Positions 1 to 64,000 of a stretch of 64,000 nucleotides of DNA are shown one piece after another. Source of the DNA: Rugamonas sp. (GTDB lineage Bacteria; Pseudomonadota; Gammaproteobacteria; Burkholderiales; Burkholderiaceae_D); NCBI RefSeq assembly GCF_025354735.1, contig NZ_JANXMI010000038.1, positions 1 through 64,000 on the forward strand, in the 5' to 3' direction. Position 1 is the stretch's first letter, and every line of letters starts with the position of its first letter. The notes below the pieces were generated by a model. The model had not been told where the DNA came from, did no database searches, and saw only the letters and a program-made list of their open reading frames with translations. A program made the translations under genes and the position numbers.

Positions 1-84
1 ACCGAGACGCTTGAGAAGCTGCCTACCTGCCCTAACAGCCAGATCGATACCCTGCTGCCGTTCACGAACTCTACCCAGCCTTAA
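1..84 (+). pseudogene. IS66-family transposase (TnpC), C-terminal end only
   Basis: Frame 1 reads into the window from the left and stops with TAA at 82-84. The last residues follow the pattern LEKLP..PNSQIDTLLPF, which resembles the IS66 TnpC C-terminus where a conserved 'R/QIDELLP' element precedes the stop. Only 27 codons are visible, so whether the gene is intact outside the window is unknown. It is marked as a fragment rather than a functional gene. Confidence 0.55.
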
Positions 85-118
85 AGCCAATTGCCAGATG
101 GGGCCGCTGGACGCTTAC
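1..118 (+). mobile_element. Right end of an IS66-family insertion sequence (partial)
   Basis: The window opens inside the 3' end of a transposase reading frame and about 34 bp later reaches a terminus ending GGACGCTTAC. Its reverse complement, GTAAGCGTCC, has the GTAA start typical of IS66-family inverted repeats. The element continues beyond the left edge, so its other end and target duplication cannot be seen. DNA to the right is clearly AT-richer than the rest of the window. The family call rests on the transposase C-terminus and this terminus. Confidence 0.6.
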
Positions 119-330
119 GTTATTAGAGCTCACCTTAAAGCATCAATCGAAATTTTCTACAACGAACATCATTGTTTACGCTGAAATTCATGATAGACCA
201 ATCAACCGAGCAACGAGATATACTACGCCGCAATGAAAATCGATATTCATGTTATTTTCATAGGAAATGAAATTTTTATCATGATGTGGCCGAACGCAGA
301 CATGCGTTACCGGCCCGCTGCAAATTTTCT

Positions 331-1191
331 TTATCGCTGAAAGCTAAAATTCATTGGCTTCCACGCACCTACGAACTCGTACGAGGAAAAATACCGTTCG
401 ACCGGTGCCCACGACGGCACCTTTGTGAATTGATAAAAAGTGTGTGCATCAGATCTCTTCCAGGATTCTGCCGACTCACCAAACTGTGCGACCAACAAAA
501 CAGCGCAGGCAGACACCGCATCAAGCGCATGACGCAAATTGGCTCGATCAAAGGCTTGTTCCCGATTGTGCTTTGCAGCGTTGTATGCGTCGTACCATGC
601 GAGCGATTGAGTAGGTTTCTCTAGTAGCCAATCGCGAAAAGGATTTGATTGAGGTATCCAAGGATAGCTTGGAAATGCCACGGAATACTCATCGAGTTTC
701 ATTGTCCCTTTCAACGCAAAATAATCCTTGGTACTGAAATTTTTCCCTTCCATCCCATTCGCCGTGAGCACACCCCTCCACTGCGCCTCAACTTCTGTAC
801 AAGCAAGTATCAGGAGATTACGTATATCATGACCGTATACTCCGAAATTTTCTGGATTCGGATGTACAGTCTGAAAGATGCGCTCTAAATCCCGAGTCAG
901 TACCGCTAGCTGCCCTGTCGCGACAGCGGTTGTGGCGGCATACATTTGATCCAACGGCGTAGGATCAATTTCTCTAAATCCATGTGGATCAATTGGTCGC
1001 GCCATCCGAGGATAGTAGTGACCAGGTGGAATGACCAATTGTTGAAAAGGCGATTCGCCATTAGGCTCAAACCATGCGGTCTCCCTACGAATTGTCTCCC
1101 AAATGGTGTTGATTTGCACGGAATATTGACCCACTTCCCCCCATAATTTGCATGCCAAACTGACCCACGGATAGAACACAATCCTGCTCAT
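331..1191 (-). CDS. Hypothetical protein, possibly HEPN-like, in an AT-rich patch
   Basis: This 286-residue protein was not recognised. The ATG at 1191 was chosen because the frame further upstream runs through the neighbouring istA remnant; the native N-terminus could have been altered by that insertion. The C-terminal half is mostly helical in appearance, with segments such as RNLLILACTEVEAQWR and YNAAKHNREQAF; the second faintly recalls the K/R-x-x-x-R-like helix of HEPN-fold proteins, which is weak evidence. No signal peptide or membrane helix is evident. Base composition is lower in GC than the chromosome-like genes to the right, suggesting acquisition with the flanking IS elements. It lies alone, with no operon partner. 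Confidence 0.55.
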   Translation of the reverse strand: MSRIVFYPWVSLACKLWGEVGQYSVQINTIWETIRRETAWFEPNGESPFQQLVIPPGHYYPRMARPIDPHGFREIDPTPLDQMYAATTAVATGQLAVLTRDLERIFQTVHPNPENFGVYGHDIRNLLILACTEVEAQWRGVLTANGMEGKNFSTKDYFALKGTMKLDEYSVAFPSYPWIPQSNPFRDWLLEKPTQSLAWYDAYNAAKHNREQAFDRANLRHALDAVSACAVLLVAQFGESAESWKRSDAHTFYQFTKVPSWAPVERYFSSYEFVGAWKPMNFSFQR

Positions 1192-1585
1192 GATGATGAG
1201 TAGGGGTTTTGGAGTGATCGACGTGGCATTACTAGGAATTATTCGGCGCTGGCACATTCGTGACCAGGTCCCATTGAGAGAGATCGCCAGACGCTTGGGC
1301 ATCTCTAGAAACACCGTCCGGCGCTATCTGCGCGCGGAAATCACAGAGCCGACTTACCCGGAACGGCAATCTCCGAGCGCCATCGACAAGTACGCCTTCC
1401 AACTTTCGGCGATGCTCAAGACCGAGGCGGCCAAGTCACGCAAGCAGCGCCGCACCTTGAAACAGGTTCACATGGACCTGAAGGAACTGGGTTTCGAAGG
1501 GTCTTACGACCGGGTTGCGGCGTTCGCCAGGGTATGGCGGGCGGGTCAAACTGACAGGGTCAATTCGGCAAGCAAACGAACACTA
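1190..1585 (+). pseudogene. istA: IS21-family transposase IstA, N-terminal remnant
   Basis: The translation carries an HTH typical of IstA (VPLREIARRLGISRNTVRRYLR) followed by the linker region of this family (KYAFQLSAMLKTEAAKSRKQ, then QRRTLKQVHMDLKELGFEGS). After roughly NSASKRT (about position 1582) the family resemblance stops and the frame continues only as the antisense of an acetyltransferase gene. The DDE catalytic core and the IstB helper ATPase are absent, so this is a dead remnant. Its left end abuts the start codon of the orphan gene on the other strand. Confidence 0.75.
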
Positions 1586-1775
1586 CGGCACCACATCCGA
1601 CGGCTTGGCCCATATGGTCCCGCGCCAGCACAAACAGCAGGCCCTGCTCGGCGACCGATGCCAGGTCCAGCGCATGGTGGCTTTCGGGTGGATAGAGCGC
1701 GCTTTGGTAGGCATCGAGCTCGGCGATCAGGGCGATGGCATCGGCTTGCTTGGCTGATTCAAAGGAAATACGCAC
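1560..1775 (-). pseudogene. GNAT-family N-acetyltransferase, truncated by the istA remnant
   Basis: From ATG at 1775 the protein begins MRISFESAKQADAIALI and proceeds through a GNAT N-terminal half (AELDAYQSALYPPESHHALD... then LLFVLARD...GCGAVV), matching small acetyltransferases whose next segment would be the acetyl-CoA-binding R/Q-x-x-G-x-G/A loop. That loop never appears: after GAVV (about position 1586) the frame enters istA DNA and stops at 1560 after 71 codons. It starts 9 bp after the XRE-cupin gene, so the pair was probably a regulator-acetyltransferase operon before the insertion or deletion. Activity is not expected. Confidence 0.7.
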
Positions 1776-1784
1776 GGTGTACCC

Positions 1785-2384
1785 TCAGGTAGTAAGAAAG
1801 CCGGTATTGACAACCACGACGTAGCGCGCCGGCAGCTCGCTGGTGTTCTGAAAAACAATGCGTTGGTTCTCTTGCATCGCTAAACAATCGCCCGCTTGCA
1901 ATCGGTGGTGCTTGCCGTCAAAAATGAATTCCATGCAGCCTTCCAGAATCCACACTTGCTGATGGATGCCGACGTCGCGCGGTCCCGCTTCATAGGTCAC
2001 CGTGGCGCCCGCCGGGAAATCGATCTGGACTATCTGCAGGGGTGAACGGAAATGTGGCGGCGAAATATTGCGCCGCGTGTATCCGGACTCCGGATCGGTC
2101 CATTGCAATTGATCGGCCTGCCGCGCCACCGGGCTGGCGTTAGGCCGCGGCGCCTCGAACAGGGACGCCAGCGTGACGCCCAGGCCGAATGCCAGTTTGT
2201 CCAGCACCACGGCGGTGGGACTGGTTTCGCCGCGTTCGATCAGTGAAATCATCGAACGGCTGACATCGCTCTTTTTTGCCAGCGCATCCAGCGACAGGCC
2301 GCGCTCGGTTCGCAAGGCGCTAATCCGTTCCGCGATCCGACGGTTGATGTCTGGCTGCCGATTGGTGGCTGGATTCTCTTTCAT
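1785..2384 (-). CDS. XRE-family transcriptional regulator with C-terminal cupin domain
   Basis: A 199-residue protein with an N-terminal Cro/C1-type HTH (about residues 14-68: ISALRTERGLSLDALAKKSD, VSRSMISLIERGETSPT) and a C-terminal cupin barrel (about 110-190, including the PAG and HQQVWILEG strands). This two-domain layout is a known one-component sensor type in which the cupin is thought to bind a small ligand; the ligand is not predictable here. The ATG at 2384 is preferred over the in-frame ATG at 2405 because a strong promoter (-10 at 2392-2397) lies between them, which would exclude the upstream start. The truncated acetyltransferase follows 9 bp downstream. Confidence 0.85.
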   Translation of the reverse strand: MKENPATNRQPDINRRIAERISALRTERGLSLDALAKKSDVSRSMISLIERGETSPTAVVLDKLAFGLGVTLASLFEAPRPNASPVARQADQLQWTDPESGYTRRNISPPHFRSPLQIVQIDFPAGATVTYEAGPRDVGIHQQVWILEGCMEFIFDGKHHRLQAGDCLAMQENQRIVFQNTSELPARYVVVVNTGFLTT

Positions 2385-2391
2385 GTTGGAA

Positions 2392-2419
2392 GTATTATCC
2401 AGCATATTGGACTTGTCAA
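2392..2419 (-). promoter_or_regulatory. Sigma-70 promoter of the XRE-cupin gene with embedded operator
   Basis: On the minus strand there is a perfect -35 TTGACA (2414-2419), a 16-bp spacer and a -10 TAATAC (2392-2397). The spacer holds an inverted repeat TCCA-N6-TGGA (2398-2411), placed where a bound regulator would block RNA polymerase, consistent with autoregulation. Only 7 bp separate the -10 from the ATG at 2384, so the transcript should be leaderless or nearly so. Confidence 0.7.
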
Positions 2420-2609
2420 GCGATGTCGGCCAGCACTTGACGGCCGCGTCCCTGCCCGCCTCCATGCCGCCTGCTCCCGCACGCCGATGAATTAATCCCC
2501 GTTTTAGGCTGATAGGTAGTATGGTGACGCCACCAGCTGCCAGCGCTGCGGCACTTCGTCGCGAGCTTTGCCGCAGCAGGGCCGTCAGCGGCACACCTTG
2601 GGCTCAGCA

Positions 2610-3995
2610 ATGCACAGCGACACCGACCTGCCCCAGGCCCCCTCCCCGGAACAGCCCGTCAACGATTTGCACCGGCACGACATCGATGAACTGCGGGCCG
2701 TCATCGTCGAACTGTTGCAGCAGGTGGAATTTTTGCAGCGCAATCAAACCCGCCAGGAATCGCAGCTGTCGCAGTCGCGCGAGGCCAAGCAGAACCTGGT
2801 CCTGGCCGCGTTCGGCGCCCAGGACTTGCAGTCGAGCACCGAGGCCGCCATCGTGCGCCAGACCGAGTTCCTGTCGATGCTGGCCCATGAGTTGCGCGAC
2901 CCCTTGCAGCCGATCGCGCTGGCCAACGAGCTGTTGGGCAAGCTGGCCGTCGGCGGCCCCGAGGTGCTGCGCTACCAGCGCATCATCGGCCGCCAGGTCG
3001 CCCATCTGGCGCGGCTGGTGGACGATTTGTTCGATGCCTCGCGCGTGAGCGGCGGCGCGATCAGCATACAAAAGCCGCCGCTGACGCTGGCGGCCATCAT
3101 CGAGGCCGGCATCAAGACCAGCCGCCCGTTCGTCGACGCGCGCTGCCAGCGCTTCGAGCTCGACTTGCCGGCGCAGCCGGTGCCGCTGTCGGGCGATCCG
3201 GTCCGGCTGGCCCAGGTGTTTTCCAATCTGTTCATCAACGCCTCCAAGTTCTCGCCCGAAAATGAAAGCATCGCCATCAGCGCCGTCGTGCTGACCGGCG
3301 CCGTGTGCGTGGCCGTGCGCGACCATGGCATCGGTGTCGAGGCCGACCAGCAGCCGCTGATTTTCGATTTGTTCACCCAGGGCCGGCGCTCGGCCGACCG
3401 CGCCCAGGGCGGCCTCGGCATCGGCCTGTCGCTGGCGCGCTCCATCGTCGAAATGCACGGCGGCACGATCTCGGTGGCCAGCGCGGGCATCGGTCTCGGC
3501 AGCGAATTCACGGTGCGCTTGCCGCTGGCCTCAACGGCGGCGGCGCCGCCGCCCACAGTGGCCACGGCGTCGCCGCCGACGGCCATCGCACGGCGCGGCC
3601 GCCGGCTGCGCATCTTGCTCGTGGAAGACAATATGGACGCCAATGAAACGCTGTGCCAGTTGTTGGAGCGGGCCCACCACGTCGTCACCCAGCGCTTCGA
3701 CGGCGTGACCGCGCTCGCCAGCGCAGCGGTCCAGCCTTACGACGTGGTCATCTGCGACATCGGCTTGCCGGGCATGGACGGCTACACCCTGGTCGAGAAA
3801 ATCCGCAGCGCAGCGCAGTGGGACATGCCCAGGTTTATCGCCACGTCCGGTTACAGCGAGGCTTATGACCAGCAGCGCGCCACGCGTATCGGCTTCGACC
3901 ATTATTTCGTCAAGCCGCTGGCCATCGACGAGTTGCTGGCGCTGATAGATCGGCTGGAACCGGCCGCCGCTCGGCACACGCATCACAGGCCATAG
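2610..3995 (+). CDS. Hybrid sensor histidine kinase with C-terminal receiver domain
   Basis: This soluble 461-residue protein has a short coiled N-terminus (about residues 25-65), a HisKA dimerisation helix with phospho-acceptor His93 (SMLAHELRDPLQPI), an HATPase domain (N-box FSNLFINASKFSP; G-box GGLGIGLSLARSIVEMHGG) and a receiver domain with acidic pair VEDN and acceptor Asp in VICDIGLPGMDGY. No membrane helix or PAS sensor is seen, so the input signal is unknown. ATG at 2610 (MHSDTD) is preferred over 2568, although neither has a strong ribosome binding site. It stands upstream of a Crp-like regulator and a second hybrid kinase on the same strand, separated by a 176-bp gap. Confidence 0.85.
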   Translation: MHSDTDLPQAPSPEQPVNDLHRHDIDELRAVIVELLQQVEFLQRNQTRQESQLSQSREAKQNLVLAAFGAQDLQSSTEAAIVRQTEFLSMLAHELRDPLQPIALANELLGKLAVGGPEVLRYQRIIGRQVAHLARLVDDLFDASRVSGGAISIQKPPLTLAAIIEAGIKTSRPFVDARCQRFELDLPAQPVPLSGDPVRLAQVFSNLFINASKFSPENESIAISAVVLTGAVCVAVRDHGIGVEADQQPLIFDLFTQGRRSADRAQGGLGIGLSLARSIVEMHGGTISVASAGIGLGSEFTVRLPLASTAAAPPPTVATASPPTAIARRGRRLRILLVEDNMDANETLCQLLERAHHVVTQRFDGVTALASAAVQPYDVVICDIGLPGMDGYTLVEKIRSAAQWDMPRFIATSGYSEAYDQQRATRIGFDHYFVKPLAIDELLALIDRLEPAAARHTHHRP

Positions 3996-4171
3996 CATGC
4001 GCGCCAGGTGACCGGAGCGCGCGGCCGCCGCATTCATGTCGCCCGACAATGTTGCCAGTTCGACCCCGTGCCCCGGTGACACGATGCGGCTGTGGTATGC
4101 TGCGCCACGGTCGTCGTTCACCGTCTCCGATCCCCGCCTAGTTGACGACTGGAACCAAGGACTGTTTTCCC

Positions 4172-4900
4172 ATGCGTCTCAACGACCCCAACCAAAATCA
4201 CTTGCTGGCCGCCCTGCTGGAGACCGAATTCAACCGCCTGTCGCCCCACCTCGAACCCATCATGATGCGCCTCGGCGACGTGCTGTACGAATCGGGCGGC
4301 CAGTTGCAGTATGTTTATTTCCCGACGTCAGCCATCGTTTCGCTGCACTATGTGCTGGAGAACGGTAGTTCGTCGGAGATGGCCGGCGTCGGCAATGAGG
4401 GCGTGTTGGGCGTTTCGCTGTTCATGGGCGGCAACACCACGCCCAGCCGCGCCGTGGTGCAGACCGGCGGCCACGGCTACCGGCTCAAGTCGCACATCCT
4501 GATGGAAGAGTTCAACCGGGCCGGTTCGGTGATGCGCTTGCTGCTGCGCTACACGCAGGCGCTGCTGACGCAGATGGCGCAAACGGCCGTATGCAACCGC
4601 CACCACACCGTCGAACAGCAGCTGTGCCGCTGGCTGCTGCTGACGCTGGACCGCCTGCCCACCAGCGAACTGACGATGACGCAGGAATTGATCGCCAACA
4701 TGCTCGGCGTGCGCCGCGAAGGCGTCACCGTCGCCGCCGGCCGCTTGCAGGATTACGGCTACATCAGCTGCCGGCGCGGCCACATCACCGTGCTCGACCG
4801 CAAAGGCCTGGAGGCGGACGTTTGCGAATGCTATGGCGTGGTCAAGAAGGAATTTGCTCGGCTATTGTCGGACGTCAAACAAAGACCAGGAAAATCATGA
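4172..4900 (+). CDS. Crp/Fnr-family transcriptional regulator
   Basis: This 242-residue protein has an N-terminal cyclic-nucleotide-binding-like barrel (about 15-130, LGDVLYESGGQLQYVYFPTS) and a C-terminal winged HTH (about 175-215, MTQELIANMLGVRREGVTVAAGRL). The barrel lacks the arginine-containing phosphate cassette of true CRP, so cAMP binding is doubtful; Fnr-type Fe-S cysteines are also absent. This divergent type is common next to signalling genes in Burkholderiales. ATG 4172 has an AAGG about 11 bp upstream, whereas the longer frame would need a TTG at 4142. Its stop overlaps the next gene's start (ATGA), so it is probably co-transcribed with the hybrid kinase and receiver-PAS genes. 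Confidence 0.85.
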   Translation: MRLNDPNQNHLLAALLETEFNRLSPHLEPIMMRLGDVLYESGGQLQYVYFPTSAIVSLHYVLENGSSSEMAGVGNEGVLGVSLFMGGNTTPSRAVVQTGGHGYRLKSHILMEEFNRAGSVMRLLLRYTQALLTQMAQTAVCNRHHTVEQQLCRWLLLTLDRLPTSELTMTQELIANMLGVRREGVTVAAGRLQDYGYISCRRGHITVLDRKGLEADVCECYGVVKKEFARLLSDVKQRPGKS

Positions 4901-6621
4901 GAACCGTGCCCCTTTCCGAGCGATCGCTGCTCAAAACCGATGCCTTGCAACAGGCCATCTTCAACAGCGCCAACTTTTCCAGCATCGCCACCGATGCCCA
5001 GGGTGTGATCCAGCTGTTCAACGTCGGCGCCGAGCGCATGCTCGGCTACAGCGCCGCCGAGGTGGTCAACAAGATCACGCCGGCCGGCATCTGGGACGCC
5101 GAGGAAGTGGTGGCGCGGGCGGCCGCGCTGAGCCTGGAACTGGGCACGACCATCCGTCCCGGTTTCGAGGCGCTGGTGTTCAAGGCCTCGCGCGGCATCG
5201 AAGACATCTACGAGCTCACTTATATCCGCAAGGACGGCAGCCGCTTCCCGGCCATCGTCTCGGTCAGTCCGCTGCGCGACGCCGACGACAAGGTCATCGG
5301 CTACTTGTTGATGGGCACCGACAACACCGCCCGCAAGCGGGTGGAAAACGAACAGGCCGCGCTCGACGCCCGCCTGCGCGAGCAGCAGCACGCCCTGCAG
5401 GAAAGCAATGTGGCGCTGGAGGCGGCGCGCGCGGCGGCCGAAAAGGCCAACCGGGCCAAGTCGGAATTCCTGTCGAGCATGAGCCACGAGTTGCGCACGC
5501 CGCTCAACGCCGTGCTCGGCTTCGCGCAGCTGCTGGCGTCGGAAAAGCCGGCGCCCAGCCCGGCGCAGCAGCGCTCGCTGGACCAGATCCTCAAGGGCGG
5601 CTGGTATCTGCTGCAACTGATTAATGAAATCCTCGACCTGGCGATGATCGAATCGGGCCGCATCACCATGTCGCAAGAGGCCATGGGCCTGGCCGACGTG
5701 CTGGCCGACTGCCGCGCCATGATAGGCCCGCAGGCGCAGAAGCGCGGCATCCAGATGCATTTTGCCGGCCTGGAACGGCCGCTCTTCGTCCACGCCGACC
5801 GCACCCGCGTCAAGCAGGTGCTCATCAACCTGCTGTCGAACGCCATCAAGTACAACCGCAGCGGCGGCAGCGTCACCGTCAGCTACGGCCCGGGCCCCGG
5901 CGCCGCCGGCATGGTGCGCATCAGCGTGACCGACACCGGCGCCGGACTGGACCCGGCCCAGCTCGAACAACTGTTCCAGCCCTTCAACCGCCTCGGCCAG
6001 GAAGACGGCGCCGAGGAAGGCACCGGCATCGGCCTGGTCGTCACCCGCCAGCTCGTCGAGTTGATGGGCGGCGCCATCGGCGTCGAAAGCGAAGTCGGCG
6101 TCGGCACCACGTTCTGGGTCGAACTTGAGGAGAGCACCGAACCGGTGCTGGCGCTGCCGGCCTTCGATCCGCCCCACCCTATCGACGGCGCCGCCGTCGT
6201 CGTGCACCGCACCCTGTTGTATGTGGAAGACAATCCGGCCAATCTGAGCCTGGTCGAACAGCTGATCGCGCGCCGTCCCGAGCTCAAGCTGCTGACCGCC
6301 ATCGACGGCTACGCCGGCATCCAGCTGGCGCGCACCTACCAGCCCGACGTGATCTTGATGGACATCAACCTGCCCGGCTTGAGCGGCTTCGGCTGCCTGA
6401 AGATCTTGCAGGACGATCCGACGACGGCGGCCATACCGGTGCTGGCGCTGTCGGCCAACGCCATGCCGCGCGACGTACAAAAAGGCCAGGAAGCGGGCTT
6501 TTTCCGCTACCTCACCAAACCCATCAACGTGGTCGAGTTCATGACCGCGCTCGATCTCGCGCTCGACTTCGCCGCCGTGCGCGGCGGCACGCCCCTCAGC
6601 TCACAGGATAGCGCATCATGA
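4897..6621 (+). CDS. PAS hybrid histidine kinase with receiver domain
   Basis: A 574-residue kinase. A PAS domain (about 15-145, SANFSSIATDAQGVIQLFNV to GYLLMGTDNTARKR) is followed by a coiled linker, a HisKA helix with acceptor His197 (SSMSHELRTPLNAVLGF), an HATPase domain (NLLSNAIKYN; GTGIGLVVTRQLVELMGG) and a receiver (YVEDNPAN; acceptor Asp in VILMDINLPGLSGF; Lys in YLTKPIN). There is no membrane span, so it senses a cytoplasmic cue through PAS. ATG 4897 overlaps the Crp-like gene by 4 bp and has AGGA 8 bp upstream. The last 4 bp overlap the next response-regulator gene, arguing for one translationally coupled operon. Confidence 0.9.
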   Translation: MRTVPLSERSLLKTDALQQAIFNSANFSSIATDAQGVIQLFNVGAERMLGYSAAEVVNKITPAGIWDAEEVVARAAALSLELGTTIRPGFEALVFKASRGIEDIYELTYIRKDGSRFPAIVSVSPLRDADDKVIGYLLMGTDNTARKRVENEQAALDARLREQQHALQESNVALEAARAAAEKANRAKSEFLSSMSHELRTPLNAVLGFAQLLASEKPAPSPAQQRSLDQILKGGWYLLQLINEILDLAMIESGRITMSQEAMGLADVLADCRAMIGPQAQKRGIQMHFAGLERPLFVHADRTRVKQVLINLLSNAIKYNRSGGSVTVSYGPGPGAAGMVRISVTDTGAGLDPAQLEQLFQPFNRLGQEDGAEEGTGIGLVVTRQLVELMGGAIGVESEVGVGTTFWVELEESTEPVLALPAFDPPHPIDGAAVVVHRTLLYVEDNPANLSLVEQLIARRPELKLLTAIDGYAGIQLARTYQPDVILMDINLPGLSGFGCLKILQDDPTTAAIPVLALSANAMPRDVQKGQEAGFFRYLTKPINVVEFMTALDLALDFAAVRGGTPLSSQDSAS

Positions 6622-7460
6622 TACAACCCTCCGAATTGCTCAACGCCTCCATCCTCATCGTCGACGACCAGGAAGCCAATGTCATGCTGCTCGAGCAGAT
6701 GCTGGCCAACGCCGGCTACCGCAACGTCAGCAGCACGATGGACCCGTTCGCCGTCTGCGGCCTGCACCGCGACCACCGCTACGATCTGATCCTGCTCGAC
6801 CTGCAAATGCCGGGCATGGATGGCTTCGCCGTGCTGGAAGCGCTCAAGGAGATCGAACTCGACGGCTACGTGCCGGTGCTCGTCATCACGGCCCAGCCCA
6901 ACCACAAGCTGCGCGCGCTCAAGGCCAGCGCCAAGGACTTCATCGGCAAGCCCTTCGAACTGATCGAAGTCGAGACGCGCATCCGCAACATGCTGGAAGT
7001 GCGGCTGTTGTACCGCCAGCTGGACCGCTACAACCAGCAGCTGGAACAGACCGTGCTGGAACGCACGGCGCAGCTGCGGGCCAGCGAGGCGCGCTTCCAG
7101 CGCTTCGCCGAGCTGTCGAGCGACTGGTATTGGGAACAGGACGCGGACGGCAAGCTGACGCACTGGTCCGGTCCGGTGACCGACATGGTGGGCATAGGCG
7201 GCGACGATCAGGGCGGCGACAACGGCGGCTGGGACGCGGCCGAGCGCGCCCAGCTGGCCGACAACATCGCCGAGCGCAAGCCCTTCCTCGATTACGTCTA
7301 CAGCCGCACCGGCGCCAACGGCAAGGTGCAGCAATTGCAGGTCAGCGGCGAACCGATGTTCGACGAGGCCAGCCGCTTCGCCGGCTACCGCGGCATCGGC
7401 CGCGACGTCACCGCGATGGCGGCGCTGTTCGCCGGTCCGCGGCCGGCGACGGAAAAATAA
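6618..7460 (+). CDS. Response regulator with receiver and PAS domains
   Basis: This 280-residue protein has a receiver domain (about 10-125; acidic pair D16-D17, acceptor D61 in LILLDLQMPGMDGF, Lys in FIGKPFE), a coiled coil (about 130-160, RQLDRYNQQLEQTVLERTAQ) and a PAS domain (about 165-270, FAELSSDWYWEQDADGK to GYRGIGRDVT). Proteins starting this way usually continue into a GGDEF, EAL or kinase output module; here the gene stops after PAS, so it probably acts by protein contact. It overlaps the hybrid kinase gene by 4 bp and ends a three-gene signalling operon. Confidence 0.85.
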   Translation: MIQPSELLNASILIVDDQEANVMLLEQMLANAGYRNVSSTMDPFAVCGLHRDHRYDLILLDLQMPGMDGFAVLEALKEIELDGYVPVLVITAQPNHKLRALKASAKDFIGKPFELIEVETRIRNMLEVRLLYRQLDRYNQQLEQTVLERTAQLRASEARFQRFAELSSDWYWEQDADGKLTHWSGPVTDMVGIGGDDQGGDNGGWDAAERAQLADNIAERKPFLDYVYSRTGANGKVQQLQVSGEPMFDEASRFAGYRGIGRDVTAMAALFAGPRPATEK

Positions 7461-7517
7461 GGCCAGGCTGGTCGCGCCGGGAACACCGCGGCGGAATCGC
7501 GGCGTGCGCCGGGTCGG

Positions 7518-8564
7518 CTAGCCTTGCTGTCCCAGCGCGGCCGCGTCGGCGGCGCGCCGTTCCTGGCGCCGCCGCCAGGCCAGCCGCAGGCCCCGCAGCG
7601 CCGGGCGTTCGACCAGCAGCGTCAGGCTCAACGCCAGCAGCATGGAGCACAGCAGCGCGGCCAGGATCGCGCCATCCGGGCCGACGCCGGCCGCCTCCAG
7701 CCGCCGTATCAGGGCCCAGCCGATGTTTTCATGAACCAGGTACAGCGTGTACGACATGGTCCCCAGGCCGACCAGCAGCGGCTGGCCCAGCCAGGCCAGG
7801 CGGCCGCTGGCGGCGCCGTACAGCAGCAGCGACAGGCCGGCCAGCAGCAGCGCCAGCGGCCAGCCCTCGGCCACCGCCAGCAGCGCCGCCGCCAGCGCGA
7901 TCAGCGCCATGTCGGCGCGCGGCGTGGCGCTGCCGCGCGCCAGCCGGTACACCATGATGCCGGCCGCGAACCACGGTATGTATTGCAGGATCAGCAGATG
8001 GTAGGCCAGCCACGGCAAATCCACATGGCCCCACCGGGCCGCGCCGAAATAGACCAGCCGCAGCGCGAACAGCGCCAGCAACAGCAGCGGCACCCGGGCC
8101 AGCAGGCCGAGCCGGAACAGCAGCAGCGCCCCGGCGTAGAACAGCAACTCCACTTCCAGCGTCCAGTAGACGCCGTCGACCGCCGCCACATGCATCAAGC
8201 CCTGCAACATCGTCAGGTTCAGCAGCGCGGTCAGCGGCCCCACTTCCTTGCCCGGCAAGCCCAGCACGGCGACCACGGCCCAGGTCAGCGCCACCGCGCC
8301 CCAGTAGGCCGGGTACAGGCGGCTGAAACGCGAGACGATGAAGTCCATGGGCCGCACCGTCTTCTCCAGCGTCATGAAGATGACGAAGCCGCTGATCATG
8401 AAGAACAGGTTGACGCCCAGATAGCCCCACGGCAGCGTGGCCGACGGCGGCGCGCTGTGGCCGAACAGCTCGCCGTACCGCGTGGTGTAATGGAACAGCA
8501 CCACCATCATGGCGGCTAGGCCGCGCAGGCTGTCGAGCGCCGTCAGGCGCCCCGCCGCGCTCAT
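7518..8564 (-). CDS. Acyltransferase 3 (OafA/NodX type), membrane O-acetyltransferase
   Basis: This 348-residue integral membrane protein has the acyltransferase-3 fold: N-terminal motif TALDSLRGLAAMMVVLFHY, a following LFFMISGFVIFMTLEK helix, RFSRLYPAYW, and about ten hydrophobic helices to a basic C-terminus. Family members move acetyl or other acyl groups onto sugars of surface polysaccharides; the conserved early His is present in VVLFHY. It is the last gene of the long minus-strand EPS operon and starts 4 bp inside the flippase stop, so it likely O-acylates the polymer or its lipid-linked repeat. The stop codon lies at 7518. Confidence 0.85.
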   Translation of the reverse strand: MSAAGRLTALDSLRGLAAMMVVLFHYTTRYGELFGHSAPPSATLPWGYLGVNLFFMISGFVIFMTLEKTVRPMDFIVSRFSRLYPAYWGAVALTWAVVAVLGLPGKEVGPLTALLNLTMLQGLMHVAAVDGVYWTLEVELLFYAGALLLFRLGLLARVPLLLLALFALRLVYFGAARWGHVDLPWLAYHLLILQYIPWFAAGIMVYRLARGSATPRADMALIALAAALLAVAEGWPLALLLAGLSLLLYGAASGRLAWLGQPLLVGLGTMSYTLYLVHENIGWALIRRLEAAGVGPDGAILAALLCSMLLALSLTLLVERPALRGLRLAWRRRQERRAADAAALGQQG

Positions 8565-10006
8565 GGCGCCGCCCGCCGGTGGCGCGCCAGCCGCACGATT
8601 TCATCGTACACCGGATGGCCCAGCTGGCGCGTGGCGGCCAGCCAGGCGGCGGCGCCGGCCAGCGTCACCACGATCAGGGTCGGCAGCGCGGGCACGCCGG
8701 CGCGCCGGCAGGCGTACAGGGTCAGCGCCTGGCCGGCCACCGACAGCAGCGCGGCGGCCACGCTGGCCAGGCTGGGCCGGAACAGCTCGGCGACGCTGGC
8801 GTCGAGCACCTGCCTGAGCTGCGACATATACATCAACATCATCACGCCGTAGCTGAGGGTCCACACCGCCGCCACCGCTTCGAGCCCGAAGAAGGAGGCG
8901 CAGAACACGCCGACCAGGTGCACCGGGCTGTAGCGCAGCGAAATGTGCAGGCGCCGCTTGATGTGGCCGGTCGCCGCCAGCAGGTTGGGCGCCAGACCGA
9001 CCAGGTAAAACGGGATCAGTCCGATCGCCAGGATGCGCGCCACCGGCGCCGCCGCCATCCAGCGCGGGCCGAACAGCACGGCGATGATGTCGCCCGCCAT
9101 CAGCGCGATGAAGCCGCAAAACGGAAAGGCGACGCTGGTGAAGATGGCCGTGCTGCGCGCGAACGCGGCCTTCAAGGCGACGCCGGCCCGGTGCTCGCTG
9201 GCGAACACCGGGCTGGCGACGCGCTGCACCGCCGCCGTCACATTGCTGTTGAACAGTTCGATCAAGCCGTAGGCGCGGCTGAACAGGCCGACGGCGACGA
9301 AGCCGGTCTGCTTGGCGATCAGGAATTCGTGGGCGTTGCGGGTGAAGGTTTCGATCACGCGCGAGGCGACGAACATGCCGCCGTAGCGCAGCACCTGGCG
9401 GGCGTCGCGCCAGCCCGGCAGCAGCAGCGAGGCGCGCGGCCGTACCAGCGTCGTCAGCACGGTCTGCACGGCGATGCCGGCCACCGGCGCCCATGCCAGG
9501 CTCATGTAGCCGTAATCGTTCCAGGCCATGGCGACGGCGGTGCCTGCCTGGACGGCGTTGCTGACGATTTGCACGAAGAAGATTTTGCGGAAGGCCATTT
9601 CACGCGTGAGCAGCGCGAACGCCGGCGAGGCGAACGGCAACAAAAAGAAGTTCAGGCTCAGCACGCCCAACACCCGGGCCACGCCGGGCTCGGCGTAGAA
9701 CTGCGCCACCGTGCCCCGTCCCAGCAAGATCAGCGCGGCGATGGTCCAGGCGATCAAAATCGCCACGCCGAAGGCGGCGCGCATCTTGTCGTCGGTCAGT
9801 TCACGCTCCTGGATCAGGTATTCGCTGACGCCGAAGTCGCGCAAGATGCCGGCCACCATCGTCAGCGAGGCGCACAGCGAAAACACGCCGACCTGCGCCG
9901 GCGTCAGCAGCCGCGCCAGTATCATGGTGCTGGCGAGATTGATCAGCAGGCCGGCGTAGCGTTCGGTGAACGACCACAGCAAGGCGGTGCGCACCGAGCC
10001 GGTCAT
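8561..10006 (-). CDS. Polysaccharide flippase, Wzx/MATE-like (lipopolysaccharide biosynthesis type)
   Basis: A 481-residue protein of about 12-14 hydrophobic helices beginning MTGSVRTALLWSFTERYAGLLI, the usual start of the polysaccharide_synt/Wzx group. A long upstream extension of the frame only shadows the adjacent glycosyltransferase, so the ATG at 10006 was chosen. Its role would be moving undecaprenyl-diphosphate-linked repeat units across the inner membrane. It sits between a GT2 gene (11 bp upstream) and the acyltransferase (4-bp overlap), as expected for a Wzx/Wzy-type EPS cluster with O-ligase-like proteins also present. Confidence 0.88.
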   Translation of the reverse strand: MTGSVRTALLWSFTERYAGLLINLASTMILARLLTPAQVGVFSLCASLTMVAGILRDFGVSEYLIQERELTDDKMRAAFGVAILIAWTIAALILLGRGTVAQFYAEPGVARVLGVLSLNFFLLPFASPAFALLTREMAFRKIFFVQIVSNAVQAGTAVAMAWNDYGYMSLAWAPVAGIAVQTVLTTLVRPRASLLLPGWRDARQVLRYGGMFVASRVIETFTRNAHEFLIAKQTGFVAVGLFSRAYGLIELFNSNVTAAVQRVASPVFASEHRAGVALKAAFARSTAIFTSVAFPFCGFIALMAGDIIAVLFGPRWMAAAPVARILAIGLIPFYLVGLAPNLLAATGHIKRRLHISLRYSPVHLVGVFCASFFGLEAVAAVWTLSYGVMMLMYMSQLRQVLDASVAELFRPSLASVAAALLSVAGQALTLYACRRAGVPALPTLIVVTLAGAAAWLAATRQLGHPVYDEIVRLARHRRAAP

Positions 10007-10017
10007 CACGGCCGCGC

Positions 10018-11043
10018 TCAAGGGCGCCGTCCGCCGACGGCCGCCGCGAAGGTCGACACCATCTTGCCGACCATGGCGGCGGACGGCGGATTGGCGCGGA
10101 AAAAGGTGGCCAGCACCGACCAGTTGACGGGCTTGCGCCGGCGCAGCCGGTGCACCATGTCTTGCAGCATGCCGGCCTGCAGCTCGGCCAGGCGGCTGCG
10201 CAGGGCTTGCTTGGTGGCGGGCGCCGTCGCGTATTCGCGCAGCACGCGGCGGCGGAAGCGCGCCTCGTCGAGCAGGCGCAGCGCCAGGCCGTCCGTGCCC
10301 CAGCCGCTGCCGTACCACATATTGATGCCGCGTCCGCAGCGCACTTCCGGCACCGTCGAAAACGCGAAGCGGGCGCCGTGGACGATCAAGTCCATCCAGT
10401 ACAGATAGTCGCCGCCGCCGTGGCGGTGGCCCTGCGGGAAGCGGGCCCGGCCCAGCCGCGCCACGGCTATCACCAGCGAGGGCATGAAGACGATGTTGGC
10501 GGTGGCGATCTGGTGCACCATGTCGCCGTCGTAGGCGCGCAGCGTGGCGTCGCCGTCCAGCATGGTGTGCTGTTGCGGGTCGACCCGCCTGGCCTTGCTG
10601 TATTCGTCGATGTCGTCGCCGAGGTGGTAGAGGTTGGCGAAATAGGCGGACGGGCCCGGCGCCGATGCCGATGGCCCTGTCAAGATCCGCACGGCGCGGC
10701 CCAGGTGGTCGCCCATCCACTCATCGTCGGAATCGAGGTAGGCCACCAGCGCCGTGCCCGGCTCCAGGCTGTCGAGGCCGCGATTGCGCGCCTCGTTGGG
10801 GCCGGCGTTCGGCTGGGTGATGACGCGCACCCGCAGGCCGGCCGGCGGCGGCAGCGCGCGCAGCTCGTCGGCGGCCGGCAGCGGCGAGCCGTCGTCGATG
10901 ACCAGCACGTACAGCGATCCGGCCGGATACTGCTGGGCCGCGATGGAAGCGAGCGCGCGCGCCAGGATGCCATGCTCGCGCTGGAAAAACGGGATGATGA
11001 CCGCGATCACGGGGACCGGGGCCGGGTCGGGCAACTTGCTCAT
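10018..11043 (-). CDS. Glycosyltransferase family 2
   Basis: A 341-residue GT-A fold enzyme. The N-terminus has VIIPFFQREHGILARALAS, VLVIDDGSP and the nucleotide-sugar motif YLDSDDEW, matching family 2 transferases; the C-terminal third is helical and lacks membrane spans. The donor and acceptor cannot be assigned. ATG 11043 leaves a 4-bp gap after the methyltransferase gene; an alternative ATG at 11070 would overlap it. It lies in the EPS operon next to the flippase and so probably adds one sugar of the lipid-linked repeat. Confidence 0.85.
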   Translation of the reverse strand: MSKLPDPAPVPVIAVIIPFFQREHGILARALASIAAQQYPAGSLYVLVIDDGSPLPAADELRALPPPAGLRVRVITQPNAGPNEARNRGLDSLEPGTALVAYLDSDDEWMGDHLGRAVRILTGPSASAPGPSAYFANLYHLGDDIDEYSKARRVDPQQHTMLDGDATLRAYDGDMVHQIATANIVFMPSLVIAVARLGRARFPQGHRHGGGDYLYWMDLIVHGARFAFSTVPEVRCGRGINMWYGSGWGTDGLALRLLDEARFRRRVLREYATAPATKQALRSRLAELQAGMLQDMVHRLRRRKPVNWSVLATFFRANPPSAAMVGKMVSTFAAAVGGRRP

Positions 11044-11047
11044 GATC

Positions 11048-11836
11048 TCAAACGCTCCCACCATGGACACTTCCGCCCTGCCGCGGCACGCGCAAGACCG
11101 CGCAGCCTTTTTCGCAATAGCGGCTGCCCTGCTCCAGCTGCGGGAATTCCAGCTTCCAGCGCGCCAGGATGGCCGTTTCCTCGGCCCGCGCGGCGTCGTC
11201 GAGGAAGACGGCGCCGCTTGCGCTGAGCTGTCCGAACAGCGCCGGTCCGGCCGGATAGCGGGCCAGCGAGCCGGTGTTCATCGGCGGGCCGTCGATGACC
11301 AGCAAGTCGATGGGCAGGCCGGCCGGCAGCACCCCGTGCTGGTACCAGCTCCAGCGCGCGCCGTCCAGTTCGAGCGGGCGCAGCGGCGCGTCCAGCACCT
11401 CGGCGTAGTCGCTCAAGCCCATGCGGACCAGATTCTCGCGCGTCTGGCGGGCGTAGGCCGGATCGTGTTCCAGGCTGTAGACCTTGCCGCCGCCGTTGAG
11501 CTGCATGCAGCGCGCCAACACCAGCGTCGACGTGCCGCTGCTGCATTCGACGACGGTGCGCGGCTTTTCATCTAGCGCGTGGCGCACTATTTCGAGCAGG
11601 AAGTCGGGCGAGGCGGCCCAGCCGCGCAGCGCCGGCAGGCTTTTTTTCAAGTCCAGCTCCAGTTCCAGGCCGCGCAGCGCTTCGATCTGCCGGTACAGCC
11701 CGGCGTTTTCCTGCACGATGTTGTTGCCCAGGTCATACATCATCAGATGCACGCGCCGCACCTTGTGGGCCAGGTAGAGGGCCACGCCCAGTAACATCAG
11801 CAGCAAAAACAGTATCGCCGTCATCATCATTATCAT
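11048..11836 (-). CDS. Membrane-anchored class I SAM-dependent methyltransferase
   Basis: The 262-residue protein starts with a single hydrophobic helix (about 4-24, TAILFLLLMLLGVALYLAH) followed by a basic cytoplasmic face, a coiled segment and a Rossmann methyltransferase domain: motif I appears as TVVECSSGTSTLVLAR, the acidic ribose-binding position as KVYSLEHD, and a later strand PIDLLVIDGPP. The GGAG about 6 bp before ATG 11836 supports this start. Within an EPS operon it may methylate a sugar of the repeat unit, a role seen in other O-antigen clusters; the target is inferred only. Confidence 0.8.
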   Translation of the reverse strand: MIMMMTAILFLLLMLLGVALYLAHKVRRVHLMMYDLGNNIVQENAGLYRQIEALRGLELELDLKKSLPALRGWAASPDFLLEIVRHALDEKPRTVVECSSGTSTLVLARCMQLNGGGKVYSLEHDPAYARQTRENLVRMGLSDYAEVLDAPLRPLELDGARWSWYQHGVLPAGLPIDLLVIDGPPMNTGSLARYPAGPALFGQLSASGAVFLDDAARAEETAILARWKLEFPQLEQGSRYCEKGCAVLRVPRQGGSVHGGSV

Positions 11837-11899
11837 TCAATTCTCCAGGGGGAAGCGGGCTGCAAAACGGGGCTGCTCAGTATCCGGGGCCGCGCCGGC

Positions 11900-12952
11900 T
11901 CAGGCCATCGCGGCCGCCACGGTCAGGTTGCGGGCCAGGCGCAGCAGGAAGCGCAGCCGGCCCCGGTCCCACGGCGTGAAGCGCGGCAGCTGGTGCCAGT
12001 CCTGGCGGCCGCGGCTGCCGCCCCAGGCGGTCGAGACGGCGCCCTCGAAGCCGATCTGGCGCGCCATCTCGACGTGCTCGGCCAGGTAGTCGGTGCCCGG
12101 CTTGCCGTTCGGGTAGGCGAACAGCGGCACCGGCATGCCCAACAGCTGTTCCAGCGCCCGGCGGCCGTCGGCCATTTCGGCGCGCGCCTGCGCCGGCGTC
12201 AAACTGGCCAGGATGGGATGGCTGACCGTGTGCGCGCCTATGCCCATGCCGGCGTCGCGCAGGCGCAGCAGCTGGGCGGTGGTCAGCATCAGGTCGTCCG
12301 GCAGCGCGGCGCCGGACAGTTCGGCCAGCGCCCGCACCAGCGCCGCGCGCTCGTCCGGCGGGCGGTACTTGAGCTGGCCGAGCAGCGCCGGTATCGCCAG
12401 GCGGCGCCGTTCCAGCGTGTCCAGCCGGTGGCGGCCCAGGCCCAGCGCCGTGGCGTCGAGCTCGTCGCCGGCGGCGCCACGCACCGCTTCGATCACGCTG
12501 TCGTTCCACATCCGCCCGCCGTTCAGGAAACCGCTGGCGATGAAGAAGGTGGCGTTGACGCCGTGCCGCTGCAACACCGGCAGCGCCACCTCGGCGTTGT
12601 CGGCGTAGCCGTCGTCGAAGGTGATGCAGGCCGCGCGCGGCGGCAGCCGGCCGGCGCGCGCCAGGCGCACGGCGTCGATCAGCGGCAAGACGTCGAAGCC
12701 GGACTTGAGCATCGCGATGTGGGCGTCGAACTCCTCGCGCACCAGCTCGTCCGGAAACAGCGGGTCGGGCTGGGCCCGCACGCGGTGGTAGATCAGGATG
12801 GACAGGCCGCCGCCGCCGCCGCCGCCCGGCGCGACCAGCTTGAGCAAGCCGCGCGCCAGCGGGCCGCCGGGCTGCCGCATGGCTTGCCGGGCGCCGGTTT
12901 GCCGCTGGGCGGGCTGCTGCATATCGGTGCGGCGCATGTCAGGCTGGCTCAT
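11900..12952 (-). CDS. Polysaccharide deacetylase (NodB domain)
   Basis: This 350-residue protein has a low-complexity Gln/Arg/Pro N-terminus, a glycine run (GGGGGGG near residue 45), then a NodB homology domain: ILIYHRV, catalytic ITFDDGYADN, GVNATFFIASG, the metal-ligand motif AHTVSHPILASL, and FAYPNG. The FDDGY and H-x-x-x-H elements for metal binding are present. It is distinct from the XrtA-associated deacetylase at 24.3-25.1 kb. It overlaps the O-ligase gene by 14 bp. It probably removes N- or O-acetyl groups from the polymer or a precursor; cellular location is unclear because no convincing signal peptide is seen. Confidence 0.85.
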   Translation of the reverse strand: MSQPDMRRTDMQQPAQRQTGARQAMRQPGGPLARGLLKLVAPGGGGGGGLSILIYHRVRAQPDPLFPDELVREEFDAHIAMLKSGFDVLPLIDAVRLARAGRLPPRAACITFDDGYADNAEVALPVLQRHGVNATFFIASGFLNGGRMWNDSVIEAVRGAAGDELDATALGLGRHRLDTLERRRLAIPALLGQLKYRPPDERAALVRALAELSGAALPDDLMLTTAQLLRLRDAGMGIGAHTVSHPILASLTPAQARAEMADGRRALEQLLGMPVPLFAYPNGKPGTDYLAEHVEMARQIGFEGAVSTAWGGSRGRQDWHQLPRFTPWDRGRLRFLLRLARNLTVAAAMA

Positions 12953-14246
12953 GGGAACCCGCCGTGTGATCCTCGGGCACGGTCACCAGCCCGGCGCCGG
13001 CTTTGCGCCGCTCGCGTTCGGTGCGCCGCACCAGGTGCTGCAAGGCCATCATCGCCACCATCAGATAATAAGGCACGTCGAAATAGGCCAAGCTGAGGAA
13101 GGCGCCGCCGACGGCGAAGCCGAGCAGGCTGACCTGTATCATGCGCGCCATGTTGACGGCCCAGGCCAGCTCCGGGTCGCGCTGCGCGTGGCGCACCGTC
13201 CACGCGCCGGAGCGCCACGTCATCATCCCCATCAGCAGGTACAGCCCCAGGCCGACCCAGCCGTGCTCGCCCAGCACCTGGAAGTAGATGCTGTGGGCCG
13301 CGTGCACGTCGTCCGGTATCGGCGCGTAGCGGGCGAACACTTCGCTGTCGTAAATGGCGAAGCCGCCGCCCATGGGCCGGTCGTTGGCCAGGTTGTAGGC
13401 CATGGCCCAGGCGTTGAGCCGGCCCTGCGCCGACTCGTCGGTCTGGTAGGTGTTGATGGTGTCGACCCGCGCATACCATTGCTCCGGCATCAGCAACATG
13501 GCCACCGGCACCAGGCACACGATCAGCATGCCCATCACGCCCTTGTTATGGCTCTTGAGCCACAGGAACAGCAGCATCGCCACCATGGCCACCACGGCGC
13601 CGCGCGAATACGAGGCCATCGACGCCAGCGCGCACAGCGCCAGGCACGCCAGCATGGCGCGCTTGCCCCAGCGCTGCTGGATGCGGCTGCTCAGGTAATA
13701 CATCAGCGGGATGATGACGATCAGGGCCAGCGCCATTTCGTTGTTGCCGTCGATGAAGGTGCCGGACGGCCCCCACACACGGTACTGGCCGCCGCTGCGC
13801 AGCGTGAAGATGCCGCCCTTGACGCCGTAATAACCGATGGAGATGACGATGGTCCAGATCATCCATTCGATGTGGCGCCGGCTGCGCACCAGCATGGCCA
13901 CCACCACCGTCATGCCCATGATCTTGAGCACCTTGAACAGCTGCGGGCCGACCTGGTCGGGGTGGATGGCGAACAGCGAGGCGAAGCACATCCACGCCAC
14001 GAAGGCGAAGAACACCGCCATCAGCGGCGACCGCGGCACCGGATAGCGGCGCTTGCTGAACACGATGGCCAGCACGATGGTGATGGCGATCAGGTAGCCG
14101 AAGGGGAAGTCGCGGGCGAAGCCCCAGCCCTGGGTGTGCGGACTCATGACGCTGATCCAGATCCACATCATGGCGCCCAGCCACGGCTGCTTGAAGACGA
14201 AGGGCAGCGAGCCGAACACGACCAGCGTAATCAACACATCCCTCAT
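12939..14246 (-). CDS. Putative O-glycosylation ligase, exosortase A system-associated
   Basis: A 435-residue polytopic membrane protein matching the exosortase-A-associated O-antigen-ligase-like family: start MRDVLITLVVFGSLPFVFKQ, the WIWISVMSPHTQGWGFARDF segment, GPSGTFIDGNNEMALAL, and the periplasmic loop TDESAQGRLNAWAMAYN with FQVLGEHGWVGLGLYLL. Wzy/WaaL-fold enzymes transfer or polymerise lipid-linked glycans on the periplasmic side; for this subgroup a role in glycosylating PEP-CTERM proteins has been proposed but not shown. It overlaps both neighbours (4 bp with the CapK-like gene, 14 bp with the deacetylase), so it is firmly inside the operon. Confidence 0.9.
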   Translation of the reverse strand: MRDVLITLVVFGSLPFVFKQPWLGAMMWIWISVMSPHTQGWGFARDFPFGYLIAITIVLAIVFSKRRYPVPRSPLMAVFFAFVAWMCFASLFAIHPDQVGPQLFKVLKIMGMTVVVAMLVRSRRHIEWMIWTIVISIGYYGVKGGIFTLRSGGQYRVWGPSGTFIDGNNEMALALIVIIPLMYYLSSRIQQRWGKRAMLACLALCALASMASYSRGAVVAMVAMLLFLWLKSHNKGVMGMLIVCLVPVAMLLMPEQWYARVDTINTYQTDESAQGRLNAWAMAYNLANDRPMGGGFAIYDSEVFARYAPIPDDVHAAHSIYFQVLGEHGWVGLGLYLLMGMMTWRSGAWTVRHAQRDPELAWAVNMARMIQVSLLGFAVGGAFLSLAYFDVPYYLMVAMMALQHLVRRTERERRKAGAGLVTVPEDHTAGSHEPA

Positions 14247-15625
14247 GCCGGCACGCTCCCCGCGTCGACCTTGCTGACCACGTAGCGGTATTTGCCGGAG
14301 CGCTCGGCGGCGATTTCATCGACGCGTTCGATGTCGACCGTCACGCCGGCGCCCAGCCGGGCCCGGAAGCTCTGCTCGATGCGGGCCCGCAGCGCGTCCT
14401 CCAGCGGCGCGGCCAGCACCAGTTGCACCCGCGTCAACGCCAGGCTTTCCTGGACGATCTTGAAGGCTTGCACCTGCGGCAGGTCGCGCAAAATATAAAC
14501 CAGGGCCAGGCCGTGCATCACCGTGCCGTCCTGGGCCACGAGGAAGTCGGTGCTGCGGCCCTGGATTTCCTTGAGCAGCGGCAGGCCGCGGCCGCAGGCG
14601 CAGGGCGCCGGGTCGAGCACGCCGATGTCGCCGGTGCGGTAGCGGATGAAGGGGAAGTCGCCGCTGGCCAGGTGGGTGATGACGATTTCACCGGACGCGC
14701 CCGCCGGCAGCGGCTGGCCGGCGGCGTCGATGATTTCGACGATGATGTCCTCGGCCGTCAGGTGCATGCCGCCGGCCGGGCACTGGTGGGCGATGAAGCC
14801 GGCGTCGCGCCCGCCGTAGCCGTTGGCCACCGGGCAGCCGAAGGTGTTGCCGATCTGGCTGCGCTGCTCGTCGTACAGCCGTTCGGAGGTGACGAAGGCG
14901 ACCCGGATGCCGAGGTCGTTCATGCGCTGGCCGGCGGCGGCGGCGTGGCGCGCGATGTGCGACAGCGCCGACGGATAGCCGAACAACATGCGCGGGCGGC
15001 GCGCGCGGATGGCGGCGACGAAGCCGTCCAGCCTGGCGGCCGACATCTCGAAGGCCGGCAGCAGCGTGGTGCGCAGCACGCGGTCGCGCAGCGCGCGCAC
15101 CCGGTCCTGCGCGCCGAGTTCGATGGGCGAACCCCAGACCACGATCTCGGGGTCGCCGATGTCGACCCCCCACCAGCGCGTGGCGCGCCACTTGGCCGCC
15201 ACGTCGTGGCTGACGCGCTCGCGGCCGATGTGGAAGATCAGCGGTTCGCCGCTGGAGCCGCCCGTGTTGAAGCGGGCCAGGCCGACCGCGTCGGCCGCCT
15301 TCAGGGCCTCGCCGTTGGCGCGGATGGTGGCCTTGTCGGTCAGCGGCAGGCGCGCCAGGTCGGCCAGGCTGTGCAGGTCGCGCGCGGGGTCGAAACCGAG
15401 CTCGGCGAACAGGGCGCGGTAGTAGGGCACCTGGCTGTGGGCGCGCAGCAGCAAGCGCCGCAGGCGTTGCAGTTGCAGTTCGCGCAGGCGGGCCGGCGAC
15501 CAGTGCTGGCTCGCCTCCATGGCGCGCCGCACGGCCACGCTGCGGTGGCGCTTGAGCCGCTCGTGCAAGGGAAACAGCAGGCCGGCGACGACCGCCGTGT
15601 AGGGGGAGGGATAGGAAGGTGCCAT
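14243..15625 (-). CDS. CapK/PaaK-like adenylate-forming enzyme
   Basis: The 460-residue protein resembles phenylacetate-CoA ligase and coenzyme F390 synthetase relatives often called CapK in capsule loci. Visible elements are the N-terminal LQLQRLRRLLLRAHSQVPYY, the nucleotide loop FNTGGSSGEPL, IVVWGSP, YGGRDAGFIAHQC and the hinge FIRYRTGDIGV, plus a C-terminal domain with GKYRYV. It likely adenylates a carboxylate, or transfers an acyl or amino-acid group to a sugar, but the substrate is unknown. It overlaps the O-ligase gene by 4 bp and follows a GT4 gene at a 29-bp gap. Confidence 0.85.
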   Translation of the reverse strand: MAPSYPSPYTAVVAGLLFPLHERLKRHRSVAVRRAMEASQHWSPARLRELQLQRLRRLLLRAHSQVPYYRALFAELGFDPARDLHSLADLARLPLTDKATIRANGEALKAADAVGLARFNTGGSSGEPLIFHIGRERVSHDVAAKWRATRWWGVDIGDPEIVVWGSPIELGAQDRVRALRDRVLRTTLLPAFEMSAARLDGFVAAIRARRPRMLFGYPSALSHIARHAAAAGQRMNDLGIRVAFVTSERLYDEQRSQIGNTFGCPVANGYGGRDAGFIAHQCPAGGMHLTAEDIIVEIIDAAGQPLPAGASGEIVITHLASGDFPFIRYRTGDIGVLDPAPCACGRGLPLLKEIQGRSTDFLVAQDGTVMHGLALVYILRDLPQVQAFKIVQESLALTRVQLVLAAPLEDALRARIEQSFRARLGAGVTVDIERVDEIAAERSGKYRYVVSKVDAGSVPA

Positions 15626-15654
15626 CGGCGCGGTCTCGTTATGTCGTTATGCCG

Positions 15655-16845
15655 TCATGGAGCGGCGGCCGGCGCCAGCGCCGCCGCGTACACGCGCAGC
15701 AAACGGGGCCGCACTTGCGCCCACGTGTACTGCTGCATCTGTTTCAGTCCGGCCGCGCGCAGGCTGGCCTTCAGCTCCGGCTGCTCGGTCAGGCGCAGCA
15801 CGGCGGCCGCCATCTGCGGCGGCGATTGCGGCGGCACCAGCAGCGCCGTGCGGCCGTCCTCGACCAGATAGGGCACGCCGCCGACGTCGGTGCTGACCAC
15901 GGCCACCCCGCTGGCCAGCGCTTCGAGCACGGAATTGGGCATGTTGTCGACCAGGCTGCAATTGAGCATGCAGTCGGCCTGGCGGTACAACTGCGCCATG
16001 CCGGCGTTGTCGACCTGGCCGGTGAAGGTGACGCCGTCGCTCACGCCCAACTGCGCGGCCAGCGCCACCAGCTCGTCGCGCAACTGGCCGCTGCCGGCGA
16101 TGGTCAGCGTCGCCGCCGGGTAGCGCGCGCGCACGATGGCGTAGGCGCGCAGCGCGGTGGCGTTGTCGTAGATCGCTTCCAGATAGCGCGCCACCAGCAG
16201 GTGCGGGCCGCCGTCGCGCGGCGTCCCGGCGGCGGCCGCGCTGAAGCGCTCGAGGTCGATGATATTGGGCACGGTCTGCACCGCGAAGCCGTGCTTGCCG
16301 AACACGGCCAGCAAAAAGCCCGACGGCACGATGACGGCGTCGGCGCGGCGCAGGCTGACGCCGACGGCCGCGCGCGAGCGTTGCAAAAAGGCGTCGGCCT
16401 CCCCTCCCCGGTAATTGACGACGACGGCGATGCCGCGCAGGCGCGCGATCCAGATCGCCGGCGCCGCGTACAAATGCCAGGACCAGCCGGAATTGGCCAT
16501 CACGTGGAACAGTTGGACGCGGCCGGCGGTCCGCCACAGCGCGGCCAAATAGGGCAGCAATCGGGCGATGGCGCGCACGCCGCGCACGCGGCCGGCCCAG
16601 CGCGGCCGGTACGGTCCGTTGACGGCCACGGTTTCCACGTCCAGCCCTTCGGCGCGCAGCAGCGCGGCCAGTTGCAGGGTCTGGTTCGCCATGCCGCCGG
16701 CCGGCGGCGGCAAGGGGCCGACCAGGCCGATGCGCATGGCGACCACGGCGCCGGCGCCGCCGATATCACCGGCCGTGTCGACGGTAGCACCCGTGTCGAT
16801 GGTGTCGATGGTGTCGGCCGTGCCGCTGGTGCCCATGCCGCTCAT
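15655..16845 (-). CDS. Glycosyltransferase family 4
   Basis: A GT-B enzyme with an N-terminal Rossmann half (RIGLVGPLPPPAGGMANQTL) and the C-terminal family-4 signature region (LVARYLEAIYDN, LTIAGSGQLRDEL, NSVLEALASGVAVVSTDVGG). The ATG at 16845 overlaps the previous gene's stop by 4 bp (ATGA), but it adds 36 residues of Thr/Asp/Ile-rich repeat (TADTIDTIDTGATVDTAG) before the MRIGLVG that normally opens this family; ATG 16737 is the alternative start. Donor and acceptor are unknown. No membrane span is present. It belongs to the EPS operon. Confidence 0.85.
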   Translation of the reverse strand: MSGMGTSGTADTIDTIDTGATVDTAGDIGGAGAVVAMRIGLVGPLPPPAGGMANQTLQLAALLRAEGLDVETVAVNGPYRPRWAGRVRGVRAIARLLPYLAALWRTAGRVQLFHVMANSGWSWHLYAAPAIWIARLRGIAVVVNYRGGEADAFLQRSRAAVGVSLRRADAVIVPSGFLLAVFGKHGFAVQTVPNIIDLERFSAAAAGTPRDGGPHLLVARYLEAIYDNATALRAYAIVRARYPAATLTIAGSGQLRDELVALAAQLGVSDGVTFTGQVDNAGMAQLYRQADCMLNCSLVDNMPNSVLEALASGVAVVSTDVGGVPYLVEDGRTALLVPPQSPPQMAAAVLRLTEQPELKASLRAAGLKQMQQYTWAQVRPRLLRVYAAALAPAAAP

Positions 16846-18125
16846 GGCCGCATCACTCCCGCGTAAACGGGCCGGTAGCGCGCCACGCTGGCGGCCCAGC
16901 TGCGTTCGGCCTCGACGAAGGCGCGGCCGCGCGCGCGCAAGCCCGGCCACAGTTCGGGCGCGTCCAGCAGGGCCAACACCTTGCGCGCCAGCGCGGCCGG
17001 ATCGCCGGCGGCGAACAGCATGCCGGTGCTGCCGTCGACGATCAGCTCGCGGTGACCGCCGACGTCGGACGCCACCAGCAGCCGGCCCTGCGCCATCGCT
17101 TCGAGCGGCTTGAGTGGCGTGACCAGGTCGGTCAGCCGCATCTTCAGGCGCGGATAGCACAGCACGTCGATCAATTGATAATAGGCGGGCACGTCGCCAT
17201 GCGGCACCCGGCCGCTGAAGACCACCATGTCGGCCACGCCCAGCGCGCCGGCCTGCTGCTTGAGCGCCGCTTCCTGCGGGCCGCCGCCGACCAGCAGCAC
17301 GCACAGGTCGGGACGGGCGGCACGCAAGGCCGGCAGCGCGGCCAGCAGCACGTTCAAGCCTTCGTAGGCGTAGAAGGAACCGATGAAGCCGATCACCGTC
17401 TTGCCGGCCACGCCCAGCCGTTCGGCCAGCGCCGCGTCGGCCTCGCCGCCGACGGCGAAGTCGCCGATGTCGACGGCGTTCGGAATCACGCTGATCTTGG
17501 CCGAGGCGATGCCGCGCCCGACCAGCTCGGCCCGCAAGCCTTCGCAGATGGTGGTGGCGGCGTCGACCCGTTTCAGGGCCCACGTTTCCATCGCCCGCGT
17601 CAGGCGGTAGCGCAAGCCCCAGGCCTTGCTGGTGCCGTGGTCGACGGCGGCGTCTTCCCAGAAGGCGCGGATTTCATAGACCACCGGAATGCCCAGCTTG
17701 CGTCCGACCCGCAGCGCCGCCACCGCGTTCAGCGCCGGCGAATGGGCGTGCAAAATGTCGGGCCGTACTTCGTGCGCCACTTGTTGCAAGCGCCGCGCCA
17801 GACGGTCGATGACTAGCCACTGGCCCAGCACCGGCAAGCGCGCCATCCACCCGTGGGCCGGCGCCGTGCGGTGGAACGAGAGGCCGTCGACCAGTTCCTT
17901 GGGCAGGGCCGAGGCGCCCTGCTTGGGACTGGTCAGGTGGTGGGTCTCCCAGCCCAGCAGGCGCTGCGCCAGCAGGATAGAGCGGGTGCGGAAGGTGTAG
18001 CCGCTGTGCAGCGGCACCGAATGGTCGAGCACGTGCAAGATGCGCGGCGCGCGGGCGAATCCGGCGATGGATGGCGCCGCACCGGTGGTCGCGGCAACGT
18101 CGGCGGGAATGACGGTGGCGTCCAT
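16842..18125 (-). CDS. Exosortase A-associated glycosyltransferase (Daro_2409 family)
   Basis: A 427-residue GT-B enzyme with the hallmark N-terminal RILHVLDHSVPLHSGYTFRT and GWETHHLTSPKQG of the glycosyltransferase family restricted to PEP-CTERM/exosortase A loci, and a family-4 C-terminal half (VIGFIGSFYAYEGLNVLLAA, LLVGGGPQE, KPLEAMAQGRLLVASDVGGH). ATG 18125 leaves 2 bp after the amidotransferase stop; the longer frame merely shadows that gene. Family members accompany XrtA across diverse bacteria, which supports a conserved step in the polymer or glycoprotein linked to PEP-CTERM proteins, though chemistry is unassigned. Confidence 0.9.
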   Translation of the reverse strand: MDATVIPADVAATTGAAPSIAGFARAPRILHVLDHSVPLHSGYTFRTRSILLAQRLLGWETHHLTSPKQGASALPKELVDGLSFHRTAPAHGWMARLPVLGQWLVIDRLARRLQQVAHEVRPDILHAHSPALNAVAALRVGRKLGIPVVYEIRAFWEDAAVDHGTSKAWGLRYRLTRAMETWALKRVDAATTICEGLRAELVGRGIASAKISVIPNAVDIGDFAVGGEADAALAERLGVAGKTVIGFIGSFYAYEGLNVLLAALPALRAARPDLCVLLVGGGPQEAALKQQAGALGVADMVVFSGRVPHGDVPAYYQLIDVLCYPRLKMRLTDLVTPLKPLEAMAQGRLLVASDVGGHRELIVDGSTGMLFAAGDPAALARKVLALLDAPELWPGLRARGRAFVEAERSWAASVARYRPVYAGVMRP

Positions 18126-18127
18126 GC

Positions 18128-20023
18128 TCAAGCCTTCCATTCGCGGCGCAAAAACGCTTCGAACATCAGCAGCGCCCACAACGGCGCGCTGTAATCGCGC
18201 CGGCCGGACTGGTGCTGCTCGACCATCTCGGCCACGTAAGCCTGGTTGAACAGGCCGGTCTCGGCGAGCGACGGTCCCAGCAGCGAGGTGCGAAGGCGCT
18301 CGCGCAGCGGCCCGCGGAACCAGGCCGCCAGCGGCACGGCGAAGCCCTGCTTGCGGCGGTACAGGATGTCGTGCGGCAGATAGGCTTCCATGCTTTTCTT
18401 GAAGATATATTTGCCTTCGCTGCCCTTCAGTTTCATGTCCGGCGGCAGGCTCGATATCCATTCGACCAGTTGATGGTCGAGCAGCGGCACCCGCACTTCG
18501 AGCGCGTGGGCCATGCTGGCGCGGTCGACCTTGGTCAGGATGTCGCCCGGCAGATAAGTCTTCATGTCCAGGTACTGGATCAGCGACAGCGGGTCGTCGG
18601 TGGGCGCGACGGCCGCGTGGCCGCGCATGACCTCGATGGCGCGATAGCCTTGCAGGCCGGCGCGGAACTTGGGCGAAAACAATTTGCCGCGCATGTCGTC
18701 GCTCATCAGCGACACGCCGTGGAAATAGCCTTCGACCAGGTCGCGCGACAGCGCCTCGAAGGTGGTCTTGGCGCGGAACACGCGCGGCGCCCAGTCGGCC
18801 TTGGGATAATATTTGCCCAGGGCGCCGAACAGCGGCTTGCGCAAGCCTTGCGGAATGCGGCCGCGCACGCGCTGCTCGGCCAGCGCGTAGCGGTAACGCC
18901 GGTAGCCGGCCAGGTTTTCGTCGCCGCCGTCGCCCGACAGCGCCACCGTGACCCGCTTGCGCGCCAGCTGGCACACGCGGTAGGTGGGGATGGCCGAACT
19001 GTCGGCGTAGGGTTCGTCGTACAGGTCGCTGAGCGTGTCGAGCAGGCCGAAGTCGTCGGTGTCGACGGTTTCGACGTGGTGGTCGGTGCCGTACTGGGCC
19101 GCCACCTGGGCCGCGTAGGCCGATTCGTCGAATTCCTTGTCGCGGAAGGCGATCGAGCAGGTGTTGACGGGCTGGTCGCTCAAGCCCGCCATCATCGCCA
19201 CCACGGCGCTCGAATCGACGCCGCCGGACAGGAAGGCGCCCAGCGGCACTTCGGCCACCAGGCGGATCTTGACGGCTTCGCGCAGGCGCTCGACCAGTTC
19301 CTGTTCGGCGTCTTCCTGGCGCAGGCCGGCCTGCACCTGGAACGGCACGTCCCAGTAGCGTTCAGGCTGCGCCAGCGGCGCGCCGACGGCCTGGCTCAGG
19401 CGGTAGCCGGGCGCCAGCTTGTAGACGCCCTCGTAGATCGTGCGCGGCTCGGGCACGTAGCCGTAGGCGAAATAATCCTCGACGGCGCGCAGGTCCAGTC
19501 CGCGCGGCATCGTCGGCAGCGAGCGCAGCGCCTTGAGCTCGGAGCTGAAGGCGAAATAGCCGTCCGGCAGCGCCGCGTAGTACAGCGGCTTGACGCCGAG
19601 GCGGTCGCGCGCCACGAACATCAGCTGGCGCTTGCGGTCCCACAGGCCGAAGGCGAACATGCCGCGGAAATGGTGGACGCAGTCGCCGCCCCACTGTTCC
19701 CAGGCGTGGACGATGACTTCGGTGTCGCTGCGGGTCTTGAAGTGGTGGCCGAGCGCCGTCAGCTGCGCCGTCAGTTCGCGGTAGTTGTAGATCTCGCCGT
19801 TGAAGCAGACCATGACGCTGCCGTCTTCATTGGCCAGCGGCTGCTGGCCGAGGGCGATGTCGATCACCGACAGGCGACGGTGGCCGAAGCCGACGCCCGG
19901 CTCCAGGTAGATGTCGCCCTCGTCGGGGCCGCGATGGTGCTGGGTGTCGTTCATGCGCCGCAACATGTCGCCGTCGATCGCGCGCCCGCCCTGCAAATCC
20001 AGTATGCCGACTATTCCACACAT
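18128..20023 (-). CDS. Exosortase A system-associated amidotransferase 1 (asparagine synthase-like)
   Basis: A 631-residue class II glutamine amidotransferase. Cys2 (MCGIVGILD) is the N-terminal nucleophile, with glutaminase motifs HHRGPDEGD and CFNGEIYNYREL; the ATP-pyrophosphatase loop is GAFLSGGVDSSAVVAM, followed by SGDGGDENLAGYRRY. The length and motifs fit the XrtA-associated member of the asparagine synthase family, thought to amidate a sugar acid or similar group rather than make free asparagine. The start has GGAGCGG upstream. It is separated from the exosortase gene by 148 bp with no convincing promoter, so it may still be in the same transcript. Confidence 0.92.
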   Translation of the reverse strand: MCGIVGILDLQGGRAIDGDMLRRMNDTQHHRGPDEGDIYLEPGVGFGHRRLSVIDIALGQQPLANEDGSVMVCFNGEIYNYRELTAQLTALGHHFKTRSDTEVIVHAWEQWGGDCVHHFRGMFAFGLWDRKRQLMFVARDRLGVKPLYYAALPDGYFAFSSELKALRSLPTMPRGLDLRAVEDYFAYGYVPEPRTIYEGVYKLAPGYRLSQAVGAPLAQPERYWDVPFQVQAGLRQEDAEQELVERLREAVKIRLVAEVPLGAFLSGGVDSSAVVAMMAGLSDQPVNTCSIAFRDKEFDESAYAAQVAAQYGTDHHVETVDTDDFGLLDTLSDLYDEPYADSSAIPTYRVCQLARKRVTVALSGDGGDENLAGYRRYRYALAEQRVRGRIPQGLRKPLFGALGKYYPKADWAPRVFRAKTTFEALSRDLVEGYFHGVSLMSDDMRGKLFSPKFRAGLQGYRAIEVMRGHAAVAPTDDPLSLIQYLDMKTYLPGDILTKVDRASMAHALEVRVPLLDHQLVEWISSLPPDMKLKGSEGKYIFKKSMEAYLPHDILYRRKQGFAVPLAAWFRGPLRERLRTSLLGPSLAETGLFNQAYVAEMVEQHQSGRRDYSAPLWALLMFEAFLRREWKA

Positions 20024-20171
20024 TTTGCTTTGACCGCTCCATTGGTAATCTTGCTCATCTTACGTAAACATGGTGCTTGGCACCGCGGGCGCCCGCCGCG
20101 TGCCGGAGAACGGGCGAGCCGGTGGCTTAGCCGCGCGGGCAAAGGCGGTGCTTGCTTCAAGTGGAGCGCTT

Positions 20172-21734
20172 TCATGGGCGGTGGCCGCCGGTGAGGGTGG
20201 CGCGCAAGGAGGCGGCATTTCCTTGCAGGAATTGCGTCATCCGTGCGCGAGCCACTTCCGGGTCGTCATCATATGGCGAGAATAGCATAACGACAACGCC
20301 ATTGGAGCCTCCAGTCATCATTTTTTGCTTAGACTGCAACATTTTCCCCACATAATCGCTGGCCGTCGGCTGACCGTCGATGGCGTACCAGCGCCAGACG
20401 AGCAGGCTTTGCTGGCCCTTGCGCAGCGTGGTTTCGCGCACGGCCGGCGGGCCGTCCGCGCCCTGCCCCAGCGCGCGGTCGACGCTGGCGCCCTCGCGCC
20501 ACGGGCTGTCGGCCATGGTCAGGTGGTGGCCCGAACTAATCAGCTTGGGCCCGTCGCGCTGGTCGCGGTAATACATCAGCGTGAGGCCGACCGGACCGGC
20601 CGGCAAGGCGTAGAACTGGCGCAGGCTGCCGCTCGGCGCCTGATAGTCGGGCGTCCAGTCGGTGAAGCCCAGCGCCATCGGCGCCCGCGCGTGGAAGCGC
20701 TCCAGTTCCAGCGGCGGCAAAGCGGCGCCGGCCTGTTCCAGCCGGTACAGATAGGCCGGCCATACCAGCAGAGAGGCCGCGATGGTGAGCGCGGCGCCGG
20801 CCACCGTCGCGGTCGAGGCCGGGGCCGGGGGCGGGGCGCTCCGGGTCACGCCGGCGGCTGGCGCCTCCTCATCCTCGCGCCAGATATTGCCGATGCGGAA
20901 CAGCAGCAACATCACGAGGCCGAAAAACACCCAACCGTAAATTAGATGGTCGACGCCGACGGCCAGCGCCATGCCGCTCAGGTGGCCGATCATGATGATC
21001 ATATAGGCGCGCAAGCCGTTGGCCAGCACCGGCACCAGCACGGCGGCCAGCACCAGCAGCGCGCGCCGGCGCCACGAGCGGTAGGACAGGTAGGCGTACA
21101 GGCAGCCGAGGGTGACCGATGAGATCAGATAACGCAGGCCGCTGCACGCTTCGACCACCGACCAGTCGCCGGACGGCAGGCTGATGTGGTTGCCTTCGCG
21201 CAGCACCGGCACGCCGGTCCAGCGCAGCGCTTCGACGGTGAAGCCGGCCGTGATCTGGACCAGCGGCGCGATCAGGTTTTCGCCGACCGGCACGCCGAAC
21301 AGCAGGAATAGCAGCGGGAAGGCGATGACGCGCGCCATGCGCAGGCCCAGCAGCGCGAGCGGCGTCAGCGCCAGCATCGCCGCCAGCGCGTACTGCGACA
21401 CCACTTGCACGCCGCCCAGTTCGCCGGCCAGCCAGGCGGCGCCGCACAGCGCCAGCGCGGCCAGCGCCGGCCAGCACGGTTGCAGCGGCATCTGGCGCAG
21501 CGCGTCGCGGCGGCGCCAAACCAACCACAGGGTGATCGGCAAGATCACATAACCGTGGGCATAGGTGTCGGACCGTTCCCAGATGGCGACGATGGAGGCC
21601 GCCGTGTGCCAGTAGGCGGCCAAGGGCAGCAGCAGGATCAGCAGCACGATCAGCGCGGTGCCGGGGGCGGCGGCGCGCGGCTGCCGCGGGGCCGGGGCCG
21701 GCGCGCCGTGCGAGAGGAAGTCGATGGCGCTCAT
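20172..21734 (-). CDS. xrtA: Exosortase A (XrtA) fused to EpsI-type domain
   Basis: This 520-residue protein has an N-terminal polytopic exosortase domain of about eight helices with the catalytic triad visible: Cys197 in WSVVEACSGLRYL, Arg242 in NGLRAYMII, and His263 in VGVDHLIYGWVFF. From about residue 300 a C-terminal EpsI domain follows (LTMYYRDQRDG-like core, HHLTMADSPWREG). Exosortase A recognises the PEP motif near the C-terminus of secreted proteins at the inner membrane and cleaves or transpeptidates it. The PEP-CTERM protein at 35.8-36.7 kb is the visible candidate substrate. Its start overlaps the stop of the upstream glycosyltransferase by 4 bp. Confidence 0.95.
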   Translation of the reverse strand: MSAIDFLSHGAPAPAPRQPRAAAPGTALIVLLILLLPLAAYWHTAASIVAIWERSDTYAHGYVILPITLWLVWRRRDALRQMPLQPCWPALAALALCGAAWLAGELGGVQVVSQYALAAMLALTPLALLGLRMARVIAFPLLFLLFGVPVGENLIAPLVQITAGFTVEALRWTGVPVLREGNHISLPSGDWSVVEACSGLRYLISSVTLGCLYAYLSYRSWRRRALLVLAAVLVPVLANGLRAYMIIMIGHLSGMALAVGVDHLIYGWVFFGLVMLLLFRIGNIWREDEEAPAAGVTRSAPPPAPASTATVAGAALTIAASLLVWPAYLYRLEQAGAALPPLELERFHARAPMALGFTDWTPDYQAPSGSLRQFYALPAGPVGLTLMYYRDQRDGPKLISSGHHLTMADSPWREGASVDRALGQGADGPPAVRETTLRKGQQSLLVWRWYAIDGQPTASDYVGKMLQSKQKMMTGGSNGVVVMLFSPYDDDPEVARARMTQFLQGNAASLRATLTGGHRP

Positions 21735-23161
21735 GCGGTGGCGCCCCGCTGCGGCGTCGATGCCGATGCCGATACCGGTGCCGGGCCGGCTTGCGCGGCC
21801 GGGCCGGACGCGTGGCGCGCGGCCGGCGCGGATTCCGGCATGGCTTCCCGCGCGGGTTCCGTCGTCAATCCCGGCATCGGTTCAAGCGCCGATTCCGGCA
21901 CGGATTCCGGCTCGAATCCCAGCGCCAATTCGGCCCGGGCCGGCAGCTCCAGCAACCGCGCCAGCGGCGCCAGCCGGGCGTCCCAGCCGTAGGTCGACGT
22001 CACCAGCGCGCGCGCGGCGCGGCCCATGGCGTCGCGCACCGAGGTCTGCGGCGGCGCCAGCAAGTGCAGCAGCGCCGCGATGAAGGTGGCGGCGTCGTCG
22101 GCCCGCACCAGCTCGCGGCCCGGTTCGGCGTCTATGCCTTCGAGCGCGGCCGGCGTGACGATCACGGCCTTGCTCATGGCCATCGCTTCGAGCACCTTGT
22201 TCTGGATCCCGCGCGCCACCCGCAGCGGCGCCACCGACAGCGCGGCATGAACGACATAGGGCCGCACGTCGTCGACGGTGCCGGTGACGCGGATGCCGTC
22301 GCGCGCGGCCAGCTGCTGCACCTCGGCCGACGGCCGCGCGCCGACGATGTAAAAGCGCAGCGCCGGCAGGCGGGCGCGCGCGGCCGGCAAGATGGCGTCG
22401 GCGAACCAGGTCACGGCATCGACGTTGGGCCAGTAATCCATGGCGCCGCAAAACACCACGGGGATTTCCGTGGCCTCATACGGGTTGGCGCCGGCGTGGG
22501 CCGGCGAAAAGAAGTCGGTGTCGACGCCGTTGCTGAAATAGCCGGTCTTGGCGGCCGATTCGGGCGCCAGGCGGCGGAACAGCTCGGCCTCCGGCTGCGA
22601 CACGAACAGCGCGGCGCCGGACCGCGCGGCCGCCGTGCGCTCGTAGCGCAGCAGACGGTCCGCTTCGTAGCGGTACAGCAGGCTGGCCGGGAAGCGCTTG
22701 CGCGCCGCGTACTGGCGCCATTTATCGGAATCGACGTCGCAGAAATCGATCACGCGGCGCATCGGGTCGCCCTGGCCCTTTCCTTCGCCGTCCAGCCAGT
22801 ATTGCGCCATCGGCGACGAGAACGCCAGCACGCGGGCCGGCGCCACGCGGGCCACCGTCTCGCGGACCCAACGGTCGACGCCGGCGTCGCGGTAATAGTC
22901 GAGCGACAGCGCGCGGTTGAACAGCAAGGCGCCCAGGCTGCGCAGCCGCGCCTTGAGCGGCGACAGCGGCGCGAAATGGCTGCTGGCGCACAGCGCCCGC
23001 ACGGCCGGCACGTGCTGCCAGTCGTCGGCGTCGTCGACGAAGGTGGCCAGGTGCACGCGGTAGCGCGTCGACAGGTAGCGCAGCAGATGGTAGGAGCGGA
23101 TCTTGTCGCCCTTGTTCGGGGGATAGGGAATGCGGTGTATCAGCAGCAGCAGATCGTCCAT
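21731..23161 (-). CDS. PEP-CTERM/XrtA system-associated glycosyltransferase (stp1 type)
   Basis: The 476-residue GT-B enzyme opens LLLIHRIPYPPNKGDKIRSY, the signature of the sugar transferase group that accompanies EpsH-type exosortases, and has a family-4-like C-terminal half (VVFCGAMDYWPNVDAV, RIYIVGARP-like strand, RGIQNKVLEAMAMSKAVIVT). The last about 65 residues are a Pro/Glu/Ala-rich tail (EPESVPESALEPMP, AQAGPAPVSASAS) beyond the usual family length. ATG 23161 is the first Met in frame after the FemAB-like stop. It overlaps xrtA by 4 bp, so the two are translationally coupled. Confidence 0.9.
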   Translation of the reverse strand: MDDLLLLIHRIPYPPNKGDKIRSYHLLRYLSTRYRVHLATFVDDADDWQHVPAVRALCASSHFAPLSPLKARLRSLGALLFNRALSLDYYRDAGVDRWVRETVARVAPARVLAFSSPMAQYWLDGEGKGQGDPMRRVIDFCDVDSDKWRQYAARKRFPASLLYRYEADRLLRYERTAAARSGAALFVSQPEAELFRRLAPESAAKTGYFSNGVDTDFFSPAHAGANPYEATEIPVVFCGAMDYWPNVDAVTWFADAILPAARARLPALRFYIVGARPSAEVQQLAARDGIRVTGTVDDVRPYVVHAALSVAPLRVARGIQNKVLEAMAMSKAVIVTPAALEGIDAEPGRELVRADDAATFIAALLHLLAPPQTSVRDAMGRAARALVTSTYGWDARLAPLARLLELPARAELALGFEPESVPESALEPMPGLTTEPAREAMPESAPAARHASGPAAQAGPAPVSASASTPQRGATA

Positions 23162-23166
23162 GGCGC

Positions 23167-24288
23167 TTACCCGAGGTTCTTGACGATGTGCGGACCGAGC
23201 CGGTTCGCCAGCGGCAGCGGCAAACGCCGCCACAGCCGGATGAAGAGCTGGTATTTCGGGTTGAGCGGGTTGACGTCGGGCACGGCGTCGGCGGCGCACA
23301 GCAGGTAGCCGTAGCGCAGCGGCTCGGCGACGAAGCCCCAGTTCTTCTTGAAGTCGAAGGCGCCGGTGCCGCGCTTGCTGCGGCCGAAGTCGAACAGCCG
23401 GCAGCCGCGCGCGGCCGAGGCCCGCATCAAGTCCCAGTACATGAAGTCGTTGCCGGCGACATCGCGCGCCACGTCCATGCCGCCGCCGTAGTAAGGCAGC
23501 ACCTCGTCGCGGAAGAAGAAGCTGAGCACGCCGGCCACCAGTTCCTCGCCGCGCACGATCACGCGCACTTCGCAGTCGTCGCCGAATTCTTCCTTCAGCA
23601 GCGCGAAATAGCGCTTGGAAAAGACCGGCGTGCCGAGCCGGTGCACGCTGGTCGCGTAGGCGCGGAAGAAGCGCTCGACATCCTGGTCGACCTCGCCTTG
23701 CAGGCCGCATTTCATGCCCTTGCGCACCATCGCGCGCTGCTTGCGCGGGATGGCGTTCAGATTGGCTTCATCGTCGGCGCTGATTTCCTTGCGGAAGGTG
23801 ACGTAGAGGTCCTTGCTGTGCCAGCGTGCGCCCTGCCCTGGCTCCCGCCCTTGTTCTTGCGCCGACTCCGCCGGCACGCGCAGGTAGCGCATTTCCAGGT
23901 GGCCGGGGCGCAGCTCGGCGCTCAGCCGTTCGGCGGCCTGTTCCAGCAGCGCGCGCGCCTGCGGGTCGGTGGCGGCGACGCCGCCGTAGACGCAGAACGG
24001 CAGCGACACCAGCGCGTGACCGAACAGCCGGCTCTTGACCTGGGCCAGCGGCAGCACGCCGACGATGTCGCCATCTTGCTCGGCGTAATAAAACCAGGTG
24101 CGGTGGCCGAAGGCGCGCTCGATCACCGTCTGCCAGCCGGCGCGGTGGAAAAAGGTCGCTTCGGGACAGGCCAGCACGAAGGCGTCCCAGCGCGCGCGTT
24201 GCAGCGGGTCGGCGCCGAGCAGGCCCAGCGTGATGGGCGCGGCCGCCGCCACGGCCGCCCTTTCGGCCGCTGTCGTCAGCTGGCTCAC
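23167..24288 (-). CDS. FemAB-related protein, PEP-CTERM system-associated
   Basis: A 373-residue protein of tandem GNAT folds as in FemAB aminoacyltransferases: RARWDAFVLACPEATFFHRAG, HRTWFYYAEQDGDIVGVLPL, the central RKQRAMVRKGMKCG helix, and YYGGGMDVARDVAGNDFMYW then FDFGRSKRGTGAFDFKKNW. This subgroup is confined to genomes with exosortase systems. FemAB relatives transfer amino acids from tRNA to a cell-wall precursor; here the acceptor may be a sugar, which is inference. GTG at 24288 is the start (GTGA overlap with the deacetylase stop); no ATG is available nearby. Confidence 0.9.
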   Translation of the reverse strand: MSQLTTAAERAAVAAAAPITLGLLGADPLQRARWDAFVLACPEATFFHRAGWQTVIERAFGHRTWFYYAEQDGDIVGVLPLAQVKSRLFGHALVSLPFCVYGGVAATDPQARALLEQAAERLSAELRPGHLEMRYLRVPAESAQEQGREPGQGARWHSKDLYVTFRKEISADDEANLNAIPRKQRAMVRKGMKCGLQGEVDQDVERFFRAYATSVHRLGTPVFSKRYFALLKEEFGDDCEVRVIVRGEELVAGVLSFFFRDEVLPYYGGGMDVARDVAGNDFMYWDLMRASAARGCRLFDFGRSKRGTGAFDFKKNWGFVAEPLRYGYLLCAADAVPDVNPLNPKYQLFIRLWRRLPLPLANRLGPHIVKNLG

Positions 24289-25139
24289 GGCTGGCCCAGG
24301 AAGATGCGGTCCATGCGGTCCCAGCCGAAGTCGCGCGTCAGCGCCCGGATGCGGCCATCCATGCGCTCCAGGTTGACGTAGTGGCGGAAGCGCGTCTTCA
24401 TGCCTATGCCTTGCGGACGCGGCTGGCCGGGATCGATTTCCCACGGGTGGAAATAAAAGATGGCGGGCTGGCCGTCGTCGCGGTTGACGCGCCGTATCAT
24501 CGAGCGCGACAGCGCGTACGGCAGCAGCCGGAAATAGCCGCCGCCGCCGGCCGGCAAGTTGCGCCGCATCAGGCGCACGGTGGTGATGGGCACTTCCAGC
24601 AAGCCGCCGTCGCCGTGCGGATAAAAGGCGAAGCGCGGCGCGTCCGGCATGCCGTAGTGGTCGTGCTTGATCGGGTAGATGCTGGAACTGTAGCGGTAGC
24701 CGGCCTCGCGCAGCGCCTCGAGCGCCCACAGATTGGACTGGCCGATCGAAAAACTGGGTGCGCGAAAGCCCAGCACGGCCTGGCCGCCCAGGTCTTCGAG
24801 GATGGCCTTGCTGCGCGTGATGTCGTCCGTGAATTCCGGGCGCGACTGCTCGGTCACGCGCAAATGGCCGTAGCCGTGGCTGGCCAGCTCGTGGCCGCCG
24901 GCGACGATGCGCCGCACCATGGCCGGATAGCGTTCGGCGATCCAGCCCAGGGTGAAGAAGGTGGCGTGGATGCGGCCCTGTTCGAGGATGCCGAGGATGC
25001 GCTCGATGTTGGCTTCGACCCGGCACTCGCGCTGCGGCCAGCTGTCGCGCGCGATGTGGGGCGCGAAGGCCGACACCTGGAAATAATCCTCGACGTCTAT
25101 CGTCATGGCGTTGCGTATCATCGCTATCGGCGCGCTCAT
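24285..25139 (-). CDS. XrtA system polysaccharide deacetylase
   Basis: A 284-residue NodB-type deacetylase with the XrtA-subfamily opening AMTIDVEDYFQVSAF, where TIDVEDY replaces the usual TFDDG element, then IHATFFTLGWIAERYP, HELASHGYGH (metal His pair), GFRAPSFSI and the C-terminal FYFHPWEIDPGQP. It overlaps its neighbours at both ends by 4 bp. Known family context: every complete XrtA EPS locus has one; it probably de-N-acetylates the polymer during export. No signal peptide is obvious, so cytoplasmic action on lipid-linked sugars is possible. Confidence 0.92.
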   Translation of the reverse strand: MSAPIAMIRNAMTIDVEDYFQVSAFAPHIARDSWPQRECRVEANIERILGILEQGRIHATFFTLGWIAERYPAMVRRIVAGGHELASHGYGHLRVTEQSRPEFTDDITRSKAILEDLGGQAVLGFRAPSFSIGQSNLWALEALREAGYRYSSSIYPIKHDHYGMPDAPRFAFYPHGDGGLLEVPITTVRLMRRNLPAGGGGYFRLLPYALSRSMIRRVNRDDGQPAIFYFHPWEIDPGQPRPQGIGMKTRFRHYVNLERMDGRIRALTRDFGWDRMDRIFLGQP

Positions 25140-26164
25140 GGCTGGTTGTCCAGTTGCAAACCGGTGCCGCCGGGCGTGCGCACGATTTTTTTCAGGATCG
25201 CCAGCACCGAGCCGAGCGAGCGCTCCAGGCGCAACATGCGCACGTCGAGCAGGTCGGCATAGCCTTCGTTCATCAGGCCGCTGACCCTGGCCGCGCCGGC
25301 CAAACTCGCCACACCCTCGTCCAGCGTCTCGGGGGCGCCCGGCGGGGCCTGGAATTCCTCGGCGATGTCGTTGACGACGGTGGCGACGATCTCGCCGGTG
25401 AATTCATGCATTTCTTCCAGGAAGCCGAGCAGCATCAGGCGGTCGCACAGGTGGTTGGTCTTGCGCGGGATGCCGCCGGCGCTGGCGTAGATGGCGGCGA
25501 AGGCGCCCGACGTGAACGCGGGGTCGCCGCGCCAGCCGACGGTGCGCAGCCGGTGCTCGATATACGCCTGGCTTTCCTGCTCGTCCATCGGCCCCAGGTG
25601 GTAGGTGGCGATGACGCGCTGGCGCAGCTGCTGCATCTCCGGGCTCAACAAGGTGTGGCGGAATTCCGGCTGGCCCAGCAAAAACGTTTGCAGCAGCGAT
25701 TTGTCGTCGGTCTGGAAGTTCGACAACATGCGCAATTCCTCGATCACGCGCGGCGCCAGGTTTTGCGCCTCGTCCACCAGCAGCAACGCGCGCTTGCCGT
25801 CGCGCTCGCAGCCGCGCAGGAAATCCTCCAGCCGCGACAGCAGCACCGTCTTGCTGACCGTGTCCGCGTGCGGCAGGCCGAAGCCGGCCACGACCATGCG
25901 CAGCGTGTCCTCGCTGTCGAGGTGGGTGTTGACAATGTGGGCGGCGACGATGCGTTCGCTTTCGAGCTGGCGGAACAGATTGCGCACCAGCGTGGTCTTG
26001 CCGGCCCCGACTTCGCCCGTGATGACGATGAAACCCTCGCCCTGCGCCAGGCCGTATTCCAGATAGGCCATGGCGCGCTTGTGGCCCTTGCTGCCGAAGA
26101 AGAAGTTGGGGTCGGGGCGCAGGCGGAAGGGTTTGTCGCTCAGGCCGTAGTAGTGCTCATACAT
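25136..26164 (-). CDS. XrtA-associated AAA ATPase (ExeA-like)
   Basis: A 342-residue ATPase of the ExeA/GspA type. It begins MYEHYYGLSDKPFRLRPDP and carries Walker A GEVGAGKTTL (residues 50-59, Lys56), Walker B RALLLVDEAQN and a sensor region RQRVIATYHLGPM, then a C-terminal helical domain with GGIPRKTNHLCDRLML. ExeA-type proteins energise assembly of outer-membrane secretion machinery; this paralogue occurs only in EPS/exosortase loci and may help assemble the export channel. It is placed 16 bp after the outer-membrane protein gene and overlaps the deacetylase gene by 4 bp. Confidence 0.93.
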   Translation of the reverse strand: MYEHYYGLSDKPFRLRPDPNFFFGSKGHKRAMAYLEYGLAQGEGFIVITGEVGAGKTTLVRNLFRQLESERIVAAHIVNTHLDSEDTLRMVVAGFGLPHADTVSKTVLLSRLEDFLRGCERDGKRALLLVDEAQNLAPRVIEELRMLSNFQTDDKSLLQTFLLGQPEFRHTLLSPEMQQLRQRVIATYHLGPMDEQESQAYIEHRLRTVGWRGDPAFTSGAFAAIYASAGGIPRKTNHLCDRLMLLGFLEEMHEFTGEIVATVVNDIAEEFQAPPGAPETLDEGVASLAGAARVSGLMNEGYADLLDVRMLRLERSLGSVLAILKKIVRTPGGTGLQLDNQP

Positions 26165-26180
26165 GACGGCGTACTCCGGG

Positions 26181-27746
26181 TTAGAATTTCATCGAAAGAG
26201 ACGCCGCGACGGCGTGCTCGGTATAGGTGCCGGACGTGCCCGCGCCGCTGGCCAGCGTCGAGCGGTTGCGCGACTGGCGCAGCTCGAGCACGCCGCTCAG
26301 CCTGGACAGGAACTGGTGCGTGACCATCCAGCGCAAGGCGTGGTTGATCTGGGTGTCCTTGGTCAGCGTCAGCGACTCGGTCTTGCTGTAGCTGGCCGAC
26401 AGCGACATGCTGGTGCGCGGGTTGAGCGTGGCCGACAGTATCGCGCTGACCCCGCTCTGGTTGGTGTTGTCGTTGAGGTCGGTGCTGATGCCGCTGCCCA
26501 GCAGCTGGCTGTCTTCCTGCACCGACGAGAGCGCCTGGCGCCGCGTGCGATACAGGCTCAGCAGCCCCGTCGTGCGCGCGCCCGTCAGCGCCACCGATGC
26601 CAGCGCCTGCTTTTGCAGGATGTAGCGGTTGCTGAAATAGTTGATGCTGTCGGGCAGCGAGCTGGGCAAGCCGTTGGCGCGGATATACGCGGCCACCGCC
26701 GCCGCCCGCTGGACCGGATCGGGTATTTGCGACAGCAACATGGAGTCGAGCAGGTTGGCCGTGTCGAGCGCCGACGGCAGCAGGAATTGCGCGCGCGAGG
26801 TCGTCACGTCGTCGTGGTAACTCAGATTCCACACCGTGTGGCGGGTACGCTGCTGCGCCACCAGGTCGTAGCTGGGGCCGTAATAACGCCGGCCCACCGT
26901 CGCCTCGAGGCTGGTGCGCGCCGACGGCTGCCATTTGAAGCCGGTCGACCAGGACTTGCCGCCGGTCGGCTGGCCCGGCCCGGTTTCATAGTCGAACTTG
27001 TCGTAACCCACGTTTTCGAGCAGGCTGAAGGTATTGGTCAGCGCATAGTGCGCGGCCAGGTTGGCGGCGTCGGTGTTGGACGTCGGCGCCACGTGGTCGT
27101 TCAGGGTCTGGTGGTTGAGCGTGACATCCCAGCCCCAGGCGCGCAGCATGGGGCCGTTGCTCAGGGTCAGCAGCAGCGCGTCGCTATTGCTGTTGCCGAA
27201 GCCGGCGTTGTCGCTCGACACCAGGTCGTGGGTGTAGCGCAACTGCCCCACGGCCAGGCTGCCCAGCTTTTGCACCAGGTAGGGACTGAAGGTGTAGCTG
27301 CGCACCTCGTTGCGGTTGGTGGCGACGTAGCCGGCGTCCGGGCTGACGGGGCCGAAGGCCGACACCGGCTGCTGGCTGACGCCGGCGCGGAAGTCGAGGA
27401 ACAGTTCCTCGCCGATCAGCCTGGCCTTGCCGTTCAGGGCCAGCTCGTGGTTGACGCTGTCGACGCCGTTCAAGTCCGCGCTGGCATAGTGGTAGGCGTG
27501 CAACTGGTAGCTGCCCTGCAATTGCAGGTGGGAATTGTGCTCGTTGACGTCGAAGCCGGGTATGACTTCACTGACCAGCTGGCTGCGGGCCTGGGCGTCG
27601 TTGCTCAGCAACACGTTGTCGGTCCAGGTTTCGCGCACGTCGACCTTGGGCGTGAATTGCAGGTCGGCGCGGGCCGCCGGCGCCAGGGCCAGGCCGGCCA
27701 GCACCGCCGCCAGCCCGCCGCGGCGCTTAGTTATAGTGATAATCAT
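26181..27746 (-). CDS. PEP-CTERM system-associated outer membrane beta-barrel protein
   Basis: The 521-residue protein has a signal peptide (about residues 1-27; GGLAAVLAGLALAPAARA, cleavage before DLQF) and then alternating amphipathic strands ending in the outer-membrane C-terminal Phe signature (AASLSMKF). The mature N-terminus DLQFTPKVDVRETWTDNVLL is the hallmark of the XrtA-associated outer-membrane family. It likely acts as, or with, the export pore for the polysaccharide. ATG 27746 was chosen; this overlaps the tyrosine kinase gene by 20 bp. An alternative start at 27761 would lengthen the basic n-region. Confidence 0.9.
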   Translation of the reverse strand: MIITITKRRGGLAAVLAGLALAPAARADLQFTPKVDVRETWTDNVLLSNDAQARSQLVSEVIPGFDVNEHNSHLQLQGSYQLHAYHYASADLNGVDSVNHELALNGKARLIGEELFLDFRAGVSQQPVSAFGPVSPDAGYVATNRNEVRSYTFSPYLVQKLGSLAVGQLRYTHDLVSSDNAGFGNSNSDALLLTLSNGPMLRAWGWDVTLNHQTLNDHVAPTSNTDAANLAAHYALTNTFSLLENVGYDKFDYETGPGQPTGGKSWSTGFKWQPSARTSLEATVGRRYYGPSYDLVAQQRTRHTVWNLSYHDDVTTSRAQFLLPSALDTANLLDSMLLSQIPDPVQRAAAVAAYIRANGLPSSLPDSINYFSNRYILQKQALASVALTGARTTGLLSLYRTRRQALSSVQEDSQLLGSGISTDLNDNTNQSGVSAILSATLNPRTSMSLSASYSKTESLTLTKDTQINHALRWMVTHQFLSRLSGVLELRQSRNRSTLASGAGTSGTYTEHAVAASLSMKF

Positions 27747-28611
27747 ACGACTCGACACCATGCATGCGGCGCGATTTGTTATAGATCAGATTGATGTTGC
27801 TGCACCCCTCGAGCTGGCGCAGCGACTCTTTCAGCGCGTGCTGGGTGGTCTTTTCGGCTTCGACGACGACGACGATCTGGCCCATGTGGCTGGCCAGCAC
27901 GTGCGCCTCGCTGGTCAGCAGCAGCGGCGGCGAGTCGAAGATGATGATGCGGTCCGGGTAGCGGCTGGCGATTTCCAGCACCATGGCGTTCATCGCATGG
28001 CTGGCCAGCAATTCGGTGGCGCGCGCGTTGGCGGTGCCGGCCGGCAAAATGGTCAGCTGCGGCACGTTGGTGCGCAACAGGACGTCGGCCATGTCGACGG
28101 TGTCGTCGAGCAGCAGATCCATCAGGCCGGCGCGCTGCGGCAGGCCCAGCGTGCGCAGCACGGACGGGCGGGCGACGTCGGCGTCGATCAGCAACACCGT
28201 GTGGTCGAGCTCCATGGCGATGCTCATGGCCAGATTGATCGAGCAATAAGTCTTGCCCTCGCCCGGCAGCGAACTGGTGATCATGATCAGGTTGCCCGGA
28301 TTTTGCAGATTGCTGCGCTTGGTGAACGCGGTCTTGATGAGCGGGCGCTTGATGATGCGCAGATCTTCCACCAGCGAAGTACGGCCGCCGCCGGCCGTCA
28401 CCAGGCCGATGCGGTGCATGCGGTTCAGGTCCAGCTCGATTTCGTGGTGGGTGGCGCGGGTGTCGTCGCCGGCGGCGCGGGCGGCCGGCGCGGCGGCCGC
28501 AACGGGATGGTCGAGCGCCTCGGGCGCGATCGCCGGCTCTAACGGTGCTGGAGGCGCGGCCGCGGCGCGCGCCTGGCCCATGCGGCTGGCCGCTTTTTCA
28601 ATAATGCTCAC
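27727..28611 (-). CDS. XrtA-associated tyrosine autokinase (BY-kinase)
   Basis: A 294-residue cytoplasmic BY-kinase, corresponding to the separate CpsD/CapB-type kinase domain. Walker A is SLPGEGKTYCS (Lys120), Walker A' is VLLIDADVARPS, Walker B IIIFDSPPLL. The C-terminus ends in a tyrosine cluster (Y289, Y291, Y293), the usual autophosphorylation site; the low-molecular-weight phosphatase gene at 42.6-43.2 kb is a plausible antagonist. The first about 55 residues are Ala/Pro-rich. It lies 21 bp after the chain-length gene, its activating membrane partner. Phosphorylation cycling would control polymer length. Confidence 0.93.
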   Translation of the reverse strand: MSIIEKAASRMGQARAAAAPPAPLEPAIAPEALDHPVAAAAPAARAAGDDTRATHHEIELDLNRMHRIGLVTAGGGRTSLVEDLRIIKRPLIKTAFTKRSNLQNPGNLIMITSSLPGEGKTYCSINLAMSIAMELDHTVLLIDADVARPSVLRTLGLPQRAGLMDLLLDDTVDMADVLLRTNVPQLTILPAGTANARATELLASHAMNAMVLEIASRYPDRIIIFDSPPLLLTSEAHVLASHMGQIVVVVEAEKTTQHALKESLRQLEGCSNINLIYNKSRRMHGVESYDYHYN

Positions 28612-28632
28612 ATTTACTCCTGTACTTGAAAA

Positions 28633-30168
28633 TCAGGCCGGCCGCAGGACGGTCCACACTACCACGCCGCCGTAGGCGGTAAACAAGGTGGCCAGCGCCA
28701 CGCCAAAGGCGTACAGCCGGCGCCGGCGGTTGATAACTTGCGGATCGGTCCAGTACATATCGATGCTGCCGAGCACGGGCAAGCCCGACACGTCGCGCAA
28801 GATGGTCTGACTGAGGAAGGTCGGACGGATCTGGCTCATCAACAAGGTTACCCCCAAACCCGTCAGCAAGGCGCCCGCGAAGACCATGGAATACAGGCGG
28901 ATACGGTTGGGACCGGCCGGCTGGCTGGGCACCGTCGGCGGATCCACGACGCGGAAACTGAGCATGTCGGTGGCCGAGCTGAGGTCGCCCGACAGCTTGG
29001 CGGCGCCGCGCCGCGACACAAGCTTTTCATAGTTGTCCTTGTTGACGGAATAATCGCGGTTCAGCTGGGCCAGCTGGGCTTCGACTTCCGGCGCCAGATT
29101 GCTCTGGGCCCGCATGCGTGCCAGCCGCGAGCCATATTCGCCGACGCGCGCCTTCAGCGACGCCATGCGTGCCTCCTCGACCGACAGCGCCACATTCATC
29201 TGCTGCAACATGGGGCTGTAGTTCAGGCCGGGATCGCTGGCGCGGGCCTTCTTGCCGAGCTCCTTCTTGCGCGCCTCCAGCTGGCCGATCAGGTGCTTGG
29301 CGGCCACGATGTCGGGATATTCGTCCGTGTATTGCAGGCGCAGGCTGTCGAGCTGCTTTTGCAGCGCCGAGATGCGGCTGTCGAGTTCGGGATCGGACGA
29401 GGTTTGCGGCGCATCGGTGGCGTCGGTCACGGGCGCCATATCCTCGCCGGAAATCTGGCGCTTGATGGCGTTGCGCGCCTGCTCCGATTCCAGCAACTCC
29501 AGCTTGGCCTGGTTGAGCTTGTCGCTCAGTTCGGAGTAGCCGGCGCTGTAATCGGTGCCGCCGTGGGGCAGCATGCTCATGTTGCGGATCTTGAATTCCT
29601 TGAGCGCGTTTTCACCGGTGGCCAGTTTTTCCTCGTACATCTTGATCTGGTCGTCGATGAACTGCACGGCCTTTTCGGAATCCTGCTTCTTGTTGCCGTA
29701 ACTGCCTTCGACGAAGATGGTCAGCAGCGCCTGCACGATGTTCTTGCCGAGCACGGGATTCGGATTGCTGTAGGAAATGGTGTAGATGTCATCGTGGTCG
29801 GTGCCGGTCATCTTGATCTGCGCCATCAGGTCGTCGATCAGCTTTTCGCTGTCCTTGGGCGACTTGACCTTGATGTCGAGGTCGACCATGCGCAGCACGC
29901 GCTCGACGTTGGGCCGGCTGATCAGGGTGCGGCGCATGAAGCTGACCTGCTGCTCGACGTCGAGCGTGGTCGTCATGCCGGCCATCAACGGTTTCAAGAT
30001 GCTTTGCGTTTCGACATAGACGCGCGCCGACGCCTGATAATCGTTGGGCATGCGGTACACGACCACCCATCCGGCGATGGCGACCACCCAGGCGATGGCA
30101 ACGGCATACCATCGATACTTACCTATGGCCTTGAGAAAGGTCAAAAACACTGTCATTAATTCTGCCAT
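28633..30168 (-). CDS. XrtA system polysaccharide chain length determinant (Wzz/PCP type)
   Basis: A 511-residue co-polymerase with one transmembrane helix near residues 18-38 (WYAVAIAWVVAIAGWVVVYR), a long periplasmic region rich in coiled coil (about 150-400, with KMYEEKLATGENALKEFKIR and LDSRISALQKQLDSLRL) and C-terminal membrane helices (about 440-460 and 487-507) flanking a short cytoplasmic segment. The Pro-rich motif PTVPSQPAGPNR before the C-terminal helix is typical of Wzz proteins. It is the first gene of the minus-strand XrtA operon; the 192 bp before it is the divergent promoter region shared with the protease gene. Confidence 0.93.
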   Translation of the reverse strand: MAELMTVFLTFLKAIGKYRWYAVAIAWVVAIAGWVVVYRMPNDYQASARVYVETQSILKPLMAGMTTTLDVEQQVSFMRRTLISRPNVERVLRMVDLDIKVKSPKDSEKLIDDLMAQIKMTGTDHDDIYTISYSNPNPVLGKNIVQALLTIFVEGSYGNKKQDSEKAVQFIDDQIKMYEEKLATGENALKEFKIRNMSMLPHGGTDYSAGYSELSDKLNQAKLELLESEQARNAIKRQISGEDMAPVTDATDAPQTSSDPELDSRISALQKQLDSLRLQYTDEYPDIVAAKHLIGQLEARKKELGKKARASDPGLNYSPMLQQMNVALSVEEARMASLKARVGEYGSRLARMRAQSNLAPEVEAQLAQLNRDYSVNKDNYEKLVSRRGAAKLSGDLSSATDMLSFRVVDPPTVPSQPAGPNRIRLYSMVFAGALLTGLGVTLLMSQIRPTFLSQTILRDVSGLPVLGSIDMYWTDPQVINRRRRLYAFGVALATLFTAYGGVVVWTVLRPA

Positions 30169-30360
30169 ATTGCCTCATACACCTAAAAAATCGCCACCCA
30201 GTTCCGAGCACATCGGTTTATTTTCGATATGACCAGAAAACCAACTGCATTATGATTTTGCTATGTTACCTTACTATGGATTGTTTGCGTTCTCAAATAA
30301 ATTATCTTTTTAGTCAACGAGGCAACAGACATAGCCACAAGTCAATGGTATGGTACAGAA
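30169..30360. promoter_or_regulatory. Divergent intergenic region between EPS operon and protease gene
   Basis: This 192-bp AT-rich stretch separates the chain-length gene (minus) from the protease gene (plus) and must hold the promoter of the large EPS operon. No near-consensus sigma-70 pair or sigma-54 -24/-12 element stands out: on the minus strand TTGAGA with TAAGGT at a 17-bp spacing is the best but weak candidate. No copy of the PEP-CTERM box seen at 31919 and 36793 is present here. Confidence 0.5.
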
Positions 30361-31149
30361 ATGTTGATTATAAAAAAACAAATTTTTCGCACCGCCATGG
30401 CGGCCGCAATATTGCTCGCCGCACCGATCTGCTGCGTAGGCGCAACGCTGGCGCAGACCATCACGAGCGTCAAGCCGGCCATCGTCGGCATCGGCACCAT
30501 GCTGCCCTCGCGCAGCCCGGCCGTCAGCTTTTTCGCCACCGGCTTCGTCGTCGGCGATGGCCTGAGCGTCATCAGCAACGCCCACGCGGTTCCGGCCGTG
30601 CTCGACGCGGCCCACCGTGAAGTGCTGGGCGTGGTCACCGGCAATGGCGACAAGCTCGAATTCCGCTCGGCCACGGTGGTGTCGATAGACAAGGAGCACG
30701 ACCTGGTGCATTTGCGGCTGAGTGGCGCGCCGCTGCCGGCCTTGCGTCTGGGCGACTCGGCCACCATGCAGGAAGGCGACTCGCTGGCCTTCACCGGATT
30801 TCCGCTCGGCATGAGCCTGGGCATGCAGCCGGTCACGCACCGCGCCACGCTGTCGGCCATCACGCCCATCCTGCTGCCGGCGCTGAGCGCGCAACAGCTC
30901 GACGCGCGCGCCATCAGCCAGCAGCGCAAGCCGCCGTTCCTGATCTTCCAGCTCGACGGCACGGCCTATCCGGGCAACAGCGGCAGCCCGCTGTACGATC
31001 CCGACGACGGCGCGGTGTACGGCGTCATCAACATGACGCTGCTGAAAAACCTGAAGGAAAACGCCATCAGCGCGCCCAGCGGCATCAGCTACGCCATCCC
31101 CGCGCATTTCGTCCAATTGTTGCTGCAGCAGGACGCCGGCAAAAAATAA
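30361..31149 (+). CDS. Secreted trypsin-like serine protease
   Basis: A 262-residue S1-fold protease. A signal peptide covers about residues 1-31 (IFRTAMAAAILLAAPICCVG). The triad is recognisable: His75 in SNAHAV, Asp114 in KEHDLVHL, Ser207 in YPGNSGSPL. A PDZ domain is absent, so this is not a complete DegP/DegS protein; similar stand-alone proteases occur near XrtA loci. It could trim envelope proteins or the PEP-CTERM products, but that is inference. It reads away from the EPS operon and precedes the export lipoprotein by 137 bp. Confidence 0.85.
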   Translation: MLIIKKQIFRTAMAAAILLAAPICCVGATLAQTITSVKPAIVGIGTMLPSRSPAVSFFATGFVVGDGLSVISNAHAVPAVLDAAHREVLGVVTGNGDKLEFRSATVVSIDKEHDLVHLRLSGAPLPALRLGDSATMQEGDSLAFTGFPLGMSLGMQPVTHRATLSAITPILLPALSAQQLDARAISQQRKPPFLIFQLDGTAYPGNSGSPLYDPDDGAVYGVINMTLLKNLKENAISAPSGISYAIPAHFVQLLLQQDAGKK

Positions 31150-31286
31150 AGTGCTGACATTGTATAGGCTAAAAGGTATTTCTGATGTAGAATAAACATA
31201 TCAAAATGATAAGCTCTCGTTACGCAAGAAAATACGCAAGCAACCATGGCGGCCGCCACGCCACCGCCCCAGACAGGAGATACTCC

Positions 31287-31913
31287 GTGATTCGATTCCG
31301 TTTCAACACCCTGCGCACCGGCTGCGCAACGCTGCTTTGTGTGCTGGCGATGGCTGGCTGCGCCGGCAACCGCCCGCTGGCCGAAAGCACCAGCGCGCCG
31401 GTGGTCGCGCCCGATTACCTTATCGGCCCTGGCGACAACGTCAACATCAATGTGTGGAAGAATCCGGAAGTGTCGCAGACGGTGCCGGTGCGGCCGGACG
31501 GCAAGATCACCACGCCGCTGGTCGAGGACTTGCCGGCCAGCGGCAAAACGCCGACCCAGCTGGCGCGCGACATCGAAAAAGCGCTCGGCAAATACATCCA
31601 GCAGCCGCAGGTGACCGTCATCGTGACCGGCTTCGTCGGCACCTACTCGGAACAGATACGCGTCATCGGCCAGGCCGCCAAGCCGCAGTCCCTGCCCTTC
31701 CGCAGCGATATGCACCTGATGGACGTGCTGATCGCCGTCGGCGGCGTCACCGAGTTTGCCGCCGGCAACCGCGCCACCATCATCCGCAATATCGACGGCA
31801 AGAACCAGCAGTTGCGCGTGCGCCTCAACGACCTGATCCAGGACGGCGACATGAACGCCAATGTGGCCATGTTGCCCGGCGACATACTCGTCATACCGGA
31901 AAGTTTCTTCTGA
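31287..31913 (+). CDS. XrtA/PEP-CTERM system exopolysaccharide export lipoprotein (Wza-like)
   Basis: The 208-residue protein starts at GTG 31287 with AGGAGA 6 bp upstream; the longer frame lacks a signal peptide at its N-terminus. Residues 1-25 form a lipoprotein signal with lipobox LAMAGC (Cys25 lipidated). The mature protein has the poly-export domain (YLIGPGDNVNINVWKNPEVS, VRPDGKITTPLV) and a SLBB segment (IRVIGQAAKPQSLP, MHLMDVLIAVGG). It forms the outer-membrane end of the export channel with the chain-length protein. In most XrtA loci it is the first gene of the same operon; here it is on the opposite strand, separated by the protease gene. Confidence 0.93.
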   Translation: MIRFRFNTLRTGCATLLCVLAMAGCAGNRPLAESTSAPVVAPDYLIGPGDNVNINVWKNPEVSQTVPVRPDGKITTPLVEDLPASGKTPTQLARDIEKALGKYIQQPQVTVIVTGFVGTYSEQIRVIGQAAKPQSLPFRSDMHLMDVLIAVGGVTEFAAGNRATIIRNIDGKNQQLRVRLNDLIQDGDMNANVAMLPGDILVIPESFF

Positions 31914-31918
31914 TCGCG

Positions 31919-31935
31919 TGTCGGTTTTCTTTACA
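31919..31935 (+). promoter_or_regulatory. PEP-CTERM-box-like activator site upstream of the HPr-rel-A operon
   Basis: TGTCGGTTTTCTTTACA begins 5 bp after the export gene stop. It matches the two boxes upstream of the PEP-CTERM gene (TGTCGG-N5-TTTACA/CTTACA pattern) apart from the central A/T run. Its centre lies about 110 bp upstream of the start predicted from the sigma-54 element at 32011, an appropriate distance for an enhancer-type activator such as PrsR. Confidence 0.65.
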
Positions 31936-32010
31936 CTTTGTCCCGGCGGCGCCCGCTACGGCGCGCCGGACCAGGGCGCTTACGGGGCAAATCGGGGATT
32001 TCCCTCAAGC

Positions 32011-32026
32011 TGGTCTGAAACTTGCT
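32011..32026 (+). promoter_or_regulatory. Sigma-54 (-24/-12) promoter of the HPr-rel-A operon
   Basis: TGGTCTGAAACTTGCT has the invariant GG and GC dinucleotides exactly 12 bp apart and a perfect TTGCT at -12. Transcription should begin near 32037, giving a leader of about 29 bp that contains GGAAGAG (32054-32060) just before the GTG start at 32066. No competing sigma-70 promoter was seen in this gap. Confidence 0.7.
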
Positions 32027-32065
32027 TAAACTAAGCCAAATCTAATAGCCTTGGGAAGAGACAAC

Positions 32066-32644
32066 GTGACTCCTGAACCTCATGAAATAGGCGGCGCCAT
32101 CGAGCCCGTCCCCGGCATTCCCGGCCTGTCGCTGCGCGGCGCGTCGCGGCGCCGCTTCACCCGCGCCGGCGTGGCCGCCTCGGGCGTATTGCTGACGCTG
32201 CACAGTCAACCCGGCATGGCTTGCGACATCTGCAACACGCCGTCGGGCTACCTGTCGGGCGGTCTGCAAAGTTTTCGCGGCGCCAAGCCGGTCTGCACCG
32301 GCCGCAGTCCCAGTTACTGGCAGGGCGCGGCCTGGCCGGGCGGCTGCAACAAGACCAGTATGTTCAGCACCGTGTTCACCTGCACCGGCAGCAACAAGAC
32401 CACCTACGGCAAGTGCTCGCTGCAATCCATGTTGACGCTGCAATCGTTCGACAAGTACGGCGTCGGCAATGCGCTGGTGGCGTGCTGGCTCAATGTGCAC
32501 AGCAGCAAATCGACCTTCCAGACCGAGACCATGCTGAAAAATATCTGGAACGAATACCAGAGCAAGGGCTATTATTCACCGACGGCCGGCGTCTCCTGGA
32601 CCGGCACCCAGATTGTCGCCTATCTGAAAGGCACGTATTATTGA
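32066..32644 (+). CDS. Tat-exported cysteine-rich hypothetical protein
   Basis: An unrecognised 192-residue protein starting at GTG 32066 (GGAAGAG 5 bp upstream). A 26-residue N-region rich in Pro, Glu and Gly precedes a twin-arginine motif SRRRF (27-31) and a hydrophobic stretch (VAASGVLLTL), with likely cleavage after PGMA (residue 52). The mature part has seven Cys (53, 56, 77, 94, 106, 117, 140), the first two as CDIC, and is rich in Ser, Thr, Gly and aromatic residues. The stop overlaps the next start by 1 bp (TGATG). First-gene position and the unusually long n-region make it a candidate client of the PqqD/kinase/nucleotidyltransferase genes that follow; this is inference. Confidence 0.75.
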   Translation: MTPEPHEIGGAIEPVPGIPGLSLRGASRRRFTRAGVAASGVLLTLHSQPGMACDICNTPSGYLSGGLQSFRGAKPVCTGRSPSYWQGAAWPGGCNKTSMFSTVFTCTGSNKTTYGKCSLQSMLTLQSFDKYGVGNALVACWLNVHSSKSTFQTETMLKNIWNEYQSKGYYSPTAGVSWTGTQIVAYLKGTYY

Positions 32645-32874
32645 TGATGTGGAACATCGTTTCCGGCCAGTCCCTGCATCACCACCGATGGGGCGATGAT
32701 TACGTGCTTTATAACGATTTGTCGGGCGCCACCCACATGCTCGACGACGACGCCATGCAATTGCTGCTGGCCTTGCGCGACGGCGACGTCGAGCAGGCCG
32801 AGCTCGACGATCCGGCGCTGGCCGACGCCCTCGCCAGCCTGGCCCAATTGCACCTGATCGTGCCGACGCCATGA
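32644..32874 (+). CDS. PqqD-family peptide-binding protein of the HPr-rel-A system
   Basis: A 76-residue protein with the PqqD/RRE fold pattern: WNIVSGQSLHHHRWGDDYVL, YNDLSGATHMLDDDAMQLLLAL, and a C-terminal helix LADALASLAQLHLI. PqqD-like proteins bind leader segments of peptides or proteins for modification. It sits between the Tat protein gene (TGATG overlap) and the HprK-like kinase gene (ATGA overlap), the conserved gene order of the HPr-rel-A cassette. ATG 32647 is an equally possible start one codon later. Confidence 0.85.
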   Translation: MMWNIVSGQSLHHHRWGDDYVLYNDLSGATHMLDDDAMQLLLALRDGDVEQAELDDPALADALASLAQLHLIVPTP

Positions 32875-33791
32875 ACACCGTTTCCTCGCTGAGCAGCACG
32901 GAACTGGCGGCGCGCCTGGCGGCCGGCCTGCACCTGCGCACCGGCAATTTCACCACGCGGCTGCAAACGGCCATCCCCAGCGTGGCGCGCGGCATCGGCC
33001 TGCTGTATGCCGATTACGCCATCGAAGGCCCGGCCTCCTTCGCCGACTTCCACCTCGAACTGGCGCGGCCGCGCAATCCGCGCCGCTGGATACGGCCGCA
33101 AGTACAACTGCTGTACGACGGCCGCGCCCTGTTCAAGCCGCTGCCGCTGGACCAGGCCTTCCCCATGTTCGAATGGGGCTTGAACTGGTGCATTTCCAGC
33201 CGCGCCCACCGCTACCTGATCGTCCACGCCGCCGTCGTCGAAAAGCACGGCCGCGCCGCCATCCTGCCGGCCCCGCCCGGCTCCGGCAAGAGCACGCTGT
33301 GCGCGGCCCTGGTCGGACGGGGCGGCTGGCGTTTGCTGTCGGACGAGCTGACGCTGTTGCGCCTGGACGACGGCCAGCTGGCGCCCGTGCCGCGCCCGAT
33401 CAGCCTGAAGAACCAGTCGATAGAGCTGATACGCGGCTATCTGGGCGACGCCGTGCTCAGCGACCCCGTCAGCGACACAACCAAGGGCACCGTGGCCCAC
33501 ATGAAGGCGCCGCGCGAGAGCATCGAACAGTCGCACTGCGGCGCCACGCCGGCCTGGGTGGTGTTTCCCCAATACGCGGCCGGCGCCGAGCCGGTCGCCA
33601 CGCCGATGGCGCCGGCCCACACCTTCATGCAACTGGCCGACAACACTTTCAACTACAGCCTGCTGGGCGTGCAGGGTTTCGACGCGCTGGCGCGACTGAT
33701 CGACGCCAGCGCCGGCTACCAGTTCCGCTACAGCCGCCTCGACGACGGCCTCGCCTTCTTCGACCGCCTCGCCGCCGGGCAACAGCCATGA
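32871..33791 (+). CDS. HprK-related kinase A
   Basis: A 306-residue protein whose C-terminal half resembles the HPr kinase/phosphorylase P-loop domain: LIVHAAVVEKHGRAAIL, Walker A PAPPGSGKST (Lys140), then WRLLSDELTLLRLDDG and VPRPISLKNQSIELI. The N-terminal about 100 residues are specific to this family. True HprK proteins phosphorylate HPr at serine; related kinases in peptide clusters such as paeninodin phosphorylate a C-terminal serine of the precursor, so a protein or peptide substrate is likely. Four-bp overlaps join it to the PqqD-like and nucleotidyltransferase genes. Confidence 0.88.
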   Translation: MNTVSSLSSTELAARLAAGLHLRTGNFTTRLQTAIPSVARGIGLLYADYAIEGPASFADFHLELARPRNPRRWIRPQVQLLYDGRALFKPLPLDQAFPMFEWGLNWCISSRAHRYLIVHAAVVEKHGRAAILPAPPGSGKSTLCAALVGRGGWRLLSDELTLLRLDDGQLAPVPRPISLKNQSIELIRGYLGDAVLSDPVSDTTKGTVAHMKAPRESIEQSHCGATPAWVVFPQYAAGAEPVATPMAPAHTFMQLADNTFNYSLLGVQGFDALARLIDASAGYQFRYSRLDDGLAFFDRLAAGQQP

Positions 33792-34897
33792 CGGCGGCCA
33801 CCCGCCCGCCCCTGCTGCTGCAAGCGCTGCGCGACCCCGACATGCTGCGCGCCTGCACGCCGGCGGACTGGGACGTGCTGCTGCGCCAGGCCGCCAGCGC
33901 CAACCTGATGGCCGCGCTGTGGCATCTGGTCGAGCGCCACGGCCTGCTGGCCGAGCTGCCCGGCTACGCGCGCGAGCAGCTGGCCTGGGCCGACATGTTG
34001 GGCCGGCGCCACCGCCAGGCCGTGCTGTGGGAAGTGCGGCTGATCGCCCAGGCGCTGGCCGGCCTGGGCCTGCCGCTGATCTTGCTCAAGGGCGCGGCCT
34101 ACCGCGTGGCCGGCCTGCGCTGCGCCGACGGCCGCCTGTTTTCCGACATCGACATCCTGGTGCCGGAAGCGCGCCTGGCCGAGGTCGAGGCGGCGCTCAT
34201 GCTCAACGGCTGGGCCAGCGCCCACCAGGACGACTACGACCAGCGCTACTACCGGCTGTGGATGCACGAACTGCCGCCGATGCAGCACATGTGGCGCTCG
34301 ACCGTCATCGACGTCCACCACGCCATCCTGCCGAAGACGGCGGCGCTGCGGCCCGACCCGGCGCTGCTGCGCGCGGCCGCCGTGCCGCTGGCCGGCCAGC
34401 CCGGCATGCAGGTGCTGGCGCCGGCCGACATGTTGTTGCACAGCGCGGTACACCTGTTCCACGACGGCGAATTTAAGCACGGCCTGCGCGACCTGCTCGA
34501 CATCGACGCGCTGCTGAGCGAATTCGGCCCGCAGCCGCAGTTCTGGGCCCGGCTGCCGCAGCGGGCGCTGGAGCTGCAGCTGCAAAGGCCGCTGTTCTAC
34601 GCGCTGCGCTATTGCCAGCGCCTGCTGGGCACGGCCGTGCCGGAGGCCGTCACGGCCGCGCTGCGCCCGGCCGGTCCGGGCCCGCTGCTGCTGATGCTGA
34701 TGGACGCCCTGTTCGACCGCGCCCTGCTGCCCGAACACCCCAGCTGCGACGACGGCTTCAGCGCCGGCGCCCGCTTCCTGCTTTATCTGCGCGGCAACTG
34801 GCTGCGCATGCCGGCGCTGCTGCTGGTGCGCCACCTGCTGCACAAGGCCTTGCTCTCGCCGCGCAAGGAAGAAACGCCGGCCGTGCATTTGCGCTAG
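33788..34897 (+). CDS. Nucleotidyltransferase family protein of the HPr-rel-A cassette
   Basis: A 369-residue protein of the NTP_transf_5 type. The active-site region shows LPLILLKGAAYRVAGL, then RLFSDIDILVPEARL with the D-x-D metal ligands, followed by VIDVHHAI and a helical C-terminal half (ADMLLHSAVHLFHDGEFKHG). Related nucleotidyltransferases accompany HprK-like kinases in lasso-peptide and other peptide-modification clusters; the group transferred is not known. It begins 4 bp inside the kinase gene and ends the operon; a 51-bp gap follows. Confidence 0.85.
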   Translation: MTAATRPPLLLQALRDPDMLRACTPADWDVLLRQAASANLMAALWHLVERHGLLAELPGYAREQLAWADMLGRRHRQAVLWEVRLIAQALAGLGLPLILLKGAAYRVAGLRCADGRLFSDIDILVPEARLAEVEAALMLNGWASAHQDDYDQRYYRLWMHELPPMQHMWRSTVIDVHHAILPKTAALRPDPALLRAAAVPLAGQPGMQVLAPADMLLHSAVHLFHDGEFKHGLRDLLDIDALLSEFGPQPQFWARLPQRALELQLQRPLFYALRYCQRLLGTAVPEAVTAALRPAGPGPLLLMLMDALFDRALLPEHPSCDDGFSAGARFLLYLRGNWLRMPALLLVRHLLHKALLSPRKEETPAVHLR

Positions 34898-34948
34898 GCG
34901 TACACTGACGATACCGCGGCGCGCGCCGCTTGCCGGAAGGGAATCATC

Positions 34949-35713
34949 ATGCAACCATCGGCCACCCTGCTCATCAAGTTGCAAGACTTGTCGCAGTTCC
35001 TCGCCGCCGGCAACCTGGACGACGACCTCAACCATCAGGCCGCGCTGACGGCCCGGCTGCTGGGCGCCGACACCTGCTCCATCATGCTCATCAACGACGG
35101 CGGCGGCGAGGACCTGCGCATGAGCGTGTGCGCCACCCACGGCCCGCTGCCGGCCGCCGCCTGGAAGGCCACGGTCGGGCGCGGCGAAGGCATCGCCGGC
35201 CAGGTGCTGGCCAGCGGCGTGTCGCTGCTGGTGCCCGACATCACGCAGTCCAGTTACGCCCACCTGGCGCGCCGCGGCGGCGACGCGCGCCGCAGCCTGA
35301 TGCTGGCGCCGATACGGATGGACCACAAGATCATCGGCCTGGTCAATGTCAGCTGCGGCCAGGCCAAGGCTTGCTTCGACGCCGAAGACCTGCACCTGCT
35401 CGACGTGCTGACCCTGTTCATCGGCAAGTCCATCCAGGTGCTGCAACTGCAAACCATCCTCAATTCGCGCTTCACGCAGATGGCGCTGATGGCCGCCATG
35501 CGCGCCGACGGCGCCGACCCGGTCCGCTTCCAGCAGCCGGAACAGCTGGCCCGCCTCCTGGCCAAGTCCTTCTACAAGGAAATGAACCGCGCCGGCTTCG
35601 ATTCCAGCCAGATCGTCCAGGCCGCGTCGGAAATCATCACCCAATTGCATGCCGAGCTGCACGAGCAGCAAACCGTCTCCGGCGCTGCGCCCGGCGACGA
35701 AGTGCTGCACTGA
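34949..35713 (+). CDS. GAF-domain protein
   Basis: A 254-residue cytoplasmic protein. A GAF domain spans about residues 5-165 (QAALTARLLGADTCSIMLIN, GRGEGIAGQVLASGVSLLVPDI, LMLAPIRMDHKIIGLVNV), followed by a helical tail containing LLAKSFYKEMNRAGFDSSQI. No output domain is present, so it may act by binding a ligand and another protein. It is downstream of the HPr-rel-A operon on the same strand with its own ribosome binding site (GGAAGGGAATC). It ends just before a bidirectional terminator. Confidence 0.85.
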   Translation: MQPSATLLIKLQDLSQFLAAGNLDDDLNHQAALTARLLGADTCSIMLINDGGGEDLRMSVCATHGPLPAAAWKATVGRGEGIAGQVLASGVSLLVPDITQSSYAHLARRGGDARRSLMLAPIRMDHKIIGLVNVSCGQAKACFDAEDLHLLDVLTLFIGKSIQVLQLQTILNSRFTQMALMAAMRADGADPVRFQQPEQLARLLAKSFYKEMNRAGFDSSQIVQAASEIITQLHAELHEQQTVSGAAPGDEVLH

Positions 35714-35746
35714 TACCTAACGCGGGCCCGCCGCCGGCGGCAAAAA

Positions 35747-35781
35747 AAAACCGCCCGCATCGATACGATGCGGGCGGTTTT
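35747..35781. terminator. Bidirectional rho-independent terminator
   Basis: A perfect 16-bp inverted repeat with a 3-nt loop: AAAACCGCCCGCATCG, ATA, then its complement ending CGGTTTT. A run of nine A's on the left gives a strong U-tract for minus-strand transcripts (PEP-CTERM gene); on the plus strand the TTTT inside the stem serves the GAF gene. It separates two converging units. Confidence 0.9.
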
Positions 35782-35821
35782 CGGCGATCAGCCGACGCCG
35801 GCGCGGGGCCGGCGCAGACTA

Positions 35822-36658
35822 TCAGGCGCGGCGGCGGCGCACGAAAGCCAGCGTGGCCAGGCCCAGGCCCAGCAGGCCGATGGAAGCTGGCTCAGGCACG
35901 GCTTCCAGCTTCAGCTGGCCGCCATTGTTGACGAAGAAGTGATTTGGCTCGACGTTCGGCACGGTGCCGCCCAGCGCCGTCACCAGATTCGGGTCGATCG
36001 AGACCGGGCATGCCGCGTTGCAACCACCGGTCAAGTCTTCGCTGGCGTTGGAGGTGACGAAACCGAGCGTGAAGGCCAGCGGCAGCGGCGTGCCGGTGCT
36101 GTCGCGCCACACGCCGGCCGCCAGGAAGCTGGCGGAGAAGTTCAGGGTCAGGCTGCCGTTGGACGATGGTGTGCCGTCGGGGTTGACGCTGGAACCGGAA
36201 GAGCCGGCGATCTGCGTGAACGTGGCGATCTTGGTGCCGCTGGTGGCGCCGTACACGTTGGCGGACGAGGTACCATAGGTGATGGTCGGGCTGTAATAGA
36301 TGTCGAGCAGGCCGCCGGCGTTGAAGCTCAGGCCGCCATTCAAGACGGCGGTGCCGGTGGCGCCGTGGTAGTAGGCCGTCAACTGGCCTCCACCCAACGG
36401 CAACACTACGCCATTGCCTTTTTGGGTGAAGTTGAAGACGCCGGTGTCGGTGAAGGTGAACACGCTCGGATCGCCGGTCGGCGAGTTGTTGACATAGCTT
36501 TCGCCGTTGAAGCCGAGCTGGCTCAGACCGATATCGAGCGGGCCGCCTGGCAGATTCAGCTGGAAATTATCGATTTCGTTCGCCGAAGCGACCTGGCCCG
36601 ACGCTGCCATGACGATAGCCGCGATCGCGGCGCAGCAAGTTTTAGCGCGAATTTTCAT
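35822..36658 (-). CDS. PEP-CTERM sorting domain protein (PepA-like)
   Basis: A 278-residue secreted protein. Signal peptide about residues 1-27 (CCAAIAAIVMAASGQVASA, then NEIDNF); a Ser/Thr/Gly/Asn-rich beta-type body; C-terminal sorting signal VPEPASIGLLGLGLATLAF followed by VRRRRA, i.e. PEP motif, one membrane helix and a basic tail, the exact recognition pattern for exosortase A. Body motifs such as VFNFTQKGNG, GGLLDIYYSP and DGTPSSNGSLTLNF resemble flocculation-associated PepA proteins (moderate confidence). GAGGG lies before ATG 36658. Upstream are a sigma-54 promoter and two identical boxes, so it is probably activated by PrsR. Confidence 0.93.
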   Translation of the reverse strand: MKIRAKTCCAAIAAIVMAASGQVASANEIDNFQLNLPGGPLDIGLSQLGFNGESYVNNSPTGDPSVFTFTDTGVFNFTQKGNGVVLPLGGGQLTAYYHGATGTAVLNGGLSFNAGGLLDIYYSPTITYGTSSANVYGATSGTKIATFTQIAGSSGSSVNPDGTPSSNGSLTLNFSASFLAAGVWRDSTGTPLPLAFTLGFVTSNASEDLTGGCNAACPVSIDPNLVTALGGTVPNVEPNHFFVNNGGQLKLEAVPEPASIGLLGLGLATLAFVRRRRA

Positions 36659-36712
36659 TTTTTGTCCCTCGGTTGAATACATTGATAGAAAGCTGTCCTA
36701 CCCTGGCTATAA

Positions 36713-36728
36713 AGCATCTTCCATGCCA
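36713..36728 (-). promoter_or_regulatory. Sigma-54 promoter of the PEP-CTERM gene
   Basis: On the minus strand TGGCATGGAAGATGCT has GG and GC 12 bp apart and a near-consensus -24 (TGGCAT). Transcription should start near 36702, about 44 bp before the ATG at 36658. PrsR, encoded at 57.3 kb, has the GAFTGA loop needed to activate such promoters. Confidence 0.75.
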
Positions 36729-36792
36729 GTGGGTACAAGTTATTGAAAACAAAGGTAAAAGCTCTTTTTCAGCATATCCGAAAGAAAATATG

Positions 36793-36809
36793 TGTAAGGT
36801 TTTCCGACA
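36793..36809 (-). promoter_or_regulatory. PEP-CTERM box 1 (proximal activator site)
   Basis: Minus-strand TGTCGGAAAACCTTACA, centred about 100 bp upstream of the predicted sigma-54 start. It differs from the distal copy at only two of 17 positions and shares the TGTCGG and TTACA ends with the box at 31919. Confidence 0.7.
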
Positions 36810-36835
36810 TTCTCCCGCCGCCGCGCGTCAAAAAA

Positions 36836-36852
36836 AGTAAAGTTTTCCGACA
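36836..36852 (-). promoter_or_regulatory. PEP-CTERM box 2 (distal activator site)
   Basis: Minus-strand TGTCGGAAAACTTTACT, 43 bp from the proximal copy (about four helical turns), so two activator dimers could bind the same DNA face. It lies 15 bp outside the stop codon of the nitroreductase-like gene, within the 208-bp gap. Confidence 0.7.
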
Positions 36853-36866
36853 AGGCCGGACAGCGC

Positions 36867-37922
36867 TCAGCGCAGCAGCTGGCCCAGGGGCTTGCGCAGC
36901 GAGCGCGCGTGCGGCTGCGGCCCGGCGCCGAGCCGGCCCATGTAGACCGGATAACCTGCGCCCTGCTCGATCAGCGCGGCCATCTCGCCTTCGAGCGCGC
37001 GCGCGCCGCGCTCGAGCGCAGGATCGACGGAAAATTTGATACCTTGCCGCAAATACGACGTGAAAATCAGCGGCGTCATTTCCGGCTGCATCAGCAAGCC
37101 CAGCCCGGTCAGCGTCAGCCAGAAACGCTGCACCGCCCGGCCCGCCGCCACATAATCGTCTATCGTCTGCGGCGCGCGGTCGGCCTTGATGACGTAGTGG
37201 GCGGCGCAAGCGAGTCCCGGGATCAGGTCCATCTGCAGCCGCGGCGCCCAGGTGCCGAGCACCGTGTTCATGGTCTTCATGCGCGGCCAGCTGTGCATGG
37301 CCCAGCGCATCAGCTTGGTCGTCATGGCGTCGACGCCCAGGGCCTGGTCGGGCACCTTGTCGAGGCTGTGGCGGGCATCCCATTCGATGATGCTGCGGTG
37401 CACTTCGAACGCTTCCGGCATCGTCAGCCGCAGCCTGGCGTTCTTGTACATCAGCCAGGCGGCGCGACGGCGTTCAGGGCCTTCCAGCCACTGGATATGG
37501 AAGCCGCCGCCCACGGCCGCTTCCAGCGCGCGCTTTTCGGCCGTGGTCAGGGGCCGCCGCAGCAGCGGCCGGCGCTGCACGGTGCGGCGCTCGATGCTGG
37601 CGATCAGCGAACTGGGGCGCAGCGCCGGATCGGCGCTCAGGCGCACCTGGAACACCGGCCGCAACTCGTCGCCCTCGCGCACGACGTCGGCCCGCAAGCC
37701 GTGGCCGCTGGCCGCGATGCTCAGCGTTTCGAGCAGGGCGCCGTAGGAAATCTGGCTGGGATGGCCGTGCAGGTCGTAGACGCAATGGTCGCGCGTGTCG
37801 TGGCAATAAATCGTCACGTGATCGACGGCGACGATGTCGAATTCCCACACTTGCGTGTTATCGCCGCTGGGGGCCCAGCGCGCCAGGTCGAGGATTTTGA
37901 CGAGGGTGGCGATGCTGTTCAT
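36867..37922 (-). CDS. Nitroreductase-fold flavoprotein (Acg/MoeY-like)
   Basis: A 351-residue protein with the N-terminal LDLARWAPSGDNTQVWEFDI typical of flavin-binding nitroreductase-fold proteins of the Acg type, IYCHDTRD, RSSLIASIERRTVQRRP, and a C-terminal half containing LGLLMQPEMTPLIFTSYLRQ. It should bind FMN and act as an oxidoreductase or flavin-storage protein. ATG 37922 overlaps the ThiF-like stop by 4 bp. Nitroreductase and ThiF domains are fused in some mycobacterial proteins annotated MoeY, supporting a shared pathway; the reaction here is unknown. Confidence 0.8.
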   Translation of the reverse strand: MNSIATLVKILDLARWAPSGDNTQVWEFDIVAVDHVTIYCHDTRDHCVYDLHGHPSQISYGALLETLSIAASGHGLRADVVREGDELRPVFQVRLSADPALRPSSLIASIERRTVQRRPLLRRPLTTAEKRALEAAVGGGFHIQWLEGPERRRAAWLMYKNARLRLTMPEAFEVHRSIIEWDARHSLDKVPDQALGVDAMTTKLMRWAMHSWPRMKTMNTVLGTWAPRLQMDLIPGLACAAHYVIKADRAPQTIDDYVAAGRAVQRFWLTLTGLGLLMQPEMTPLIFTSYLRQGIKFSVDPALERGARALEGEMAALIEQGAGYPVYMGRLGAGPQPHARSLRKPLGQLLR

Positions 37923-38824
37923 GGCTGCGCCTTCGCCTGTGCGGCGGCCTGGGCGGCCGCCAGCGCCTTGCCGTAGACGCGGGTGCCGATGGCGATCGCC
38001 AGCCGCTGCATGGGATGGCGGTTGCCGCCGGGACGCCAGGTGCGCGCCAGCTTGCTGCGGTAGGCGTCGAAATGCAGGCCGTGCGGCGCGGCCCGGACGT
38101 CGCCGCGCCCCAGCAGGATTTTCAGCGCCTCGGTGGCGGCCACGCCGGCGCACAGCTGGCAGGCCATGATGGTCGACGGTCCGCGCCGCTCGGCCAGGTT
38201 GACGGCCGACGGCACCACCAGATACGGCCGATGCAGTCCGGCCGGGGCCAGGCCGACCAGGAAGCGGATCGCTTTTTCCAGCTCGGGCCGGTCGCCCCAC
38301 TGGAAGTACTCCTCGAACGTCATCTGGCCCGGCAGGAAACTCAGCACGGCCGTGCCCATGCCCAGCGGTGCGGCCGTCGTCGACGGGATGCCCAGCTCGG
38401 CGCACTTGGCGAAGGTCATCTGGCGCGCGTCGAAGGCGAAGAAATCCAGGCTGTCCATGTAAAAATCGACGCCGGCGAGGAATTCGTCGACGTTGTCGCG
38501 CGTGACGCCTTCGCTGAAGACCTTGACCTTGGCCTCGGGATTGACGTCGCGCACCATGCGCGCCATCACGTCGACCTTGGGCTGGTCCAGCGTCGACATG
38601 GTGGCGCCGACCTGGCGGTTGAAATTGGGAATATCGTAAGTGTCGAAGTCAGCCACATGGAAATTGGCCACGCCCAGCCGCGCCAGCGTCATCAACTGCA
38701 CGCCGCCGACCCCGCCGCCGCCGGCGATGGCCACAGTCTTGCCGCGCAATCGTTGTTGTTCCTCCGGCGTCACCCAGCCGATATTGCGCGAAAACGCCGC
38801 GTCGTACGAAAAAATTTTGCTCAT
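37919..38824 (-). CDS. ThiF/E1-like adenylyltransferase
   Basis: A 301-residue E1-superfamily protein: nucleotide-binding KTVAIAGGGGVGGVQLMTLA, FHVADFDTYDIPNFNRQVGA (the Asn-x-x-Arg-Gln signature) and DFYMDSLDFFAFDARQM near the Mg-binding acidic residue. Only one CxxC (ACQLC) is seen, so the usual four-Cys zinc site of ThiF/MoeB seems incomplete. The C-terminus is Ala/Gln-rich. E1-like enzymes adenylate a carboxyl terminus or a free carboxylate. Flanking FeeM-like and nitroreductase genes suggest a small-molecule or peptide carboxylate as substrate rather than thiamine synthesis. ATG 38824 follows AAGGA. Confidence 0.85.
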   Translation of the reverse strand: MSKIFSYDAAFSRNIGWVTPEEQQRLRGKTVAIAGGGGVGGVQLMTLARLGVANFHVADFDTYDIPNFNRQVGATMSTLDQPKVDVMARMVRDVNPEAKVKVFSEGVTRDNVDEFLAGVDFYMDSLDFFAFDARQMTFAKCAELGIPSTTAAPLGMGTAVLSFLPGQMTFEEYFQWGDRPELEKAIRFLVGLAPAGLHRPYLVVPSAVNLAERRGPSTIMACQLCAGVAATEALKILLGRGDVRAAPHGLHFDAYRSKLARTWRPGGNRHPMQRLAIAIGTRVYGKALAAAQAAAQAKAQP

Positions 38825-38831
38825 AGCATCC

Positions 38832-39563
38832 TTATCGATTGTCTATCATCCTCTGCAGTATCCCAGCTTCTTCTGTTGGCGAAAAGAACTGTGGGTAGAA
38901 CGAGCGTTCGCCCTCGGGCGCCACGCCCATGCCGCCGACGCGCTGGACCTCGTCCTTGATGTATTGCAGGCTGACCCACAGGAGATAGGCCGGCGCGTTG
39001 ACGCGCGGATTGGTCTTCGCCTCGCCGAGGCGCTTGAAACCCAGCATGTTTTCATAAAAACGGCGGTGGCGCGGGTTCACTTCGATAAACAGGTCTGTGC
39101 AGCCATGCAAGTCGAAGGCATGCATCACGCTCAGATGGAACAGCGCGCCCAGCGCCTCCTTCGACTGCACCGACGAATCGAAGGCCAGCTTGGTGAATTC
39201 GCAGACGCGGGCGCCGCGCGCGCGGAAGGCGTCGATTTCCTCCTTGAAGATTTCATCGGCCATGATGCCCACCTCCGAGTCGAGGCCCACCGTGATGGTG
39301 CCGCACACCTCGCCCTGGTGGGTGGCCGTCAGCGTGATGCGGTTGGGGTCTTCCTTCAACTGGTGCTTGCCGTCATAGCCGCGCCAGGAATACATTTTGC
39401 TGACGAGCACGCTGGCCGAATTGCGCCCCTCCGGCGTGTCTATCATGCGCAAGCCGAACGAGCGCTCATCGACGGACACCTCGTGCACATTTTCCTTGGT
39501 CTCATCGCCCACGGTGAACTCGTGCGAATGGTGCACCTCTTTCGGTGCGGAAGCTTGGTTCAT
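38832..39563 (-). CDS. N-acyl amino acid synthase (FeeM-like) acyltransferase
   Basis: A 243-residue GNAT-fold protein of the FeeM group, which joins an acyl chain from acyl-ACP to an amino acid: VLVSKMYSWRGYDGKHQL, PNRITLTATHQGEVCGTITVG, CEFTKLAFDSS, LFIEVNPRHRRFYENMLGFK and APAYLLWVSL. It begins at ATG 39563 with a strong AGGAGG. The related PEP-CTERM/exosortase-associated acyltransferase family is an alternative label. It is first of three tightly linked genes (FeeM-like, ThiF-like, nitroreductase-like) downstream of prsT, separated from it by 83 bp with no clear promoter. Confidence 0.85.
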   Translation of the reverse strand: MNQASAPKEVHHSHEFTVGDETKENVHEVSVDERSFGLRMIDTPEGRNSASVLVSKMYSWRGYDGKHQLKEDPNRITLTATHQGEVCGTITVGLDSEVGIMADEIFKEEIDAFRARGARVCEFTKLAFDSSVQSKEALGALFHLSVMHAFDLHGCTDLFIEVNPRHRRFYENMLGFKRLGEAKTNPRVNAPAYLLWVSLQYIKDEVQRVGGMGVAPEGERSFYPQFFSPTEEAGILQRMIDNR

Positions 39564-39646
39564 ACTATCCTCCTAGACGGCTGTGCCGGTCCCCTGCTGT
39601 TGACCCTGCATATCGCTGCGGGCTTGCGTATCACCAGATACCGCGA

Positions 39647-42409
39647 CTACAGCTGGCGCAACAGAGCGCGCGCGTCGTCGAGCTGGCTGAACTGCTTGGT
39701 GTCGCCCAGCAGCGACTGCAATTCCTTGCGCGCCTGGGCCTTGTCGCCGGCCTTGTTCAAGCCGTAGGCGAAGTGATAGCGGATCGCCGGTTCCTGCGGC
39801 GCCTGCTTGAGCGCCCGTTGCAACAAGGCCACGCCGCGCGTGGTGTCGCCCTTGTCGATCAAGATCCAGCCCAGCGTGTCGAGCACGGCGGGATTGTCGC
39901 CGGCCAGCGCCAGGGCTTGCTCGGCGCTGGCCTGGGCGCGGGCGTCATGGGCGCCCTGATAGGCCAGCGCCAGGTTGTTCACCGCAGCCACGTCGCGCGG
40001 CTGCTGCGCCACCAGCGCCTGCAACAGCGTGATCGCGGCCGGATATTGTTTCTGGTCCATCAACAAGGTGGCCTGGTACAAGCGCAGGCGCGGATCGTCG
40101 GGATGACCGGCTTGCCACTGGGCCAGCAACTTGTCGGCCTCGGCCTGCTTGCCGGCCGCCTGCAACAAGGCGCGCTGCTGCAACATCAGCGCCGTGCTCG
40201 GCTTGAGCGCGTAAGCCTGCTGGTAGGCGCGCAAGGCCAGCGCCGGTTTGCGCGGCGCCTGGATGTCGCCCTCCATCGAATAGCCGGCGGCGGCGGTGTC
40301 CCCCTGCTTTTCCAGCTGGGTGGCGATGTCCAGCGCCGCTTCGGTCTTGCCCTGGCGCGCCAGCACGGCCGCCAGCGCGACCGAGGCTTGCACATATCTA
40401 GGTTGCAGCCTGAGCGCTTTTCTCAGGCTGGCCTCGGCCGCCTCCGGGTTCCTGGCCATCATGTAGACGGCCGCCAGCCGCGTATGGGCCACGGCCGCGT
40501 CCGGCGCCACGTTCACCAGTTTACTATAAGTTTCGATGGCGCCATCGACGTCACGGGAGGCGATCTGGGCCTGGGCCAGCACGTCGAGCACCTCGGCGTC
40601 GACCGGATGGCTGGTCTGGCCCTTGCGCGCCAGCAGCGAAGCCTGGGCCAGCTGGCCGGTGCTCAGATACTGGGCGCTGAGCTGCACGATGGGGTCGGCC
40701 GCCTCGGGGTGGGCCGCCATCGCCTTTTGCAGCCAGACCGTGCCCTGCGCCGTCTGGCCGCGCACATTGGCCAGCGTGGCCAGCATATTCATCGCCGGCA
40801 AGCTGGCCGGCACCTGGCGGACATAGGCTTCCAGGCGCTGGACGGCGGCGTCGGGCTTGTTGTCCTGCATATCGAGCCGCGCCAGGTCGGCCACGGCGGG
40901 GAAGTAATCGGCTTGCAGGGTCAACGTGCGCTCGAATTCGGCGCGGGCCTGGGGCAATTGCTTTTGTTCGAGGTAAATACTGCCCTTGAGCAAGGCCAGC
41001 TGCGCCTCGCGCGGATACTTCGCTTCCAGCGGCGCCAGCGCGGCCAGCGCCGGGGCCAGCTGGCCCAGCTGGATCTGCACCCGCACCAGGGTGGCGCCGG
41101 CGTCGAGCGCGTGCTCGCTCATGGCGTCGCCGCGCTGCAGGGCGGCGACGGCGGCGTCGGCGGCGCCCTCGCCCAGCTTGCTCATGCCCAGCGCCGTGTA
41201 CAGTTCGGCCTGTTTGGGACTGTCTTGTATCGCCTGCGTGAAGTAGGCGCTGGCCTTGGCGAACTGGTGCTCATGCGCCTCGATCTGGCCGGCCAGGGCC
41301 TGCACGTCGGCGCGGCCGGTCTTGAGCAAGGGCGCCAGCACGGTGCGCGCCTCGGCGGCGTTGTCGCGGCGCAGCAGCGTCTGCGCCAGCAGGCGGCGCG
41401 CGTAGGGGTCGTTCGGCTGCCACTCGACGGCCTTGCGCAGATGTTGCTCGGCCTGTTCCAACTGGCCCAGATTGAGTTCGATGGCGCCGGCCAGCAGCAC
41501 GCTGGGCAGATGTTCCGGCGCCACTTTCAACACTTGCAGAATGCCGTCCTTGGCGACGGCGGCGTTGCCTTTGCTGAAGTCGAGCAGCGCTTGCGCGTAG
41601 ACGACGACGTAGTTGTTCGGCATGATCTTGCGCGCGCCGTCGATATCGGTCTGGGCCTTGGCGAACTCGTGACTGGTGATGTGCAGCAAGGCTTCGGCCA
41701 GGTAGGCGCCGCGGTGGTCCGGCTTGAGCTTGATCACTTGCTGATAGGCCGCCAGCGCCGCTTCCGGCTTTTGCGCGGTCTGCATCAGGTCGCCCTTGAA
41801 GGCCCAGGCGTCGACGTTGTTGCCGTCTTTTTGCAGCGCCTTGGCCAGCAGATGCTCGGCGCCGCTGAGGTCGTTGCGCCGGGCCGCCACGCGCGCCATG
41901 CCGGTCAGCGCGTCGACCGAGTCCGGAGTCAGCGCCAACACCTGCTCGAGCGCCTGCTGGGCCTGGTCCAACTGGTTCAGGCTCAGGTAGGCGTTGGCGC
42001 GCTGTATCAACAGCGCGGGCGATGGCGCCGCGTGCGCCGTTTCATCGAGCATCAACTGATACTTGCCCTGCGCTTGCAATGCCGCCAACAGCAGCGGCAG
42101 CGCGGCGGCCGTATCGTAGTGCAGAGCGAGCGCGCGCCGCACCTCTTTTTCGGCCGACACCGGATCGCCGCCGTCGGCCTCCAGCCCGGCCAGCAAGAAA
42201 CGCGCCTCGCCGTCGTCGGGCCGTTGTTCCAGCGCGTTCTTGAGCTGGATCTGCGCCGCCTTCTTCTCGCCCTTCTTCTGCGACTCCTTGGCCTGGGCCA
42301 CCAGCGTCGCCGCCGACTCGCTATGATGGCAACCTGGCAAGGCGCCAACCAGCAAACAGGCTACCGCGACGGCTGCCGCAGGCCTTCCCAAGTTGTGTAT
42401 AGAAAGCAT
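39647..42409 (-). CDS. prsT: XrtA/PEP-CTERM system TPR-repeat lipoprotein PrsT
   Basis: A 920-residue lipoprotein. Signal sequence with lipobox LLVGALPGC (Cys about residue 27), then about 20 tetratricopeptide repeats (for example AQIQLKNALEQRPDDGEARF, ALLKGSIYLEQKQLPQARAE, DTLGWILIDKGDTTRGVALL) filling the rest. PrsT proteins occur only with PrsK/PrsR and exosortase systems and are thought to scaffold or sense envelope assembly; molecular role unknown. ATG 42409 is preferred to an upstream TTG at 42433 because it puts the basic n-region directly before the hydrophobic helix. Size and repeat content fit the family. Confidence 0.93.
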   Translation of the reverse strand: MLSIHNLGRPAAAVAVACLLVGALPGCHHSESAATLVAQAKESQKKGEKKAAQIQLKNALEQRPDDGEARFLLAGLEADGGDPVSAEKEVRRALALHYDTAAALPLLLAALQAQGKYQLMLDETAHAAPSPALLIQRANAYLSLNQLDQAQQALEQVLALTPDSVDALTGMARVAARRNDLSGAEHLLAKALQKDGNNVDAWAFKGDLMQTAQKPEAALAAYQQVIKLKPDHRGAYLAEALLHITSHEFAKAQTDIDGARKIMPNNYVVVYAQALLDFSKGNAAVAKDGILQVLKVAPEHLPSVLLAGAIELNLGQLEQAEQHLRKAVEWQPNDPYARRLLAQTLLRRDNAAEARTVLAPLLKTGRADVQALAGQIEAHEHQFAKASAYFTQAIQDSPKQAELYTALGMSKLGEGAADAAVAALQRGDAMSEHALDAGATLVRVQIQLGQLAPALAALAPLEAKYPREAQLALLKGSIYLEQKQLPQARAEFERTLTLQADYFPAVADLARLDMQDNKPDAAVQRLEAYVRQVPASLPAMNMLATLANVRGQTAQGTVWLQKAMAAHPEAADPIVQLSAQYLSTGQLAQASLLARKGQTSHPVDAEVLDVLAQAQIASRDVDGAIETYSKLVNVAPDAAVAHTRLAAVYMMARNPEAAEASLRKALRLQPRYVQASVALAAVLARQGKTEAALDIATQLEKQGDTAAAGYSMEGDIQAPRKPALALRAYQQAYALKPSTALMLQQRALLQAAGKQAEADKLLAQWQAGHPDDPRLRLYQATLLMDQKQYPAAITLLQALVAQQPRDVAAVNNLALAYQGAHDARAQASAEQALALAGDNPAVLDTLGWILIDKGDTTRGVALLQRALKQAPQEPAIRYHFAYGLNKAGDKAQARKELQSLLGDTKQFSQLDDARALLRQL

Positions 42410-42444
42410 AGGTTTCTCAATGCAAAGCAACAATTAATAAAAAT

Positions 42445-42474
42445 ATGATAAGCCCGGCCTCATCATTAAGGCAA
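42445..42474 (-). promoter_or_regulatory. Candidate sigma-70 promoter of prsT
   Basis: Minus-strand -35 TTGCCT (42469-42474), 18-bp spacer, -10 TATCAT (42445-42450), about 36 bp before the ATG at 42409. The match is moderate; the AT-rich tract that follows is consistent with a start site. No sigma-54 element or PEP-CTERM box was found here. Confidence 0.45.
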
Positions 42475-42577
42475 GTGGGATTATGATGGCCTTTACATTC
42501 TATCCGGCACCACAGGCCGATCACAGGCCGATGCGGGTGTCGTTTTCATGGCCGCCCCGGCACCGGCCCAGACCGGC

Positions 42578-43210
42578 TCATAGTATCGCCCCGTTCGCCT
42601 CTCCGGTGTCGCCACCATCGTCGCGCGCGTGCGCCCGCGGCAGCATCGGCAGCAAGCGCCGCACCGCCTGCCGCACGTGCTGGAAACAACGGTCGAAATA
42701 CTCGTCGCCGAGACCGAAGGGATCGTGCAGATACGGCAGCGGCGGGTCGCACCACATGCCCAGCAGCGCCAGTTGCACGTCGCTGCGCTTGCCGAGCCGG
42801 CGCCGCAGTTGGCGCGCCTGGCGCAATTCCATCACCAGCAGCAAGTCGCCGGCGCGCAGCTCGAAATCGCGCCAGTCGCAGGCGCGGTGGCCTTCCAGCG
42901 CCACGCCCTGGCGCCGCGCCGCCCGCAGCGCCGCGTCCGGCGAGACCGCGCCGGTGCTGGTCAGCAGGCCGAACGACGCCACTTCCAGGCCGGCGGCGCG
43001 GGCCGCGTGTTCGGCGTAGGCGCTGCGGCAGAGGTTGCCGAGGCAGACGAAGACCACGCGCCGCACCCGCTCCGGGTGGCGCAGGCGGAAGCGCTCGGCC
43101 CGCCCCAGCGCCACTTCGGCGCGGGCCAGCAGCAAGCGCGCCAGACCGCGCCAGCCGCCATGGCGGTGGCGGACGTAACGTCCGACGTAGCCACCGATGC
43201 CGCGTTTCAT
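42578..43210 (-). CDS. Low-molecular-weight protein tyrosine phosphatase
   Basis: A 210-residue protein. After a basic N-terminal extension of about 45 residues (longer than the usual 140-160-residue enzyme) comes the P-loop VCLGNLCRSAYAEH with nucleophile Cys56 and Arg62, and the general-acid loop DPFGLGDEYFDRC. Such enzymes dephosphorylate BY-kinases, here plausibly the autokinase at 27.7-28.6 kb, completing the phosphorylation cycle controlling polymerisation. The start lies 46 bp from the amidotransferase stop on the same strand. A longer frame to 43246 is possible but lacks a better start. Confidence 0.88.
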   Translation of the reverse strand: MKRGIGGYVGRYVRHRHGGWRGLARLLLARAEVALGRAERFRLRHPERVRRVVFVCLGNLCRSAYAEHAARAAGLEVASFGLLTSTGAVSPDAALRAARRQGVALEGHRACDWRDFELRAGDLLLVMELRQARQLRRRLGKRSDVQLALLGMWCDPPLPYLHDPFGLGDEYFDRCFQHVRQAVRRLLPMLPRAHARDDGGDTGEANGAIL

Positions 43211-43256
43211 GCGTCGCGCCCCATGCCGCCGCCCGCCGCCGGCCACGGCGCCCCGA

Positions 43257-45104
43257 TCAACACGCGGCCGCGCCCTCGCGCTGGCGGAACCATTGCTCCA
43301 GCATCATCAGCACCCAGACCATGGTGCCGTGGTAGCCGGCGTGCTCGCGCAGGCGCGTGTTGAGCAGGTCGTCGATGAAGTCGGCGCGCACGATCTGGCG
43401 GCCGCGCAAATCGCTCAGGCTGTCGCGCGCCAGGGCCAGCAACGCCGGATGCTGGCCCAGCCAGACGCCGAAGGGCAGGCCGAAGCCGTGCTTTTGCTTG
43501 GTGATGATTTCTTCCGGCAGGAAACCCTTGAGCGCCTGCTTGAAGAACCAGCGCAGCTGGCTGCCGTTGAGCTTCTGCCGCGGCGACAGCGTGGCCGAGA
43601 ACGCCACCATGCGGTCGTCGAGGAAGGGGAACGCCGCCGTCACGCCGGCCAGTTCGCAGGCCCGCATCACTTTCGGCAAGTCGTTGTCGGCCAGCGTCAC
43701 CTGGAAGTCCAGGGCCAGCATGCGGTTGATCAGGGTGGCTGCGTCGCTGCGGCCGTAGGTGCGTTGCAGTTCGGCCAGCGGACGGGTGCTGTCGACCTCG
43801 GCCAGGAAGGCGTCGGTGAACACTTGCGCCGCGCCATAGCGGCCCAACAGGTTGTAGCTTTCCAGCCGCGCCGGCATGCCCAGCTTGGCCTGCTCGATAT
43901 AGCTGCGCGCCTTGCTGGCGAGGCGGCCGCGGCCCGGCCAGCCGTAGATGGCCGGTTCCAGGAGCGCCGTGCGCAGCAGTTGCGGCACGCGCTCGTAATG
44001 GGCGAACACCCGCTGCTTGGCGTAGCGCTCGTTGCCGCCGAACAGTTCGTCGCCGCCGTCGCCGCCCAGCATGTGGCTCACACCGTCGGCCGCCGCCAAT
44101 TTGGCGCAGTAATATGCGGGGATGACGGAGGCGTTGCCGCAGGGCTGGTCGCAGATCTGGGCCGCCAGCGGGATCGCCGCCACCACGTCGTCCGGCGTCA
44201 CATAGTATTCATGGTGGCTGGTGCCGAAGTGGCGCGAGGCCAGCCGCGCGTATTCCATCTCGTCGTAGCCCTGGGCCTCGAAGCCGATCGAATAAGTGTC
44301 GGCCGGCCGGCCGCCCACTTCGCACAGCACGCCGGCCAGGGTCGAGCTGTCGGTGCCGCCGCTGAGGAAGGCGCCGACTTTGACATCGCCGGCCGTGGCG
44401 TCGCGCACGCCGCTGCGCAGCAGGCCGAGGAATTGTTCGCGCAGCTGGTCGAACGGCAGCTCGCGCGTTTCCTCGAATTGCATGCGCCAGTAGCTGCCGG
44501 TGCTGACCCGGCCCTGGCGGTAGTGCAGGAATTCGCCCGGCAACAGCCGCTGCTGGCCCTGGTAAATGCTGCCCGGACTGGGCACCATGTGGAAATAGAC
44601 GTAGTTGTACAGGCTTTGCGGGTCGAGCGCGGCCGGCGCGGCCGGATGGCGGCGCATGGCGTCGGCCGACGAACCGAACACCAGCGTCTCGCCGTTCAAC
44701 TGCCAGATCAAGGGCTTGCCCGCCATGCGGTCGACGGCCAGCACGGCCTCGCCGCGCACCTCGTCGAGGATGGCCAGCGCGAACGAACCGCCCAAGCCGG
44801 CGCACAGGCGCTGCGGATCGCAGGGCCAGGCCCGCGCCAGCGCCGCCGCCAGTCCGGCGGCGTCCATGGCGCGCGCCAGTTCCGCGTCGGCGCTGACGGG
44901 GCGGCCCCAGACGGCGACGATGACGCCGTCATGGCTGGCCACGTGCGCCGCTTCGGCCGACGCCACGACGGCGGCCGCGCCGCGCCGGCCGTGCGCCAGC
45001 TGCGGCGTGAACTTGTCAAAACGCGCCAGCGGCGCCGCCATCGTCGCTATCAGGGCGCGCTCGTCCAGCGCCGCGCCGCCCATCCATCCACACAAACCGC
45101 TCAT
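43257..45104 (-). CDS. Asparagine synthase-like amidotransferase (second copy, exosortase locus)
   Basis: A 615-residue asparagine-synthase-family protein with the synthetase loop GAFLSGGTDSSTLAGVL and GGDGGDELFGGNERYA. The annotated ATG gives MSGLCGWMG, leaving the expected nucleophile at Cys5 instead of Cys2; an in-frame TTG at 45095 would place it at position 2 (M-C-G-W). ATG 45104 has GGAAG 4 bp upstream, so either the shorter form is used or glutaminase activity is lost and ammonia is used. It occurs with the decarboxylase and ligase of the exosortase A auxiliary set and probably amidates a precursor in the same pathway. Confidence 0.88.
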   Translation of the reverse strand: MSGLCGWMGGAALDERALIATMAAPLARFDKFTPQLAHGRRGAAAVVASAEAAHVASHDGVIVAVWGRPVSADAELARAMDAAGLAAALARAWPCDPQRLCAGLGGSFALAILDEVRGEAVLAVDRMAGKPLIWQLNGETLVFGSSADAMRRHPAAPAALDPQSLYNYVYFHMVPSPGSIYQGQQRLLPGEFLHYRQGRVSTGSYWRMQFEETRELPFDQLREQFLGLLRSGVRDATAGDVKVGAFLSGGTDSSTLAGVLCEVGGRPADTYSIGFEAQGYDEMEYARLASRHFGTSHHEYYVTPDDVVAAIPLAAQICDQPCGNASVIPAYYCAKLAAADGVSHMLGGDGGDELFGGNERYAKQRVFAHYERVPQLLRTALLEPAIYGWPGRGRLASKARSYIEQAKLGMPARLESYNLLGRYGAAQVFTDAFLAEVDSTRPLAELQRTYGRSDAATLINRMLALDFQVTLADNDLPKVMRACELAGVTAAFPFLDDRMVAFSATLSPRQKLNGSQLRWFFKQALKGFLPEEIITKQKHGFGLPFGVWLGQHPALLALARDSLSDLRGRQIVRADFIDDLLNTRLREHAGYHGTMVWVLMMLEQWFRQREGAAAC

Positions 45105-45118
45105 CTTGCTTCCTTATT

Positions 45119-45166
45119 CGGTTTCAAACGCGGTTTCAAACGCGGATTCAAACGCGGTTTCAAACC
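45119..45166. repeat. Four tandem 12-bp repeats
   Basis: CGGTTTCAAACG occurs four times end to end (second, third and fourth copies begin at 45131, 45143 and 45155) with one T-to-A change in the third and one G-to-C at the very end. The array sits in the gap between amidotransferase and decarboxylase genes and includes the decarboxylase stop codon (45160-45162), so array expansion or contraction could alter the decarboxylase C-terminus. Confidence 0.9.
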
Positions 45167-46419
45167 AGCACTTCCAGCGCCGCCGGGTGGCCCAGGAAGC
45201 CGGCCGGGCTGGCGCTCAGGCCGTAGGCGCCCGACTGCAACACCACCACCAGGTCGCCAGCCTCGGCCTGCGCCAGCGGCAGGTTGTCGGCCAGCAAGTC
45301 GAGCGGCGTGCACAGCGGACCGACCACGGACGCCGTCTCGCGCGGGCCGCCATGCACTTTGTTGCCGATGACGACGGGATAATTCTTGCGTATCACTTGG
45401 CCGAAATTGCCCGAGGCCGCCAGATGGTGGTGCAGGCCGCCGTCCGTCACCAGATACACCTGGCCGCGCGAAATCTTGCGCTCGACGACCCGGCACACAT
45501 AAGCGCCCGCCTCGCCGACCAGATAGCGGCCCAGTTCGATGACGAATTCCGTGCCCGGCAGCTCGGTCCGCGCCTGGTCCAGCAGCCGGCGCAGATTGGC
45601 GCCCACCACCTCCAGGTTCAGCCGCGCTTCGCCGGGGAAATACGGAATGCCGAAACCGCCGCCCATGTTCAACACCTGCAAGGCCGACGGCGCGTCGGCC
45701 GCCAGCCGCTGCGCCAGCGCCAGCGTCTTGGACTGAGCCTCGTGCAGCGCCTCCGGTTTCAAGTTCTGCGAGCCGCTGTAGATGTGCAGGCCGCGCCAGT
45801 CCAGGCCCAGCGCGGCGCAGCGCTGCAACATGGCCGGCACCCGCTCGGCGTCGACGCCGAAGGGCTTGGGTCCGCCGCCCATCTTCATGCCCGACGACTT
45901 GAGCTCGAAGTCGGGATTGACGCGCACCGCCACCACCGGCCGCAAGCCCAGGCGCTGGCCGGTCTCGGCCGCCCGTTCCATTTCGTGTTCCGATTCCAGG
46001 TTCAGCATGACGCCAGCGGCGATGGCCCGCGACAGGTCGGCGGCGCTCTTGCCGGGGCCGGCGAAGCTGATGCGTTCGGGCGACATGCCGGCGTCGAGCG
46101 CGATCTTCAGCTCGCCGTGCGAGGCGACGTCGATGCCGTCGACCATGCCGGCCATCAGTTGCACCACGGCCGGCATGGGATTGGCCTTCATCGCGTAATG
46201 CAGTTGCAGCTGCGGCGGCAGGTGCAGGCGCAGCGCCGCCACCCGTGCGCTCAGGCTGCTTCTGTCATAGGCGTAAAACGGCGTCTGGCCGACGCGCTGG
46301 GCCAGCCGCTCCAGCGCCATGCCGCCGATGTGCAGGCTGTCGTCGAGCACCGGGAACTGGGTCAGCGCTGCGTGCTGCGGCGGCTGCGTCGATGGCTTGG
46401 GCGGCAGCGGCGCGCTCAT
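45160..46419 (-). CDS. PLP-dependent decarboxylase, exosortase A system-associated
   Basis: A 419-residue fold-III (alanine racemase/LysA-type) decarboxylase. The PLP lysine lies in LHYAMKANPMPAVV; further motifs are GIDVASHGELKIALD, AVRVNPDFELK, SGSQNLKPEALH, NMGGGFGIPYFPGE and the C-terminal active-site GPLCTPLDLLADN. The nearest characterised relatives are diaminopimelate and ornithine decarboxylases, but this subgroup belongs to exosortase loci with a dedicated acyl-CoA ligase. Its start overlaps the ligase stop by 4 bp. The substrate is probably a carrier- or CoA-activated amino acid, which is inference. The final codons lie in a tandem repeat. Confidence 0.92.
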   Translation of the reverse strand: MSAPLPPKPSTQPPQHAALTQFPVLDDSLHIGGMALERLAQRVGQTPFYAYDRSSLSARVAALRLHLPPQLQLHYAMKANPMPAVVQLMAGMVDGIDVASHGELKIALDAGMSPERISFAGPGKSAADLSRAIAAGVMLNLESEHEMERAAETGQRLGLRPVVAVRVNPDFELKSSGMKMGGGPKPFGVDAERVPAMLQRCAALGLDWRGLHIYSGSQNLKPEALHEAQSKTLALAQRLAADAPSALQVLNMGGGFGIPYFPGEARLNLEVVGANLRRLLDQARTELPGTEFVIELGRYLVGEAGAYVCRVVERKISRGQVYLVTDGGLHHHLAASGNFGQVIRKNYPVVIGNKVHGGPRETASVVGPLCTPLDLLADNLPLAQAEAGDLVVVLQSGAYGLSASPAGFLGHPAALEVLV

Positions 46420-48035
46420 GCCGCCGCTCCCGTGAAAGCTTGCGCGTGCAGGCCGGCCAGCAGCTTGCGGTCGATCTTGCCGTTCTGGTTGCGCGGCAGG
46501 CCGGCGCCGACGGTGACTATTTTCTGCGGCAACATATAGGCCGGCAGGTGCGGCTTGCACAGCGCCAGCAGCTGGGCCGGGCTGGCGTCGGCGCCGTCGC
46601 GCAGCAGCGCCACCAGCACGATGGCCTGGCCCAGCGTCGGATGGGTCACGCCCAGCGCCGCCACTTCCGTCACCGGCAGCCGCGCGTAGGCCACCTCCTC
46701 CACCTCGGTCGGGCTGACCCGGTAACCGGAAGTCTTGATCATTTCATCGTTGCGCGAGACGAAGTAGAGATAGCCTTCCTCGTCGCGGGTGACGGTGTCG
46801 CCCGACCACACGGCCAGCTCGGCCAGCGGCAGGCCGTCGCGCGTGGGCACCGGGCGGAAGCGCTCGGCCGTCTTGGCCGGATCGCGCCAGTAGCCGAGCG
46901 ACACCAGCGCGCCGCGATGGACCAGCTCACCCGGCTCGCCCGCTTCGCAGACGCTGCCGTCCGGCCGCAGCACCATCACTTCGGCGTTGGGGATGGCTTT
47001 GCCCATCGACGTGGGCCGCAGGTCGAGCTGCTCCGGCGCCAAAAAGGTGGAGCGGAAGGCCTCGGTCAGGCCGTACATCAAAAAGGGACGCGCGGCCGGC
47101 AGCGCGGCGCGCAGCGCGTCGAGCACGGCGCGCGGCATGGCGCCGCCGGAATTGGTCAGGTAGCGCAGGCTGCAATCGCGCGGCCAGGGCAGCGGCGCCA
47201 GCTGCATCCACAGCGGCGGCACGGCGGCCAGGCCGGTGATGCGCTCGGCCGCCACGGCGTTGAGCACGTCGCGCGCCAGCAGGTGGTTCAGCAGCACCAC
47301 GGTGGCGCCGGCGTGGAAGGCCGTGGTCAGCTGGCTCAGGCCGTAATCGAAACTGAGCGGCAGCACGGCCAGGATGCGGTCTTGCGGCGTGTTTTCCAGG
47401 TAGCTGGTGACGCTGTGGGCGCCGGCCACCATATTGCGGTGCGACAGCACCACGCCCTTGGGCTTGCCGGTGCTGCCCGAGGTGTAGAGGATGGCGGCGA
47501 TGTCGGCGTCGATGCGGCGGTGCGCGGCCGGGGCGTTTTCGAGATTGTCGCCATTGTCGACACCGGCCAGCAGCGTCTCCCAGCCGATGGAAGCGACGCC
47601 GGGCACGCCGTCCAGCGGCGCCGCCGGCTGGGCCGCGCCGGCGCCGCTCAGCACCACCAGCCGCAGGCCGGGACACCGGGCCAGCGCCGGCTTGAGCAGC
47701 GGCAGCCGCTCGGCCGACGTCACCAGCACGGCCGCCTCGCAGTCGCCGACGATGTAGGCGACCTGCTCGGGCTTGAGCAGCGGGTTGACGGGCACGAAGA
47801 CGCCGCCGGCCGCCGCCGCGCCGAACATGGCGGCGACGTTTTCGACATTCTTTTCCAAATAGACGGCGACGGCCTCGCCGCGCCCCAGTCCGGCGCCCAG
47901 CAAGCCGGCGGCGCCGCGCCGCACCAGCGCGGCCAGGGCGGCGTAGTCCAGCCGCAGCGGTCCATAAACGAGCGCTTCGGAGCCCGGGCTGCGCTGCGCG
48001 GAAGCGAACAGCAAATCGTGTATCAATACGGTCAT
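46416..48035 (-). CDS. Acyl-CoA ligase (AMP-forming), exosortase A system-associated
   Basis: A 539-residue adenylate-forming ligase: P-loop AAILYTSGSTGKPKGVVLSH, ADP-loop region LPLSFDYGLSQ, MYGLTEAFRSTFL, the hinge SGDTVTRDEEGY and C-terminal catalytic Lys in NQNGKIDRKLL. The subfamily is restricted to exosortase A loci, next to the PLP decarboxylase and an acyl carrier protein (50.7 kb), suggesting activation of a carboxylate and transfer to the carrier. ATG 48035 (MTVLIHD) is chosen; ATG 48047 is an alternative with AGGA immediately before it. Its 336-bp upstream region is shared with the oppositely directed aminotransferase gene. Confidence 0.9.
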   Translation of the reverse strand: MTVLIHDLLFASAQRSPGSEALVYGPLRLDYAALAALVRRGAAGLLGAGLGRGEAVAVYLEKNVENVAAMFGAAAAGGVFVPVNPLLKPEQVAYIVGDCEAAVLVTSAERLPLLKPALARCPGLRLVVLSGAGAAQPAAPLDGVPGVASIGWETLLAGVDNGDNLENAPAAHRRIDADIAAILYTSGSTGKPKGVVLSHRNMVAGAHSVTSYLENTPQDRILAVLPLSFDYGLSQLTTAFHAGATVVLLNHLLARDVLNAVAAERITGLAAVPPLWMQLAPLPWPRDCSLRYLTNSGGAMPRAVLDALRAALPAARPFLMYGLTEAFRSTFLAPEQLDLRPTSMGKAIPNAEVMVLRPDGSVCEAGEPGELVHRGALVSLGYWRDPAKTAERFRPVPTRDGLPLAELAVWSGDTVTRDEEGYLYFVSRNDEMIKTSGYRVSPTEVEEVAYARLPVTEVAALGVTHPTLGQAIVLVALLRDGADASPAQLLALCKPHLPAYMLPQKIVTVGAGLPRNQNGKIDRKLLAGLHAQAFTGAAA

Positions 48036-48371
48036 GAAGCGTGACATCCTGCTAGTCGGGCAGCCTGGGCCGCAAATGGTGTTCGGGGTGTCGGGGTAGA
48101 GCACATTCCGGCGCGAATTCCGGCAAGCATTCCAGGGCACGCGTGACGGAATGCTATTCTTGTCAAGAGAATTACATTTTTATATTTTAAGCTACTTTCG
48201 GCGGCGGCCGCCACAACTATCAAAAATACTCGGCTTCATACAAAATACAACAGCCCGCCGCCCCTTGCCCGTCCAATACGATTGTAAATTCAATAATAAT
48301 TGTTGCTAAAAAAAATATATTTGCGTTATACTCTCTTAATATGTTTTAGGAAACTTTGAGGTTCCACAATC
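48036..48371. other. Divergent intergenic region (336 bp)
   Basis: No gene is seen here. The half near the aminotransferase gene is AT-rich and holds a clear plus-strand promoter (48303-48332). Towards the ligase side there is an 11-bp odd palindrome TCTTGTCAAGA (48158-48168) that overlaps a minus-strand TTGACA without a matching -10. No PEP-CTERM box or sigma-54 element was found. Confidence 0.6.
48303..48332 (+). promoter_or_regulatory. Sigma-70 promoter of the aminotransferase operon
   Basis: -35 TTGCTA (48303-48308), 18-bp spacer, -10 TATACT (48327-48332). The predicted start near 48339 gives a leader of about 33 bp containing GAGG before ATG 48372. It would drive the plus-strand run of genes from 48.4 to 57.4 kb. 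Confidence 0.65.
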
Positions 48372-49655
48372 ATGGGCAATATGCATGTTTCCGAATTGAA
48401 TGCCGGGGTCGGCCCGTTGGCGGCCGGCGCCGGCGCCGCGTCCGCCGAACCGATCGACGCTTTTCCCCGCTCGCGCCTGCCGGTCGCGCCGGTGCTGTCG
48501 GCGGCCAGCTTCTGGCGTCACCCGGTCGGCGGCGCGCGCGTGTCCTCGGTGCTGGACGCCGGCCCGGCCCGCTTCGTCACCAGCGGCCGGGTCGCCATTT
48601 CGCTGGCCCTGCGGCAGATGGGCGTGGGCGGCGGCGCCACCGTGCTGGTGCCGGCCTACCACTGCGCGTCGATGGTCGAGCCGGTCATCTGGAGCGGCGC
48701 CAGGCCGGTGTTTTACCGCGTCAACGCCGACACCTCGGTCAACCTGGACGACGTGGCCTCCAAACTCGACGGCACGGTCCGGGTCTTGATGGCCACCAAT
48801 TACTTCGGCTTCCCGCAGGCGCTCGACACGCTGCGCCGCTTTTGCGACGCGCACGGCCTGATGCTGCTGGAAGACTGCGCCCACTCCTTCCTCGGCAGCT
48901 ACGCCGGCCGGCCGCTGGGCAGCTATGGCGATTACGCCATCGCCAGCAGCATGAAATTTTTCCCCATCTACGAGGGCGGCTGCCTGGTGTCGGCGCACCA
49001 CGCGCTGGACCGGGTGACGCTGCGCTCGGCCGGCCTGGCGTTCGAGACCAAGGTCGCCTTCAATTCGCTGGAAGACAGTTTCGAATACGGCCGGCTGCCG
49101 CTGCTGGGCGCGCTGGTCAAGCTGCCGCTGTGGCTCAAGGATACGCTGTGGCGCGGCATCAAGGCGCGACGCCAGCCGGGCGCGCCCTCGCTGGCGCCGG
49201 GTTCGTCGGACGGCGGCTTCGGCTTCGACCCGGCCTGGATGCACAAGCGCTCGTCGCTGTTCGCGCGCGCGGTGCTGCGGCTGGTGTCGCTGCCGCGCAT
49301 GGGCCAGTTGCGCCGCCGCCATTACGGGCAATTGCAGGCCGGCCTGGCCGGCCTGCCCGGCTGCCGGCCGCTGTTCGCCCACTTGCCGGACCAGGTCTAC
49401 CCCTGGGTGTTTCCGCTCTGGTGCGACGAGCCCGAGCGGGTGTTCCGCCAGCTCAAGCGCGCCGGCGTGCCGGTGATACGCTTCGGCGAATACCTGTGGC
49501 CCGGCGTCGACCGCACGGTCTGCGCCAACAGCGTCGAACTGTCGCGGCGCGTGCTGCAATTTCCCTGCCATCAAGAGTTGTCCGCGCCGGAACTGGCGTG
49601 GATGATAGAACAGATCCAAGGCGCCTTGAAGGCGCAGAAAGCCGGCTCGTCATGA
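48372..49655 (+). CDS. DegT/DnrJ/EryC1/StrS-type aminotransferase
   Basis: A 427-residue fold-I PLP protein related to sugar aminotransferases: RFVTSGRVAISLALRQMG, VLVPAYHCASMVEPVIW, the PLP-contact region LEDCAHSFLG (Asp168) and Lys195 in SSMKFFPIYEGGC, which lines up with the Schiff-base lysine seven residues before the conserved Gly-Gly. This supports a real, though divergent, transaminase or dehydratase. Substrate probably a keto-sugar or an activated carrier intermediate made by the neighbouring ligase, carrier and decarboxylase genes. It begins the plus-strand operon and overlaps the next gene by 4 bp. Confidence 0.85.
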   Translation: MGNMHVSELNAGVGPLAAGAGAASAEPIDAFPRSRLPVAPVLSAASFWRHPVGGARVSSVLDAGPARFVTSGRVAISLALRQMGVGGGATVLVPAYHCASMVEPVIWSGARPVFYRVNADTSVNLDDVASKLDGTVRVLMATNYFGFPQALDTLRRFCDAHGLMLLEDCAHSFLGSYAGRPLGSYGDYAIASSMKFFPIYEGGCLVSAHHALDRVTLRSAGLAFETKVAFNSLEDSFEYGRLPLLGALVKLPLWLKDTLWRGIKARRQPGAPSLAPGSSDGGFGFDPAWMHKRSSLFARAVLRLVSLPRMGQLRRRHYGQLQAGLAGLPGCRPLFAHLPDQVYPWVFPLWCDEPERVFRQLKRAGVPVIRFGEYLWPGVDRTVCANSVELSRRVLQFPCHQELSAPELAWMIEQIQGALKAQKAGSS

Positions 49656-50737
49656 GATGGAGTATGCTGCCCGCCAGCGAATTTGCCCGCCACGCCGACA
49701 TGTGGCGCGCCTTTAACGCCCAGACCACCGCCTCGGCGCTGCTGGAGCCGGAATTTGTCCAGGCGCTGCTGGACGCCTTCGGCAGCGGCCGCGAATGGCT
49801 GGCCGTCTGCGCCCGCGACGGCCGCACGCTGGCGATGGCGCTGGTGTTGCCGCGCCGTGGCGGCGCCTGGGGCACCTTCCAGCCGTCGCAGGCGCCGGTC
49901 AGCATGTGGATGCACCGCGCCGAGGAGCCGCTCGACGCTTTGCTGGCCGGGCTCACGCGCAAGCTGCCCGGCATGCAGCTGATGCTGAGCCTGAGCCAGC
50001 GCGACCCGCGCCTGGAGCCGCGTCCGCCGGACAGCGCGCTCACCCGCACCCTCGACTACATCAACACCGCCCACATCGACATCGCCGGCAGCTTCGACGA
50101 TTACTGGGCCGCGCGCGGCAAGAACCTGCGCAGCAACCTGAAAAAGCAGCGCAACAAGCTGGCCCGCGACGGCGTCGCCGCCCGCATGCAGATCGACCGC
50201 GCGCCGGAGCTGATGGCGCAGGCCGTGGCCGACTTCGGCCGGCTCGAAAGCGCCGGCTGGAAGCAGCAGCTGGGCACGGCCGTCCATCCCGACAACGAGC
50301 AGGGCCGCTTTTACCGCACCATGCTAGAAGCCTACGCGCGGCGCGGCGCGGCGGCCGTCTACCGCTATTGGTTCGACGACCGTCTGATGGCCATGGACTT
50401 GTGCATCGAAGGCCACGGCTGCCTGATCGTGCTCAAGACCACCTACGACGAAGCGGGCGCCAACGGCCTGTCGCCGACGCTGCTGATGCGCGAGGAATGC
50501 TGCCGCGAACTGTTCGAACTAGGCCGGCACCAGCGCCTGGAATTCTATGGCAAAGTGATGGAGTGGCACACGCGCTGGACCGACGACGTGCGCACCATGT
50601 ACCACGTCAACCATTACCGCTGGCCCGGCCTGCTGGCGCTGCACACGCTGGCCAACCGCCGCGCCGCATCGCGCGCGGCCGCAACGCCGCCGGCCGCGAC
50701 GCCGGCGCCGCACACCGACTCACTATCTACGGAGTAA
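49652..50737 (+). CDS. GNAT/FemAB-like acyltransferase (cellulose-biosynthesis BcsL type)
   Basis: A 361-residue protein resembling the CelD/BcsL acetyltransferases, with a GNAT core: YWAARGKNLRSNLKKQRNKL, FGRLESAGWKQQLGTA, FYRTMLEAYARRGAAAVYRY, LIVLKTTYDEAGANGLSP and EFYGKVMEWHTRWTDD. The N-terminal half is also GNAT-like (LAVCARDGRTLAMALVLP). The C-terminal about 25 residues are Ala/Pro-rich. It overlaps the aminotransferase by 4 bp and precedes the acyl carrier protein, so an acyl group from the carrier may be transferred to an amino sugar made by the aminotransferase (inference). Confidence 0.82.
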   Translation: MRWSMLPASEFARHADMWRAFNAQTTASALLEPEFVQALLDAFGSGREWLAVCARDGRTLAMALVLPRRGGAWGTFQPSQAPVSMWMHRAEEPLDALLAGLTRKLPGMQLMLSLSQRDPRLEPRPPDSALTRTLDYINTAHIDIAGSFDDYWAARGKNLRSNLKKQRNKLARDGVAARMQIDRAPELMAQAVADFGRLESAGWKQQLGTAVHPDNEQGRFYRTMLEAYARRGAAAVYRYWFDDRLMAMDLCIEGHGCLIVLKTTYDEAGANGLSPTLLMREECCRELFELGRHQRLEFYGKVMEWHTRWTDDVRTMYHVNHYRWPGLLALHTLANRRAASRAAATPPAATPAPHTDSLSTE

Positions 50738-50740
50738 TTC

Positions 50741-50989
50741 ATGCATTTGGAGCAAGTACGCAACCTCGTCAGCGACGTCCTCGGCCTCGGCCCCGCCGGC
50801 CAGCAACTGGGCCGGGAATCGGCGCTGCTGGGCCGCATCCCGGAACTCGATTCGATGGCCGTGGTGCAGCTGATCGGCGCGCTGGAAGAACATTTCGGCA
50901 TCCAGGTCGACGACGACGAAATCAGCGCCGACACCTTCGCCACCCTCGGCAGCCTGGCCGATTTTGTCGAGCAAAAAGTGGCCGCATGA
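50741..50989 (+). CDS. Acyl carrier protein
   Basis: An 82-residue ACP-like four-helix protein; the 4'-phosphopantetheine attachment Ser38 lies in PELDSMAVVQLI, followed by acidic helix II/III residues EEHFGIQVDDDEI. Length and charge fit a dedicated carrier rather than the fatty-acid-synthesis AcpP. It starts 3 bp after the GNAT gene and overlaps hydrolase 2 by 4 bp. The ligase at 46.4 kb and the GNAT protein are plausible loading and unloading partners. Confidence 0.9.
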   Translation: MHLEQVRNLVSDVLGLGPAGQQLGRESALLGRIPELDSMAVVQLIGALEEHFGIQVDDDEISADTFATLGSLADFVEQKVAA

Positions 50990-51852
50990 ACGCAACGGAC
51001 ACGGCCGCCGCACCGGTGCTGAGTTTCTTTCTCGGCAGCGGCGCGGCGGCGCGCTATTGCCTGTACTATCCGCCGGCCGGACGCTGCCGCGGCGCCTACC
51101 AGTACGTGGCGCCGTTCGCCGAAGAAATGAACAAGGCGCGCCGCATGGCGGCCTTGCAGGCGCGCCGCATGGCCGGCCGTGGCTACGCCGTGCTGTGCAT
51201 GGACCTGCACGGCTGCGGCGACAGCGCCGGCGACTTCGCGCAGGCGCGCTGGGACGGCTGGCTCGACGACCTGGCGCGCGGCGCGCAATGGCTGCATCAG
51301 CGCCTGGGCGAGGCGCTGCCACAAGCGCCCGGCCTGTGGGGCTTGCGCCTGGGCGCGCTGCTGGCGCTCGACTATGCGCAGCGCGGCGGCACGACGCCGG
51401 CCGATCTGCTGCTGTGGCAGCCGTCGCTCAACGGCAGCGCCGCGCTGACCCAGTTCCTGCGCTTGAAGGTGGCCGGCGACATGCTGTCCGGCGAAGGCGC
51501 CCAGGGCGGCGGCACCAACGCGCTGCGCGCCGCGTTCGCTCGCGGCGAGGCGCTGGAAATCGCCGGCTACACGGTGGCGCCGGCGCTGGCGCTGGCCATC
51601 GACGCGCTCGACGCCGCGCGGCTGCCGGCGCCGGCCTGTCCGGTGCGCTGGTTCGAGCTGGCCAGCAAGGAAGACCAGCCGCTGACGCCGGCCGCCAGCC
51701 GCATGCTGGCCGCGTGGCAGGCGGCCGGCGCGACGGCCACGGCGCAATCGGTGGCCGGGCCGCAATTCTGGGCCACGCAGGAAATCAGCACCAGCCCGGC
51801 CCTGCTGGACGCCACCGATGCCGTGCCGTTGGATGCTTGCCATGCTGCGTGA
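50986..51852 (+). CDS. Alpha/beta hydrolase-fold protein, exosortase A hydrolase 2 type
   Basis: A 288-residue alpha/beta-hydrolase-fold protein: YCLYYPPAGRCRGAYQYVAP, VLCMDLHGCGDSAGDFAQA, and the nucleophile elbow region LWGLRLGALLALDY. At the elbow the usual Gly-x-Ser-x-Gly reads Gly-Leu-Arg-Leu-Gly, so the catalytic Ser is replaced by Arg and classical hydrolysis is unlikely. It overlaps the carrier gene by 4 bp and the next hydrolase by 11 bp. Family members travel with the acyl-CoA ligase and carrier in exosortase loci; a thioesterase-like or binding role is possible but unproven. Confidence 0.85.
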   Translation: MNATDTAAAPVLSFFLGSGAAARYCLYYPPAGRCRGAYQYVAPFAEEMNKARRMAALQARRMAGRGYAVLCMDLHGCGDSAGDFAQARWDGWLDDLARGAQWLHQRLGEALPQAPGLWGLRLGALLALDYAQRGGTTPADLLLWQPSLNGSAALTQFLRLKVAGDMLSGEGAQGGGTNALRAAFARGEALEIAGYTVAPALALAIDALDAARLPAPACPVRWFELASKEDQPLTPAASRMLAAWQAAGATATAQSVAGPQFWATQEISTSPALLDATDAVPLDACHAA

Positions 51853-52897
51853 TGTCATGCCGGCCGATGGCGCGCCGTCCGATGCCGTGCAAGCTGATGC
51901 TGTGCAAGCGGACGGCATGCAAGCCGATGCCGTACAAGCCGCCGTGCAAGCCGATGCCACGCCGCCAACCCCAACCTTAGCGCCAACCTTAGCGCCAACG
52001 CCAGCCGACGACATCGCGCTCAGTTTCAACTGCCACGGCGAGCAGCTGTTTGGCGTGCTCAGTCCCACGGCCGCTCCGGCGCGGCGCGGCGTGCTCATCG
52101 TCGTCGGCGGACCGCAGTACCGCGCCGGCAGCCATCGCCAGTTCGCCCTGCTGGCGCGTCATCTGGCCGCACAAGGCATCCCGGTCATGCGCTTCGATTA
52201 TCGCGGCATGGGCGACAGCGACGGCGCGGCGCGCGACTTCGAGGAGGTCGGCGACGACGTGCGCTGCGCCATCGACCATTTCTTCAGCGTCGCCCCAGGA
52301 CTGGAACAAGTGGTGCTGTGGGGCTTGTGCGACGCCGCATCGGCGGCCCTGTTCTATGCCAAGGGCGACCCCCGCGTCGGCGGCATGGTGCTGCTGAACC
52401 CGTGGGCCCGCACCCAACTGGGCCAGGCCCGCACGACGCTCAAACACTATTATCTGCAACGCCTGATGGCGCCGGAACTGTGGCAAAAAATCCGCGCCGG
52501 CCGCTTCGACTACGGCGCCGCGCTGCGCTCGTTGCTCGGGCTGCTGCGCAAGGCCTACGGCCGCACCGCGCCGACGTCCGCGTCAGCAACGTCGGCAGCG
52601 ACGATAGCAACGACGACGGCGACCGCGCCGGCAGCCGGGGCGCAAGGCGATCTGCACCAGCGCATGCTGGCCGGCTGGCAAGGCTTTTCCGGGCCGGTGC
52701 TGCTGATTATCAGCGGCGCCGACCTGACGGCGCGCGAATTCCTCGACATGGCGCAGGCCGCGCCGGCCTGGCGCCGCCTGCTCGGCGGGCCGCGCGTCAC
52801 GCGCCACACGCTGGCCGCCGCCGACCATACTTTTTCCACCGACGCGTGGCGCCGGCAGGTCGCGGACTGGACCGCACAGTGGGTCGCGTCATGGTGA
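51842..52897 (+). CDS. Alpha/beta hydrolase, exosortase A hydrolase 1 type
   Basis: A 351-residue protein with an unusual N-terminal about 60-residue Asp/Ala/Val/Gln repeat before the fold proper (ALSFNCHGEQLFGVLSP). The fold shows VLIVVGGPQYRAGSHRQF, VMRFDYRGMGDSDG, and elbow LWGLCDAASAALFY, where Cys replaces the usual nucleophilic Ser, and a C-terminal His region AAADHTFSTDAW. Cys-based alpha/beta hydrolases (for example dienelactone hydrolase) exist, so activity may be retained. ATG 51842 is used; its 11-bp overlap with hydrolase 2 suggests coupling. The overlap with the next gene is 7 bp. Confidence 0.85.
   Translation: MLRDVMPADGAPSDAVQADAVQADGMQADAVQAAVQADATPPTPTLAPTLAPTPADDIALSFNCHGEQLFGVLSPTAAPARRGVLIVVGGPQYRAGSHRQFALLARHLAAQGIPVMRFDYRGMGDSDGAARDFEEVGDDVRCAIDHFFSVAPGLEQVVLWGLCDAASAALFYAKGDPRVGGMVLLNPWARTQLGQARTTLKHYYLQRLMAPELWQKIRAGRFDYGAALRSLLGLLRKAYGRTAPTSASATSAATIATTTATAPAAGAQGDLHQRMLAGWQGFSGPVLLIISGADLTAREFLDMAQAAPAWRRLLGGPRVTRHTLAAADHTFSTDAWRRQVADWTAQWVASW
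51881..51958 (+). repeat. Degenerate 15-bp coding repeat in hydrolase 1 N-terminus
   Basis: Units close to GATGCCGTGCAAGCN repeat about five times in frame, encoding D-A-V-Q-A type pentapeptides (DAVQADAVQADGMQADAVQA), followed by a TLAPTLAPTP stretch from a 12-bp direct repeat. The unit length is a multiple of three, so copy-number change would lengthen or shorten the linker without a frameshift. Confidence 0.8.
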
Positions 52898-54180
52898 AAC
52901 GGGTGCTGATGGTGGCGTTCCACTTTCCGCCGCTGCGCGGCAGCAGCGGCATCCAGCGCAGCCTGTCCTTCGTGCGCCAGCTGCCGCAGCTGGGCTGGCA
53001 GCCGCTGGTGTTGACGGCCCATCCACGCGCCTATGCGCAACGCGGCGATGACTTGACGCTGCCGCCGGACCTGCCGGTGCGGCGCGCCTTCGCGCTCGAC
53101 ACCAGCCGCCACCTGGCCTGGCGCGGACGCTACACGCGCTGGCTGGCGCTGCCCGACCCGTGGGTCAGCTGGTGTTTGGGCGCGCTGCCGGCCGGCTGGC
53201 TGATGGTGAGGCGCTATCGGCCCCAAGTGCTGTGGTCGACCTATCCGATCGCCAGCGCCCATTTGATCGGCTTGCTGCTGCACCGCTGCACCGGCCTGCC
53301 GTGGATCGCCGACCTGCGCGACCCCATGGTCGACGCCACCGTGCCGGTCGATCCGCTCAAACGCCGCGTCTACACCTGGCTGGAGCGGCAGATGGTGCGC
53401 CACTGCGCGGCGCTGGTGTTCACCTCGCCCGGCACGCTGCGCCTGTATGCCGAACGCTATCCCGCATTGCCGCGCGAGCGCCTGCTGCTGATCGAAAACG
53501 GCTACGACGAAGACGACTTCCGCGCCGCCGCGCTGATCCAGGCGCAGGCCGAGGCGCCATCGCCGCGCGCGCCCGGTCCGCTGCGGCTCCTGCACAGCGG
53601 CGCCATCTACCCGTCCGAGCGCGACCCGCTGCCGCTGTTCGCCGCGCTGGCCGCGCTCAAGCGGCTGGGCGTCATCTCGGCGCAGCGCATGCAACTGGTG
53701 CTGCGCGCCACCGGCCACGATGATTACCTGGCGCCGCTGCTGCGCCAGCACGGCCTGGACGACCTCGTCACCCTGGCGCCCCATCTGCCCTACCACGCGG
53801 CGCTGGCCGAGATGATGGAGGCCGACGGCTTGCTGCTGCTGCAAGCGGCCAACTGCAACCATCAGCTGCCGGCCAAGCTGTACGAATGCCTGCGCGCCGG
53901 CCGTCCCGTGCTGGGCCTGACCGACGCCGCCGGCGACAGCGCCGCCGCCCTGCGCCACGCCGGCATCGACACCATCGCCGCGCTGGCCGATGCCGACGCC
54001 ATCATCGCCGCCCTGCCCCATTTCCTCACGCTGCTCGAACAAGGCGGCGCGCCGCTGCCGCAGGCCGCCGCCGTCGCCGCGTGCAGCCGCCGCGCCCGCA
54101 GCGTGCAACTGGCCGCGCTGCTCGACCGCGTGGCTGACCACGCCGCCGTGCCAGCGACGGCGATACACCGGAGAACTTGA
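52891..54180 (+). CDS. Glycosyltransferase family 4 (GT-B)
   Basis: A 429-residue GT-B protein: MVAFHFPPLRGSSGIQRSL, WIADLRDPMVDATVPVDP, ENGYDEDDFRAA, LRLLHSGAIYPSERDP, and C-terminal AKLYECLRAGRPVLGLTD. ATG 52891 gives a 7-bp overlap with hydrolase 1; GTG 52894 would give a 4-bp overlap and is nearly as likely. It lies in the auxiliary exosortase cluster rather than the main EPS operon, so it may glycosylate a different acceptor. Donor unknown. Confidence 0.85.
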   Translation: MVKRVLMVAFHFPPLRGSSGIQRSLSFVRQLPQLGWQPLVLTAHPRAYAQRGDDLTLPPDLPVRRAFALDTSRHLAWRGRYTRWLALPDPWVSWCLGALPAGWLMVRRYRPQVLWSTYPIASAHLIGLLLHRCTGLPWIADLRDPMVDATVPVDPLKRRVYTWLERQMVRHCAALVFTSPGTLRLYAERYPALPRERLLLIENGYDEDDFRAAALIQAQAEAPSPRAPGPLRLLHSGAIYPSERDPLPLFAALAALKRLGVISAQRMQLVLRATGHDDYLAPLLRQHGLDDLVTLAPHLPYHAALAEMMEADGLLLLQAANCNHQLPAKLYECLRAGRPVLGLTDAAGDSAAALRHAGIDTIAALADADAIIAALPHFLTLLEQGGAPLPQAAAVAACSRRARSVQLAALLDRVADHAAVPATAIHRRT

Positions 54181-54944
54181 TGAAATATGCCCACGCCCTG
54201 CTGGCGGCCGTGTTGACGGCCGCCCTGATGCCCCATGCCGCCCACGGCGCCGCCAACAATTTGATGTGCGGAGAGCTCAACAATACCTTCGGCCCCTTCG
54301 ACTTCCGCGACAAGGCCAACGCCGGCAGTCTGGAGCTGGTGGAAACGGCCCACTTCACGTCGAACATCGAGCAAGGCTTGCACGGCAACAGCGGCACGCT
54401 GGGCCAGGAATTGTTTTACACGCTGCGCGCCTTCCCCAACCATGCGCGCGCGCTGGCGACGGTCAGCCGAATCGCCCTGCGCGACAACCTGGTCCAGATC
54501 CCCGACATGCGCTATCCGGTCGAATGCTATTTCGACCGCGCGCTGCGCTTCGTGCCGGACGACGCCCAAGTGCGGGCCCAGTTCGGCATGTACCTGTACG
54601 CGCGCGGCCAGTACGAGCGCGCCCTCGGCTTCCTGGAACAAGCGGCCAAGCTGGAGCCGAGCAACGGCCCGATCGAGTACAACCTCGGCCTCGCCTATTT
54701 CAAGATGAAGAAATACCCCCAGGCCAACCTGGCGGCGCAACGCGCCTACGCGCTCCAGTTTCCGCTGTCCGGCCTGAAAAAGATGCTGACCGACTCGGGC
54801 CAGTGGAATGCCGATGTCGCCATCGCGCCGGTCGTCGCGGTCGAGGCCAAGGATAATAAAGAGAAGGACGGCAAGGAAGTCAAAGACGGCAATGCCGCCA
54901 AAGACGAGGCCAAGGGCGACGCCGACACGGGCCGGAAACCGTGA
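54180..54944 (+). CDS. Secreted TPR protein
   Basis: A 254-residue protein with a signal peptide (residues 1-22, ALLAAVLTAALMPHAAHG), a region beginning NNLMCGELNNTFGPFDFRDK, and two or three TPR-like helical pairs (for example YARGQYERALGFLEQAAKLE, IEYNLGLAYFKMKKYPQANL). The C-terminus is a charged Lys/Glu/Asp tail (about residues 215-254). GGAG precedes the ATG at 54180, which overlaps the upstream stop by 1 bp (TGATG). The stop in turn overlaps the next membrane gene. TPR partners next to O-ligase-like proteins are seen in other glycoprotein and EPS loci and may deliver or select the acceptor. Confidence 0.8.
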   Translation: MKYAHALLAAVLTAALMPHAAHGAANNLMCGELNNTFGPFDFRDKANAGSLELVETAHFTSNIEQGLHGNSGTLGQELFYTLRAFPNHARALATVSRIALRDNLVQIPDMRYPVECYFDRALRFVPDDAQVRAQFGMYLYARGQYERALGFLEQAAKLEPSNGPIEYNLGLAYFKMKKYPQANLAAQRAYALQFPLSGLKKMLTDSGQWNADVAIAPVVAVEAKDNKEKDGKEVKDGNAAKDEAKGDADTGRKP

Positions 54945-57370
54945 TGGCGGCGTGGACCTTGCGCGCGGCCGCGCTGCTGATGCTGGCCGCGCTGGCCTGC
55001 GGCGTGGCCGTGTTCCCGGCGCCGCCCGCGCTGCTGGCGGCGGCGCTGGCCGTGTATGGCGCCGTGCTGTGGTATCGCCCCGCGCTGTGGCTGCTGCTGG
55101 TGCCGGCCGCCCTGCCGGCGCTGGACTTCACGCCGTGGACCGGCTGGTTCTTCCTGGAAGACCTCGATTTGCTGCTGCTGGCCACCTGCGCCGTCGGCTA
55201 CTGGCGCGTCGCCGCCACGCCTGCCACTTCCCGCCTGCCGCCCGTGGTGGGGACCGCGCTGACCCTGCTGACGCTGAGCTATGCCGTCGCCGCCTGGCGC
55301 GGCGTGACGCCGCTGCCGCCGCTGGACGCCAACGCCTTCAGCAATTACACCAGCCACTACAACAGCCTGCGCATCTTCAAGGGCTTGCTGTGGCCCTTGC
55401 TGCTGCTGCCGCTGCTGCGCCGCACGGCCGGCGCCGACGGCGAACAGCTGCGGCGCTGGTTCGGACCGGGCATGATGCTGGGCCTGGCGCTCGCCAGCGC
55501 CGCGCTGATCTGGGAGCGCAAGCTCTTCCCCGGCCTGTCGAATTTTTCCAGCGACTACCGGCCGACCGGCGCCTTTTCCGCCATGCACACCGGCGGCGCC
55601 GCGCTCGACGCCTATCTGGCCATGGCCTTCCCCTTCGTGGCCGTGTGGCTGGTCGGCCAGCGCTCGCGCGTGCGCGTGGCGCTGGGCCTGGCCTGCTTCC
55701 TGCTCGGCGTCTACAGCGGCATGACCACGTTTTCGCGCGACATCTACCTCGCCTACGCCAGCGCCGGCGCGGTACTGGCCCTGCTGTCGGCCGGCGCCCG
55801 CCTGCGCCAAGGCAGCCTGCGCTGGAACAAGGCGCTGGGCGCGCTGGCGCTGCTGGCCGTGCTGGCCTGGGTGCTCGACGCCGTCTTCGCCGCCGGCGGT
55901 TACCGTGGCCTGGCGGCGGCGCTGGGGCTGATGGCCAGCGCCGTCGTGCTCGGCGGCGCCGCCACGCGCCTGCGCCACGCGGCCCTGATCGTCGTGCTCG
56001 GCCTGGCGCTGCTGGCGGCGGCCGCCGCGCTCGACCTGCTGCTGCCCGGCGTCACCGGCAAGGGCGCTTACGCCGGCTATGCGCTGGCCGCCGCCTGCTG
56101 CGGCGCCGGCGTGCTGCTGCTGGCCGGACCGGTGCCGCGCCGCACGCTGGGCCTGGCGCTGGTGGCCGCGCCCTTCCCCGCCATCGCGCTCGGCACCACG
56201 CTGGTGGCGCGCCACTGGGGCGGCAACGCCGCGCTGGCGCCGGCCCTGCTGGCCGTGGCGCTGGCCTGCGCGCTGGCCGCCAGCCGCTGGCTGCCGCGTC
56301 CGATATGGCGCTTGAACCGCGGCTTCGTCACGCTGAGCGCCTTCAGCGCCATCGCGCTGCTGGTGGTCATTCCCGTCACCAGCAGTTATTACACGGGCGT
56401 GCGCTTCGCCAACGTCGGCGGCGACTTGATGGTGCGGGTCGGCCACTGGAGCGAGGCGCTGGCCATGATGGCGCCGGAGCCGGCCACGCAGGCGCTGGGC
56501 ATGGGCCTGGGCCGCTATCCCGACACCTACATCTGGGCCAACACCCACGGCGAAACGCCGGGCACCTTCGCCTACGGCGCCGAGCCGGGCCGCCACTTCC
56601 TGCGCCTGGGCGCGCCCCGCTACGCCCAGGGCTACGGCGAAGTGCTGCGCATGTTGCAGCGGGTCCACCCGCTCAGCGGCCACAGCTACACGCTGGCGCT
56701 GACGCTGCGCCGCGCCGACGACAGCGCCGCGCTGCGGGTCGGCGTGTGCGAGCGCTGGCTGATCTATCCGCAAAATTGCGTCTATCCGCCCTTGCAGGTG
56801 CAGGCCGGCGCGCGCGGCTGGGTGCGCTACGCTTCGCTGATCGCGCCCAAGTTCGGCCAGGATGGCTTGCTCGACCGGCCGGTGCAACTGGAATTGTCGA
56901 ACGAGGGCAACGCGGCGCTGGATATAAGCGACCTCAGCCTGCGCGACAACGACAGCGGCGCCGAGCTGATCGCCAACGGCGATTTCGCCGCCGCCAACAA
57001 TCACTGGTTCTTCAGCAGCGACCACAACCACTTCCCCTGGCACATCAAGAATTTCTTCGTCAATATGGTGTTCGAGACCGGCTGGCTGGGACTGGCCGCG
57101 ATGGCGCTGCTGCTGCTGACGGCCTGCGGCGTGATGCTGGGCCGCGCGCTGCGCGGCGAGCTGGCGCCGGCCGTGACGCTGGCGGCGCTGACGGGCGTGA
57201 TGATGGTCGGCCTGTTCGACAGCCTGACCGACGTGCCGCGCCTGACCACGCTGATGCTGTTGCTGATCGCCTGCGGCACGCTGACGCCGCTGCGGGCCAG
57301 GCCGGCGCCGGCGCAGCGCGGCCGGCGGCGCCGTTCAGGCGGCGGACTTGATGCCGTGCCGCTCCATTAA
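54944..57370 (+). CDS. O-antigen ligase-like polytopic membrane protein with large periplasmic insert
   Basis: An 808-residue membrane protein of about 12-14 helices. The WaaL/Wzy-like pattern includes AMHTGGAALDAYLAMAFPFV and the catalytic loop region MGLGRYPDTYIW and FVNMVFETGWLGLAAMALLL. Between these (about residues 525-690) is a beta-rich insert containing LTLRRADDSAALRVGVCERW and VQLELSNEGNAALDISDLSL that resembles a carbohydrate-binding-like sandwich. Typical ligases are 400-450 residues. Start ATG 54944 overlaps the TPR gene by 1 bp (GTG 54941 is an alternative). The last 36 bp overlap prsR on the other strand. Confidence 0.8.
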   Translation: MAAWTLRAAALLMLAALACGVAVFPAPPALLAAALAVYGAVLWYRPALWLLLVPAALPALDFTPWTGWFFLEDLDLLLLATCAVGYWRVAATPATSRLPPVVGTALTLLTLSYAVAAWRGVTPLPPLDANAFSNYTSHYNSLRIFKGLLWPLLLLPLLRRTAGADGEQLRRWFGPGMMLGLALASAALIWERKLFPGLSNFSSDYRPTGAFSAMHTGGAALDAYLAMAFPFVAVWLVGQRSRVRVALGLACFLLGVYSGMTTFSRDIYLAYASAGAVLALLSAGARLRQGSLRWNKALGALALLAVLAWVLDAVFAAGGYRGLAAALGLMASAVVLGGAATRLRHAALIVVLGLALLAAAAALDLLLPGVTGKGAYAGYALAAACCGAGVLLLAGPVPRRTLGLALVAAPFPAIALGTTLVARHWGGNAALAPALLAVALACALAASRWLPRPIWRLNRGFVTLSAFSAIALLVVIPVTSSYYTGVRFANVGGDLMVRVGHWSEALAMMAPEPATQALGMGLGRYPDTYIWANTHGETPGTFAYGAEPGRHFLRLGAPRYAQGYGEVLRMLQRVHPLSGHSYTLALTLRRADDSAALRVGVCERWLIYPQNCVYPPLQVQAGARGWVRYASLIAPKFGQDGLLDRPVQLELSNEGNAALDISDLSLRDNDSGAELIANGDFAAANNHWFFSSDHNHFPWHIKNFFVNMVFETGWLGLAAMALLLLTACGVMLGRALRGELAPAVTLAALTGVMMVGLFDSLTDVPRLTTLMLLLIACGTLTPLRARPAPAQRGRRRRSGGGLDAVPLH

Positions 57371-58690
57371 ATCGTAGAGCGTGGGCCGGCTGATGCCGAG
57401 CAGTTCGGCGGCGCGGGCGATATTGCCGCCGACCCGCGCCAGGCTGCCGACGATGGCCTGGCGCTCGGCCTGGTCGCGCACCTGGCGCAGATTGAGCGGT
57501 TCCTCGGCCAGCGAACCGCCGCGCAAGCCCAGGTCTTCGGCCTGGATCAGGTTGCCGTCCGCCATGATGATGGCGCGCTTGACGCAGTTTTCCAGTTCCC
57601 GCACATTGCCCGGCCACGCATACTGGCCGATCTGGGCCAGCGCGTCGGCGCGAAATTGCAGCGCGCCGCGTCCTTCCTGGGCGCAGAACAGGTTCTTGAA
57701 GTGTTGCGCCAGCAGCACGGCGTCGCCGTTGCGTTCGCGCAGCGGCGGGATCGTCAGCACGATTTCCGACAGCCGGTAATACAAGTCTTCGCGGAAACGG
57801 CCTTCCTTGGTCAGCGCGTGCAAGTCCTGGTGGGTGGCGCAGATGATGCGCACGTCGACGGCGATTTCCTCGTGGCCGCCGACGCGCTCGATGACGCGCT
57901 CCTGCAAAAAGCGCAGCAGCTTCGCTTGCAGCGGCAGCGGCAGGTCGCCCACCTCGTCGAGGAAGAAGCTGCCGCCGTGGGCCAGCTCGACCTTGCCCTT
58001 GGTCAGCTTGGCGGCGCCGGTGAAGGCGCCCTTTTCGTAGCCGAACAATTCGCTTTCGAGCAGCGTTTCGGGGATGGCCGCGCAGTTGATGGCCATGAAG
58101 CGCGCACGGCCACGGGCGCTCAGGCGGTGCAGCGCGCGTGCCATCACTTCCTTGCCGGTGCCGCTTTCGCCCAGCACCATCACCGAGGCCGAACTGGGCG
58201 CCACTTTTTCAACCATGCGGCACAGCTTCAGCATGCCGGGGTCGCGCGTGATGATGCCGTCCATGGGCGCGGTGGCCGGCGCCTCTTGCAGGCGGCGGTT
58301 GTCCTGCTGCAAGGCGTGCAGCACGTAGGCGCGCTCGATGACCAGGGCCAGCACTTCCGGCTCGGTGGTCTTCTGGTGGAAATCGTAGGCGCCCAGGGCG
58401 ATGGCGCGCATGGCGTGGGCGCGGTCCTGGTTGCCGGTCAGGATGATGACCTTGGTATCCGGCGCCAGTTCCAAAATCTGTTGCAACGTGGCCAGGCCCT
58501 CGGTGGCGCCGTCCGGGTCGGGCGGCAGGCCCAGGTCCAGCGTCGCCACCGCCGGCTCGTGGCGGCGCAGCTGGGCCAGCGCCGACTCGCGGTCGCCGGC
58601 GACGATGACGTCGTAGGCGTCGAAATTCCAGCGCAGCTGGGTTTGCAGGCCCAGGTCGTCTTCGATGACCAACAGCTTAGGTTTGCTCAT
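57335..58690 (-). CDS. prsR: PEP-CTERM-box response regulator PrsR (sigma-54 activator)
   Basis: A 451-residue NtrC-type regulator: receiver (acidic pair D11-D12, acceptor D52 in [10 protein letters not shown]), AAA+ domain with Walker [13 protein letters not shown], the sigma-54-contact loop KGAFTGAAK, Walker B-like [11 protein letters not shown], arginine finger region [10 protein letters not shown], and a C-terminal Fis HTH ([20 protein letters not shown]). PrsR proteins occur with PrsK and PrsT and activate PEP-CTERM genes. In this window the sigma-54 promoters at 36713 and 32011, each with TGTCGG-type boxes, are the clear candidate targets. It is 57 bp downstream of prsK and ends tail-to-tail with the O-ligase-like gene. 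Confidence 0.95.
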
Positions 58691-58747
58691 AATCTTCTTC
58701 TATCGTGGCGCGCGGCGCCGGTGGTTTGTTGATGTGCTCGGGGACCG

Positions 58748-60862
58748 TCAGGCCGCGCGTTCCAGCGCGTCCCGGCGGTACAGCGGCAAATGGACGGTGA
58801 AGGTGCTGCCCTGCTGCGGCCGGCTGCTCACTTCCAGCTGCCCGCCCAGCTCGTGGATGTATTCGCGGCTCTCGAACGCGCCTATGCCCATGCCGGCCGA
58901 CTTGGTCGAGTCGAAGGGCTTGAACAAACGCTCGCGCACGAACTCCTCGCTCATGCCGCTGCCGGTGTCGCGGATTTCCAGCTTGACGCGCTCGCCGTCG
59001 CGGCTGAGCGTGACGCCGACCTCGCCGTCCTTGGGCGTCGCCTCGATGGCGTTCTGGATCAGGTGGCCCAGCACCCGTTCCAGCCGCTCGGCGTCGGCCA
59101 GCACCAGCACGTCGGCCCCGGCGGCGGCGATGGACAGGCGCGGCGTCGGCCGGAACACGGCTTTTTGCTCGACCGCCTGCAACAGCAAGCGCTCCAGCGC
59201 CAGCGGCGTGGCCGGCTGCGGCGAGGCGGTGCGGCTGAGTTTTTGCAACATGCCCTTCATCTTTTGCACCGAATACACCATGGTACGCCGCATGTCGGCC
59301 TGGAAGTCGAGATTGTCGTGGTGTTTTTCGGCGTTGGCCGCCAGCAGCGACAATTGCGCCACCAGGTTTTTCAGGTCGTGCACGACAAAGGTCGACAGGC
59401 GGTTGAAGGAATCGAACTGGCGCGCCAGCATCAGCGCGCTGTCGGCCTGCTGCTGGGCCAGATAACTGGCGGCCTGGCTGCCGGCGATCTTCAGCAAGTC
59501 GATCACTTCCCAGTTCAGCACCACCGGGCTGCGCGCGCGCAACAGCAGCACGAAGCCGGTCAGCTGGCCGTGCAACATCAGCGGCACCACCAGCCAGGCG
59601 CGCGGGATGGCGCGCAGCCAGTCGGGCGCCGGCTCGGCCCCGTCCGGCGGCACGCCGTGCAGGTCGACCAGCCACCGGCGCTGCTCGATGAAGCGGGCGA
59701 ACGGCGCGCCGGGCGCCAGGCGGCAGTCGGCGTCGCGCTGGGGCGGCATCTGCCACTGCGCGGCCGGCGCGTAGCCGCCGCCGTCCTCGCGCAGCCACAG
59801 CGCGCCGCCCGGGCTTTCGACCAGCGCGGCCAAGGCCTGGATGCTGCGCTCGGCGAGCAGCGGCCCCGGCTGCGACAGCGTGCCCGTGAAGCGCAGCCAT
59901 TCTTCGCGGTAATCGTAGTTGTAGCGGTAAAAATGCTTGCTGATGAAGACCCGCAACCAGGCCCGCATGGTGCCGGAAAACAGTATGCCGGCCAGCAGCA
60001 TGGAGGCGCCGAACAGGAAGGCCAGCTGCATCAGCGAACCCCAGCTGCCGCCCACGTAGCGCAGATAATAGGCGGCCGAGCTCATCGTCAGCAGGTAGAC
60101 GGCGGCGCCGACCAGCGCGGCCGAGTGGAACAGCATGCGGCGCGACACGGCCAGCTGCGGCACGGCCGCCGCCTGGCGCGCCACGGCCAGGGCCAGCAGC
60201 GGCGCCGTGAGCGCGTTGACGAGGCCGCGCGCCGCCCACAGCTCGCCGCTCAGTTCGCGGAACAGCAAGGCGTCGCTGTACATATAGAAATCGTAGACGA
60301 ACAAGCCGCCCATGCCGAGGCAGGCGAACTTGACGGCCCAGCGCTTGTGGGCACTGGTGTTGCGGTACAGTTGTTCGACCAGCGCCAGGCCCAGCACGGC
60401 CAGGCCGATGCCGCCCAACACGGACAGGGTGAAATAGTCGGACTGCGCCAGCCACGGCCGCGACAGCGCCACGGCCAGCGCCAGCAGGTAGGCGCCGGCG
60501 GTCCAGCGCGACAGCGGCGTCGGCATCACGCCGCGCGGGCGGAACTGGCCCAGCATACCGAGCAGGACGGCGCTCCAGGCCGCGCTGCGCAGCCATTCGG
60601 CCAGCACGGTGGCCAGCGGCGGCAGGCTGGCCGGGCCGGGCTCGCCGCCGGTCCCGGCACCGAAGGCGCCGCCGGTCCAGCCATCGCTCCAGCCATCCAT
60701 GGCGCAGGCCGCCGCCCACAGCACCGTCAGCGCGGCGGCGGCGGCCAGCCAGCGGCTGGGCGCGCGGTCGCGCCACTTGCTCAGCAGTAGCACACAAAGG
60801 AAGAGAAACGCCAGCGCGGCGCTGGCGTAACTGTAGCTGGCTGTACCATTCATCAACATCAA
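58748..60862 (-). CDS. prsK: XrtA/PEP-CTERM system histidine kinase PrsK
   Basis: A 704-residue membrane histidine kinase. The N-terminal about 300 residues hold eight or so transmembrane helices without a large extracytoplasmic loop; a GAF-like region follows (about 330-490, FARFIEQRRWLVDLHGVP, GQLTGFVLLLRARSP), then HisKA with acceptor His in TFVVHDLKNLVAQLSLL, and HATPase motifs LIQNAIEATP, GSGMSEEFV, SAGMGIGAFESREYIHELGG. It is the cognate sensor for PrsR and likely monitors envelope or membrane state. ATG 60862 (MMLMNGT) is used; 60853 is possible. It follows the initiating transferase by 31 bp. Confidence 0.93.
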   Translation of the reverse strand: MMLMNGTASYSYASAALAFLFLCVLLLSKWRDRAPSRWLAAAAALTVLWAAACAMDGWSDGWTGGAFGAGTGGEPGPASLPPLATVLAEWLRSAAWSAVLLGMLGQFRPRGVMPTPLSRWTAGAYLLALAVALSRPWLAQSDYFTLSVLGGIGLAVLGLALVEQLYRNTSAHKRWAVKFACLGMGGLFVYDFYMYSDALLFRELSGELWAARGLVNALTAPLLALAVARQAAAVPQLAVSRRMLFHSAALVGAAVYLLTMSSAAYYLRYVGGSWGSLMQLAFLFGASMLLAGILFSGTMRAWLRVFISKHFYRYNYDYREEWLRFTGTLSQPGPLLAERSIQALAALVESPGGALWLREDGGGYAPAAQWQMPPQRDADCRLAPGAPFARFIEQRRWLVDLHGVPPDGAEPAPDWLRAIPRAWLVVPLMLHGQLTGFVLLLRARSPVVLNWEVIDLLKIAGSQAASYLAQQQADSALMLARQFDSFNRLSTFVVHDLKNLVAQLSLLAANAEKHHDNLDFQADMRRTMVYSVQKMKGMLQKLSRTASPQPATPLALERLLLQAVEQKAVFRPTPRLSIAAAGADVLVLADAERLERVLGHLIQNAIEATPKDGEVGVTLSRDGERVKLEIRDTGSGMSEEFVRERLFKPFDSTKSAGMGIGAFESREYIHELGGQLEVSSRPQQGSTFTVHLPLYRRDALERAA

Positions 60863-60893
60863 ACGGGGTGCTCCGAGGCCGGCCCGCCGCGCC

Positions 60894-62294
60894 TCACCGT
60901 CCGGCGCCGAACACGACCACCTCGAAGGTGTCGATCAGCACCAGCAAGTCGAGCAGCAGGCTGTGATTCTTGACGTAATACATATCATATTGCAATTTTT
61001 GCAGCGCGTCCTCGACCGAATCGCCGTAGCCGTAGCGCACCTGGGCCCAGCCGGTGATGCCGGGCTTGATGCTGTGGCGCACATTGTAATAAGGCACGCA
61101 CTGGTTCAGCTGGTCGACGAAGAAAGGCCGCTCGGGACGCGGGCCGACCAGGCTCATCTCGCCCTTGAGCACGTTGAGGATCTGCGGCAGCTCGTCGATG
61201 CGCAGCTTGCGGATGATGCCGCCGACGCGGGTGATGCGGCTGTCGTTGCGGCCCGCCCACTGCGGCAACATGCCTTTTTCGGCGTCGCGCCGCATGCTGC
61301 GGAATTTGTGCACCTTGAAGACGCGGCTGTCGCGGCCGACGCGCTCCTGCGAGTAAAAGATGGGCGCGCCGTCTTCCAGGAAAATCGCCAGCGCCGTCAG
61401 CAACATCAGCGGCAGCGTCAGGATCAGCAGCGCCAGGCTGACGGCGATGTCGAACACGCGCTTCATGAAGGTGCGGGCGAAGCTCTGGTCGAAGCCGCCG
61501 CCGAAGACCAGCCAGCTCGGCTGCATCGACTCGACCCGGATCTGGCAGGTTTCGCGCTCGAAAAAGGTGGAGGCGTCGGTCACGGCGATGCCGTTCAGCT
61601 TGCATTCGAGCAAGTCGCGGATGGGGATGGCGCCGCCGCGCCGGTTTTGCACCGACACCACGATTTCGCGCACGCGCAGCCGCAGCGCCAGCGCCAGCAG
61701 CGAGCCGTCCGGTTCCAGCGCCAGCAGCTGCGACGATGGCACGCAGGCCTCCTCCGACGCCATCGACACATAGCCGACCAGATTGTATTTGCGGAAGCCG
61801 CCGCTGCCGATCTGCTGGCCGCAGGTCTGGGCCAGCGCGCCGGTGCCGAGCACCATGATGCGCGATTCGAGCAGGTGGCTGCGCGAGGTGTGCATCAGCG
61901 CGGCGCGCGCGGCCAGGATGCCGCCGCCGGCGAACAGATAGTCGTAGACCAGGATGCCGCGGCCGAAATACAGCGAGGGCACGGCGTAGAACAGCAGGGT
62001 GAGCAGGCAGAAGCCCATGCCGAAGGATGGCAGCAGGTGGCGCAGCAGATGGCTGCGCAGGGTGCCGTCGATGTCGTGCTGGTACATGCCCATGGCGCCC
62101 ATGCTGAACATCAGGATGGCGGCGAACAGCAGGGCCGACATGAAGGTGTGCTCGAGCTTGGGCAGGATGAATTCGGCGCCGTCGAACAGGCGCACGCCGG
62201 CGCCCGCGTAAAAGGAGCCGAGCAGGATGAAAAATTCCAGCAGCAACAGCCCGCAAACTATCTTGGAGACATAATGATTGGAAATCTTGAGCAT
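60894..62294 (-). CDS. Initiating phosphoglycosyltransferase, XrtA/PEP-CTERM type (EpsB/WcaJ-like)
   Basis: A 466-residue bacterial sugar transferase. Four N-terminal helices (residues about 12-135) precede a CoA-binding-like domain (SRIMVLGTGALAQTCGQQIG), a further helix (RVFDIAVSLALLILTLPLML) and the catalytic domain with SQERVGRDSRVFKVHKFRSM, KLRIDELPQILNVLKGEMS, LVGPRPERP and HSIKPGITGWAQV. It links the first sugar phosphate to undecaprenyl phosphate at the inner membrane, starting the repeat unit. The family is specific for PEP-CTERM loci. It is clustered with prsK/prsR and with sugar-nucleotide genes upstream (75-bp gap). Confidence 0.95.
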   Translation of the reverse strand: MLKISNHYVSKIVCGLLLLEFFILLGSFYAGAGVRLFDGAEFILPKLEHTFMSALLFAAILMFSMGAMGMYQHDIDGTLRSHLLRHLLPSFGMGFCLLTLLFYAVPSLYFGRGILVYDYLFAGGGILAARAALMHTSRSHLLESRIMVLGTGALAQTCGQQIGSGGFRKYNLVGYVSMASEEACVPSSQLLALEPDGSLLALALRLRVREIVVSVQNRRGGAIPIRDLLECKLNGIAVTDASTFFERETCQIRVESMQPSWLVFGGGFDQSFARTFMKRVFDIAVSLALLILTLPLMLLTALAIFLEDGAPIFYSQERVGRDSRVFKVHKFRSMRRDAEKGMLPQWAGRNDSRITRVGGIIRKLRIDELPQILNVLKGEMSLVGPRPERPFFVDQLNQCVPYYNVRHSIKPGITGWAQVRYGYGDSVEDALQKLQYDMYYVKNHSLLLDLLVLIDTFEVVVFGAGR

Positions 62295-62369
62295 GGCGAT
62301 ACCTGCATTTTTTGGTCTAATTTTGGCCGGCTGGGGCGAGCGCGAGGCGCCGCCGCTCCGGAGATGTTA

Positions 62370-63407
62370 TTAAGGCGTCTCAAGTAAATGATGGACGTAC
62401 CAATCCATCGCCTCATGTAATCCGTCCTTGATGCTGTGGGTGGGCGCGTAGCCGAGCCGCGCGCGTGCCTTGCCGATGTCGGCCTGCGAGTGGCGGATGT
62501 CGCCGGCCCGGAAGCCCTGGTATTGCGGGTGGTGCGCCAGCAGGTGCGGGAAACGGTCGCGCAGCAGCTCGTGCATCATCTGGTAGAGCCGGGTCAGCGT
62601 GGTGCGTTCGCCCAGCGCCACGTTGTAGACCTGGTCGGTGGCCTCGTCGCTCACGGCCGTGGCCGCCAGCAGATTGGCTTGCACCACATTGTCGATGAAG
62701 CAGAAATCGCGGCTGGTCTCGCCGTCGCCGTTGATGAACAGGGGCCGGTTGGCGATCAGCGCCGCCACCCATTGCGGGATCACGGCCGCGTAGGCGCCGT
62801 GCGGGTCCTGGCGCGGTCCGAACACATTGAAATAGCGCAGGCCGATGGTGCGCATGCCGTAGCAGCGCCCGAAGACGTTGGCGTACAGCTCGTTGGCGTA
62901 TTTGGTGACGGCATAGGGCGACAGCGGATTGCCGATCTGGTCCTCGACCTTGGGCAGGCCGGCGTGGTCGCCATAAGTGGAGCTGGAGGCGGCGTAGACG
63001 AAGCGGCGCACGCCGGCGTCGCGCGCCGCCGTCAGCATGTTGAGGAAGCCGGTGATGTTGGTGTCGTGGGTCGTCAGCGGGTCTTCGACCGAGCGCAGCA
63101 CGGAGCCGATGGCGGCCTCGTGCAGCACGTAATCGACGCCGGCGCAGGCCAGCACGCAGTCGGCCGGGCGGCGGATATCGCCCTCGATGAAGTTGAAATT
63201 GTCCCAGGCGGCGGCGCCGACCAGTTCGCGCACCTGGTCCAGATTGTGCTGGAAGCCGGTGGCGAAATTGTCCAGCCCGCGCACCCGCTGGCCCAGCTGC
63301 AACAGCGTTTGCACCAGGTTCGATCCGATGAAGCCGGCGGCGCCGGTCACCAGCCACAGCCGGGGCGTCGCCCGCAGCTGGTCTTTTACTTCGTCTATCT
63401 TGCTCAC
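62370..63407 (-). CDS. tviC: UDP-N-acetylglucosamine 4-epimerase (TviC/WbpP type)
   Basis: A 345-residue short-chain dehydrogenase/epimerase: [20 protein letters not shown] (NAD loop), GLDNFATGF, the SSS and YAVTK catalytic residues in AASSSTYGD and [14 protein letters not shown], then [13 protein letters not shown] and [11 protein letters not shown]. Sequence flow fits Vi-antigen TviC and P. aeruginosa WbpP, which interconvert UDP-GlcNAc(A) and UDP-GalNAc(A). GTG 63407 is chosen (a GTG at 63437 would overlap the upstream stop). It follows the dehydrogenase gene by 17 bp, so the pair likely makes UDP-GalNAcA for the polymer. Confidence 0.9.
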
Positions 63408-63424
63408 AGCGTCGACCCCGGTTG

Positions 63425-64000
63425 CTACAGCCGCCACACGCGGAAACCGGCTTCGCGCAGCGAAGCGGCATTGAATTGCGACTTGATGTCGATGAAACAG
63501 CCGCCCGGCTTGAGCTTGTGCATGACGTCGTCCAGTCCCAGGGCCAGCAGTTCGCGGTGCGAGACGGCCAGCACCAGGCCGTCGGCCTGCGGCAGCTGGT
63601 CCCAGCTTTCCAGCTTGACGCCGTATTCATGTTGCGCCTCGGCGGCGTCGGCCACCGGGTCGTGGACGTGGACGTCGACGCCATAGCTCTGCAGTTCGGC
63701 GATCAGGTCGGCCACCTTGGAGTTGCGCAGGTCGGGGCAGTTTTCCTTGAAGGTCAGGCCCAGCACGTTGACCTTGGCACCCTTGACATGGCAGTCGCGC
63801 GCGATCAATTCCTTGACGGTTTTCTCGGCGACGAATTTGGCCATGCTGTCGTTGATGCGGCGCCCGGCCAGGATCACCTGCGGGTGGTAACCGAGCATGT
63901 CGGCCTTGTGCGTCAGGTAGTAGGGATCGACGCCGATGCAGTGGCCGCCGACCAGGCCCGGACGGAAGGGCAGGAAATTCCACTTGGTGCCGGCCGCCTG
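63425..64000 (-). CDS. tviB: UDP-N-acetylglucosamine 6-dehydrogenase (TviB/WbpA/WecC type), partial
   Basis: The C-terminal 191 residues of a nucleotide-sugar dehydrogenase; the N-terminal NAD domain lies outside the right edge. Visible are the catalytic cysteine loop [60 protein letters not shown] and the C-terminal [11 protein letters not shown]. This pattern matches Vi polysaccharide TviB, converting UDP-GlcNAc to UDP-GlcNAcA. Together with the adjacent 4-epimerase it supplies uronic-type amino sugars for the exopolysaccharide. Confidence 0.9.

Follow-up and report, generated by a model that had tools for sequence, protein, structure and literature searches.

The HPr-rel-A cassette of Rugamonas sp. 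is preceded by a predicted PEP-CTERM box and sigma-54 promoter, and conservation strongly supports its predicted control by PrsK/PrsR and sigma-54, in the manner proposed for PEP-CTERM genes. The pairing of this predicted site with the cassette recurs in dozens of related bacteria; environmental relatives that share it include, for example, Duganella or Pseudoduganella. The cassette has a family name, and no paper using this name was found in the literature searched.

The analyzed window, a 64,000-nt stretch of contig NZ_JANXMI010000038.1, carries the cassette inside the XrtA exopolysaccharide locus, with the following features:

31287–31913, plus strand: XrtA system EPS export protein adjoining the cassette upstream (TIGR03027, 240.9 bits)
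31919–31935, plus strand: PEP-CTERM box (motif 1) of 17 nt, TGTCGGTTTTCTTTACA, a predicted PrsR site
32011–32026, plus strand: sigma-54 -24/-12 element, TGGTCTGAAACTTGCT, GG-N10-GC in the form TGG-N10-GC-T
32066–32644, plus strand: gene 1, a twin-arginine signal protein of 192 aa with a GTG start, predicted exported substrate
32644–32874, plus strand: PqqD_rel_X protein (TIGR04353) with an RRE fold, 41 bits against a cut-off of 35
32871–33791, plus strand: HprK-related kinase A (TIGR04352), 388.5 bits against a cut-off of 200
33788–34897, plus strand: NTP_transf_5 nucleotidyltransferase (PF14907), 189.1 bits against a cut-off of 31.2

The preliminary description had reported a box and a perfect GG-N10-GC element upstream of a four-gene cassette; both elements and all four ORFs, overlapping by 1–4 nt, were found. 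The TIGR04352 and TIGR04353 genes are adjacent and both exceed their curated cut-offs, which defines an HPr-rel-A cassette, and the kinase P-loop is invariant in 18/18 aligned sequences. For the PEP-CTERM regulon, the available part of Haft et al. 2006 (PMC1569441) describes a 17-nt motif 1 ending in TTTACA, a spacer of 32–92 nt and a -24/-12 motif 2, and the predicted cassette promoter fits this architecture. The box starts at 31919, 6 nt past the stop of the EPS export gene, ends in TTTACA and is separated from the GG by 76 nt, and the whole site is intergenic, lying in the gap between ORFs at 31914–32065. It is the single match in the window at ≤3 mismatches (expected 0.02). The bipartite pattern of box and sigma-54 element occurs at three places in the 5.757 Mb genome, the cassette among them, while the reversed control pattern has no matches there. 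An Rfam search of positions 31000–37000 gave no match.

The other two bipartite sites of the genome both precede PEP-CTERM genes. One of these genes is located in the window:

35822–36682, minus strand: PEP-CTERM protein, PepA-like (NF033554, 75.6 bits, slightly below the cut-off of 80; TIGR02595 over cut-off)
36713–36728, minus strand: sigma-54 -24/-12 element of the PEP-CTERM gene, TGGCATGGAAGATGCT
36793–36809, minus strand: proximal copy of the PEP-CTERM box upstream of this gene, TGTCGGAAAACCTTACA
36836–36852, minus strand: distal second copy of the box, upstream of the proximal one, TGTCGGAAAACTTTACT

The third place lies upstream of a small PEP-CTERM gene. The cassette box and the box of the PEP-CTERM gene share the ends TGTCGG and TTACA and differ between them at 5 of 17 positions. 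The elements had been described as preceding both genes in the same order and at the same distance; the order holds but the distance does not, since box and GG are 65 nt apart at the PEP-CTERM gene versus 76 nt at the cassette, a gap of about one helical turn.

The site was found before the exported-protein gene in 31/40 cassettes of the order sample (shuffled regions, 1/5000) and before gene 1 at 58/80 named loci (shuffles, 3/1600), so that the refuting condition set in the preliminary description, absence of box and -24/-12 element upstream of orthologous cassettes, failed to refute regulon membership. Gene 1 identified by HMM begins directly behind the site in 51 of the 58 named-locus matches. 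The TGG...TGC form is present in just 38 of these matches, and the columns left free in the scan follow the sigma-54 consensus, with T two before GC in 52/58 and T after GC in 46/58; where several elements were possible, the scan favored T before GG and T before GC, and both of these columns are biased. Nine order cassettes failed the strict test (G115, G092, G067, G118, G210, G045, G088, G218, and G240), of which G045 is at a contig end and G088, G218, and G240 have degenerate elements. Among the 22/80 named loci without a site, L158 and L212 have <1.3 kb of upstream sequence. Elsewhere in 60 cassette loci, nine further sites were found in a total of 1.57 Mb strand-bases, one being the own cassette site of G224 and at least five lying at PEP-CTERM genes. 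Where gene 1 is downstream of the kinase, the box has been relocated along with gene 1 (G167, G201, G129, G005, and L227; weakly in G088). The sigma-54 element by itself is common in the GC-rich window, with 77 matches at ≤1 mismatch versus 32.5 expected, which would favor reading the box and the GG-N10-GC element as chance matches. This reading can practically be dismissed: it was rejected by the shuffles and the reversed-pattern control, and the conservation of the site over many genera already refutes it.

Cassette spacers are helically phased, falling on steps of about 11 bp; the two cassette sets gave best periods of 11.0 and 10.6, and the non-cassette set one of 12.0, which is where the scanned range ends. 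Within the comparable range of 61–91 nt, cassette spacers are longer than those of PEP-CTERM box regulon sites outside cassettes (median 83 vs 65, uncorrected for shared ancestry). The non-cassette set was taken among the matches listed, minus cassette sites, one G045 duplicate, G128, G082, and G137 (no PrsR over cut-off).

The regulators and the exosortase are also encoded in the window, as had been stated for PrsR:

57335–58690, minus strand: PrsR, PEP-CTERM-box response regulator (TIGR02915, 718.6 bits against a cut-off of 502.6)
58748–60862, minus strand: PrsK histidine kinase (TIGR02916, 769.5 bits)
20172–21734, minus strand: exosortase XrtA with EpsI domain (TIGR03109, 351.8 bits; TIGR02914, 101.5 bits)

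The proposed co-occurrence of the kinase with prsR was borne out: PrsR exceeded its cut-off in 36/40 genomes with the kinase versus 22/210 without it (Fisher test, phylogeny ignored). Sites were present in 55/58 PrsR-positive versus 33/192 PrsR-negative genomes (220 vs 54 sites), and the reversed-pattern control gave about 29 matches over all 250 genomes. In PrsR-negative lineages, the box at ≤1 mismatch was found in 0/25 cassettes and any site in 0/20 genomes. This tracking of PrsR argues against a real sigma-54 promoter driven by a different enhancer-binding protein that reads a similar box. We consider such an activator improbable, although sigma-54 promoters can be open to other activators and the available part of PMC1569441 predicts, but does not demonstrate by experiment, that PrsR binds the box. 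Also in its favor, contig C78 of the source genome encodes a further PrsR-like protein that exceeds the cut-off, and the draft assemblies G137 and G005 have a cassette site and no PrsR over cut-off. Another draft assembly, G210, contains PrsR and has no pattern match anywhere. Membership of the cassette in the PrsR/sigma-54 regulon, as originally put forward, is thus supported.

The association is bound to lineage. In family f85, from another class, 11/11 sampled genomes were PrsR-positive and the site was found in the cassette region of 0/11, with pattern matches elsewhere in 8/11; in family f53, just 3/7 PrsR-positive genomes have the cassette site. Across the phylum, a sample of 56 kinase-bearing genomes included 19 with PrsR and 25 with exosortase over cut-off. 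The PEP-CTERM tail pattern was found in 0/122 gene-1 proteins, and gene 1 is therefore rejected as an exosortase substrate. Because of the missing tails, the f85 cassettes lacking the site and the many cassettes without PrsR or exosortase, the predicted tie between cassette and exosortase is regulatory and genomic only, and lineage-bound.

As to cassette composition, the PqqD-like gene was found in 39/40 order cassettes and 79/80 named loci, and the NTP transferase gene in 40/40 and 80/80. Of 20 further cassettes, seven (six of them in f53 genomes) yielded no partner in the search with the PqqD HMM. The model of the PqqD-like protein has a pLDDT of 92, and a fold search of the PDB gave lasso-peptide B1 RREs as best matches. 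The top Foldseek match was the leader-bound TbiB1 structure 5v1v (prob 1.00, TMq 0.67, E 1.8e-3), followed by several more RREs; no match had E < 0.001, and a sequence-profile search of the PDB gave none at E ≤ 1.

Leader residues of gene 1 were taken from alignment A2 because a separate count over 120 proteins was anchored on R[RK] and [TSAG][LVIMAY], making its twin-arginine and Thr-Leu counts partly built in. R28, R29, S60, and S64 are present in 43/43 A2 proteins, T44 in 39/43 and S47 in 41/43; the A2 members were collected by an HMM built on twin-arginine seeds, which somewhat biases the R28/R29 count. The twin arginine precedes a hydrophobic stretch in A2 proteins, as in Tat substrates. 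Gene 1 did not match a Tat-signal family model at E ≤ 0.01, a threshold at which short models are weak, and searches of the 43 aligned members against Pfam and NCBIfam at E ≤ 0.01 returned no match. The majority fraction within A2 is 0.63 in the signal versus 0.48 in the mature part, and mature parts of different gene-1 classes appear unrelated by eye; gene 1 has the conserved leader and variable rest of a precursor. Its domain was confidently modeled, and PDB searches gave nothing better than E 0.39 by sequence and E 5.5 by fold. A universal phosphorylation site was sought and no single Ser was found to be kept across all classes. Therefore, S60 and S64, which all 43 aligned proteins of one class share and which lie in a poorly modeled tail, and the Ser motifs (a loose one in 69/122 proteins; C[WYF]xS[LFV] close to the C-terminus in 25/143) are candidates for individual classes only.

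The cassette encodes the RRE-fold protein, HprK-like kinase, and NTP_transf_5 enzyme of RRE-guided RiPP systems. According to the available parts of PMC8498205 and PMC13381572, such a set phosphorylates paeninodin-like and LPP peptides and presumably glycosylates them as well; for paeninodin and pseudomycoidin, a homologue of HPr kinase puts a phosphate on a C-terminal Ser, and a nucleotidyltransferase links the phosphorylated peptide to one or two hexoses (PMC8498205). The substrate candidate here is instead a protein of about 140–290 aa. A lasso-peptide reading was rejected because the four genes of the cassette include neither a macrolactam cyclase nor a B2 protease; in the window, two proteins resembling asparagine synthase reach 278.5 and 92 bits, far under the lasso-cyclase cut-off of 525. 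With the LPP clusters of Bacillota, as presented in the available part of PMC13381572, the cassette shares a discrete RRE, an HprK-like kinase, an NTP transferase and precursors with a conserved N-terminus and variable C-terminus, and those clusters were likewise first noticed in capsular polysaccharide loci. LPP clusters use a signal peptidase (archaeal-type/SipW-like) and a transporter similar to MsbA. The four genes of the cassette encode no dedicated peptidase or transporter of these kinds, its candidate precursor carries a twin-arginine signal and, by modeling, a folded domain, and the cassette occurs in Pseudomonadota and in one desulfuromonad.

Promoter architecture, its conservation and movement with gene 1, cassette composition, and the RRE-like fold are established at the sequence level. 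The best joint explanation, which we consider probable, is PrsR/sigma-54 control combined with RRE-guided modification of the exported gene 1 product by kinase and NTP transferase. PrsK/PrsR, acting from the box, would activate sigma-54 RNA polymerase at the cassette promoter, and because of this activation the exported protein would be produced, along with its three partners in the cytoplasm, when PEP-CTERM proteins are. With gene 1 as the putative substrate, the RRE-fold PqqD-like protein would bind its conserved twin-arginine leader, the HprK-like kinase could phosphorylate a Ser, the NTP_transf_5 enzyme could put a sugar or nucleotide on the phosphate, and the Tat pathway would carry the product into the exopolysaccharide layer.

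A rather unlikely alternative keeps the promoter in the PrsR regulon but gives the enzymes a different target, whether a small molecule, a precursor of exopolysaccharide or some other protein, with gene 1 only co-expressed. The position within the XrtA exopolysaccharide locus, the lack of a modification site kept across all gene-1 classes and rearrangements parting the kinase from gene 1 in six loci would fit this, but gene 1 accompanies the cassette at 72/80 named loci and at 21/25 loci of PrsR-negative genomes, and lies near it in 38/40 order loci by an HMM built partly from the same proteins and in the other two by eye. Moreover, a protein with an RRE fold implies that the substrate is made by ribosomes.

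Returning to gene 1 as the target, the cassette shares with the PEP-CTERM box/PrsK-PrsR/sigma-54 regulon, as far as described in the available part of PMC1569441, both motifs, the spacer range, PrsR in the genome, and the intergenic position; it differs in that the apparent target is an operon encoding three enzymes along with an exported protein of Tat type, not a PEP-CTERM gene. A sigma-54 promoter with a predicted upstream enhancer also precedes pepA of Aquincola tertiaricarbonis, a PEP-CTERM gene with a role in floc formation whose RpoN1 dependence was measured (PMC9850573, available part); the putative target here is the HPr-rel-A operon.

These data add a conserved target other than PEP-CTERM genes to the predicted PrsR regulon, and suggest that RRE-kinase-NTP-transferase modification, described for peptides, also acts on exported proteins. 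Assigned to a regulon and provided with a candidate substrate, a partner with an RRE fold and a promoter that can be mutated, the uncharacterized HPr-rel-A system becomes testable. A possible, less secure extension is that the cassette represents an undescribed maturation of matrix proteins, in which an RRE-guided kinase and nucleotidyltransferase would phosphorylate and then glycosylate or nucleotidylate a new-fold Tat-exported protein; PrsK/PrsR and sigma-54 would turn this system on at the same time as exosortase-sorted proteins. If true, a single signal would build both the sorted and the modified parts of the exopolysaccharide matrix.

An XrtA exopolysaccharide locus occupies the window; XrtA, PrsT, PrsK and PrsR all exceeded their own cut-offs in the profile search. 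The preliminary description placed a TGTCGG-type box and a GG-N10-GC promoter before the four-gene HPr-rel-A cassette; both are found there, and the observation of this site is confirmed. The relevant features are as follows.

31919-31935, forward strand: box TGTCGGTTTTCTTTACA, beginning 6 nt past the stop of an XrtA-system export gene
32011-32026, forward strand: sigma-54 element TGGTCTGAAACTTGCT, its GG 76 nt beyond the box
32066 (GTG) to 32644, forward strand: gene 1, 192 aa, twin-arginine signal
Second cassette ORF, forward strand: PqqD_rel_X (TIGR04353, 41 bits, cut-off 35)
Third cassette ORF, forward strand: HprK-related kinase A (TIGR04352, 388.5 bits, cut-off 200)
Fourth cassette ORF, forward strand: NTP_transf_5 protein (PF14907, 189.1 bits)
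36852-36836 and 36809-36793, reverse strand: two boxes before the PEP-CTERM gene
36728-36713, reverse strand: promoter element of the PEP-CTERM gene

The four neighboring cassette ORFs share overlaps of 1 to 4 nt. Both the cassette site and the PEP-CTERM gene conform to the known PEP-CTERM motif (PMC1569441), with different mid-box bases. The same elements precede both in the same order, as originally proposed, but not at the same distance, since the cassette spacer of 76 nt is 11 nt longer than that of the PEP-CTERM gene (65 nt). The two boxes of the latter are separated by 43 bp, or roughly four helical turns. The bipartite pattern had only three matches in the 5.757-Mb genome (none in the reversed control), the third being before a small PEP-CTERM gene. 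The genome encodes a second PrsR above the cut-off (contig C78, 15951-17279, 698.6 bits).

Gene 1 probably encodes an exported substrate; its twin-arginine leader is read according to the expectations for Tat motifs. In an alignment of 43 gene-1 proteins of one class, the leader is conserved beyond both arginines (T44 in 39/43, S47 in 41/43), which seems to exceed the needs of a mere export signal. The mature parts form several seemingly unrelated classes. The SPGYW class has two invariant serines after the signal (S60 and S64 in 43/43), and another class, which ends with C[WYF]xS[LFV], comprises, by motif, 25 of 143 proteins, versus 18 of 28,600 shuffles. The SPGYW-class model contains a block with pLDDT of 94 or more at about residues 81 to 190. 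A search of this fold against PDB returned nothing better than E 5.5, and the 43 members had no matches in Pfam and NCBIfam. Judging from the model, the mature domain of gene 1 (32066-32644) is possibly a new fold.

The PqqD-like protein was modeled with pLDDT 92 from an alignment in which most rows span just the first two thirds of the protein. The predicted fold comes closest to the RREs found in RiPP pathways, the top hits being lasso-peptide B1 proteins with leaders (5v1v, probability 1.00, E 1.8e-3). Such an RRE-fold protein may recognize the gene-1 leader, and the conservation of the leader would suit this role. A profile search with the kinase links it to HPr kinase structures (1jb1, E 2.2e-4), and the P-loop is invariant in 18/18 aligned kinases. 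According to PMC8498205, HPr kinase homologues phosphorylate the C-terminal serine of lasso precursors, and in the case of pseudomycoidin the phosphorylated peptide then receives one or two hexoses from a nucleotidyltransferase. The LPP clusters of Bacillota, first noticed in capsule loci, comprise an RRE, an HprK-like kinase and an NTP transferase; their precursors have a conserved N-terminus and a highly variable C-terminus, and phosphorylation of one serine is reported (PMC13381572). These three partners recur in the cassette, together with a putative precursor built on similar lines that has a twin-arginine leader instead. The biochemical role of the cassette is hypothetical. The terms "HPr-rel-A" and "HprK-related kinase" were absent from the literature searched, outside which lie subscription journals and preprints, and the available parts of RiPP papers contained no statement of a cassette-PrsR link.

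The box and sigma-54 element were looked for at orthologous cassettes in two samples. The kinase exceeded the cut-off in 40 of 250 genomes of the order, the Rugamonas genome being among the 250. Gene 1 was found in these 40 cassettes with a small HMM trained on some of these proteins, and by eye in G049 and G067. The scan covered up to 420 nt before the gene-1 twin arginine, with one box mismatch and any base before GG allowed. A site preceded gene 1 in 31/40 cassettes: 30 by scan and that of G224, missed solely through a mislocated twin arginine and seen in other scans. Shuffled regions matched in 1/5,000. No strict site was found in nine cassettes (G115, G092, G067, G118, G210, G045, G088, G218, and G240); the G045 contig ends too soon to show one, G088, G218, and G240 carry degenerate elements, and G115 also has no PrsR above the cut-off. 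The remainder of 60 cassette loci contained nine sites in 1.57 Mb strand-bases, of which one was G224's own and at least five were before PEP-CTERM genes.

The second sample, the best 80 named loci among the matches listed, was searched in the interval between 1,700 and 600 nt ahead of the kinase match. It is not independent of the first, with which it shares at least three contigs (G014/L173, G115/L169, and G236/L189). Among its record titles are Massilia, Duganella, Noviherbaspirillum, Undibacterium, Thiobacillus, Gallionellaceae, Rhodoferax, Thioalkalivibrio, and Malonomonas, a desulfuromonad. The site was present in 58/80 loci versus 3/1,600 shuffled stretches, and in 51 of the 58 HMM-found gene 1 begins directly behind it. 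In 38/58, both GG and GC follow a T; sigma-54 consensus was also found at positions neither demanded nor preferred by the scan (T two before GC, 52/58; T after GC, 46/58). L170 has only a poor element. One-mismatch sites were present in L194 and L229, metagenome-assembled and titled Rhodobacterales and Rhodospirillales. The wide conservation of the site supports the predicted PrsR/sigma-54 control of the cassette and the proposal that it is a member of this regulon.

Displaced copies of gene 1 were informative. Family f43 has gene 1 some 2 kb downstream of the kinase, and there too the box stands before gene 1 (G167, G201, and G129; two mismatches in G088); G005 and L227 show the same arrangement. 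Because the box precedes gene 1 where displaced, the site belongs to gene 1 and not to the neighborhood. In kinase-bearing genomes without PrsR, a box with up to one mismatch was found in 0/25 cassette loci, gene 1 nonetheless being present in 21/25. The bipartite pattern occurred anywhere in 0/20 such genomes (20 of the 37 without PrsR above the cut-off; three in the reversed control).

Cassette box-to-GG distances bunch near 52-54, 63-66, 73-79, 82-88, and 93-99 nt. Spacers were clustered in two cassette sets (R 0.73 and 0.53, against null maxima of 0.57 and 0.44). Strong clustering was also seen in PrsR-positive genomes at 114 sites outside cassettes (R 0.75 at 12.0, where the scan ends, and 0.66 at 10.5), but not at 18 sites of PrsR-negative genomes. 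Compared within 61-91 nt, the median spacer was 83 for cassettes versus 65 for non-cassette sites, and the longer cassette spacers may mean a different promoter strength.

Other genes with boxes were also seen. A lytic-transglycosylase-like gene with Sel1/TPR-like repeats (named by eye) lies immediately past the cassette and has a box and sigma-54 element of its own (L156, 6126-7076; L166, 6297-7157; G182 (L040), about 1.97 kb past the kinase start). L182 and L187 carry a box and a weak GG-N10-GC about 2.85 kb past the kinase match start; the ORF behind resembles, by eye, the FeeM-type acyltransferase of the window. The latter (38832-39560) adjoins PrsT together with an Acg/nitroreductase-like ORF (36870-38405) and a ThiF/MoeB-like adenylyltransferase (37922-38824).

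In 7/20 further cassettes, six of them from family f53, no partner was picked up by the PqqD HMM, which leaves the four-gene set secure only in the order sample and among the named loci. Other findings speak against a general rule for the site. In f53 (same class, other order), the site was found in 3/7 cassettes and PrsR in 7/7. Each of the 11 f85 genomes sampled (another class of the same phylum) encodes PrsR; the site was found in 0/11 of their cassette regions, and 8/11 match the pattern elsewhere (G502, G606, G516, G478, and others carry box and sigma-54 matches away from the cassettes). G210 has PrsR and zero pattern matches anywhere in its genome, while G137 and G005 have a cassette site and no PrsR above the cut-off. 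Of 56 kinase-bearing genomes drawn from across the phylum (55 outside the order and G567), 19 had PrsR and 25 an exosortase above the cut-off. Of the proposed tie to exosortase biology, PrsR-regulon membership therefore holds in part of the cassette's range, while the exosortase appears dispensable. Given this patchy distribution of PrsR, site and exosortase, the cassette was probably recruited to the PrsR regulon in some lineages, without need for an exosortase.
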